From: Trueperaceae bacterium
Lineage (GTDB): Bacteria; Deinococcota; Deinococci; Deinococcales; Trueperaceae
NCBI GenBank assembly: GCA_020431825.1
Contig: JAGQHN010000020.1
Location: forward strand, 1-37,311
DNA: 37,311 nt
Direction of reading: 5' to 3'
Shown here: piece by piece, positions 1-37,311 of the stretch
How the letters are laid out: every line of letters begins with the position of its first letter
How positions within the stretch are numbered: position 1 is the first letter of the stretch
Program-made: the position numbers and the translations under genes
The notes under the pieces: model-generated
Told to the model about the DNA's origin: nothing
Seen by the model: only the letters and a program-made list of their open reading frames with translations
Database searches by the model: none

Positions 1-1
1 T

Positions 2-484
2 CAGGTAGATATCCTGGTCAATAATGCAGGGACCAATATAAATGCAAGGCGTATCTCGGAAACGACTCTAGAAGAGTGGCAACGCCTGATCAATGTCAAC
101 CTGACCAGCGCCTTCTTATTTACCAAAGCCTTGCTGCCTGAGATGATTAAACAAAATCAGGGAACGATTATAAATATTGCCTCGAGGGCTGCCAGTCACC
201 CTGCTCTGATTGCAGGTGTTGCCTATAGCAGTGCCAAACGAGGTATGGAAGCCTTAACCCAAATAACCAACGAAGAAGCCAACCCCCATAATGTCCGTGC
301 TTGTGTTATCAACCCCGGTGCAGCCAATACCCCAATCATGGACTTGCGACCAGCACCCCCTTCTGAGGAACAACGCGAACGTATGATGCAGGCTGAAGAT
401 ATTGCTAATACTGTTGTTTTTGTCGCCTCACTTCCGCAGCGGGTAACCCTGGAAGCGATTGAAATGAGACCGACACAGAGCTAA
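2..484 (+). CDS. SDR-family NAD(P)-dependent oxidoreductase, 5' end cut by window edge
   Basis: The frame is open from base 2, so only the C-terminal part (about 160 residues) of a short-chain dehydrogenase/reductase is present; the N-terminal Rossmann glycine motif lies outside the window. Visible family marks are the structural NNAG motif near the left edge, the Asn of 'INVNL', the catalytic Ser region 'INIASRAAS', and the catalytic Tyr and Lys of 'YSSAK' (YxxxK), followed by the 'VINPGAANTP' loop that packs against the cofactor. The family oxidises or reduces alcohols and ketones with NAD(P); the substrate cannot be told from this fragment. The C-terminus is short and polar. It precedes an aldo/keto reductase and two fucosidases on the same strand, which hints at a sugar-oxidation role (inference). 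Confidence 0.9.
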   Translation, partial: QVDILVNNAGTNINARRISETTLEEWQRLINVNLTSAFLFTKALLPEMIKQNQGTIINIASRAASHPALIAGVAYSSAKRGMEALTQITNEEANPHNVRACVINPGAANTPIMDLRPAPPSEEQRERMMQAEDIANTVVFVASLPQRVTLEAIEMRPTQS

Positions 485-695
485 AGCGTTGTTTGTCTAG
501 CAGGGCAATGATGCGCCTTTAAGCTGCATCGTTTAAGGTTGGTAGTTGCCGACATTAGGGCTAGTCTCTAAGGGTTAAGGTAGCTTTCCAAGAAGAGTTG
601 TGATGCCAGCAAGCGGTCGAAAAGATAATTCTATAGGCTCTGTGGCCCAATCCCGCAGACAACTGACCAAGCCAAGCAACCTGGAAAGGTAAACC

Positions 696-1694
696 ATGAA
701 CTACGCAAACTTAGGACGCTCAAACCTAAAAGTTAGCCGCATATGTCTGGGAACCATGCACTTTGGGGTATATACCTCAAAAGAAAATGCTTTTGCCATA
801 ATGGACAAGTGCCTCGAGCTAGGCATTAACTTTTTTGATACGGCAAATGTGTATGGCAGAGAGAACCGGGGCCGAACCGAAGAAATTATTGGGGAATGGT
901 TCGCGCTGGGTGAAGGTCGCCGTGAAGCGGTGGTGCTTGCCACCAAGGTTTATGGCACTATGAGTACCAGGCCACCTGTAAACGAACAAGCAGGTATCTC
1001 GAGCTATAAAATTCGCAGGCATCTTGCAGATTCTTTGAGGCGTTTGCAGACCGATCACATTGATTTATATCAGGTGCATCATGTTGACAGAACGATTAGC
1101 CTTGAAGAATTCTGGGGCACGTTTGAGCGCTTTATAAATCAGGGTGACATTCTTTATGTGGGCAGCAGTAACTTTCCGGGCTGGGGGCTGGTGAAATTTC
1201 AAATGGCAGCTTTTGAGCGCGGTCAGGTGGGGCTAATCTCAGAACAAACCATGTACAACCTGCTTTGCCGTTACCCCGAACTCGAGCTTCTCCCTGCTGC
1301 CAAAGACATGGGCATAGGGGTGATTCCCTATATGCCACTAGCCGGAGGTTTACTTGCTGGGAAGCGCACTGTAGCCAAAGGCTCGAGAACCGCTCAGGTA
1401 GAAGATGAGTACGGCTTTACAATAGGTGAAAATCAGATGTTTGAAGCATTCTCTAAACTTTGCGCCGACCTGGGAGAAAAAGAGCATATCGTGGCAACTG
1501 CCTGGACGCTGCACAACGAGGCGGTGACCTCTGCCATTGTGGGCGTTAGAACCTTGAAGCACCTTGAAAACATAGAACGGGCAGTTGAGTTAAGGCTCGA
1601 GCCCCAGGTAATCGCCAAACTGGACGAAATTTTTGATATTAATAAAGGACGGCCCTTACGAATCAAGCCTGCTCCTGAAGCTTATGCTTGGTAG
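696..1694 (+). CDS. Aldo/keto reductase
   Basis: A 332-residue protein of the usual length for a TIM-barrel, NADPH-dependent aldo/keto reductase. It starts 'NYANLGRSNLKVS', the usual N-terminal strand of the family. The catalytic tetrad can be read as Asp48 and Tyr53 ('FFDTANVYG'), Lys84 ('LATKVYG') and His128 ('LYQVHH'). The C-terminal cofactor-binding segment includes 'SAIVGVRTLKHLEN'. The ATG is preceded by a GGAAAGG ribosome-binding site. No signal peptide, so cytoplasmic. It is a clear paralogue of the reductase at 20394: both share 'ELGINFFDTA', 'WFALGEGRR' and the C-terminal 'AYAW' ending. The gene lies 51 bases before a fucosidase and may be co-transcribed with it. The true substrate (sugar, aldehyde or ketone) cannot be read from the sequence. 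Confidence 0.93.
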   Translation: MNYANLGRSNLKVSRICLGTMHFGVYTSKENAFAIMDKCLELGINFFDTANVYGRENRGRTEEIIGEWFALGEGRREAVVLATKVYGTMSTRPPVNEQAGISSYKIRRHLADSLRRLQTDHIDLYQVHHVDRTISLEEFWGTFERFINQGDILYVGSSNFPGWGLVKFQMAAFERGQVGLISEQTMYNLLCRYPELELLPAAKDMGIGVIPYMPLAGGLLAGKRTVAKGSRTAQVEDEYGFTIGENQMFEAFSKLCADLGEKEHIVATAWTLHNEAVTSAIVGVRTLKHLENIERAVELRLEPQVIAKLDEIFDINKGRPLRIKPAPEAYAW

Positions 1695-1745
1695 ATAACG
1701 TCTTTTGTGCTGAAATAATAGTTTTATTTTGGGAGGCAAGAACCT

Positions 1746-3044
1746 ATGTTAACCCCTAAACCCACAGCAGGTGATACGAGCTGGTTTACGCATGACCGCT
1801 TTGGCATGTTTATTCACTGGGGACTTTACGCCCTGCCTGCGCGCCACGAGTGGATTAAGCAGATTGAACAAATCCCGGATGAAAGCTACGACAAGTATTT
1901 TCGCTACTTTAACCCTGATCTTTATAATCCAGAACAGTGGGCAGAGGCTGCAGCAAATGCTGGTATGAAATATGTGGTGGTAACCAGCAAACACCATGAT
2001 GGTTTTTGTCTCTGGGATAGTACCTTTACGGATTACAAAGCCCCCAATACGCCCTACGGCAAAGATGTCCTTAGTCCGATGCTGGCAGCCTTCAAGGCTA
2101 AAGGAATGCGTTTAGGGCTGTATCACTCGATTATTGACTGGCATCATCCAGAGTTTCCGATTGATGATTTGCACTCTATGCGCAACCACCCTGACAGAGC
2201 CAAGCTCAATGAAACACGGGACATCACTAAGTATGCAAGCTATTTGCATGGGCAAACCAGGGAACTGCTCGAGCGCTATGATCTGGACATTATGTGGTTT
2301 GACTTTAGCTACCCTGCTGGTAAACACGGGCGCCCTGCAAGCTGGATAGGTAAAGGCAAAGATGACTGGCAGAGTGAAAAACTCTTAAAGATGATTCGGG
2401 AACTCAAGCCCAGTATTATTCTTAATGACCGTTTAGATTTGCCTGACGCCTGGGATATCAAAACACCTGAGCAGTATCAGCCGCAGTCATGGCTGATGGT
2501 TGACGGAGAACCCGTTGTCTGGGAAGCCTGTCAAACCTTTAGTGGCTCCTGGGGCTATCACCGGGACGAAACAAGCTGGAAAAGTGTTGAGCAGCTTATT
2601 CATATGCTTATTGATACGGTGAGTAAGGGCGGTAACCTGCTCTTAAATGTGGGGCCAACCGGACGAGGTGAATTTGACGCAAGGGCGCTGGATCGCCTGG
2701 CAGGTATGGGTCGCTGGATGCATCATCATAGTCGCTCGATTTATGGTTGTACCCAGAGTGAATTTACGCCGCCGGTAGATTGCCGCTTTACCCAAAATGG
2801 CAAAAAGCTTTATCTGCATTTATTCAGCTATCCGTTTAGACATGTGCACCTAGAGGGCTTTGCCGGAAAGGTGGATTATGCCCAGTTTTTACACGACGCT
2901 TCAGAAGTCAAAATGCTTGAAGTTGACCCACATGCTGAGGCGCAAAATACCAGTATGTCAGGTAAGGCAGGCACGCTAACCCTCGAGCTTCCTGTAACCA
3001 AACCAGATGTAACCGTGCCCGTCATTGAGCTTTTTCTCAACTAG
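1746..3044 (+). CDS. Alpha-L-fucosidase (glycoside hydrolase family 29)
   Basis: A 432-residue protein that should hydrolyse terminal alpha-L-fucose by the retaining mechanism of GH29. Family marks in order: 'DRFGMFIHWGLYALPA' near the N-terminus, the paired histidines of 'SKHHDGF', the likely catalytic nucleophile Asp186 in 'IMWFDFS', the 'TFSGSWGYH' substrate loop and 'GGNLLLNVGPTGRGEFD'. A short beta-rich C-terminal domain follows. There is no signal peptide, so the enzyme would act on imported substrates. The start is supported by GGGAGG a few bases upstream of the ATG. A second, more diverged GH29 gene follows 197 bases later, and an ABC importer follows that. The acid/base residue is not obvious by eye, as is usual in this family. 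Confidence 0.93.
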   Translation: MLTPKPTAGDTSWFTHDRFGMFIHWGLYALPARHEWIKQIEQIPDESYDKYFRYFNPDLYNPEQWAEAAANAGMKYVVVTSKHHDGFCLWDSTFTDYKAPNTPYGKDVLSPMLAAFKAKGMRLGLYHSIIDWHHPEFPIDDLHSMRNHPDRAKLNETRDITKYASYLHGQTRELLERYDLDIMWFDFSYPAGKHGRPASWIGKGKDDWQSEKLLKMIRELKPSIILNDRLDLPDAWDIKTPEQYQPQSWLMVDGEPVVWEACQTFSGSWGYHRDETSWKSVEQLIHMLIDTVSKGGNLLLNVGPTGRGEFDARALDRLAGMGRWMHHHSRSIYGCTQSEFTPPVDCRFTQNGKKLYLHLFSYPFRHVHLEGFAGKVDYAQFLHDASEVKMLEVDPHAEAQNTSMSGKAGTLTLELPVTKPDVTVPVIELFLN

Positions 3045-3107
3045 AGGCAAAGCTGATTTTGGAGACCGTGACGACCTTCGCGGCAGGTGGATGAATAAAC
3101 CAGGTAA

Positions 3108-3191
3108 CTTATTGAAGTTGCTGAGCTTGCTGGATTTTCAGGCTATGACCGTATAAAGTCTGCTTTTGCCTTGCTTATGAGCGGGGTGTAG
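3108..3191 (+). pseudogene. Possible remnant of an AraC-type helix-turn-helix
   Basis: Between the two fucosidases, one frame reads 'LIEVAELAGFSGYDRIKSAF' after an in-frame TAA and ends at a TAG. The pattern hydrophobic-x-x-Val-Ala-x-x-Ala-Gly-Phe followed by a spaced Phe resembles the second helix-turn-helix of AraC/XylS regulators, which often sit beside glycosidase genes. No intact upstream part of such a gene remains, so if this is real it is a degraded fragment. The match is short and could be chance. Confidence 0.25.
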
Positions 3192-3202
3192 CAATAAAAA
3201 GG

Positions 3203-3232
3203 CATTACGCCTACAAACATTATGCCTACAAA
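3203..3232 (+). repeat. 15-bp tandem duplication next to a ribosome-binding site
   Basis: Two adjacent 15-base copies, CATTACGCCTACAAA and CATTATGCCTACAAA, differ at one base and end directly at the GGAG of the second fucosidase's ribosome-binding site. It is one of several small tandem duplications in non-coding DNA of this window (see also 4842 and 12283). Confidence 0.9.
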
Positions 3233-3241
3233 GGAGCCCCA

Positions 3242-4744
3242 ATGAAACGACATGAACATCAAAAAGATCATCGTGCAGCTTTAGCCAGGATAGATGCCGT
3301 TATACAGCAGGGACCTTTTACAGCGTCCTGGGAATCATTAAAAAATTTCAAAGTGCCAGACTGGTATCTTGATGATAAGTTTGGCATTTTTATTCACTGG
3401 GGCCTTTACTGTGTACCTGCTTTTGGCAATGAGTGGTATGCCCGCAATATGTACCAGCAGGGTAGCAAGGAATTTGAACATCATCTAAAAACCTATGGTC
3501 AACATAAAGACTTTGGCTACAAAGATTTTATTCCTATGTTTACGGCAAAAGACTACGACCCAAAAGCCTGGGCAAACCTTTTTAAAGAGGCAGGTGCCAG
3601 GTTTGTTATGCCTGTAGCAGAGCACCATGACGGCTTTCCTATGTATCACAGTGATATTACCGACTGGTGCGCTGGTAAAATGGGTCCCAAACGTGACCTT
3701 GTCGGAGAGCTTGCCGATGCAGTACGTGCTGAAGGGCTAGTCTTTAGTGCTTCGTCGCACCGCGCTGAAAACTGGTGGTTTTATGATGGTGGTCTGAGTT
3801 TTGATTCAGACGTAAGTGACCCGGCCAATGCTGGTATATACGGCCCGCCTCAGCCAGCCTCTCCCAATGTGGGTCATAGTAGCGAGGAATGGCGAAGTAA
3901 AACCTGGCAACCGGTGCCTGATACGGCATTTTTAGAGGATTGGCTGGTACGCACCTGCGAAATTATCGACAAATACCGTCCTCAGGTACTGTGGTTTGAC
4001 TGGTGGATTGAGCAGGAAGTGTTTCAACCCTATTTGCAGAAACTTGCTGCTTATTATTATAACTGTGGTGCTGAGTGGGGTCTGGGTGTCGCCATTAATC
4101 ACAAACATGACTCTTTTCCAGTAGGTACGACCGTTTTTGATATAGAACGCGGTCAGCTTAACCACATCCGTGAGTACTTCTGGCAAAATGATACCTCGGT
4201 CTCAAAGAATTCCTGGGGTTATATTCGTCAACATGATTACAAGCCAGTCCAGTGGATAATTCAGGATTTGGTGGACATTGTTAGTAAAAACGGGGCACTC
4301 CTGCTCAATATAGGTCCCAAAGCTGATGGCACCCTTCCCGAGGAAGAGCAGGCCATACTCTTAGAAATGGGTAAGTGGCTAAGCATAAATGGTGAAGCTA
4401 TTTATCATACGCGGCCCTGGGACGTATACGGTGAGGGGCCAACAGACGTGCCTGAAGGCTCTTTCACTGATACCAAACGTAAAGACTTTAGCCCAGAAGA
4501 CATTCGCTTTACCAGAAAAGGAAACTATCTCTACGCTACGCTATTAGCCTGGAATAAAGGCAGTGTCACGATTAAATCCCTTGCTGAAGGCTCGAGTGTA
4601 GCTGCTTCAAGCATAAAGAAAATCAGTCTATTAGGTGACGAATCTGCCCTCGAGTTTTCGCAATCAGCCGAAGGTCTTAAGGTTAGTTTGCCTGATACCC
4701 CTCCCTGTGAGCATGCTTTTGTCCTGAGGCTCGAGTTGACCTGA
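3242..4744 (+). CDS. Alpha-L-fucosidase (glycoside hydrolase family 29), second paralogue
   Basis: A 500-residue GH29 enzyme. It carries 'DDKFGIFIHWGLYCVPA', 'NEWYARNMY', the histidine pair of 'AEHHDGFPMY', the probable nucleophile Asp253 in 'VLWFDWW', and 'NGALLLNIGPKADGT', all in the family order. A beta-rich C-terminal domain of about 100 residues closes the protein. No signal peptide is present, so it is cytoplasmic. The ATG has an AAGGAG ribosome-binding site at good spacing. It is not a recent copy of the preceding fucosidase: it has a longer N-terminus and an extra insertion after the 'SASSHRAENWW' region. The pair probably differ in linkage or aglycone preference (inference). Three CTCGAG palindromes cluster in its last 160 bases. 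Confidence 0.93.
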   Translation: MKRHEHQKDHRAALARIDAVIQQGPFTASWESLKNFKVPDWYLDDKFGIFIHWGLYCVPAFGNEWYARNMYQQGSKEFEHHLKTYGQHKDFGYKDFIPMFTAKDYDPKAWANLFKEAGARFVMPVAEHHDGFPMYHSDITDWCAGKMGPKRDLVGELADAVRAEGLVFSASSHRAENWWFYDGGLSFDSDVSDPANAGIYGPPQPASPNVGHSSEEWRSKTWQPVPDTAFLEDWLVRTCEIIDKYRPQVLWFDWWIEQEVFQPYLQKLAAYYYNCGAEWGLGVAINHKHDSFPVGTTVFDIERGQLNHIREYFWQNDTSVSKNSWGYIRQHDYKPVQWIIQDLVDIVSKNGALLLNIGPKADGTLPEEEQAILLEMGKWLSINGEAIYHTRPWDVYGEGPTDVPEGSFTDTKRKDFSPEDIRFTRKGNYLYATLLAWNKGSVTIKSLAEGSSVAASSIKKISLLGDESALEFSQSAEGLKVSLPDTPPCEHAFVLRLELT

Positions 4745-5273
4745 TTGCCATTCTTAACTAAGAGCCTGCCCTCAAAAGCTTACTGGAATATTAGAAGCTA
4801 ACATTGCAGCCCTCTACAGGGTAAATTTTCCTTTTACACGCTTAGGTCTGGAGTTTAGGTCTGGAGTTGTTTCCAAGATTGAGAGTTATTCCTATTCCCC
4901 AAACAAAAGCCAGATAACTTTTTGGTTAGCCCTCAACAAAACAAATCTTAGACAAGTTCGAAGCATAGATGATAGTATTGAACGACCAATCATTTGTGGG
5001 GGCATAGAAAATCAAATCTGGTGACATAAGTCTAGCAGATGATTAAGGTGAAGTTGTTTAGACCAGGAACTTTCAAAGTTCTTTAGAGTGTTTGGTTTTA
5101 GAAGACGAGAGGTCTGGTTTAGGGAGTTACATTGAAGCTTATAGCTCGTTAGCGGGCTATCTTGGTCAAAGAAAGGCCACAATCCCAGTAAAGGTTCAAA
5201 ACGCATTCGCGTAGAAAAGGAGGAACAGAGCACGATTCATTAAGGACCCAAGTAATCTTTAAGGAGTGTGATA
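4745..5273. other. Intergenic region of about 530 bp upstream of an ABC importer operon
   Basis: No convincing gene is seen on either strand. The region holds a 13-base tandem duplication (4842-4867). It also holds an 8-base-pair hairpin with a TTAG loop at 5141-5160 (ATAGCTCG/CGGGCTAT, one G-T pair). A weak candidate promoter is TAGACA at 4949 followed after 18 bases by TAGTAT at 4973. An AAGGAG ribosome-binding site sits at 5261-5266. A promoter and possibly a structured leader for the downstream importer are expected here, but none of the individual elements is strong. Confidence 0.5.
4842..4867. repeat. 13-bp perfect tandem duplication
   Basis: The unit TTAGGTCTGGAGT occurs twice in direct succession without a mismatch, in the gap between the second fucosidase and the importer operon. 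The core AGGTCTGG recurs once more near 5110. Its function is unknown; it resembles the other small intergenic duplications in this window. Confidence 0.9.
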
Positions 5274-6839
5274 ATGCTTAAGAGAAGTCTATTCATTTTA
5301 CTAAGTTTCATCGTTTCCCTAAGCCTGGCCCAGGACCCTAAGATGGGTGGTATTTTGACCTGGGGACTATCGACAGACCCCCCTAATTTAGACCCGCATG
5401 TTTCAAGTGGAGCATCGGCGGCAACGGTCAAAATGAGTGTTTATAACGGCCTGGTGCGCTACGATAAAGATGGGCAAATTGTGCCTGATCTGGCTACCGA
5501 CTGGCAAATTTCCGAAGATGGTTTAACCTATACTTTTAATCTACGTGACGGCGTCATGTTCCATGATGGTACCCCGTTAAGCTCTGCTGATGTAAAATTC
5601 TCGCTCGAGCGTATTATCAATCCGGACACCGGCGCTTATTTGGCCAGCGCTTTTGGGGTGATTGAAAGCATTGATACTCCAGATGATCTAACCGTGGTTC
5701 TGCATTTATCAGAGCCGCATGCAGCACTGCTCCCTTACCTGGCCCGCCAGGAAGCTGAAGTGGTTTCCAAGGCCTTTGTTGAAGGTGGTGGTGACCTGAA
5801 TCTGGAAATGATGGGTACGGGTCCCTTTATGTTTGTCTCGAGAGAGCCGGACGTTTCAATTAAGCTTGAGAAAAACCCCAATTACTACGAAACAGGTAAG
5901 CCCTATCTTGACGGCATTACCTTTATTCCCTATGCCGATGAGCAGACTCGAGTCACAGCTCTGGAAGCTGGAGATATCGATCTTATTGAGTATGTGCCCT
6001 GGAAAGACATGGAGGCTATCGAGCAGAATCCTGACCTCGAGCTTCATGCTGATGAAGGCGCAGCCTTTATGACGCTGATTTTTAATCAAGAACGTAAACC
6101 TTTTGATGACCCGCTGGTTCGCAAGGCCTTTGGCTATGCCATCCCTCGTGACGCCATTATTCGTGTTGCCTTTTTTGATAGGGGTTCACCGATTACTGGT
6201 GGGCTTATCCCTCCCAATTCACCCTATCATAATGATGAACTAGATGGCACCTACAGCTATGACCCGGAAAAAGCGCTATCAATCCTGGCTGAGGCAGGCT
6301 GGACTGACAGTGACGGTGACGGCATTCTGGATAAAGACGGTGAAACCCTGTCGGTAAGCTTGCTAAGTACCTCTACTTACGGTATGCATATGCAAACTGC
6401 TCAGGTGGTCGATCAGGCGCTACGCGAAATTGGGGTAGATATAACGCTCGAGCTTGAAGAGTGGAGTGTCGTGGTAGCCCGTCAAACCGAGTCCGATTTT
6501 GATTTTAGAGTCCACGGTCTTGGTGTTCTGGTAGAAGACCCAGATTTTTTAGCAGGTTATTTTATGCCTGATGCCTTTTACGCCAAAATAAGTCATATGT
6601 CCGATGAGATGTACGGAGAACCTTTGACTGTCGGGCGTACCAGTACCAGCGAAGAGGAACGTAAGGCGGCCTATCTGGAGTTTGAAAAGGCCTTTTTAGA
6701 TCAGGCGCCCTGGGTTCATCTGACCTGGCGGACACAAGGAGAAGCAACACAGAGCTATGTTAAAGGCTATAGCCATTTACCAGGACCGCTCTGGGGTCAC
6801 TCTGCTTATACTTTAAAAGAAACCTGGCTCGACAAATAA
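5274..6839 (+). CDS. ABC importer solute-binding protein, family 5 (peptide/oligosaccharide type)
   Basis: A 521-residue exported binding protein of the SBP_bac_5 (DppA/OppA-like) family, usual length. The chosen ATG at 5274 lies seven bases after AAGGAG; a GTG two codons earlier is too close to that site. The N-terminus is a signal peptide: Lys-Arg, a hydrophobic stretch, then 'SLSLAQ' before 'DPK'. Family marks are 'LSTDPPNLDPH', 'SEDGLTYTFNLRDGVMFHDG', 'DVKFSLERI', 'GTGPFMF' and 'NPNYYE'. It would capture ligand outside the membrane and deliver it to the two permeases that follow. Family 5 proteins bind di/oligopeptides, but some carry oligosaccharides; the fucosidases upstream make the second option plausible (inference). 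The operon has no ATPase gene. Confidence 0.92.
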   Translation: MLKRSLFILLSFIVSLSLAQDPKMGGILTWGLSTDPPNLDPHVSSGASAATVKMSVYNGLVRYDKDGQIVPDLATDWQISEDGLTYTFNLRDGVMFHDGTPLSSADVKFSLERIINPDTGAYLASAFGVIESIDTPDDLTVVLHLSEPHAALLPYLARQEAEVVSKAFVEGGGDLNLEMMGTGPFMFVSREPDVSIKLEKNPNYYETGKPYLDGITFIPYADEQTRVTALEAGDIDLIEYVPWKDMEAIEQNPDLELHADEGAAFMTLIFNQERKPFDDPLVRKAFGYAIPRDAIIRVAFFDRGSPITGGLIPPNSPYHNDELDGTYSYDPEKALSILAEAGWTDSDGDGILDKDGETLSVSLLSTSTYGMHMQTAQVVDQALREIGVDITLELEEWSVVVARQTESDFDFRVHGLGVLVEDPDFLAGYFMPDAFYAKISHMSDEMYGEPLTVGRTSTSEEERKAAYLEFEKAFLDQAPWVHLTWRTQGEATQSYVKGYSHLPGPLWGHSAYTLKETWLDK

Positions 6840-6856
6840 AAAAGGTGACCTAGTAG

Positions 6857-7804
6857 ATGTGGAGCTACATTTTACGCCGGGTACTACAGGCGCTCGTCTT
6901 TATCTTCCTGATATCGGTGCTCATTTTTAGCATGATTCATATCGTGCCCGGAGACCCGGTGCTAACGATTTTAGGAGATGAAGGAGCTTCACAGGAGAAA
7001 ATACAGGCACTAAGAACTGCCCTTAAACTGGACCGGCCCTTGCCGGTTCAGTTTTTTGACTGGATTGGCGCGGTAGTAAGAGGTGATTTGGGCGAGTCGC
7101 TGATTAGTGGCAGAAGCATTACGCCAGATATTTTGACGCGCCTACCGCGAACCTTTGAACTTATTTTCCTGGCCATTATTCTCTCACTGCTGGTTGGTAT
7201 ACCGCTGGGTATTTTGGCGGCAGTGCGCCGCAATCACGCTTTGGACTGGCTCATTTCACTGTCAGCCATGCTGGGCTTATCAACCCCGGTGTTTGTAACA
7301 GGAACCTTATTGACTTTGCTCTTTAGTTTGCGCTTGCAGTGGTTTCCCTCGACTGGCTATGTCTCATTTCAAGAAGACCCGCTGGCCCATTTGCAGAGGC
7401 TCATTTTGCCAAGCATAAGTCTGGCGACAACGACCAGCGCGATCGTTATGCGCATGATGAGAAGCTCAGTTTTAGAAGTGATTTCTCTAGATTATATTCG
7501 TACGTCCAGAGCCAAAGGGCTAAACCAGGCAGTAACCCTTTATAAACATGTTTTGCGCAATGCGGTTATTCCTGTCGTTGCCATTATTGGGGTTCAGGTG
7601 AGCACACTCATCGGCGGCACGGTGCTTATTGAGTACATTTTTAACTGGCCTGGTCTGAGTTCTATGCTCATTAAAGCAATAAGTCAACGCGACTACCCAA
7701 CGGTGCAGGGAGTGGTGCTCTTTATCTCGAGCCTGGTTATTTTTATCAACCTGCTGGTTGATCTTAGTTACGGAATGCTTGATCCAAGGGTCAGATACAC
7801 ATGA
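6857..7804 (+). CDS. ABC importer permease, DppB type
   Basis: A 315-residue inner-membrane permease with the features of the DppB/OppB family: N-terminal 'ILRRVLQALVFIFLISVLIF' membrane segment, an early periplasmic 'HIVPGDP' motif, about six membrane segments in total, and the cytoplasmic coupling (EAA) loop 'SRAKGLNQAVTLYKHVLRNA' that contacts the ATPase. It starts 17 bases after the binding-protein stop, with AAAGGTGA upstream of the ATG. Its stop overlaps the next start as ATGA, so the two permeases are translationally coupled and probably form a heterodimeric channel. Confidence 0.93.
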   Translation: MWSYILRRVLQALVFIFLISVLIFSMIHIVPGDPVLTILGDEGASQEKIQALRTALKLDRPLPVQFFDWIGAVVRGDLGESLISGRSITPDILTRLPRTFELIFLAIILSLLVGIPLGILAAVRRNHALDWLISLSAMLGLSTPVFVTGTLLTLLFSLRLQWFPSTGYVSFQEDPLAHLQRLILPSISLATTTSAIVMRMMRSSVLEVISLDYIRTSRAKGLNQAVTLYKHVLRNAVIPVVAIIGVQVSTLIGGTVLIEYIFNWPGLSSMLIKAISQRDYPTVQGVVLFISSLVIFINLLVDLSYGMLDPRVRYT

Positions 7805-8613
7805 AGCTTCTAAAAAACCCAAGAATAAGTCTTTCCCTTATCATCATCGTGGCGTCTTTAGTCACCGGGATTTTTGCCCCCCTTATTGCACCTTATGATC
7901 CTTTAAAACAGGACTTTATCAGCAATCTTGGGTCACCTTCCCAGGAGCATCTTTTAGGTACCGATGAGTTTGGACGAGACGTTTTATCGCGCCTGATTTT
8001 CGGCGCAAGGGTATCTCTGCGCGTTGCTTTTGTTTCGGTTGCCCTGGCTATGATTCTGGGCACCTTTCTGGGCCTTACCGGCGGTTATCTTGGTGGCTGG
8101 TGGGAACTCATTGCCATGCGCGGCAGTGATGTTTTGCTGAGCCTTCCGCCCATTTTGCTGGCCATGGCGGCAGTTGCCTTTTTAGGTAGCAGCCTGCTTA
8201 ACCTAACCCTGATTATTGGGGTGCTTTATACGCCGCGTTTTGCTCGAGTCGTGCATGCAGCCGTTGTTAGAGAAAAAAATCAGGATTATATCGAGTCGCA
8301 GCGAGCTTTAGGGGCTGGGATACCTCGTATTTTGCTACAGGGTATTTTGCCAAATATTCTGGCGCCGATTATGGTACAGGCTTCTTTAAGCCTGGGCTTT
8401 GCCATTTTGCTCGAGGCCGGACTTAGTTTCCTGGGTTTGGGTGCGCCGCCACCTCATCCCTCCTGGGGTAACATGATTTCTACGGCCAGAGGCTATATGC
8501 GCCAGGCCCCCTATCTGGTTATTTCTCCATCCATTACCATAGCGCTCATTGTGCTTGCCTTTAATACCTTAGGAGACGGATTAAGAGACAGTCTTGATCC
8601 GCGTTTAAAATAG
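7801..8613 (+). CDS. ABC importer permease, DppC type
   Basis: A 270-residue inner-membrane permease of the DppC/OppC family. It shows the N-terminal membrane segment, the 'LGTDEFGRDVLSRLIFGARVSL' family signature, the coupling loop 'SQRALGAGIPRILLQGILPN', and the C-terminal 'AGLSFLGLGAPPPHPSWG' segment. Its ATG overlaps the preceding stop by four bases. It would pair with the DppB-type subunit to form the channel. No ATP-binding subunit is encoded next to it, so an ATPase encoded elsewhere must energise it (inference). Confidence 0.93.
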   Translation: MKLLKNPRISLSLIIIVASLVTGIFAPLIAPYDPLKQDFISNLGSPSQEHLLGTDEFGRDVLSRLIFGARVSLRVAFVSVALAMILGTFLGLTGGYLGGWWELIAMRGSDVLLSLPPILLAMAAVAFLGSSLLNLTLIIGVLYTPRFARVVHAAVVREKNQDYIESQRALGAGIPRILLQGILPNILAPIMVQASLSLGFAILLEAGLSFLGLGAPPPHPSWGNMISTARGYMRQAPYLVISPSITIALIVLAFNTLGDGLRDSLDPRLK

Positions 8614-8621
8614 GAGTTTTT

Positions 8622-9356
8622 ATGAAAACCATGCTTGAATCCCCCTGGGTAGATTTACGTGACCAATTAAGCAAAACCGATCTCGCTATTATTCCAGTTG
8701 GTGCCTCAGAAGTTTATGGACCTCATATCCCTAATGGGACCGATGGTCTGGCGGCCATGGCCCTGGCCAAAAAAGCCGCCGAACAGGTTCCTGCGCTGAT
8801 TACACCCCTGATACCTGTGGGCTACTCACAAAGGCTTATGGATTTTCCAGGTACCTTAAGCGTGCCTTCGGCGGCGCTTAAAGCCTATCTCGAGGGCATT
8901 GTGGCAAGCCTGCGGACGCATGGCATCAGGCGAGTCATGTTTATTAATGGACATGCTGGCAATGTTCCGGCCATTACCGAATTACTTCAGGAACTAAGAG
9001 ACAAGTACAGCATGCGCGGCGCTCAAATTGACGTTTGGCGCTTTATTCAACCTCTATCTAAAGATGTTCTGGATAGTCAGTCGTATCACTTTGGTCATGC
9101 AGGAGAAGCCATGACTTCGGTGATGTTGCACTTGCACCCGGAACTGATGATGATGGATAGAGCGGTTAAGAACTTGCCAGAGCCTAAGCAGTTTCCAGAT
9201 GTTATCACCGTTGAGCCTTATGGCAAAATGAGCGATTCGGGCATTTTAGGTGATGCAACTCTTGGTACCGCCGAGAAGGGTAAACTCATTTTTGAAAGAA
9301 GTGTGGCCCGAATCGTTGAGTTTTTAAAGAGCGATGAATTTACTACCTTAAGTTAA
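8622..9356 (+). CDS. Creatininase-family amidohydrolase
   Basis: A 244-residue member of the creatininase superfamily, normal length. Metal ligands known for the family can be aligned by eye: Glu30 and His35 in 'GASEVYGPHIPNGTD', Asp41, His111 in 'INGHAGN' and Glu162 in 'GHAGEAMTS'. The family hydrolyses cyclic or linear amides (creatinine, some lactams and formamides); related members act in inositol breakdown and mycofactocin maturation. The substrate here is unknown. It has no signal peptide. It is the last gene of the importer operon, eight bases after the permease with an AGGAG ribosome-binding site, so its substrate is probably something the importer brings in (inference). Confidence 0.88.
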   Translation: MKTMLESPWVDLRDQLSKTDLAIIPVGASEVYGPHIPNGTDGLAAMALAKKAAEQVPALITPLIPVGYSQRLMDFPGTLSVPSAALKAYLEGIVASLRTHGIRRVMFINGHAGNVPAITELLQELRDKYSMRGAQIDVWRFIQPLSKDVLDSQSYHFGHAGEAMTSVMLHLHPELMMMDRAVKNLPEPKQFPDVITVEPYGKMSDSGILGDATLGTAEKGKLIFERSVARIVEFLKSDEFTTLS

Positions 9357-9399
9357 ACATTTTCTACGTTAAGTTAAAACAGCTCTTAACAAGCAAATC

Positions 9400-10380
9400 C
9401 TAGTACCCAAGCTCGAGGTCAACCTTGTAGGGTATGGTTTCGCCGCTGGCATACATATTAAGTATTTGCGCGAGAAAGACCATACGGCTATCGTCATCTT
9501 TACCCAGCCAGCCCGCCTTATGGGGGCTCATCACCACATTGGAGAGTTCATGAAAGGGATAGCTGGACGGCTGCGTTGAGGTGCGAGCCTCGAGGTCTTT
9601 TGGATAGCTGTACCAGACATCCAGCCCTGCTGCAGCGAGTTTGCCACCTTTTAGAGCGTTGTAGAGGGCTTTCTCATTGACGATAGAACCACGACCAACA
9701 TTTACCAGAATTGCTCCTTGGGGTAAGAGCTCGAGCTCAGTTTCAGTAATCAGGTTTTGGGTTTCGGGGGTTTCTGGCAGGGCGATCAGCAGAACTTCTG
9801 CCTGAGCCAAAGCCGTTTTTAGCTCGCCAAAATCAGCCACTCGAGCAATGGGATCATGCTTGTCCTCGGCGGTTAGATTGCGCCTTACCCCTAAGACTTT
9901 CATGCCGAGGGCGTGGCAAACCGCGGCAGCGTGTCTGCCAATGCGGCCATAGCCCAAAATGACCACCGTTTTACCGTGCAGCATGAGCTGAGGTTGTTCG
10001 CCGTAGCGCAGTGACCAGTCGCCCTGCCTCAAATCCGCATCGGCTTTAATAGTAAATTTGGCACTTGCCAGCATAAGGGCCAGTGCGGTTTCGGCAGTAG
10101 CAATTGAATTATAGGGGGTATTAAAAACAGCTACCTCCGGGTACTGTCGCATAAGCTCCTGCGTTGCCATGGGTGGTCCGGCAAAAGGAATAATTAGCGC
10201 CTTTAACTTGGGGCTTGCTTCTACCAGCTCCTTATGCGGAAAAGCTGCAATAAGCACCTCATAGTCAGCATGTTCAGGAATCTCACTGCCATAGGTCAAA
10301 CTGATATTGGCATTAAGACGGGTTTTTAGAAACTCGGTTGAGCCTTGCTGAGTTTCCTGATAGTGAAAGACTTTTAGCAT
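9400..10380 (-). CDS. D-2-hydroxyacid dehydrogenase-family protein
   Basis: A 326-residue protein with the C-terminal NAD-binding domain of D-isomer-specific 2-hydroxyacid dehydrogenases. The cofactor loop is 'ILGYGRIGRHA' (Gly143-Gly148). The catalytic Arg230 lies in 'NVGRGSIV' and His287 in 'SPHKAGW'. The position that usually carries the catalytic Glu ('DVFxxEP') reads 'DVWYSYP', with Tyr259 there, so either the mechanism differs or another residue substitutes. The family reduces 2-keto acids or oxidises 2-hydroxy acids and some sugar acids. It is transcribed toward the creatininase gene, with only 43 bases between the two stops. A 31-base palindrome lies 15 bases before its start. It follows the gamma-glutamyltransferase gene on the same strand. 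Confidence 0.87.
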   Translation of the reverse strand: MLKVFHYQETQQGSTEFLKTRLNANISLTYGSEIPEHADYEVLIAAFPHKELVEASPKLKALIIPFAGPPMATQELMRQYPEVAVFNTPYNSIATAETALALMLASAKFTIKADADLRQGDWSLRYGEQPQLMLHGKTVVILGYGRIGRHAAAVCHALGMKVLGVRRNLTAEDKHDPIARVADFGELKTALAQAEVLLIALPETPETQNLITETELELLPQGAILVNVGRGSIVNEKALYNALKGGKLAAAGLDVWYSYPKDLEARTSTQPSSYPFHELSNVVMSPHKAGWLGKDDDSRMVFLAQILNMYASGETIPYKVDLELGY

Positions 10381-10395
10381 TTAATACCTATTCCG

Positions 10396-10426
10396 TTTAA
10401 TCATGCGACTCAGTCCCATGATTAAA
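10396..10426 (-). promoter_or_regulatory. 31-bp near-perfect palindrome before the hydroxyacid dehydrogenase gene
   Basis: TTTAATCATG (10396-10405) and CATGATTAAA (10417-10426) are exact inverted copies. The space between them contains a second nested symmetry, GACT-C-AGTC, leaving only one C/C mismatch pair. The element lies just upstream of the start on the minus strand and has no T-run on its downstream side. An operator for a dimeric regulator, or a leader hairpin, is therefore more likely than a terminator. Confidence 0.6.
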
Positions 10427-10528
10427 TGCGAGCGGAGCGCGAGAAGAATCAGCTTCAGTAGAGTTTTTCCGTATAGGATATTTCTGGAACGGGGATAAAT
10501 GCAGTTTATTACGGTGCGTAAAAAATAA

Positions 10529-12133
10529 TTATTGTTCATTGGTATAGCCATACTGTCTAACCACCTTTTTCGCCTTATCAATTAGCAGACAGCTCCCTCC
10601 TGGACCTCTTGGGTCAGACCCAGCCTGCCAGCTATCCTTATGTTTGCGAAGGGTTTGAGCGATGCCATTAGCCCCAAAAGGGCCAAGCTCATGCCCCAGC
10701 ATTTCTAGGTCTTTAGCCGTTTGCCCAGCGGACTCGAGATAACTGTGCTTGCCGTGATTGTGAATCCTGGGCAGGGCCACAGCCAGCTGAGCGCTCAGGT
10801 CAAAATCAATTTGATTAAGCAGGGTTTGTAAGGTAGCGCTGACAATTTTGGGACCACCAGCAGCGCCAGCGGCAATCACGTCACCCGTTTCTTTATGAAG
10901 GGCGATTAGGGGACTCTGGCTACTGGCGGGCTCTTTGCCACCCTCGAGCAAATTAAAATTGCCCTTATAATGAATGCCCTGTGTGGTTGTCTCTCCAGCC
11001 CTTAGGCTAAAATCACCAATGGAATCATTCAAGATAATCCCCGTTGCCAGATCGACCACCCCTGAGCCAAAATGACTGCGAATGGTCTGGGTTTGGGAGA
11101 CAACATTTCCCTCATCATCGGCAACACAGAAATGACTGGTGCACGACTCAGAACCTGTGTCTGCATCTAAGAGGGCACCTATTTGCCTGCTTTCTAGGGC
11201 TTTTGCCAGTTCGCGGGCAACATCATCACTTGATAAAACCTGACTGATTTCGGTTGGCCCCAGCTCCGCCCGTTTGATATAGGTGGTCTTAATAACGTTA
11301 GCGACCAAATCCAGATAATCTTTGCTATTGTGCCCCAGGTCGCGTACTGGAAAAGCCTTCAGGATTTTTAAGGCCAGCTGGGTTTGCAGCGCTCCTATAG
11401 TTGGCAAACCTGGTGCTAAAATGTGCCAGTCACGGTAGGCAAAGCTGTAAAGCTCTGTTACCTGCGCTTTATACTGGGCCAAATCGTCGAGGCTTAAAAC
11501 GCCACCAAGTTTGTCAAGTGTCGCAATCATTGCCTGGGCAAGCTCACCCTGGTACAGCGACCGGGTTCCTTTGCCCAGTACCTCGAGCGTCTCAGCCAGG
11601 TTTTCCTGTCTATACGTCTCACCTTCAACCAAAGGATGCTCAAAAACACTACCTTTACCAAAGTTTGCTATTTTGGCTCGAGTTTCTTCATTGCCATACA
11701 CATTTGCCAGCATGAAATCTACCTTAAGCTTGCTTCTGGCGAGTTCTGCCACCCTATTACACAGGTCTGACCAGGGCAATTTTCCACGGCCTGTGTGTAA
11801 TTGCTCGAGTCCAGCAATCAAACTGGGAATAGTAACAGCTAAAGGGCCTGACTGGACTTTGTTATAGTTGACCTGTCCCTCCTCGTAAAACATTTCAGGT
11901 GAGATGTTTTTGGGTGCAGGTCCTCTGGCATTTATATGATGACCTTGGTCCCCGGTATAAAAGGTGATGTTGCAGCCGCCTCCAATGCCTGAGTGATAAG
12001 GCTGAGTAACCCCAATTGCCAGAGAAACAGCAACAGCGGCGTCAAAGGCATTACCACCGGCAAAAAAGATCTCGCTACCTATTTGACTTGCTTGAAAATG
12101 TGGAGCCGCAACCGCGGCTGAGACAGTTGCCAT
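10529..12133 (-). CDS. Gamma-glutamyltransferase family protein
   Basis: A 534-residue member of the gamma-glutamyltranspeptidase (Ntn hydrolase) family. The N-terminal part has 'GGNAFDAAVAVSLAIGVTQP' and 'SGIGGGCNITFY', both typical. The likely self-cleavage site and nucleophile is Thr332 in 'SCTSHFCVAD', equivalent to the Thr before TH in known enzymes, with 'NGIAQTLRK' and 'DPRGPGGS' near the end. The family removes or transfers gamma-glutamyl groups from glutathione and similar amides. Unlike many members it has no signal peptide, so it would work in the cytoplasm, consistent with processing imported gamma-glutamyl compounds (inference). The start is the first ATG giving the full domain; the ribosome-binding site is weak. 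It is transcribed away from the IclR gene. Confidence 0.9.
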   Translation of the reverse strand: MATVSAAVAAPHFQASQIGSEIFFAGGNAFDAAVAVSLAIGVTQPYHSGIGGGCNITFYTGDQGHHINARGPAPKNISPEMFYEEGQVNYNKVQSGPLAVTIPSLIAGLEQLHTGRGKLPWSDLCNRVAELARSKLKVDFMLANVYGNEETRAKIANFGKGSVFEHPLVEGETYRQENLAETLEVLGKGTRSLYQGELAQAMIATLDKLGGVLSLDDLAQYKAQVTELYSFAYRDWHILAPGLPTIGALQTQLALKILKAFPVRDLGHNSKDYLDLVANVIKTTYIKRAELGPTEISQVLSSDDVARELAKALESRQIGALLDADTGSESCTSHFCVADDEGNVVSQTQTIRSHFGSGVVDLATGIILNDSIGDFSLRAGETTTQGIHYKGNFNLLEGGKEPASSQSPLIALHKETGDVIAAGAAGGPKIVSATLQTLLNQIDFDLSAQLAVALPRIHNHGKHSYLESAGQTAKDLEMLGHELGPFGANGIAQTLRKHKDSWQAGSDPRGPGGSCLLIDKAKKVVRQYGYTNEQ

Positions 12134-12282
12134 CCCTAAGCCTAACCTGTAGCAGGGGTTTGCTTGGTTAACTGAGAACCACCGGGTGCTCGCAAGCTGC
12201 TTGGTTTTGCTAAGTCACTGCATAATTAAGCCCATGAACAAAACGAAATCATTAAGCTATGACGCGCCCTAAGAGGAGAATA

Positions 12283-12316
12283 CTTGGCCTTAAAATACGC
12301 TTGGCCTTAAAAATAC
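12283..12316. repeat. 17-bp tandem duplication
   Basis: CTTGGCCTTAAAATACG is followed at once by a near-identical copy, CTTGGCCTTAAAAATAC. The two share the first 13 bases and differ by a one-base slip in the A-run. It lies in the divergent promoter region between the gamma-glutamyltransferase and IclR genes, about 195 bases before the IclR -35 box. Confidence 0.85.
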
Positions 12317-12508
12317 AGCTGGAAAATAAAATTAAGAAGTTAGGGAAAGTATTTCTCGAAGGGGCATTTTCTCCAGGCGAATGCTATATACACAATCATC
12401 TTGGCATTCGCACAAATAAAAAAGTGCAGTAGGAGCTATTCTTTCCGCTTTTCCTTGTTTATAAAGGATTAAATTTTCTAAGCTGTCTTTGTTTCCTCTT
12501 GAAGTATT

Positions 12509-12538
12509 TTGAAACTTTGTTTTACTATGTAATATAGT
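12509..12538 (+). promoter_or_regulatory. Promoter of the IclR gene, probably giving a leaderless mRNA
   Basis: TTGAAA (12509-12514), an 18-base spacer and TATAGT (12533-12538) form a good vegetative promoter. The -10 box ends six bases before the ATG at 12545, which is the position expected for the first transcribed base. No Shine-Dalgarno sequence is visible. In Deinococcus, a TANNNT box at this distance from a start codon is characteristic of leaderless genes. Confidence 0.65.
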
Positions 12539-12544
12539 ATGACC

Positions 12545-13360
12545 ATGCAAAACGAAGAGCTAACTTTTTTTGAGATTCAAAGTGAGGACAAACAACCTTA
12601 TGTCATCACCTCGGCTCTTCGCACCTTACAGGTTCTCAGGGCATTTTCAAAACCTCCTCATAAATTTAGTTTGAGTGAATTAACCGCTCGTACAGGTATA
12701 GAAAAAAATCAACTTTACAGATCGCTAAAAACACTCGAGCAAGCCGAATTTCTGGCATTTGAGAGTGATGGACGGTTTGCACTTACTGCCGTGATTCATG
12801 AATTAACAGCTGCTACGGTACAGCCCTTAGAAAAATCTCTGGTAGAGATTGCTCAGCCCTATCTGGATGAGCTGGTTCATAAAACCTCTGAAAGCGTTAA
12901 TCTGTTTATCCGCACGGGTGATCTGGCAGTTTGCGTTGACCGTAGAGATAGCCCCCAGCCTGTCAAGCTAAGCTCGCCACTCGGCATGACGGTTCCGCTC
13001 CATGCAGGGGCAGTGCCAAAAGCTATGCTGGCTTTTATCGAAGATGATTTAAGACAAACGATTCTGAAAAACTTACAAACCTTGCCAGCCTATACTGAAA
13101 GAACCCTACTAAATGCCAAAGATCTGGCCCTTGAATTGGCGCGCATAAGAAAGCGCGGTTACTCCATCAGTGATGAAGACTATGACGCATCTGCCAGAGG
13201 GGTCGGCGCGCCTATCTTTAACAGTCAGAAAGACGTCGTTGCGGGGATAAGTGTTGGTGGACCTTCCTTTCGCGTTGATGATGCAACGCTTGAAAGCTTT
13301 GGTCAAATCATTACTCAAACTGCTCAGGCGATCTCGAGACGCCTGGGTTATTTGAACTAA
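12545..13360 (+). CDS. IclR-family transcriptional regulator
   Basis: About 271 residues with the two IclR domains: an N-terminal winged helix-turn-helix ('FSLSELTARTGIEKNQLYRSLKTLEQAEFL') and a C-terminal effector-binding GAF-like domain ('SVNLFIRTGDLAVCVDRRDS', 'LHAGAVPKAMLAF', 'RGVGAPIFN'). IclR proteins control catabolic operons and respond to small acids or related metabolites. I chose the second ATG (12545) because it fits a leaderless transcript from the TATAGT box; an in-frame ATG at 12539 abuts that box. It is the first gene of the second importer operon, 18 bases before the binding protein, and is the likely regulator of that operon and possibly of the divergent gamma-glutamyltransferase gene. 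Confidence 0.93.
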   Translation: MQNEELTFFEIQSEDKQPYVITSALRTLQVLRAFSKPPHKFSLSELTARTGIEKNQLYRSLKTLEQAEFLAFESDGRFALTAVIHELTAATVQPLEKSLVEIAQPYLDELVHKTSESVNLFIRTGDLAVCVDRRDSPQPVKLSSPLGMTVPLHAGAVPKAMLAFIEDDLRQTILKNLQTLPAYTERTLLNAKDLALELARIRKRGYSISDEDYDASARGVGAPIFNSQKDVVAGISVGGPSFRVDDATLESFGQIITQTAQAISRRLGYLN

Positions 13361-13378
13361 GCCCTAAGGAGGCAAGGT

Positions 13379-14956
13379 ATGAGAAAAGCAGGATGGTTAA
13401 GTTTGCTGGTGGCGCTGGTGCTGCCGTTTATGGCACTCGCGCAAGACTATAATCCAGACGCCGTATTGACATTTGCAACAAATGCTGATCCCACCCTTAA
13501 TCCCTGGACGCCAGGAGCGGTTATTGAGTCAAACCTGATCAATACTATTTTGTTTGATCAGTTGACGCGCTATAGCCCCGAAGACCTTAGCCCGGTTGCT
13601 GGGCTCGCAACGAGCTGGGAAGCAGCTGATGACGCCATGTCCTGGACATTTCAGCTTCGGGAAGGTGTCAAGTGGTCAGATGGCGAAGCCTTTGATGCTG
13701 AGGATGTCGCCTTCACCTTTAATGATGTCGTCTTGGTAGATGAGCTGGGTGCGCAGAGTGCCACGCAATTTTCACAGGTAGAGTCGGTTGAGATAGTTGA
13801 CCCACTTACCGTTCGCTTTGTACTAAATAGCCCTTTTTCCGCCCTACCTTATTATCTGGCGGCTTTTTCAGGTATGTTGCCAGAGCATGTTTTAGGTGGC
13901 GAGGAAAACCCCCTAACTGTTGCTTCATTTAATAAACAAAACCCGGTTTCTACCGGCCCCTATAAAGTTGCAGAGTTTGTGCCAGGTTCTTATGTTCGAC
14001 TGGTGCCCAATGAAAATTACTGGGGTGAAGCGCCCAAGTTAGCCGGAATTGTCTTCCGCATTATTCCAGATGCTAATACTCAGGTAGCTCAGTTGCTTGC
14101 GGGTCAGCTCGATCTGGTTACACGCTTAAACCCGAACCTTTTAGCCGGGGTTGAGCAAGCTCCCAACCTTGATGTTTTGCGCCAAAGTCAGAATCTCTAC
14201 TACTGGGTAGTCTTAAATCAGCAAGATGAGCGCTTTACCGATGCCAGGGTGCGCCAGGCCTTACTTATGGCCTTAGATCGTCCTGCAATGATTGATGCCA
14301 TCTTAAAAGGTTATGGCACCGTAGCTACCGGGCCGATTGCTCCGCTTCTTGGTGCTATTTATAGTTCAGATGTTGCTCAGTACCCCTATGACCCAGAAGG
14401 TGCCAAGGCACTATTAGCCGAGGCTGGCTGGACACCGGGTGCCGATGGCATTATGGAAAAAGAGGGTCAGCGTTTAGAAATCTCTATGCCTACAGGACAA
14501 TTTGGTGAACTGGTACCTGCTACCTTACTGGTGCAGCAGTACTGGGAAGCCATTGGTGTCAAAGCAAATGTAGACGTTATTGAGTGGAATGCCTATATCC
14601 AGCAAGTGGTTGTAAAACGGGATTATGAAGGCACCCTAGCCTGGTGGAGCCAACCGCCAACGCCAGATGTTACCCCTTATTATTCCTGTGAGGCCGTTTC
14701 AACTGGCAATAATATTCCTAATTACTGTAGTGAAGAGCTTGATGCGATTATGACTGAGGGCAGACGGGCGCTAACACCTGAAGATCAGGCAGAAGTTTAT
14801 GGCAGAATGCAGGCTTATTTGGCTGATGAATTGCCCTATCTTTACCTATGGTACCCAGACATCATCAGTGTAAAAAACAGCAAGCTCATGGGCTTTGCTG
14901 ACATCAACGCTTCAACTGCCTTTCAATTTGCTGCTGACTGGTACGTCGCTCCCTAA
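13379..14956 (+). CDS. ABC importer solute-binding protein, family 5 (peptide type)
   Basis: A 525-residue exported binding protein of the SBP_bac_5 family. The signal peptide runs through 'LPFMALAQ' before 'DYNPD'. Family marks include 'SWTFQLREGVKWSDGEAF', 'DVAFTFND', 'STGPYKV', 'NENYWG' and 'QALLMALDRPAMI'. An AAGGAGG ribosome-binding site sits six bases before the ATG, the strongest in the operon, which suits the high level of binding protein an importer needs. It is clearly diverged from the binding protein at 5274, so the two importers probably take different ligands. The two Cys residues in 'SCEAVSTGNNIPNYCSEE' could form a disulphide. It contains no CTCGAG, the longest such gap among the genes here. 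Confidence 0.93.
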   Translation: MRKAGWLSLLVALVLPFMALAQDYNPDAVLTFATNADPTLNPWTPGAVIESNLINTILFDQLTRYSPEDLSPVAGLATSWEAADDAMSWTFQLREGVKWSDGEAFDAEDVAFTFNDVVLVDELGAQSATQFSQVESVEIVDPLTVRFVLNSPFSALPYYLAAFSGMLPEHVLGGEENPLTVASFNKQNPVSTGPYKVAEFVPGSYVRLVPNENYWGEAPKLAGIVFRIIPDANTQVAQLLAGQLDLVTRLNPNLLAGVEQAPNLDVLRQSQNLYYWVVLNQQDERFTDARVRQALLMALDRPAMIDAILKGYGTVATGPIAPLLGAIYSSDVAQYPYDPEGAKALLAEAGWTPGADGIMEKEGQRLEISMPTGQFGELVPATLLVQQYWEAIGVKANVDVIEWNAYIQQVVVKRDYEGTLAWWSQPPTPDVTPYYSCEAVSTGNNIPNYCSEELDAIMTEGRRALTPEDQAEVYGRMQAYLADELPYLYLWYPDIISVKNSKLMGFADINASTAFQFAADWYVAP

Positions 14957-14970
14957 GTCTTTAGTCTAAC

Positions 14971-14998
14971 TGCATGCAGGCGATTCAGCCTGCATGCA
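14971..14998 (+). promoter_or_regulatory. Intercistronic hairpin between binding-protein and permease genes
   Basis: TGCATGCAGGC (14971-14981) and GCCTGCATGCA (14988-14998) are exact inverted copies around a six-base loop. The hairpin lies 15 bases after the binding-protein stop and has no T-run, so it is not a classical terminator. Such hairpins commonly protect upstream mRNA from 3' exonucleases and help keep binding protein in excess over permease (known from other importer operons; inferred here). Confidence 0.7.
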
Positions 14999-15008
14999 AA
15001 AGGTGCCT

Positions 15009-15959
15009 ATGCTCGTTTTTATAAGCCGAAGATTGGTGCAGGGGCTGGTTGTCCTTTTTATGATTTCTGCCTTTACCTTTTTTCTGGTCAATCTAGCACC
15101 AGGTGGGCCATCTTCCCTCATTGATTTTCAAAGTACTGCAGAGCAGCGGGAAGCCAGGCTCAAGCAATACGGCTTGGACAAACCTGTACATGTACGTTAT
15201 GTTCTCTGGTTGGGTGACGCTTTAACGGGTGATCTGGGAAAAAGTATTAATCAGGGACTTCCAGTGGCGTCACTACTAAGGCAACGGTTTGCCACCACGT
15301 TGCAGCTGGCTCTTGCGGCTCTGTTTTTGGCCAGTTTTTTTGGTGTTTTGCTTGGCGTACTGGCTGCCCTTTACCGAAACCGCTGGCCTGACCATCTGGT
15401 TAGTACGCTCACCACTTTAGGCATGTCGGTGCCAAATTTCTGGCTTGGTATTGTAGCGATTATCTTTTTTTCGGTGCAGCTTCGCTGGCTTCCCGCTTCG
15501 GGAAACTTCACCATAGGAGCTAAGTTTTCGCTAGCAGACCGCCTGGCTCATCTTATTTTACCAGCGGGAGTTCTGGCTTTTAGCCTCATGCCTAATATTG
15601 TAAGGGTTACGCGCTCGGCCTTACTCGAGCTCAGGGCTGCTGATTTTGTAAGAACGGCCCGGGCGAAAGGACTGAGGGAGCGTATGGTTCTCTGGAAGCA
15701 CACCTTTAAAAATGCGCTGGTACCCGTGATCGCCATTTTGGGTCTGGTGACTACCGTACTGTTTTCTGGAAGTGTCGTTATTGAGAGTGTTTTTGGTTGG
15801 GCGGGCCTTGGTCGTCTGGCAATTGAGGCAGCGAATGGCCGGGATTACCCGGTGATTTTAGGCGTTACCATGCTGGTTGGTGTCATTGTGGTGCTGGTTA
15901 ATCTGAGTATTGACTTGCTCTACGCTGTGGTTGACCCCAGAATAAGGCGGGAAAGCTGA
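15009..15959 (+). CDS. ABC importer permease, DppB type
   Basis: A 316-residue inner-membrane permease with the N-terminal membrane segment after 'FISRRLVQG', the 'NLAPGGP' periplasmic motif, about six membrane segments and the coupling loop 'ARAKGLRERMVLWKHTFKNA'. I chose the ATG at 15009 because AAAGGTG lies just before it and the product begins 'MLVFISRRL', typical of the family. An in-frame ATG at 14994 would sit inside the stem of the intercistronic hairpin. The stop overlaps the next start by one base (TGATG). Confidence 0.92.
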   Translation: MLVFISRRLVQGLVVLFMISAFTFFLVNLAPGGPSSLIDFQSTAEQREARLKQYGLDKPVHVRYVLWLGDALTGDLGKSINQGLPVASLLRQRFATTLQLALAALFLASFFGVLLGVLAALYRNRWPDHLVSTLTTLGMSVPNFWLGIVAIIFFSVQLRWLPASGNFTIGAKFSLADRLAHLILPAGVLAFSLMPNIVRVTRSALLELRAADFVRTARAKGLRERMVLWKHTFKNALVPVIAILGLVTTVLFSGSVVIESVFGWAGLGRLAIEAANGRDYPVILGVTMLVGVIVVLVNLSIDLLYAVVDPRIRRES

Positions 15960-16816
15960 TGGTGCTAAGTACGCCTAAGGCCAAAAAACAAAGCTCGAGG
16001 CTTATGCGTAAGTTCCAGCGAAATCCGCTGGACTTTATCCCTCTGGTTGTGCTTATTCTGCTGATTTTGCTGGTCGTGATTGGTCCCTGGCTTTACCCTT
16101 ATGAACCTCAAAAAGCCAATGCGCTGGCAACCCTCGCCAACCCCAGTGCCGAGCACTGGTTAGGCACCGATGAATTAGGCCGCGACGTCTTTGCGCGGAT
16201 TCTTTCGGGTGGTCGCGTTTCACTGGCAGTGGGACTTTTATCGATGCTGGTAGGTCTTTTGCTGGGCACGCTCATTGGCGGTCTGGCGGGGTACTTTGGG
16301 GGCACGCTCGAGTCCTTACTGATGCGCCTCGTGGATATGTTTATGGCGATTCCCTCGTTTTTTCTCATTCTGGTGATTGTGACCAGTTTTGGGAATCACC
16401 CGGCAGTGGTTATTTTGACGGTAGGGCTGGCTTTCTGGGCACAAATGGCGAGAGTCGTCTACGCCGAATTTGCCAAGTTCCGTAAAAGCGAATTTGTTGA
16501 AGCGTCGCAGGCCCTGGGTGGTTCGCATCTCAGAGTCATGGTTCGTCATATTTTTCCGCAAGTTTTACCGCAGGCAATTGTGCTGGCGAGTCTTGGCGTT
16601 GGCTGGGCGATTTTAACCGAAGCTGCCTTAAGTTATCTGGGTTTGGGCATTCAGCCGCCGCTCGCATCGTGGGGCAATATGCTCCAAAATGCCCAGCAGT
16701 ATCTGTTTCTTAAACCTACACTGGCCATATGGCCGGGCTTATTTATTGCCATTACCGTACTTATGTTTAATTTGCTGGGCAACACTTTGCGAGACGTGTT
16801 TGATCCCCGCAGCTAA
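15959..16816 (+). CDS. ABC importer permease, DppC type
   Basis: A 285-residue inner-membrane permease. A basic cytoplasmic N-terminus ('KAKKQSSRLMRKFQRNPLDF') precedes the first membrane segment. Family signatures are 'LGTDELGRDVFARILSGGRVSL', the coupling loop 'SQALGGSHLRVMVRHIFPQVL' and the C-terminal 'AALSYLGLGIQPPLASWGNML'. It is translationally coupled to the preceding permease. The operon continues with hydrolases, and no ATP-binding component is present. Confidence 0.93.
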   Translation: MVLSTPKAKKQSSRLMRKFQRNPLDFIPLVVLILLILLVVIGPWLYPYEPQKANALATLANPSAEHWLGTDELGRDVFARILSGGRVSLAVGLLSMLVGLLLGTLIGGLAGYFGGTLESLLMRLVDMFMAIPSFFLILVIVTSFGNHPAVVILTVGLAFWAQMARVVYAEFAKFRKSEFVEASQALGGSHLRVMVRHIFPQVLPQAIVLASLGVGWAILTEAALSYLGLGIQPPLASWGNMLQNAQQYLFLKPTLAIWPGLFIAITVLMFNLLGNTLRDVFDPRS

Positions 16817-16828
16817 CTAGGAGTCAAG

Positions 16829-18031
16829 ATGCAAAAAAAGAATTATAAGGGTTATACCTCTTTTGAGTACCTCGAGCCAGGCAAAGATTACAAGGCTTAT
16901 GAACTGGTTGAGGAGTTAAACCGAGTACCAAGCACCCAGGTAGAAGTCAGTAGCGAACAAGAGGCAAGGGTTAAAGCGATTTTTGAAAATAACATCATTA
17001 TCTCGCTGCACGACCACTGTTTTGTGGCTCCCAGAGACCTCTCGAACTTTCTCGAGTTTCGCCGCTGGGGCCGTGACTGGACTGGTTATAAGGGATTAGC
17101 CGTAAGCGGACTGGACTGCGTTTTTGACAATATGATGGACGGCACTGCCATGATTACCTCGCGTGGCGGCTGGAAGTGGGACGATGTCATTTTTGATATG
17201 GGTATGCGTCTCAGTGACATTGCCCATCAGGATATGGTCAAGTTAGCGCTAAAAACCCAGGATATACGCGACGCTAAAGCCAATGGGCAAATTGCCTTTG
17301 TGATTTCGCTCGAGGGTGCCGCCATGATTGAAAATGAACTTGACCGCATTGATGTGCTCTACGGTCTTGGTACGCGCTGCCTGGGGATCGCGTACAGTGA
17401 AGGAAATGCGCTGGGAGCAGGCCTGAAAGAGCCCCGTGATGGAGGTCTCACGGTTTTTGGTCGTAAGGCAGTTGAGCGTATGAATAAACTGGGCATGGCG
17501 ATAGACGTGTCGCATTCAGGTGATCAAACCTCTATGGACACCATAGAACTCAGTAAAGACCCCATCTTTATAACCCATGCGGGTGCGCGCAGCCTCTGGG
17601 ACACGCCCAGACTTAAGCCCGATCATATTATTAAAGCCTGCGCCGAACGTGGTGGGGTGATTGGTATAGAAGCGGCGCCGCATACCACCATCAGTCAGAA
17701 AAATCCGCGCCACAGCATCGAATCCTTTATGGAACATTTTGAGTACTGTGTTGATCTGGTGGGTATAGACCATGTGACCTTTGGGCCAGATGTGCTTTTT
17801 GGTGATCATGTGGGCTTGCACACTGCTTTGACAGAGGCGCTAAGTCTGAGTGCCTCTAAAGGTAAAAATCCCTTCCCTAAAGTCGAATGGGTAGATGGCT
17901 TAGAAAGCCCGGCGGAAGCCTTTCCCAATATTGTGCGCTGGCTGGTTAAGCATAACTATAGTGATGATGAAATAACCAAGGTCGTAGGGGCAAACACCCT
18001 GCGGGTTTTAGACCAAGTCTGGGCAAAGTAA
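16829..18031 (+). CDS. Membrane-dipeptidase-like protein (peptidase M19 family)
   Basis: A 400-residue member of the renal-dipeptidase (M19) family, TIM-barrel metallopeptidases with two zinc ions that split dipeptides, including D-residue-containing ones. Candidate metal ligands are His61 and His63 in 'SLHDHCF', Glu162 in 'VISLEGA', His229 in 'DVSHSGD' and His250 in 'ITHAGARS'. Known members have His-x-Asp at the first site, whereas this protein has His-x-His, so the metal site or substrate range may be altered. There is no signal peptide or anchor, so despite the family name it is cytoplasmic. An AGGAG-type site precedes the ATG, 12 bases after the permease stop. Its stop overlaps the next start (TAATG), so the next protein is made in step with it. 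Confidence 0.9.
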   Translation: MQKKNYKGYTSFEYLEPGKDYKAYELVEELNRVPSTQVEVSSEQEARVKAIFENNIIISLHDHCFVAPRDLSNFLEFRRWGRDWTGYKGLAVSGLDCVFDNMMDGTAMITSRGGWKWDDVIFDMGMRLSDIAHQDMVKLALKTQDIRDAKANGQIAFVISLEGAAMIENELDRIDVLYGLGTRCLGIAYSEGNALGAGLKEPRDGGLTVFGRKAVERMNKLGMAIDVSHSGDQTSMDTIELSKDPIFITHAGARSLWDTPRLKPDHIIKACAERGGVIGIEAAPHTTISQKNPRHSIESFMEHFEYCVDLVGIDHVTFGPDVLFGDHVGLHTALTEALSLSASKGKNPFPKVEWVDGLESPAEAFPNIVRWLVKHNYSDDEITKVVGANTLRVLDQVWAK

Positions 18032-19443
18032 TGGTCGTTCAGGACTGGCAGCGGCTTTGTGATGATCTGGTGCCAGACCTTCAAGGTTTGCAGCTTGGGG
18101 TTTATGCCAGTGGCGGGTCCCCCTATCATTATCTGGCTTTAGCGGCCCTTTGGGGAGCTGAAGTGAGACCTATTCGCGCTGAAGACGTCGCTTCGGGTAG
18201 CCTGGCATCTCTGGATGTGCTTATCTTTCCGGGCGGGGGTTTTAAGGCCATGGAAGGGATGCTCGAGCCCCTTGGTACCCAAGGGGCCCAGAAGGTACGT
18301 GACTGGGTTGCTAAAGGCGGCATGTATTTAGGCTCATGTGCCGGGTCTTTTTTACCCGCCGAGCTAGGGGATGGCTACTGGCAGGCTCACGAAGAAGCCA
18401 GAAATCTGCATATGGTTAAAGCAAAACTGGCTAACAGTAGCGATAGTATCTTTGAAGGTTTAAGTTCGCCCGGGGTTGGCACATTGCAGGTCAGACTGAG
18501 TAAGTCTGATCACTGGCTTGCTCATGGCTTGCCAGAAAGATTTGAAATCGTTCATTATAATGGTCCACTTTTTGCGCCCAGTACCGAAGGTATCGCCGAG
18601 CCCTATGCGGTAGCAACAGGGGTTATGCAGGCGGTAAGCATGACAGAAACATTTACCCCGGCTGAAGGATTTATGGAGGCAAAGCCCGAGACCACCTTGC
18701 TGGAGCGCTGTATAGCCCAGGGCGCTTTTAATGGACTCTCGAGCCCATACGGGGAAGGTCAGGTGGTGCTCTTTGGCTCTCATCCGGAATTTGGCTTTGA
18801 TAGTTTGCAACTTGGCTGGGGAGAGGCGGTAAAACTGGTCGCTAATGCCCTGACTTTTCAAGCCTCTAAGGGCAAAAGGTTTAATCGCAGAAAATCAGAG
18901 ACCTTAAGCTCTAAGGAAACCGCAGAATTGTTTATGGGTTGCTCACAAACCTTGACTCAGTGTGCTGACTTGTTTGATGACTTGCAAAGTACCGATGCTG
19001 ATGACTGGCTGAAGGGACAGGTGCCCTCCTTTTTGGGGCGTAGCGCTAAAGAGTTGTGGCTCGAGGCCAGTCAGGAAGCCGCTAACGTTGCGTTACTTAG
19101 CTCAAAATTGGCGCTTGACCTGAGTAAGCATGAAGCTGTGCTCGAGTCCTTCTGGTTAGATGATGAGCCAAGAGGCAATCAGGATGTAGGGTTTATGGGC
19201 CTAAAACAACTTTCTGCTGAAATCCTTGAGCAATTGCAGCTTGCCCTAAAGCAGCTCAAAACAGAGCCCATTACCCTAAATCATGCTTATGACGGCTTTG
19301 GCGTTCATCCTTATCAGATCGCTGTGAGCTCCTATTTGAGCGCTGCGGGGCTTTGTGCGGCTGCCCATCTTTTAACCGTTACGCTTGCCAAACTCAGTGG
19401 CAATGACTCCCTTATTGACTACCGCTATTTACTTCGGACTTAA
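18031..19443 (+). CDS. Glutamine-amidotransferase-like hydrolase (BPL_N type) with helical C-terminal domain
   Basis: A 470-residue protein I cannot place in a known pathway. Residues 1 to about 270 look like a class I glutamine-amidotransferase fold, closest by eye to the BPL_N (biotin-protein-ligase N-terminal-like) group: 'GVYASGGSPYHY', 'FPGGGFKAMEGML', a nucleophile elbow 'YLGSCAGSFL' with Cys103, and 'GSHPEF' with His251 and Glu253. The full Cys-His-Glu triad is therefore present. Residues about 290 to 470 are leucine- and alanine-rich and predicted helical, with no motif I recognise. It is coupled to the M19 dipeptidase by a one-base overlap and followed by an iminopeptidase-like gene. 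An amide- or peptide-hydrolysing role in the same pathway is likely, but the substrate is unknown. Without a partner synthase domain, glutamine amidotransfer is less likely. Confidence 0.75.
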   Translation: MVVQDWQRLCDDLVPDLQGLQLGVYASGGSPYHYLALAALWGAEVRPIRAEDVASGSLASLDVLIFPGGGFKAMEGMLEPLGTQGAQKVRDWVAKGGMYLGSCAGSFLPAELGDGYWQAHEEARNLHMVKAKLANSSDSIFEGLSSPGVGTLQVRLSKSDHWLAHGLPERFEIVHYNGPLFAPSTEGIAEPYAVATGVMQAVSMTETFTPAEGFMEAKPETTLLERCIAQGAFNGLSSPYGEGQVVLFGSHPEFGFDSLQLGWGEAVKLVANALTFQASKGKRFNRRKSETLSSKETAELFMGCSQTLTQCADLFDDLQSTDADDWLKGQVPSFLGRSAKELWLEASQEAANVALLSSKLALDLSKHEAVLESFWLDDEPRGNQDVGFMGLKQLSAEILEQLQLALKQLKTEPITLNHAYDGFGVHPYQIAVSSYLSAAGLCAAAHLLTVTLAKLSGNDSLIDYRYLLRT

Positions 19444-19452
19444 GGAGAAGAT

Positions 19453-20289
19453 GTGTTTATAAAGATAAACGGCGCTGACTTGTTCGTCGATGTTCAGGGT
19501 CAGGGCAAACCTATTATTGCCCATCATGGAGGGCCGGGCATGGGCTCCCATGCCAATGATAAGAGGGCTTTTGCCCCGCTAAGTGATACCTATCAGGTGA
19601 TTAGTTTTGATGCCAGAGGCTCTGGTCGCTCAGCGCAAGTTCCCCCTTATACCCATGAGCAGTGGGTGGCTGATCTTGACGCGCTAAGGGAGCACTTTGG
19701 CTTTGAGCAGTTTATTATGACAGGGGGGTCTTATGGTGGCTATATTGCGCTCGAGTACACCCTGGCGCATCCTGATCGAGTCAGCCACCTGATTTTGCGA
19801 GACACAGCGGCCTCTCACAACTATGAAGCGCAGGCAAAAGCTACTGCCCTGTCCAGAGCCAAAGAGTTTCCCGGCATAAATGAAACCGATCTGAACCGCA
19901 TTTTTGCTGGCAAAATGGAGAGCGACCAGGATTTTAAAGAGGTTTTTGCTACCATTGCCCCGCTTTACAATGCCAACTATGATCCAGAAAAGACAGCAAG
20001 CTGGATAGATACCATCATGTTTCATGCCGATACCCATAACTACGCCTTTTCGCAAAATATACCCCAGTTTGACCTGACCAGGCGTTTAGCTGAAATAAAG
20101 GTGCCCACGCTTATTGTAGTAGGCCGCCATGACTGGATTACACCGCTGGCGGCTTCAGAAGAACTTGCCGCCGGGATTCCAGGTGCTGAACTGGTTATTT
20201 TTGAAAACTCGGGTCACTCGCCGCAGCAAGAAGAACATGAGCGTTTTATAGAGGTCGTTCGAGCGTTTTTAGCGAAACATTCGCAGTAA
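19453..20289 (+). CDS. Alpha/beta hydrolase, proline-iminopeptidase-like
   Basis: A 278-residue alpha/beta hydrolase of the peptidase S33 group, which removes N-terminal proline or similar residues from peptides. Marks are the oxyanion 'HHGGPGMGSH', the nucleophile elbow 'TGGSYGGYIAL' with Ser93, the acid in 'VVGRHDWITP' and the catalytic His in 'ENSGHSPQQE'. The GTG start is supported by AAGGAG shortly upstream; the ATG three bases earlier is out of frame and closes at once. No signal peptide, so cytoplasmic. It is nine bases after the amidotransferase-like gene and ends the second importer operon, completing a peptide-breakdown set. Esterase or other C-C/C-O hydrolase activity cannot be excluded. 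Confidence 0.88.
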   Translation: MFIKINGADLFVDVQGQGKPIIAHHGGPGMGSHANDKRAFAPLSDTYQVISFDARGSGRSAQVPPYTHEQWVADLDALREHFGFEQFIMTGGSYGGYIALEYTLAHPDRVSHLILRDTAASHNYEAQAKATALSRAKEFPGINETDLNRIFAGKMESDQDFKEVFATIAPLYNANYDPEKTASWIDTIMFHADTHNYAFSQNIPQFDLTRRLAEIKVPTLIVVGRHDWITPLAASEELAAGIPGAELVIFENSGHSPQQEEHERFIEVVRAFLAKHSQ

Positions 20290-20338
20290 GCAGTCAGCCA
20301 TAAAACAACCGGTCAAACTGAAAAATAGCTGACCTACA

Positions 20339-20371
20339 AACTGCAAGCTGCATCATCGATATAGTGCAGTT
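20339..20371 (+). promoter_or_regulatory. Inverted repeat upstream of an aldo/keto reductase gene
   Basis: AACTGCA (20339-20345) and TGCAGTT (20365-20371) are exact inverted copies separated by 19 bases, in the 104-base gap before the reductase at 20394. A TATAGT that could be a -10 box overlaps the right arm, but no matching -35 is obvious. It could be an operator; the evidence is thin. Confidence 0.3.
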
Positions 20372-20393
20372 GCAAAAAACTTAGGAGTGAAAG

Positions 20394-21395
20394 ATGGCAA
20401 TAGAACATAGACGTTTAGGAAAACATGGCGTACTGGTAAGTAATCTCTGTCTTGGAACTATGAATTTTGGCTGGCACACTTCTGAGGAAGAAAGCTTTGC
20501 CATTATGGACCGCGCCCTCGAGCTTGGCATTAACTTTTTTGATACTGCCGATGTGTATGGCGGTCAGGGCGGTCAGCAAGGTGATACGGAAATCATTTTG
20601 GGTAACTGGTTTGCGCTTGGCGAAGGCAGAAGAGACGCGGTAGTTCTTGCCAGCAAGGTCTACAATCCCGTTAATCGCAAGGAAAATCGTGCTGAACCTA
20701 ATACCGACAACCGAAATCTGTCGGCTATGAAAATCAAGAAACACTGTGAGGGTAGTTTAAAGCGCCTGCAAACAGACTGGATTGATCTTTATCAGATGCA
20801 TCATATCGACCGTGATTGTCCCTGGGACGAAACCTGGCAAGCTTTTGATAGCCTGGTGAAGCAGGGAAAAATCGTGTATGTGGGCTCGAGCAACTTTGCT
20901 GGCTGGGATATTGCCACGGCATGTCAGGAAGCCTCAAAAAGAAATATGATGGGTCTGGTTAGCGAACAGAGCATTTATCATCTAAATAACCGCATGGTGG
21001 AGCTGGAAGTTAACCCTGCCTGCAGGCACTATGGTTTAGGTTTAATTCCCTGGAGCCCTTTGGGGGGCGGCCTTTTAGGAGGCGCGCTGGGCAAAATTGA
21101 AGGCGGACGCCGCATGAGTGACAACTTCTTAAAACAGGTGGAAGCTAACCGGGATAAGCTCGAGCGCTACGAAGCCCTTTGTAAAGACCTCGGGGAAGAA
21201 CCCGCTACCGTTGCTCTGGCTTGGCTCCTTCATAACCCGGTTGTGACTGCGCCCATTATCGGCCCAAGAACTTTAGAACAACTTGAAAGCGCGGTAAGAG
21301 CCACCGAAATTAGCCTGGATGAGGAAGTGCTCACTAAGCTTGATGAAATATTCCCGGGCCCTGGAGGCGAAGCGCCAAAAGCTTATGCCTGGTAA
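20394..21395 (+). CDS. Aldo/keto reductase
   Basis: A 333-residue aldo/keto reductase. Catalytic tetrad: Asp50 and Tyr55 ('FFDTADVYGG'), Lys88 ('LASKVYN') and His136 ('LYQMHHID'). The C-terminal cofactor segment contains 'APIIGPRTLEQLES'. A TTAGGAGTG ribosome-binding site precedes the ATG. It is the closest relative in this window of the reductase at 696; both have 'FAIMD', 'ELGINFFDTA', 'WFALGEGRR' and end 'AYAW', suggesting an old duplication now about 20 kb apart. A third, more distant reductase follows 70 bases later. Substrate unknown. Confidence 0.93.
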   Translation: MAIEHRRLGKHGVLVSNLCLGTMNFGWHTSEEESFAIMDRALELGINFFDTADVYGGQGGQQGDTEIILGNWFALGEGRRDAVVLASKVYNPVNRKENRAEPNTDNRNLSAMKIKKHCEGSLKRLQTDWIDLYQMHHIDRDCPWDETWQAFDSLVKQGKIVYVGSSNFAGWDIATACQEASKRNMMGLVSEQSIYHLNNRMVELEVNPACRHYGLGLIPWSPLGGGLLGGALGKIEGGRRMSDNFLKQVEANRDKLERYEALCKDLGEEPATVALAWLLHNPVVTAPIIGPRTLEQLESAVRATEISLDEEVLTKLDEIFPGPGGEAPKAYAW

Positions 21396-21465
21396 GCCTT
21401 GGCCCTCATCTCAATAAAGGTCCATCGCAAGACCAGTAGCCACCTGATAAGAAAAAGGAGAAGTT

Positions 21466-22473
21466 ATGGATTATCGTTCCTTAGGCCGTACCGGCATAAA
21501 AGTTAGCCCGCTGTGCCTGGGTTGTATGAATTTTGGTGGAAAAACGACCCCCGAAGATTCTTATGCCATTATTGATAAGGCGATAGATGCTGGCATCAAT
21601 TTCTTAGATACCGCCAATGTCTATAGCCGTGGACGCAGTGAAGAGATAACAGGTGAAGCGCTAAAACGTAATGGTAAACGTGATCAAATCATCTTGGCGA
21701 CCAAGGTGCATGGCGCTATGGATGATACTGACCCAAATATGCGTGGTAATACAAGACGGCATATCATTCAGCAGGTCGACGCTTCTTTAAAACGCCTGCA
21801 AACCGATTATATTGACCTCTATCAAATCCACCGTCCGCAACCCGATGTGCCCATTGATGAAACCTTGAGGGCGCTCGATGACCTGATTCGCTCAGGTAAA
21901 GTGCGCTATATTGGTACCAGCACCTTTGCTGCCTGGCAAGTCATGGAAGCTCTGATGATTGCCAAAGAGCTGGGACTGAACCGTTTTATTTGTGAACAAC
22001 CCCCTTATAACCTGCTTGACAGAAGGATTGAGCGCGAACTCTTACCTATGGCGCAGACTTACGGTATTGCAACCATTCCCTGGAGCCCCTTAGCTGGCGG
22101 GTTGTTGGCAGGTAAGTATCAAAGAGATGCTGAGCCGCCTTCAGGAAGTCGCTATGAAAATGTCAAAGCTAATGAGGTGCAGCAAAGACGCTACACCGAT
22201 CAGGCGTTTGATGTGATTGAAGGGCTCGAGGCCCTTGCCAAGAAAAAAGGCTGTAGCCTGTCTCAGTTTGCGCTTGCCTGGTGTATGCAGCAACCAGGCG
22301 TTACCAGCCCGATCATTGGTCCAAGAACCATGGAGCAGCTAGAAGACAATCTGCAAGCTCTGGAAATAACGATAACAGAAGAGGACAAACAGGAAGTAGA
22401 TGCCCTTATTCCACCTGGTCGCATGGTGTCTGCCTTTTATGAGGCCAATTTTGGCCCTCACCCGTTTCGCTAG
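21466..22473 (+). CDS. Aldo/keto reductase
   Basis: A 335-residue aldo/keto reductase. The tetrad is Asp48 and Tyr53 ('FLDTANVYSRGRSEE'), Lys80 ('LATKVHG') and His122 ('LYQIHRPQPD'). 'SPIIGPRTMEQLEDNL' forms the C-terminal cofactor-binding part. AAGGAG sits before the ATG. The 'DLYQIHRPQPDVPIDETL' and 'GTSTFAAWQ' regions place it in a subgroup different from the other two reductases here. The gene probably forms a short unit with the preceding reductase; a heptamer array and long hairpin lie downstream. Confidence 0.93.
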   Translation: MDYRSLGRTGIKVSPLCLGCMNFGGKTTPEDSYAIIDKAIDAGINFLDTANVYSRGRSEEITGEALKRNGKRDQIILATKVHGAMDDTDPNMRGNTRRHIIQQVDASLKRLQTDYIDLYQIHRPQPDVPIDETLRALDDLIRSGKVRYIGTSTFAAWQVMEALMIAKELGLNRFICEQPPYNLLDRRIERELLPMAQTYGIATIPWSPLAGGLLAGKYQRDAEPPSGSRYENVKANEVQQRRYTDQAFDVIEGLEALAKKKGCSLSQFALAWCMQQPGVTSPIIGPRTMEQLEDNLQALEITITEEDKQEVDALIPPGRMVSAFYEANFGPHPFR

Positions 22474-22531
22474 CACCCTACGAATTCTGGGCTGTTACTG
22501 CGCGGGGTAGCTAAGGAAAGCCAAATTAAGC

Positions 22532-22588
22532 AGTGACTAGTGGTTAGTAGATAGTGATTAGAATTTCGCATTATTCTGATCACTATCT
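22532..22588. repeat. Degenerate heptamer tandem repeat merging into a long hairpin
   Basis: Four successive seven-base units, AGTGACT, AGTGGTT, AGTAGAT and AGTGATT, occupy 22532-22559 and fit a common pattern AGTRRYT or near it. Bases 22549-22564 then pair with 22573-22588: AGATAGTGATTAGAAT against ATTCTGATCACTATCT, one G-T pair, eight-base loop. The element is in the non-coding gap between an aldo/keto reductase and a secreted-protein gene. It resembles heptanucleotide repeats reported in cyanobacteria, and it could act as a terminator or mRNA-end structure for the reductase gene. Confidence 0.8.
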
Positions 22589-22731
22589 ATTTATTACTTA
22601 TTTCTCAAACCTTTGTAAGAGGGATAGTCTGCGTATAGGTGCAGGCCAATGCCCTTAAAATGGGCTCGCTTTAAGCCCTTGTCACGTTGCTGTCACGCCA
22701 ACTTTTTAAACTAAAGCTTGTGGAGGTTGAA

Positions 22732-24330
22732 ATGAGAAAACTCATTTTGCTTATGACCCTATTTGGATTTGCGTTTGCTCAGGACTATAGTGGAACCTTT
22801 GTGCAGCAAGATGATCCCAGTACCGTCATCACCCTCGAGCTTCAACAGGAAGGCTATACAGGCACCTTGCTAAACAGGGGTACCGATGAATTTGGTATTG
22901 AAGCCTCAGTTCAGGAGGGTTACTTGAGCGGCTTTCTTCTGAGCCATAGCCGTAGTTATGGGGATATGTTTTTTCTGGCGGAGACAACGCCAGAGGGGTT
23001 TAACCTTGCCGTTGCACCCCTGGATGAGCAGGGAAACCCCATAGAAACAGCGGTGGAAACCTATGTTTTTATTCGTCAACAAAGTAGCGGCACCTCCGCT
23101 GAGACTGCAACAAAGCCACTCAGTAGCCCTGTAGATGTGCAGCAAAACCCCTTAGCAACAGTTTCTTTTGCAGGCAGCTATAAAGGGCAGACCTTTGATC
23201 TGGTATTAGCAGAACAGGACGGGCAGTATTCAGGAACCCTTTTCTTAAATGGTCAAAGCCTCAGGCTCGAGGCCACGGTTTCTGCCACTACTCTTGCGGG
23301 TTCTTTCTTTGCTGATGGTCAGGCGTTTCCCTTTGAAGCTAGGCTTGAAGGAAACAGCTTAAGGTTTATTTCTGAAGGGGAGAGCTACCTGCTAAGCAAA
23401 CAAAGTGATACCAGTAGCCCAGTTTCCTCGACGACCACTGAAAGTCCGGCTGTACCCGGTCAGGGGGTGCAAACCCTTTCTTATGGTCAGCGCTATCAGG
23501 CAGGCACAGACTTGCTTTCTCCATGGACAGGCGTAAGTTTTAGCGTTCCTCAGGGACACACAGCTTTTTTTGAACCTGAATATGGGGTTTTCCTTATGAC
23601 CTCGCTTGATGGCAGCAGCCTTTTAGCCCTCGAGGCCGCTTCTAACGCCAGGGCAGAGGACCTTGGGTACTACGCTGTCGAAGCGCTTGCCGAAACCCTC
23701 TCGCCTGATGACCCCCGGTTTCAGCTGGTGACGGCTCCAAGCCAGTCAGGAGACCTGATAACAGCCCAGTTTTATGTTGCAGGTACGTCCCTTTCTGCGG
23801 CTGCCAAGCAAGGTTCTGCGGGAAATGCCGCAGTGGTTATTGCTTATGGTGCTCAGGCAGAGCAACTCATACAAACGGTGGCCAATAGCTTCCAGTTTTC
23901 CCGTCCCCAAAATGAGGTGGCGCAGTGGCAGAAAAAACTAGTTGGGATTCATTTATATGCGACTCGAGCGAGTTCAGATATCACAAGTACGCCTTCAACG
24001 CTTGGAAGTCAAGCTAGCCAGGGAGACTACCAGTATGATTTTTGTAGCGACGGCAGCTTTAAGCACTCCTACTCAGATGTGGCCTATTACTCAGTGATGG
24101 ATTCTACCCAGAACGAAGCTGGTTACTATATGACCGCAAGTTATAAGTCAGGCAGTGAAGGCAGCTATCAAGGTACCTGGACGCTTATCAGTATGCTTAT
24201 GGGCAACCCGCTCCTTATCCTCGAGAGCACCGAAGGGGGCATTTTCTTACACTATATTGAAGAAACGACAGAAGGTGCTCTTATAGATGGACGACATTTT
24301 GAGGTGAGCTCGAGCCAGCTTTGTGATTAA
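22732..24330 (+). CDS. Secreted protein of unknown function with two beta-rich repeats
   Basis: The ATG at 22732 follows GGAGG by five bases and gives a clear signal peptide ('KLILLMTLFGFAFAQ' before 'DYSG'); a TTG 45 bases upstream has no such support. The mature protein is about 516 residues. Residues about 18-115 and 155-235 look like two copies of a beta-barrel-type unit, each with 'GTL' and 'G.F' turns ('YTGTLLN', 'YSGTLFLNG'). A Ser/Thr-rich linker near 240 is followed by a middle domain ('WTGVSFSVPQGHTAFFEP') and a C-terminal domain with 'YDFCSDGSFKHSYSD', 'GTWTL' and a final Cys, which could form a disulphide with the earlier Cys. I recognise no enzyme motif. A cell-envelope or periplasmic role is likely. 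Confidence 0.8.
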   Translation: MRKLILLMTLFGFAFAQDYSGTFVQQDDPSTVITLELQQEGYTGTLLNRGTDEFGIEASVQEGYLSGFLLSHSRSYGDMFFLAETTPEGFNLAVAPLDEQGNPIETAVETYVFIRQQSSGTSAETATKPLSSPVDVQQNPLATVSFAGSYKGQTFDLVLAEQDGQYSGTLFLNGQSLRLEATVSATTLAGSFFADGQAFPFEARLEGNSLRFISEGESYLLSKQSDTSSPVSSTTTESPAVPGQGVQTLSYGQRYQAGTDLLSPWTGVSFSVPQGHTAFFEPEYGVFLMTSLDGSSLLALEAASNARAEDLGYYAVEALAETLSPDDPRFQLVTAPSQSGDLITAQFYVAGTSLSAAAKQGSAGNAAVVIAYGAQAEQLIQTVANSFQFSRPQNEVAQWQKKLVGIHLYATRASSDITSTPSTLGSQASQGDYQYDFCSDGSFKHSYSDVAYYSVMDSTQNEAGYYMTASYKSGSEGSYQGTWTLISMLMGNPLLILESTEGGIFLHYIEETTEGALIDGRHFEVSSSQLCD

Positions 24331-24343
24331 ACTAATCTGAACA

Positions 24344-24373
24344 TTAGCTATGCTCAATAATGGCTAAGGTTTT
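24344..24373 (+). terminator. Weak rho-independent terminator candidate
   Basis: TTAGCTAT (24344-24351) pairs with ATGGCTAA (24360-24367), with one G-T pair and an eight-base loop, followed by GGTTTT. It begins 14 bases after the stop of the secreted-protein gene. The stem is short and AT-rich, so the call is tentative. Confidence 0.4.
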
Positions 24374-24435
24374 CGCCAGGGGTTTTTAGGGTCTAGCTTA
24401 TTCTTGAAAGGGCCATTACCTTAAAAGCCAAACTT

Positions 24436-25293
24436 ATGTGCTTCGATAAGGAGGTGCAAAAGTTTGCTGTCTTGCGTGAAATTGAGAGACTGGATCCCAT
24501 CCGTGACCACCAGCGGATTGTCTTTTTAAGTGCTGCCTATGACTTTCCCTGGGATACCCAGCGCGCGCTCGAGCTTGCTCTCTTACGGACCTTTGCCGTT
24601 CCCAAAAGCTCTGAACTGCTGGTCAGTACCGAAGAATTTACCAGGCGTACCCAAAAGCGCTATGACGATACCAGCTTGCTCATCTCCACCCTTGGGTTTT
24701 ACGGCTATGACAGTAGCGAGGGTCGTGCTGCCCTCAGACGGATGAATCAAATGCATGGTCGCTATCCAATTTCAAATGACGAATTTCTTTATGTGCTTAC
24801 TACCTTTGTTTTTGAACCTATTCGCTGGAATGCCAGGTACGGCTGGCGAAAACTAAGCAAGCATGAAAAACTGGCAAGTTTTTATTTCTGGTGCGAAGTT
24901 GGTCGGCGTATGAATATAAAAGATATTCCTGCTAGCTATGAAGGGCTCGAGGCCTTTAACCGACGCTATGAACGAGAAAATTTTGCTTACAGTGACCTGA
25001 ACCGGCTACTCGCTGAGGTAACCAGAGATCTCTTTTTGTCCTGGGTATTACCAAAGCCGCTCTGGCCTGTCGGGGAAAAGCTGGTTTATGCCCTTATGGA
25101 TGAGCCTATGCGACAGGCCTTTGGTTTCCCCAAGGCACCCCTCTGGGCAAGCTCGAGTGTAAAAGCAGGGCTATGGTTTCGTAAGCAGGCACTGAACTTT
25201 TTTCCCCCGCGGAAAAGACCCTATCAGCTAAGCAAAACCCGCAGTTATCCAAATGGTTATGAAATTCAGCAGCTGGGTACCTGGCCAAATTGA
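24436..25293 (+). CDS. Oxygenase MpaB family protein (DUF2236)
   Basis: About 285 residues, mostly helical, matching by eye the MpaB/rubber-oxygenase (DUF2236) family: 'RTFAVPKSSELL' with a b-type-heme-family feel, 'QKRYDDTSLLISTLGFYG', the conserved 'MNQMHGRYPISNDEFLYVL' with its His, and 'EPIRWNARYGWR'. Characterised relatives are heme oxygenases that cleave isoprenoid chains or act on fungal metabolites; the substrate here is unknown. No signal peptide is seen, but the C-terminal 'WVLPKPLWPVGEKLVYALM' stretch could associate with membrane. The ATG at 24436 has no ribosome-binding site; an excellent AAGGAGGTG lies inside the frame at 24448, with the next usable in-frame TTG at 24472 rather far away, so the start is uncertain. 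A lysoplasmalogenase-like gene follows 12 bases later. Confidence 0.8.
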   Translation: MCFDKEVQKFAVLREIERLDPIRDHQRIVFLSAAYDFPWDTQRALELALLRTFAVPKSSELLVSTEEFTRRTQKRYDDTSLLISTLGFYGYDSSEGRAALRRMNQMHGRYPISNDEFLYVLTTFVFEPIRWNARYGWRKLSKHEKLASFYFWCEVGRRMNIKDIPASYEGLEAFNRRYERENFAYSDLNRLLAEVTRDLFLSWVLPKPLWPVGEKLVYALMDEPMRQAFGFPKAPLWASSSVKAGLWFRKQALNFFPPRKRPYQLSKTRSYPNGYEIQQLGTWPN

Positions 25294-25305
25294 TAAGCTA
25301 AAGCC

Positions 25306-25959
25306 ATGAGTATATTTGGGGCACTGCTCTCTCCAGCCGTTATGATTGCCACGTCGGCGATCTGTGCCATTATCGCTGGACAGAAGTCCAGCCGTGCTTT
25401 TTATTTGTTTAAACCCTTAACCACAGTAATGATCATTCTCTATGGCCTTTTAGCACTCGAGAGCTTAAATGATCGTAGGGGAATTGCCGTCATTATTGGT
25501 TTGCTGTTTTCCCTCCTGGGCGACACTTTACTTATGTTTCCCAGAGCTTTTGTCGCGGGCCTGGCGAGTTTTCTGGTGACCCATTTGCTTTACAGCCTAG
25601 CGTTTTTCAGCGGATTTAGTACCGGGGGCTTAGTGTTTATTGCCCTGCCTTTAGTGATTTATGGCTTTATTATGCTGCTTTTGCTATGGTCAAAACTGGG
25701 CACCTTAAAGGTACCTGTGATGCTTTACATTCTGGCAATCCTGTTTATGACCTATCAGGCTGGAGAACGCTGGCTCGAGTTGCGCGATCTGGCAAGCTTA
25801 CTGGCCTTTTCGGGCACGCTGCTGTTTGCCCTGTCAGATAGCCTGCTTGCTTTTGACCGATTCCGGCAACGGCTCGAGTATGCACAGTCCTGGGTACTCT
25901 CGACCTATTACGCTGCCCAGTGGCTAATTGCCCTGTCGCTTTTTCTGCGGTTTCGCTAG
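25306..25959 (+). CDS. YhhN/TMEM86-family membrane protein (lysoplasmalogenase-like)
   Basis: A 217-residue protein made almost entirely of about eight hydrophobic membrane segments. The family signature is visible in 'LLFSLLGDTLLMFPRAFVAGLASFLVTHLLYSLAFF', of which the Gly-Asp pair and the later His are the conserved polar residues thought to be catalytic. Animal relatives hydrolyse the vinyl-ether bond of lysoplasmalogens; the bacterial role is less clear. It starts 12 bases after the MpaB-family gene without a clear ribosome-binding site, which suggests translational coupling. Pairing of a possible lipid/isoprenoid oxygenase with a possible lipid hydrolase hints at membrane-lipid turnover (inference). 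Confidence 0.85.
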   Translation: MSIFGALLSPAVMIATSAICAIIAGQKSSRAFYLFKPLTTVMIILYGLLALESLNDRRGIAVIIGLLFSLLGDTLLMFPRAFVAGLASFLVTHLLYSLAFFSGFSTGGLVFIALPLVIYGFIMLLLLWSKLGTLKVPVMLYILAILFMTYQAGERWLELRDLASLLAFSGTLLFALSDSLLAFDRFRQRLEYAQSWVLSTYYAAQWLIALSLFLRFR

Positions 25960-26064
25960 TAGTATGACTGCTGTCTTTGTGGCATTAAGTTTTAAATGAA
26001 TGAGACTGCGAAACCACTGCAGGTAAGCTCATCTGGCAGGTTAAAAGGCAAGTACGGTGCTTTG

Positions 26065-26094
26065 CAAAAGTATTGCGACTGAGCAATACTTTTG
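26065..26094. terminator. Bidirectional-type hairpin terminator
   Basis: CAAAAGTATTGC (26065-26076) and GCAATACTTTTG (26083-26094) are exact inverted copies around a six-base loop. The A-run on one side and T-run on the other give terminator character in both directions. It lies about 105 bases downstream of the YhhN-family gene and before the SpoIID-like gene. Confidence 0.55.
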
Positions 26095-26239
26095 AGCGTA
26101 AGCGGTTACCAATAAACGCGTTAAGATTACTCTCTATAGTTCTGAAACACACTATACATAACCTCACATTTGAGTCCAGGCTTAAGAAAAATAAAATAGT
26201 TCTAGCATTTGCCCTCGATTCTTGACATAATGCCCAGAG

Positions 26240-27340
26240 ATGCGTGTCCTTATCTGCTGTTTAATTGTCTTGTCTGCGCACGCCTGGGCAGAACCCCAAA
26301 TACGGGTACTGCTTGGAACTTATAGTGGTGCCACGACGATGCAAATGACGGGGCCGCATAATGCCTATCTCAATGGTAGCTTCTGGTATGCCGGTGCTGG
26401 CCCAGATACTCGTTCGGTTCAGGCAGTAGCGGGCAGCCTTTACTTTGATGGCGCTCAGATAGGCTATGATTTAAGGCTCGAGCCCAGTGATGGGCTCTTT
26501 TACTGGAACGGCTTTTACTACCACGGTTCTTTACAATTTGTCGCTGAGGCCAATAGCCTGCTGGTTATCAACTGGGTTGATATAGAAGACTATATCAAGG
26601 GAGTCGTGCCGGTTGAGATGAAAGCAGATTGGGAGTTTGAAGCTTTAAAAGCGCAGGCGGTGGCGTCCAGAACTTATGTTCTGGCACACCTTAAGCCGGA
26701 GGCAGCCTATGATCTTTGCGCGACCGAGGGCTGTCAGCGCTACGAGGGCTACAGCTCTGAAAACCCCAGAAGCAATGAGGCAGTAGATGCCACCACCGGG
26801 GTGGTGGTTATGTACGGGGGCGCCTACGCCGAGACGTATTATCACGCTGATTCTGGGGGCTTAATTGCCTCAAGCGAAGAGGTCTGGGGCGGTGACTTGC
26901 CTTACCTGCCTGCTCATGAAGATATTTCGCATAGTAGTCCGCACTCGAGCTGGAGCGTTACCCTCGACGCCACTCAGATGGCAGCTTCCATGACAGCTAT
27001 TGGTAAACCTGTTGGCGCCGTTAGCGCCATGCGCATCACCAAGCTTAGCGTGACCGGACGAGTGGTCGAAGTGAGCATACAGGGCAGTGCTGGTTCGACT
27101 AATCTTAGTGGAAAAACTCTGCGTGAGTTGCTAAAGGCCTGGGGGGTAAGATCAACAAAGTTCACCATGCTGGCTAACTTGCAGGTTCAGGGTAGTGGTT
27201 ATGGTCACGGGGTGGGCATGAGTCAGTACGGTGCCAATGCCATGGCTAAGTCAGGTTATGAATTTACCCAGATTTTAGGATTTTATTATCCTTATACTGA
27301 AATTCACCGCCTTGGCTATGCCATTGCGGGTACGCAGTGA
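26240..27340 (+). CDS. SpoIID/LytB-domain protein, exported
   Basis: A 366-residue exported protein with a signal peptide ending 'LSAHAWA' before 'EPQ'. It has the SpoIID domain: 'DYIKGVVPVEMKADWEFEALKAQAVASRTYVL', in which Glu126 matches the catalytic glutamate of SpoIID lytic transglycosylases, then 'TEGCQRYEG', 'YYHADSGG' and the C-terminal 'GYGHGVGMSQYGANAMA'. SpoIID cleaves peptidoglycan glycan strands; related proteins occur in many non-sporulating bacteria, where they act in wall remodelling. No ribosome-binding site is seen; CATAAT eight bases upstream of the ATG could be a -10 box for a leaderless transcript, but this is weaker than the IclR case. The nearest upstream element is a terminator-like hairpin, so the gene probably starts its own transcript. 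Confidence 0.88.
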   Translation: MRVLICCLIVLSAHAWAEPQIRVLLGTYSGATTMQMTGPHNAYLNGSFWYAGAGPDTRSVQAVAGSLYFDGAQIGYDLRLEPSDGLFYWNGFYYHGSLQFVAEANSLLVINWVDIEDYIKGVVPVEMKADWEFEALKAQAVASRTYVLAHLKPEAAYDLCATEGCQRYEGYSSENPRSNEAVDATTGVVVMYGGAYAETYYHADSGGLIASSEEVWGGDLPYLPAHEDISHSSPHSSWSVTLDATQMAASMTAIGKPVGAVSAMRITKLSVTGRVVEVSIQGSAGSTNLSGKTLRELLKAWGVRSTKFTMLANLQVQGSGYGHGVGMSQYGANAMAKSGYEFTQILGFYYPYTEIHRLGYAIAGTQ

Positions 27341-27373
27341 TGGCAGGCGCTAGGCAGCAATCAAAGAACACGA

Positions 27374-27379
27374 TAAACT
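27374..27379 (+). promoter_or_regulatory. Candidate -10 box (TAAACT) for a leaderless HD-hydrolase gene
   Basis: TAAACT fits TANNNT and ends exactly six bases before the GTG at 27386. There is no Shine-Dalgarno sequence before that GTG. A -35 box is not evident, so this is supported only by position and by the same arrangement at the IclR gene. Confidence 0.4.
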
Positions 27380-27385
27380 CTAGCC

Positions 27386-27880
27386 GTGTCGTTTTTGGTC
27401 TGGCTAAAAAATATTAGCTGGCGCACTTTATATGCCTTTGTTCCGGTGCTGGCACAGCCAGACGATGACTTTGCCAGACGTCATTTAAACTCCAAAGCTT
27501 ATGGCCTTTATCTCAGCATGGATAAAAGAGACCGGGCGCATGCGTGTGAGGTTGCCAGAGCCGTTTTGACTGAGCTCGAGCCCAGCAGACAGTTAGTGGC
27601 GGCCGCTTTCTTGCACGATATAGGCAAGGCCGAAGGCCGCTATAACGCACTCGAGCGCATCCTGGTACATCTTTACTGCCCGACGGCTTTACCCAAATCT
27701 CCCAGGCTAAAGGGTTTATCAGGCGTCTGGCAAAGACGCTTGCATCATGCCTATTACGGGGCGCAGAAAATTCGTGAGGCAGGTTTAGCAGAAGACCTTG
27801 CGCTTATCGTTGAATATCATCATCAACCAGAGGCCAACCAGGAGGCGGCCCGGTTAAAAAGAATAGAGGACAGATTTTAG
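27386..27880 (+). CDS. HD-domain metal-dependent hydrolase
   Basis: A 164-residue protein with the HD-domain metal-binding pattern: His52 in 'RAHACEVA', His77-Asp78 in 'FLHDIGKA', and further histidines in 'RLHHAYYGAQ' and 'VEYHHQP' that resemble the H...HD...H of larger HD-GYP/HDIG relatives. Such proteins hydrolyse phosphate bonds in nucleotides or related compounds. A GTG start is used; no ribosome-binding site is visible. The stop codon shares one base with the GTG of folC, so the two are translated in step. The pairing with folC is suggestive but does not reveal the substrate. Confidence 0.82.
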   Translation: MSFLVWLKNISWRTLYAFVPVLAQPDDDFARRHLNSKAYGLYLSMDKRDRAHACEVARAVLTELEPSRQLVAAAFLHDIGKAEGRYNALERILVHLYCPTALPKSPRLKGLSGVWQRRLHHAYYGAQKIREAGLAEDLALIVEYHHQPEANQEAARLKRIEDRF

Positions 27881-29133
27881 TGAGTTCGCTTGACTGGTTA
27901 TATGCGCGGCGGCGGTTTGGGGTCATACCGGGTTTAGAACGGATGCATGAGCTTTTAGCTCGGTTGGGCGAGCCGCAGCAGGCCTTTAAGAGCATTTTGG
28001 TGGGTGGGACCAACGGTAAGGGAAGTACCTCGAGTACGCTTGCCAGCGTCTTGAGTACAGCAGGGTACAAAACCGGACTATTTACCTCGCCACATCTCAG
28101 CTATTTTAGCGAGCGTTTTATGATAGATGGAAAGCGCCCCGATGAGGCAAGGCTCGAGGCTATGATCACCCAAATCAAGCCCCATGCCGAGGCTACCGAC
28201 GCCCTGTTTTTTGAGATCAGCACGGTGCTTGCCTGTCAGTATTTTGCAGAGCAGGGGGTTGAGTATGCGGTTATGGAGGTGGGTATTGGGGGGCGCTTTG
28301 ATTCTACCAACAGCTTGGATCCCGTCCTTAGCATTATCTCTAATGTAGCGCTTGATCACACCGAGGTTTTAGGCGGTACAGTTGAGAAAATTGCCTTTGA
28401 AAAGGCGGGCATTATGCGGCAGGGCAAACCAGTGCTCAGTGCTGCCAGAGCAGGGGCAGCGAAGGTCTTGCAGGAGCAAGCTCAGGAAAAGGGAGCAAAA
28501 CTCTGGCTTCTTGACCGAGAGATTTACTCAGCACTACTCACTATGTCCTGGCAAGGGGTAGCCTTGCAGGTGGATAGTCCGCTTGGCAGCGTTCGGGTAC
28601 AGTCGCCACTGGTAGGCAGGTTTCAAGCCGATAATGTGGCTCTGGCTGTTGTTGCGGCGCAGCTTCTTGGTGTTTCGGAAGCGGCTATACAAAAAGGTGT
28701 GGCTAAAACCCGCTGGCCAGGAAGGCTCGAGCGCATTGACTATCAAAATCGGCAGTTCATTATTGACGGAGCGCATAACCCAGATGCAGCAAGGGTGCTC
28801 AGGCAAACGCTGGAGGATTTAGCTGTACGAGACATCATTCTGATTTTTGGTGCCAATAAAGATAAAGACCTGGAAGCCACGCTGATTCCGTTGGCCGAGT
28901 TGGCAACCAGGGTCATTTTTACCCAGGCTAGCCTCATTCCCAAGGCAACGCCGCCAGAACTGCTCAAAGAACTCTGGCCAGAAGCAGCGCTGGCAAGTAC
29001 GCCTGCTGAAGCCATTAGAATAGCTCTCGAGCTTCCCTCGGATGCCACGATTGTTATTGCGGGTAGTCTCTATCTGGCAGGTGAAGTACGGCCTCTATTA
29101 CTGGGGGAAAGTCCAGAAGCGTTTAGGAAATGA
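27880..29133 (+). CDS. folC: Bifunctional folylpolyglutamate/dihydrofolate synthase
   Basis: A 417-residue Mur-ligase-fold enzyme that adds glutamate to dihydropteroate or folate with ATP in folate biosynthesis. The ATP loop is 'GGTNGKGSTSS' (residues 43-52), with 'GLFTSPHLSYFSERF', 'VMEVGIGGRFDSTNS', 'DHTEVLGGTVEKIAFEKAGI' and the C-terminal 'DGAHNPDAARVL' typical of FolC. Normal length. The GTG start overlaps the preceding stop by one base; 'GAGGA' lies about 12 bases upstream. It meets plsY end to end, with a single base between the two stop codons, so neither gene has room for its own terminator between them. Confidence 0.95.
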   Translation: MSSLDWLYARRRFGVIPGLERMHELLARLGEPQQAFKSILVGGTNGKGSTSSTLASVLSTAGYKTGLFTSPHLSYFSERFMIDGKRPDEARLEAMITQIKPHAEATDALFFEISTVLACQYFAEQGVEYAVMEVGIGGRFDSTNSLDPVLSIISNVALDHTEVLGGTVEKIAFEKAGIMRQGKPVLSAARAGAAKVLQEQAQEKGAKLWLLDREIYSALLTMSWQGVALQVDSPLGSVRVQSPLVGRFQADNVALAVVAAQLLGVSEAAIQKGVAKTRWPGRLERIDYQNRQFIIDGAHNPDAARVLRQTLEDLAVRDIILIFGANKDKDLEATLIPLAELATRVIFTQASLIPKATPPELLKELWPEAALASTPAEAIRIALELPSDATIVIAGSLYLAGEVRPLLLGESPEAFRK

Positions 29134-29134
29134 C

Positions 29135-29734
29135 TCAGTCTGACGGAGGTGTGAGTTCCCTGATCAAATCAGGCAGATGTTTATAGATAATCAGCAGGCT
29201 AAACAGGACAACGGTGGCAACTTTATAAATAAAGCTCGAGCCGCTTTCCCCTCTCAAACTTAAGACTAACGCGGTAATAATCGGAAAACAGGCAACAGCG
29301 ATGATAGCCGCAAAACTGGGCCGTTTACGAAGCGCTATCATGATGGCAATAAGACACGCCAGGGCGCTTATGCCAACATAAGGAAAGACGATGAGCGCTG
29401 CACCAAGCGTGGTGGCCAGGGCCTTTCCACCGCGGAAGCCAACGTAAACTGACCAGGCATGACCAGCTATGACACCGAGCGTAGCTGCCAGCATGGGTAA
29501 GAGGGAAGCCTGCGTGAGCCATTTGCTTAGTCCAACTGCCAGTAGACCTTTGCCAAGATCTATGAGCAAAACGGCGATGCCAGTCTGTGGATTAAGGTTC
29601 CTGGCCGTATTCATAGCACCCATGCTGCCTGAGCCTAAGTCAAAAACATTTTTCCCCTGAGCCTTTGCCAGCAAATATGCTGTTGGAAAAGACCCTATCA
29701 AATAGCCCAGAATAAGGGCAGCCAGATTAATCAT
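29135..29734 (-). CDS. plsY: Acyl-phosphate:glycerol-3-phosphate acyltransferase
   Basis: A 199-residue inner-membrane protein that transfers the fatty-acyl group from acyl-phosphate to glycerol-3-phosphate, the first step of phospholipid synthesis. The three PlsY motifs are visible: 'GSFPTAYLLAKA' at the N-terminus, 'GSGSMGAMNTARN', and 'HAWSVYVGFRGGKALATTLG'. About five hydrophobic segments are present. Its start overlaps the end of recO by eight bases, and it is the last gene of the topA operon. A short charged tail ends the protein. Confidence 0.94.
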   Translation of the reverse strand: MINLAALILGYLIGSFPTAYLLAKAQGKNVFDLGSGSMGAMNTARNLNPQTGIAVLLIDLGKGLLAVGLSKWLTQASLLPMLAATLGVIAGHAWSVYVGFRGGKALATTLGAALIVFPYVGISALACLIAIMIALRKRPSFAAIIAVACFPIITALVLSLRGESGSSFIYKVATVVLFSLLIIYKHLPDLIRELTPPSD

Positions 29735-30455
29735 GAGTGGTAAGTTGGGTGAGGCTGGCGAGGCTGTTGAGTTCAGTTACATGATAGGCGAGAAAGCGCG
29801 ATAAGAGTCTAAAGTGTTCATCAGGGTTTGTAAGGCCTCTGGCTAGCGTGTCACGTACACTCAGGCTATGAATGGCCTGTAAGTCAGTCAGCAAGTCAGC
29901 TGAAATAGGATAGCCTCTAGCGCAAGTCTGACAGGTAACACCACCCAGCGCAATGTCAAATCTTTGGTCAAGATCACTCGAGCCGCATAGGACACAGCTC
30001 TTGACTCTGGGGCTAAGCCCTGCGGTTTGCAGGAGGCGCCAGGCATAAACGATAGTGATTTGAGCTGGGCTCTCTCCCTGATTAAGACCGCGCAAACTGC
30101 TGACAAAGTATTTGTAAATATCCTCGCCAATATGCACATCTACCGTGAGTTTATCTACCAGTTCTGCCAGAACATGGGCATAAGGATAAATGGCGGGGTC
30201 ACTGAGTCTTGGCAAAGCACCATTAAGCTGAACCTGTGTGAGTACCGCAAGGTTATCTTCAGTTTTGCGGTAGTACTGGGCAGTGACATCATGAAAGAGA
30301 CTAAGCTTGCCTAAGTGCCCGCCGGGGCGCTTTCCCTTTCGGACCTTGGCTTGCCATTTACCATGCTCACCCAGCAGCGTCACAATCACATCACCGCTGG
30401 TGAGTTCATGCCGTCTGATCACCACACCTTCATTTATTTGATAGCGCTCTGCCAC
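29727..30455 (-). CDS. recO: DNA repair protein RecO
   Basis: About 242 residues. RecO loads RecA onto single-stranded DNA with RecR (RecFOR pathway). The N-terminal OB-fold begins 'ERYQINEGVVIRRHELTSGD', as in other RecO proteins, and a Cys4 zinc motif is clear ('SCVLCGSS' and 'TCQTCARGYP'). I chose GTG at 30455 because it puts the family N-terminus at residue 3; a longer frame to 30518 adds 21 residues unlike RecO and runs into the upstream gene. TACACT on the minus strand ends six bases before this GTG, which would fit an additional leaderless transcript. It overlaps plsY. Confidence 0.92.
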   Translation of the reverse strand: MAERYQINEGVVIRRHELTSGDVIVTLLGEHGKWQAKVRKGKRPGGHLGKLSLFHDVTAQYYRKTEDNLAVLTQVQLNGALPRLSDPAIYPYAHVLAELVDKLTVDVHIGEDIYKYFVSSLRGLNQGESPAQITIVYAWRLLQTAGLSPRVKSCVLCGSSDLDQRFDIALGGVTCQTCARGYPISADLLTDLQAIHSLSVRDTLARGLTNPDEHFRLLSRFLAYHVTELNSLASLTQLTTHD

Positions 30456-30483
30456 AGCTCTAGTGTAGCCAGTTTTGGACGCT

Positions 30484-31158
30484 TTAAACGTCGTCTCTAC
30501 CAAGCGTAAAACCAGCAAAAAGGCGGCCCCCGAAAGGTGTCAGGTAGCGGTCAATCAAGCTGATGACCAGAGTCGCATCGTTTTCTTTATGGAATGCCAG
30601 AATGGCGGTTTTTAAGGTCTGGTGAAGGTCTGGGTTATGTTTCTTGATTTCCCTGGGAATCCATTTGCTACTGGCTCGCCACAGATTTTGGCTGTCAAAG
30701 AAAAAGTCAAAAAAGCAGGAAAGAAGCTGGGGCAAGATAAATAGCGCCGTGTCAACATCCTGAGCTTCAAAATCCTCGAGTAAATCAGTTAGAGCGTATC
30801 TTGCCTGATCAAGCTCGAGCCTGGTTTTGGGTTTAGGGCCAGCAGTAAGTTGCGTAAGGGCCCTGGTCTTTACCTGCTCTGCCAGTTCCAAATCTCCCCG
30901 AATCAGGATGCTTTCACTGAGCATTTGCGGCAGGCTTGGTCTGCGGCGCTCAATGTCTTTTTGGCAAAACAGTTCTAGCGACGCTGATGTGTGGACAAAT
31001 GCCTCGACTGGCCAATCGTGCGCCAAAAAAGATTCCCGGTAAGGTGCTTCCTGTGAGCCAAGAACGATGATATCCAGGTCTGACCCGGGTTTGGCTTGCT
31101 GCCGTACGACACTCCCGGCTAAAAGAATCAAATTGGCGTCAGGATAGCGCAAAGCCAC
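30484..31158 (-). CDS. Nucleotidyltransferase-domain protein
   Basis: A 224-residue protein. The N-terminal nucleotidyltransferase (polymerase-beta-like) signature is 'LLAGSVVRQQAKPGSDLDIIV': the Gly-Ser and the Asp-x-Asp that bind metal and nucleotide. The rest is helical, with 'ALTDLLEDFEAQDVDTALFILPQLLSCFFDFFF' and 'WIPREIKKHNPDLHQTL', resembling the substrate-binding helical domains of aminoglycoside- or toxin-type nucleotidyltransferases. No specific target can be named. It starts at GTG 23 bases after the cupin gene; the frame is open further upstream but has no good start codon. It sits between topA and recO in a compact operon. Confidence 0.8.
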   Translation of the reverse strand: MALRYPDANLILLAGSVVRQQAKPGSDLDIIVLGSQEAPYRESFLAHDWPVEAFVHTSASLELFCQKDIERRRPSLPQMLSESILIRGDLELAEQVKTRALTQLTAGPKPKTRLELDQARYALTDLLEDFEAQDVDTALFILPQLLSCFFDFFFDSQNLWRASSKWIPREIKKHNPDLHQTLKTAILAFHKENDATLVISLIDRYLTPFGGRLFAGFTLGRDDV

Positions 31159-31181
31159 CTGCCTGGCCGCTTCAAGCGGAC

Positions 31182-31481
31182 TTAAGCGACTTGTCTTAAT
31201 GCCACGACCTCTTTTAAAGGCTCAAAGCTAACCTTTGTGCCTTTTTCAAGATGTAAGCTGTCGCCTTTTTTTAAGAGTCGAAAATCACCGTAGGGCAAAT
31301 CAATAATCAGTTCGCCCTGTATGACCATGAGCCAGATGGTGCTGGGAAGCTCATGCATGGCTTCTTGTTCTACAATGATGGCCTCGAGCCTGGTTCCTGG
31401 TACGGCAGAACCTTTGGGGTTGGCCCTGGCAAGAGCCACCAGATTAAGCGGTTGCGCTACATTGTTTTGAATCTCACTCAT
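31182..31481 (-). CDS. Small cupin-like protein
   Basis: A 99-residue protein with a single beta-barrel (cupin-type) pattern: 'AIIVEQEAMHELPSTIWLMVIQGELIIDLPYGDFRLLKKGDSLHLEKGT'. The 'G(x)5P/Y..' and 'KGD...' turns fit the cupin fold, but the usual His-x-His metal site is not complete, so an enzymatic role is doubtful. It starts three bases after the topA stop and is surely co-transcribed with it. Function unknown. Confidence 0.72.
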   Translation of the reverse strand: MSEIQNNVAQPLNLVALARANPKGSAVPGTRLEAIIVEQEAMHELPSTIWLMVIQGELIIDLPYGDFRLLKKGDSLHLEKGTKVSFEPLKEVVALRQVA

Positions 31482-31484
31482 GGC

Positions 31485-34346
31485 CTATTTGTTTCGGGCG
31501 CGTCCATAAGCCATGCGCAGTTTGAACATGGCACTTTTATGGGCCTTTTGAATTTCTTCTTCGCTTAAACCAAGGCGATCAGCCAGATCAACAATGCTTT
31601 CTTTGGCATTACCCTTCATGCCCTCGAGTCGGCTCACGATTTCCTGATCCTGACTATCTAAGAGTGAGAGATGCTTCTCCAGATCCTGGGGTGTGGCTTT
31701 GGGCGCGTTTGACTTTTTACGGCTTGCTTCACTTTTCTTTGTAGCTTTTTTCGTGCTGGTTTTCTTTGTTTTTTTCGCTTTGCTTGGTTTGGCTGCTTCT
31801 CTGGCAGCCAAGAGGTCAAGGGCCTCAGCCAGCGTAAGATTTTCAATGCTTTGACCACTGCCCAGCGAGGCGTTGGTCTTTTGATGTTTTACATAAGGGC
31901 CGTAGCGACCATCTCTTATTTCAATTGACTCGCCCGTTTCAGGATGCTCACCTAAAACGCGCAGGGCCTGATTTTTGTTGGCCTTTTTAGCGATGAGTTC
32001 CAGAGCACGGTCCAGGCCAATATCAAGTACGCTTTCGTCTTTAGGTATAGAAACAAAGGTCTTGCCTTGCTGGACATAGGGGCCAAAGCGACCGATATTG
32101 GCCACGATTTTGTCGCCAGATTCCGGGTGTTTGCCCAGCGTTTTTGGCAATAGGAGCAACTTGATAGCGGTACTTTCATCTACCTGATCAGGTTCTAAAC
32201 CCTTGGGCAAAGAAACCCGTTTGGGTTTGCTTTCAGAGTCGTCACCGAGTTGTACATAGGGGCCATAAGGTCCCTGACGCAAATACATGGTTTCACCCGT
32301 ATCAGGAAAGGTGCCCAAGCTATCATCTTTTGCCTGCCCGGAAAGCAGTGTTTTGAAATAATTTTCATCTAAATCGGCGGGCGCAGCATCTGGAGGTAAT
32401 GAGGACGTGCGTTTTTCCCCTTCAATAGTTGCTTCTGCGTAGGGGCCAAAACGGCCCACACGTACCACCACGTCGCCCCATTTGGGAAAACTCATGGTGG
32501 AAACCTCGCGGGCGTCAATGCCCTCGAGCCCGTCCTGAACTTTGTTTTCCAGACCCTCATTGCCCTGATAGAAGTTTTTTAAATAGGGAATGGCCTCGAG
32601 CTGCCCGGTAGCAATATCATCAAGATTTTGCTCCATATTGGCAGTAAAAGCCGTATCGACCAGGCGGTCAAACTGCTCTTCCATCAGATTGTTAACGGCA
32701 AAGGCGGTAAAGCTGGGGATCAGTTGCGAACCCTGTTTGTGGGCGTAGCCGCGGCTAATTACCGTATCGATAATGCTGGCATAGGTGCTGGGGCGACCAA
32801 TGCCCTCTTGCTCCAAGAGTTTGACCAGCGAGGCTTCGGTAAAGCGGGCTGGGGCTTTGGTTTCGTGACCAATGGGTCCCAGCTTATTACAGCCCAGTTG
32901 GTCGCCGCGACCAAGAGCCGGTAAGGGCTGGTCCTGATCGTCCAGCGCAGCTTCTGGATCATCGGAACCCTCGACATAGGCCCTAAAGAAACCTGGAAAC
33001 AGGATGGTTCTGCCACTGGCTCTAAATAGTGCTGTGTCATCCTTATCCTTAACTTCGATGGTTGCGGTCGTAAATTTAAGTCTGGCATCTGCCATTTGCG
33101 AGGCTACTGTGCGTTTCCAGATGAGGTCATAAAGCCGACCCTCAATGCCAGACAGGTGATGCTCCTCATAGGTTTTCATCTCCTTACCCGCTGGGCGAAT
33201 GGCTTCGTGGGCTTCCTGAGCATTGCGTGATTTGGTTGCGAATTGTCTGGGGCTGGGGCTTAGGTACTCACTGCCGTAGCGCTTGGTGATCGCACGCCTG
33301 CTGGCATCAATGGCTTCTTGCGAAAGGTTGGTAGAGTCCGTACGCATATAGGTGATGTAGCCATTTTCATAAAGCTTTTGCGCCGTACGCATGGTATCTC
33401 TGGCAGAAAGGTTCAGCTTGCGACTGGCTTCTTGTTGCAGGGTCGAGGTAGTAAACGGAGCCGATGCTTTGCGACTTGCCTCGCGCTCTTCCAGATTGCT
33501 TACTTGCCAGGGAGCAGATTTAAAGGTTTGGGCCAAACGCTCGGCGGTTTCCTGCTTTAACAGCAGAACATCTTTGCCTTCAATCAGATTGGTCTTGAGT
33601 TTCCCGCTGTTGTCATCAAAGTCACGACCACTTGCCAGGCGTATATCTTGGTAGTGGGTCATGGTAGCTTCAAAGCTCGAGCTGTTTTTATTGAGTTCTG
33701 CTTTGATATCCCAGTAATTGGCAGGTACAAAGGCCAGGCGCTCTTTTTCACGCAAAACCATCAGCCTGACAGCCACACTTTGGACCCGTCCAGCTGAAAG
33801 CCTGGGCGCGACTTTTTTCCAGAGCAGAGGAGAGATGGTGTAACCGACTAGCCTGTCCAGCACACGGCGCGCTTCTTGAGCATCGACCAGATGACGGTCT
33901 ATTTCACGTGTTTCATTGAGTGCCCGCAAAATGGCATCTTCGGTAATTTCATGAAAGACCATGCGCTTAACTGGAACTTTAGGGTTTAAAAGTTGAACGA
34001 GGTGCCAGCCAATCGATTCACCTTCGCGGTCCTCGTCTGTTGCGATATAAAGTTCATCGGCAGCCTTTAGGGCATCTTTTAGTTTGGCAACGACTTTTTT
34101 CTTATCAGGGCTAACAATGTAAAGCGGCTCAAAATTTTCGTCAACATTTACCCCAATGCGTGCCCAATCTTTGCCTTTATATTGTTCAGGAATTTCAGCG
34201 GCCTTGGAGGGCAAGTCACGAACATGACCCATACTGGCTTCAATCTGAAAATTATTTCCCGGCAAAAAACGGCGAATTGTGCGAGCCTTGGTGGGTGACT
34301 CAACAATCACGAGGCGTTTAGGGGTTGATGATACAGCTTTACTCAT
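31485..34346 (-). CDS. topA: DNA topoisomerase I, with sigma-region-4-like C-terminal tail
   Basis: A 953-residue type IA topoisomerase that relaxes negative supercoils. The TOPRIM domain has Glu16 ('VESPTKA') and Asp104/Asp106/Glu110 ('TDEDREGE'). The catalytic Tyr333 is in 'YITYMRTDST'. After the core come four glycine-rich repeats of the actinobacterial/deinococcal type (for example 'IGRFGPYVQQG' and 'DGRYGPYVKHQ') instead of Cys4 zinc fingers. Then a Lys-rich linker (about 848-887) leads to residues 888-953, where 'SIVDLADRLGLSEEEIQKAH' followed by 'FKLRMAYG' resembles the helix-turn-helix of sigma-factor region 4. The ATG follows a weak purine-rich site; a consensus promoter lies about 45 bases upstream. 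It heads the topA-cupin-nucleotidyltransferase-recO-plsY operon. Confidence 0.96.
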   Translation of the reverse strand: MSKAVSSTPKRLVIVESPTKARTIRRFLPGNNFQIEASMGHVRDLPSKAAEIPEQYKGKDWARIGVNVDENFEPLYIVSPDKKKVVAKLKDALKAADELYIATDEDREGESIGWHLVQLLNPKVPVKRMVFHEITEDAILRALNETREIDRHLVDAQEARRVLDRLVGYTISPLLWKKVAPRLSAGRVQSVAVRLMVLREKERLAFVPANYWDIKAELNKNSSSFEATMTHYQDIRLASGRDFDDNSGKLKTNLIEGKDVLLLKQETAERLAQTFKSAPWQVSNLEEREASRKASAPFTTSTLQQEASRKLNLSARDTMRTAQKLYENGYITYMRTDSTNLSQEAIDASRRAITKRYGSEYLSPSPRQFATKSRNAQEAHEAIRPAGKEMKTYEEHHLSGIEGRLYDLIWKRTVASQMADARLKFTTATIEVKDKDDTALFRASGRTILFPGFFRAYVEGSDDPEAALDDQDQPLPALGRGDQLGCNKLGPIGHETKAPARFTEASLVKLLEQEGIGRPSTYASIIDTVISRGYAHKQGSQLIPSFTAFAVNNLMEEQFDRLVDTAFTANMEQNLDDIATGQLEAIPYLKNFYQGNEGLENKVQDGLEGIDAREVSTMSFPKWGDVVVRVGRFGPYAEATIEGEKRTSSLPPDAAPADLDENYFKTLLSGQAKDDSLGTFPDTGETMYLRQGPYGPYVQLGDDSESKPKRVSLPKGLEPDQVDESTAIKLLLLPKTLGKHPESGDKIVANIGRFGPYVQQGKTFVSIPKDESVLDIGLDRALELIAKKANKNQALRVLGEHPETGESIEIRDGRYGPYVKHQKTNASLGSGQSIENLTLAEALDLLAAREAAKPSKAKKTKKTSTKKATKKSEASRKKSNAPKATPQDLEKHLSLLDSQDQEIVSRLEGMKGNAKESIVDLADRLGLSEEEIQKAHKSAMFKLRMAYGRARNK

Positions 34347-34392
34347 TAATCTCTCTTCTTTTGAGCCGAAAATGCTCAGCTATTGCGTGCCT

Positions 34393-34420
34393 ATTATAAA
34401 GACCTGAAGGCGTTTGTCAA
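34393..34420 (-). promoter_or_regulatory. Consensus vegetative promoter of the topA operon
   Basis: On the minus strand TTGACA (34415-34420) is followed after 16 bases by TATAAT (34393-34398); both match the consensus exactly. Transcription would start near 34386, leaving a leader of about 40 bases that can form a small hairpin (TGAGC...GCTCA) before the topA start. This is the strongest promoter seen in the window. Confidence 0.85.
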
Positions 34421-34706
34421 CGTAAAAAGTATGAGAATTACCACTTTAGACTTGTCTTTAGTAAGCTTTATGAAGGCTTTTTCCAGGGCTGTAGTGCCCA
34501 GGGATTACCTAGCCTGGGCCTAATAAAGTGACGCTTTATTCAAAAATCTCTTGCTCTGTACGCAGGCCATCATGGCAAGCTGGAATGTATAGATTCATTA
34601 GCTGATTTATATTTTTTGAGGGAAAGTTATGAAGTTTCTTGTTTGGTTTTGGAGTCCTATCAGGTTGAAATAGTTGCTTATACTGATGAGGCTTCTTGCT
34701 CGTTAC

Positions 34707-34751
34707 AAAAATGAACTCAGGATTCAACATTTGTTTTGAATCCTGAGTTCA
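34707..34751 (-). terminator. Strong rho-independent terminator of the lipoprotein gene
   Basis: Bases 34712-34727 and 34736-34751 form an exact 16-base-pair stem (TGAACTCAGGATTCAA and its complement) with an eight-base loop. On the minus strand the stem is followed by five Ts (34707-34711). It lies about 110 bases downstream of the lipoprotein stop and separates that transcript from topA. Confidence 0.85.
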
Positions 34752-34860
34752 AATAGAGTAGCTATCGTTTAGCGCCCTTATATTTTTATCGTGATTTTTA
34801 AAATTACTCATCTAATTGGTTATAAGAAGCTCGAGCCTAGCTGCTACACTACATTTTGTT

Positions 34861-37239
34861 TTAATTAACAATAGTAAAGCTGAATAGTTTAAAGTCTGAG
34901 CCTAGCTTGCCCTGACTATCGCGTACATTTAAGCGTAGCTGCAACGTGTAACTACCTTCGTTGCTAAAGTCAAAACTATCTGAGGGTGTCCAGGTCAGGC
35001 TTTGGGTACTTCCTATAACCAGGGGGGCAGAGGCATTTAGTTTTGCCGTCCACTCGAAACTAAGCGGCGTGTCGCCTTCAGGATCTGTTGCTGTGCCACT
35101 AAGGCTCAGGGCTTCGAAGACACTGTCAAGGTTTGACGGACTGTTTATATGAACTACAGGTGGCAGATTGGCGGGTGGATCTACAACGCTGATCGTTAAT
35201 TCTGCGCTGGCTTTTTTCCCCTGAGAGTCGGTGCCAGTAAGGCTAAGGGTGCGCACGCCATTGCTGCTAAAACTCAGCTCGAGCTCACAGCCTGCTTGGG
35301 GTAAGTCATCGGTGCTAAGGTTGCTGGTCCAGACCAGCTGCTCACAGGCTAGCTTGCCTCCCGGTTCATTCGGGTCAAACGAACTTGCTTCAAAGCTAAC
35401 TGGGCTATTTCGGAAAACTACCGTATTTGCCATCGGTTTGACAATGTCCACTCTTGGTGCGCTATTAATGACAGTTATGGTAACGGTATCGCTACTCGAG
35501 ACACCTTTTGAATCGGTGATGGTGACCTTTATTTCATGCTCTCCCAGTTCCTTGAAACTATACCGAGCCCCAGGGCCGGTTCCTATAATTCCCTCACGGT
35601 TTGATTCCCATTTATAGTCGCAGCAAAAAAGCGTTGTGCCATCTTCAGCGTCTGAACCCAAGGCGTTTAGATTGGTTTCAACGCCCAGATCGATACTTTT
35701 ACCGCTGCTCGGGTTAACAATTTCAACCTGGGGCGGCGTATTATCAGCGCGACCAATTTCCCGGCACTTTTCCAGAACTTTGGCGCTGTATTTTAAGTCA
35801 TCCAGTAAATCTATACTATTGATACCTGCAAACAGGGCTACGCAGCCCTCGAGTGTCCATACAGGGTCTCGAGGAATTTTGCCGTCAAGCGTTAAACTGG
35901 CCTGTACTTTGCCAAAAGGGCCAATAAGGTCGTAGAAAAATAAGTCAAGTTGCGCAGCTGTATATGCTGTGGCCTTTAATTCTCCGGTAAAGTCTGCATT
36001 GGTTTCAGAAAACCCAAAGTCTGCCTCGCTGATATTGCTAAAGCCTTCTTTGTTGTCATAGGCGAAACCCGCAATCAGCTGGGCATCTTCAGCCGTTTGA
36101 AAACTGGCCACGGCACTTATCTTGCCGTCTATACCCAGACTAACGGTCAGTATGGGGGTAATCAGGATAGGAACCGGGCCAATGGAAAATTTAAATGTTT
36201 TGAACCGGTGGGTAAATAGCTTGATTTCTTTTTTTGCCTGAGCTTCAAGTTCTGCGGTGACCGCGAGTTCAGCGTGTTGCTCGAGCCCCACACGAAATGC
36301 CAGGGTGTCCAGGTAGGGTAGAGGGGGGAAGACGCCTTCACAGCAATCTATATCAATGTCCAGATCAAGAACAGGTTGAATTTCCAAAAGGCCAGTCGCT
36401 CTCACCTGATCCTTTGTGGTGGCTTCATTGCCATCTTTGTCAAAAAGGATCTTATTGTTAAATTCGCGCCGAAAGGGCTCGAGAACTGCCTGCGTATCCA
36501 GCTCATTTAGGTGATTGGTGCTGGAGATTACATCTTCAGGTTTGAGTTCAATATGTGCTTTTAAACTTCCTTTTTGAATGGCGTCTGTGAGACTTGCCCT
36601 TTCTGTGATAAAGATGGTTTCATTATTGCCTTGCTTTATCTCAACTACCTTTCGCAAAAAGCCAAAGGGAACCAGCGAGCTGGCTTCGCCCACCAGAACA
36701 TCGCCAACGTTAACCCCGGCAATGAGCTCCGAATCTGATGCATAACGAAGGCTTTCGGCATTTACTTCTTCAAGAGATGCCTGAATGCTACTGGGGATAA
36801 TGGTGGTCGTTTCAGGAATAATGACTTCCGCATCAGTAGTACCCGCTTTTAGAACGGTAAGGGTCAGACTCACGGTTTTTGTTAACGGTGGATTTACTGT
36901 GATAGCTTGTCCCCTAAGTTCTATTTCGCTGCTTCCCGGGATAGCCCCTCCTGAAGCTGTTAGGGTCACGGTACTTTGACTGCTGACAGGGTTGGGGCTA
37001 AATTCAGCTGTTACTCCTTCAGGTAAACCCATAATCTCTAAACGAACGTCATCGGTAAAATTAGAAGAGGACGCTATGCTAACGCGAAATTCGGTGCTTG
37101 AACCCTGAGTTATCTCCAGGCTGCTCTGGTTCGCAGATAAGTTGAACTCAGGAAAGTTAGTATCGACAGCGCAGGCTGATAAGACCAAACTTAAGCAGAT
37201 CATTAGGATCTCTACAGGAATACGAGATTTAAAAGGCAT
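34861..37239 (-). CDS. Large lipoprotein with Ig/PKD-like domains
   Basis: A 792-residue protein with a lipoprotein signal: a hydrophobic stretch and the lipobox 'LSAC', Cys23 being the lipidated residue. Residues about 30-125 form a beta-sandwich ('FRVSIASSSNFTDDVRLEIMG', 'GLPEGVTAEFSPNP') like domains that follow cell-surface proteins. A central region (about 150-480) has no motif I recognise, though 'IDCCEG' and other paired cysteines occur. Three C-terminal PKD/cadherin-like repeats follow, each starting 'PPQVEI', 'APRVDIV' or 'PPVVHINSP' and holding 'SDAEDG', 'FDPNEPGG' and 'TDPEGD' acidic loops that probably bind calcium. An AAAGGA site precedes the ATG. It is probably a surface or adhesion protein; the target is unknown. 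Confidence 0.85.
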   Translation of the reverse strand: MPFKSRIPVEILMICLSLVLSACAVDTNFPEFNLSANQSSLEITQGSSTEFRVSIASSSNFTDDVRLEIMGLPEGVTAEFSPNPVSSQSTVTLTASGGAIPGSSEIELRGQAITVNPPLTKTVSLTLTVLKAGTTDAEVIIPETTTIIPSSIQASLEEVNAESLRYASDSELIAGVNVGDVLVGEASSLVPFGFLRKVVEIKQGNNETIFITERASLTDAIQKGSLKAHIELKPEDVISSTNHLNELDTQAVLEPFRREFNNKILFDKDGNEATTKDQVRATGLLEIQPVLDLDIDIDCCEGVFPPLPYLDTLAFRVGLEQHAELAVTAELEAQAKKEIKLFTHRFKTFKFSIGPVPILITPILTVSLGIDGKISAVASFQTAEDAQLIAGFAYDNKEGFSNISEADFGFSETNADFTGELKATAYTAAQLDLFFYDLIGPFGKVQASLTLDGKIPRDPVWTLEGCVALFAGINSIDLLDDLKYSAKVLEKCREIGRADNTPPQVEIVNPSSGKSIDLGVETNLNALGSDAEDGTTLFCCDYKWESNREGIIGTGPGARYSFKELGEHEIKVTITDSKGVSSSDTVTITVINSAPRVDIVKPMANTVVFRNSPVSFEASSFDPNEPGGKLACEQLVWTSNLSTDDLPQAGCELELSFSSNGVRTLSLTGTDSQGKKASAELTISVVDPPANLPPVVHINSPSNLDSVFEALSLSGTATDPEGDTPLSFEWTAKLNASAPLVIGSTQSLTWTPSDSFDFSNEGSYTLQLRLNVRDSQGKLGSDFKLFSFTIVN

Positions 37240-37311
37240 GATAGTTTCCTTTCAGCGAGGTACCTACAAAATGTGCAGGTTGAATGACACGAAGGTTTTG
37301 GCTGCACAAGG

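Follow-up and report, generated by a model that had tools for sequence, protein, structure and literature searches.

A BPL_N-type protein with a helical C-terminal half, encoded in a peptide-uptake operon of Trueperaceae, is a probable amide or peptide hydrolase

Class I glutamine amidotransferases use a catalytic triad in which a Cys attacks the amide carbonyl, a His acts as base and acid, and a Glu orients the His. A Cys-His-Glu triad is also present in the homoserine succinyltransferases and acetyltransferase, and the PuuD-type gamma-glutamyl hydrolases (Peptidase_C26) use the class I amidotransferase fold as stand-alone catabolic amide hydrolases. The class III biotin-protein ligases, such as yeast Bpl1, carry an N-terminal BPL_N domain (PF09825). 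BPL_N domains of fungi and some animals have an intact amidotransferase triad, which comprises C89, H215 and E217 in the yeast biotin-protein ligase; the glutaminase activity of this enzyme was tested in vitro and none was observed (PMC12582158). In the literature searched, no report of hydrolysis or another activity of any BPL_N domain was found.

The window (the whole 37,311-nt stretch analysed, from a Trueperaceae bacterium) contains at 18031–19443 a gene for a 470-residue BPL_N protein with a helical C-terminal half. All coordinates of the protein and its operon are on the forward strand. The frame spans 470 codons without an internal stop, its product aligns with 29 homologues and yields a confident AlphaFold2 model, and it represents a real gene. 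Its ATG borrows the final base of the TAA stop of the preceding M19 frame, which ends at 18031, generating a one-base overlap (TAATG). The product is probably an uncharacterised enzyme that cleaves amide or peptide bonds.

The N-terminal half (approximately residues 17–280; 18079–18870) is BPL_N- and class I amidotransferase-like according to both Pfam and Foldseek. Pfam BPL_N matches residues 62–261 with an E value of 5.9e-10 and 38.9 bits, which exceeds the gathering cut-off of 24.2 bits. BPL_N also hits each of the 13 proteins in the Deinococcota alignment A1, and the cut-off is passed by five longer homologues found in other phyla. By its sequence, the protein is thus a member of the BPL_N family. 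The earlier note had regarded this half as amidotransferase-like; the class I-type triad is retained in our analysis, and the half has a named family. Relatives are publicly annotated as 'BPL-N domain-containing protein'. NCBIfam detected only a trace of PdxT in the protein (E 0.012, far under the cut-off), and the closest PDB sequence matches, the PdxT/YaaE glutaminases, are confined to the N-terminal half. Compared with the class III biotin-protein ligases, the protein shares the family by profile and the Cys-His-Glu arrangement. In contrast, it carries a helical half instead of a biotin ligase domain and is encoded in a context of peptide uptake and breakdown rather than biotinylation.

The predicted nucleophile, Cys103 (codon 18337–18339), is located within the GSCAGS motif, and His251 and Glu253, the predicted remainder of the triad (His251-Pro252-Glu253, 18781–18789), are located within FGSHPEFG. 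The three residues proposed in the earlier note were therefore correctly placed. They are invariant in 13 of 13 homologues in the first alignment and in 29 of 29 in the larger one, which indicates that their placement is not due to chance. Around them, the GSCAG and HPE motifs likewise show no variation across the 29 divergent proteins. The HYNGPLF motif (residues 175–181; 18553–18573), in which Y176-N177-G178-P179 and F181 are invariant, possibly forms a substrate-site loop, and a YYxGPV(F/Y) version of it is found in distant BPL_N proteins from Neorhizobium and Parabacteroides. N135, S146, F208, T209 and E212 are the other invariant residues of the N-terminal half among the 29 proteins.

AlphaFold2 predicted the full protein with high confidence (29-row alignment; pLDDT 90.1, pTM 0.93), and structure prediction and fold search, which the earlier note had proposed for each half, were applied to the full protein and to the C-terminal half alone. 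Foldseek ranked GMP synthase subunit A and Pdx2 highest (target TM of 0.72), with homoserine succinyltransferases and ThuA-like proteins next. Class I structures were matched with E values of 1.1e-7 (2a9v) and 1.1e-6 (2nv0), and the best fold matches of the full-length model, which bear on whether the triad residues would be brought together, are class I enzymes. The catalytic half is thus predicted to adopt the class I fold. It resembles PdxT/Pdx2 and GMP synthase subunit A in fold, nucleophile elbow and His-x-Glu triad; the window protein differs from them in its weak sequence similarity, the lack of a synthase partner and the extra helical half. Peptidase_C26 is absent from its Pfam matches, and the likeness to the PuuD-type hydrolases therefore serves only as a lead. 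MetA homoserine succinyltransferase and the ThuA-like proteins have a related flavodoxin-like amidotransferase fold, but they show approximately 10% identity in the fold alignment, lack the helical half and belong to another pathway. Because the homoserine succinyltransferases and acetyltransferase (7cbe, 2ghr and 2vdj) rank among the closest matches by fold, the protein could be an acyl- or peptidyl-transferase that passes the acyl group on the Cys to an amine or hydroxyl in a MetA-like manner, so that an imported compound is modified and not cleaved. This alternative appears unlikely, as the sequence and the best folds indicate BPL_N- and glutaminase-type domains and the neighbouring genes encode catabolic hydrolases.

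The helical C-terminal half comprises residues 280–470 (18868–19440). Four long helices (294–320, 339–365, 391–408 and 438–455) were predicted with high confidence, and the models of the full protein and of the isolated half (pLDDT 91.6, pTM 0.88) agree on them. Residues 281–470 have no match in Pfam even at E = 10, a profile of this half found no relative among PDB sequences, and no PDB fold was matched at E ≤ 0.001, the best being a designed bundle at 0.2. These results bear out the description of this half as an unfamiliar helical domain, here the last 190 or so residues. Among the 29 proteins, W343, D385, G387, G390, Y420, Y435 and A438 are invariant, and the helical half is thus under constraint rather than a loose tail. 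It is found in every complete member of the clade. The distant Neorhizobium protein WP_227705553.1, annotated as 'BPL-N domain-containing protein', aligns over the BPL_N half (hhalign probability 99.2, E 2.5e-19), and its gene is also in an ABC-transporter operon, beside a gamma-glutamyltransferase gene. However, the alignment ends before the helical half, and the C-terminal part of the Neorhizobium protein appears different. The helical half is therefore a clade-specific feature and a plausible specificity element, which most likely contributes to the substrate site. No family has been described for this domain, which is predicted with confidence, nor for the arrangement in which it is combined with the N-terminal half.

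In the window, the gene belongs to an ordered set that encodes an IclR-type regulator, a solute-binding protein, two permeases, an M19 dipeptidase, the BPL_N protein and an alpha/beta hydrolase. The IclR gene (12539–13360; IclR_C E 7.1e-39) heads the operon in a conserved position. It is followed by the gene of a peptide-type solute-binding protein (13379–14956; SBP_bac_5 E 1.7e-97) and two Opp/Dpp-type ABC permease genes (14994–16816), which match BPD_transp_1, OppC_N and Opp-family NCBIfam models. The M19 dipeptidase-family gene (16829–18031; Peptidase_M19 E 3.7e-68) shares the one-base overlap, and the alpha/beta hydrolase gene (19453–20289) on the other side encodes a proline-iminopeptidase-like protein (TIGR01250 E 1.6e-36, under the model's cut-off) and is a conserved neighbour.

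In M19 enzymes, the metal motif reads HxD. The M19 'dipeptidase' of the window (16829–18031) has LHDH at this site, with LHEH or THDH as variants, and HxH is kept in all 34 aligned relatives from Deinococcota and Actinomycetota; its metal site or its substrate may therefore differ. A second peptide-type solute-binding protein and permease set is located immediately upstream (5268–12133) with a creatininase-family gene. Next in the same region are a D-2-hydroxyacid dehydrogenase and a gamma-glutamyltranspeptidase gene on the opposite strand. An ATPase gene is absent from both transporter sets among the annotated frames of 5268–16816, which indicates that the ATPases are encoded elsewhere.

When GTDB genome contigs were searched with a profile, 30 loci were recovered, whose titles name Trueperaceae, Meiothermus, Chloroflexota, Thermomicrobiales, Actinomycetota, Dormibacterota, an alphaproteobacterium, Peptococcaceae and Fraserbacteria. 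The 29 aligned homologues span eight phylum-level groups, and two further members reside on Deinococcus plasmids. Members cluster by phylum in the tree, where a well-supported branch sets the Deinococcota on one side; homologues occur in 16 of the 111 Deinococcota genomes. A conserved N-terminal extension of approximately 95 residues is found in the members from groups other than Deinococcota, Actinomycetota and Dormibacterota (L045 7725–8000, with equivalents in L043–L049, L051–L053, L059 and L060); this extension has no match in Pfam or the PDB. The idea that the extension, in Chloroflexota and others, resembles the linkers of M14 carboxypeptidases was unsupported by the Pfam, PDB and plasmid searches. 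The BPL_N gene on a plasmid of Deinococcus sp. KNUC1210 (L065 9275–10395) is split between two annotated hypothetical proteins, and its match falls into three segments; a disrupted gene or a sequencing error is possible.

The gene neighbourhood is conserved across these groups. An M19 gene adjoins the BPL_N gene, on either side, in all 15 Deinococcota loci with a sufficiently long contig; in the sixteenth genome, G086, the locus is truncated by a contig end. These operons also encode a peptide-binding protein, permeases and the proline-iminopeptidase-like hydrolase, and Deinococcus sp. QL22 has the gene set of the window with an additional Xaa-Pro peptidase gene. Outside Deinococcota, the BPL_N gene is mostly located 3´ of solute-binding protein and permease genes; the transporter genes that precede it are of the Opp type in Chloroflexota, Actinomycetota, Dormibacterota and one alphaproteobacterium. 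Many of these loci have two genes of one further cluster, presumed to be the transporter ATPases, between the permeases and the BPL_N gene. Amidase, Peptidase_M24, racemase or amidohydrolase genes are often neighbours there: an amidase (PF01425) gene lies 3´ of the BPL_N gene in Chloroflexota, a Pseudonocardia locus has the same M19 subfamily (60% identity) with Peptidase_M24 and alpha/beta hydrolase genes, and a Fraserbacteria locus has an alpha/beta hydrolase, an Asp/Glu racemase and an amidohydrolase. There are two exceptions. The Marmoricola locus L055 lacks Opp permeases but has an M19 gene, and no transporter of the Opp type was detected at the Peptococcaceae locus L059. The genome of the window has 38 OppB-like matches, some of which are split pieces of one gene. 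The probability that a given locus is close to such a gene by chance would therefore be roughly a few per cent, which could not explain the pattern across separate phyla.

No synthase gene was found among the annotated conserved neighbours in the window, in other Deinococcota or in the other phyla, which agrees with the lack of a synthase partner described in the earlier note. This result bears on whether the protein is a true glutaminase or amidotransferase that delivers ammonia to a synthase, provided either by the helical half or by a partner that escaped detection, as its class I triad and fold would allow. Such a role is very unlikely, given the conserved neighbourhoods without a synthase gene, the helical half without a match to a synthase or nucleotide-binding fold, and a yeast homologue that is inactive on glutamine (PMC12582158). 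The protein is assigned neither to the biotin ligases nor to the true glutamine amidotransferases. The peptide and amide neighbours, the lack of a nearby synthase and the inactivity of the yeast enzyme on glutamine together make hydrolysis of a peptide-like amide, and not of free glutamine, the most likely reaction. The suggestion of a hydrolase, possibly a peptidase or amidase, was originally drawn from the one-base overlap. The conserved operon with a dipeptidase, a peptide-type transporter and an aminopeptidase-like hydrolase strengthens it well beyond that overlap, while the yeast biotin-protein ligase without glutaminase activity counts against it.

We consider it probable that the protein is a cytosolic accessory Cys-His-Glu hydrolase of an oligopeptide-type uptake and degradation operon. 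In such a pathway, a peptide or amide-capped compound would be imported via the ABC importer. Cys103, activated by His251 and Glu253, would attack the C-N amide bond to form an acyl-enzyme, from which water would release the acid. The products would serve as substrates for the M19 dipeptidase and the proline-iminopeptidase-like hydrolase, as well as for an Xaa-Pro peptidase or amidase in operons that encode one. With its invariant D385/G387/G390, Y420 and Y435, the helical half may cap or shape the pocket at the position where true amidotransferases have the synthase. The BPL_N score, the invariant triad, the confident model, the conserved operon and the lack of a nearby synthase favour a hydrolase; the optional nature of the gene, its fast evolution and the yeast biotin-protein ligase without glutaminase activity argue against one. 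More tentatively, the family could represent a new type of cysteine peptidase or amidase, in which a BPL_N fold with a substrate-capping helical domain acts on a modified or blocked peptide from dedicated Opp-type transporters, and this would explain the triad of the eukaryotic biotin-protein ligases. The bacterial family places the BPL_N domain in a biochemically narrow context, namely a regulated operon of peptide uptake and hydrolysis with a short list of candidate substrates, and this setting makes the role of the helical half testable.

Nine Deinococcota operons have the order IclR, solute-binding protein, B, C, M19 and alpha/beta hydrolase with the BPL_N gene undetected and little or no gap for one. 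The gene is therefore optional and accessory, and the pathway can run without it. Compared with its same-genus relative (L034 2345–3754), the BPL_N gene of the window is 67% identical, whereas the neighbouring genes are 92–96% identical. The dN is 0.27 for the BPL_N gene versus 0.03–0.06 for the neighbours, a difference of approximately 5–10 fold with synonymous sites near saturation. The BPL_N gene is thus under selection, albeit far looser or more variable than that on the dipeptidase gene. The optional occurrence and fast evolution, together with the inactivity of the yeast biotin-protein ligase on glutamine (PMC12582158), would also suit a non-catalytic or regulatory protein, whose fold would serve to bind either the imported compound or a partner such as the dipeptidase or transporter and whose triad is kept for folding or binding. 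We regard this as improbable: a triad and GSCAG and HPE motifs that are invariant in 29 divergent proteins are hard to explain without chemistry, and the operon already has an IclR regulator. The catalytic reading, a hydrolase with an accessory role, is preferred.

Several other proposals did not hold. Open frames of 795–927 residues in relatives had suggested a dipeptidase-BPL_N fusion; tblastn resolved them into two separate adjacent genes, and the long frames likely arose by chance. A defence or phage origin found no PADLOC or PHROGs match, and the significant viral fold matches are mostly of the amidotransferase type. A gene for the Xaa-Pro peptidase M24 is next in seven of the nine operons without the BPL_N gene; however, the idea that the two genes strictly replace each other was rejected because both are present in genomes G001, G028 and G109 and on two Deinococcus plasmids. 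Across the relatives, the M19 gene is far more conserved than the adjoining BPL_N gene. On either side of the peptide operons (696–4744 and 20394–22473) are genes for three paralogous aldo/keto reductases (39–48% identical) and two alpha-L-fucosidase-like proteins that are 25% identical to each other.
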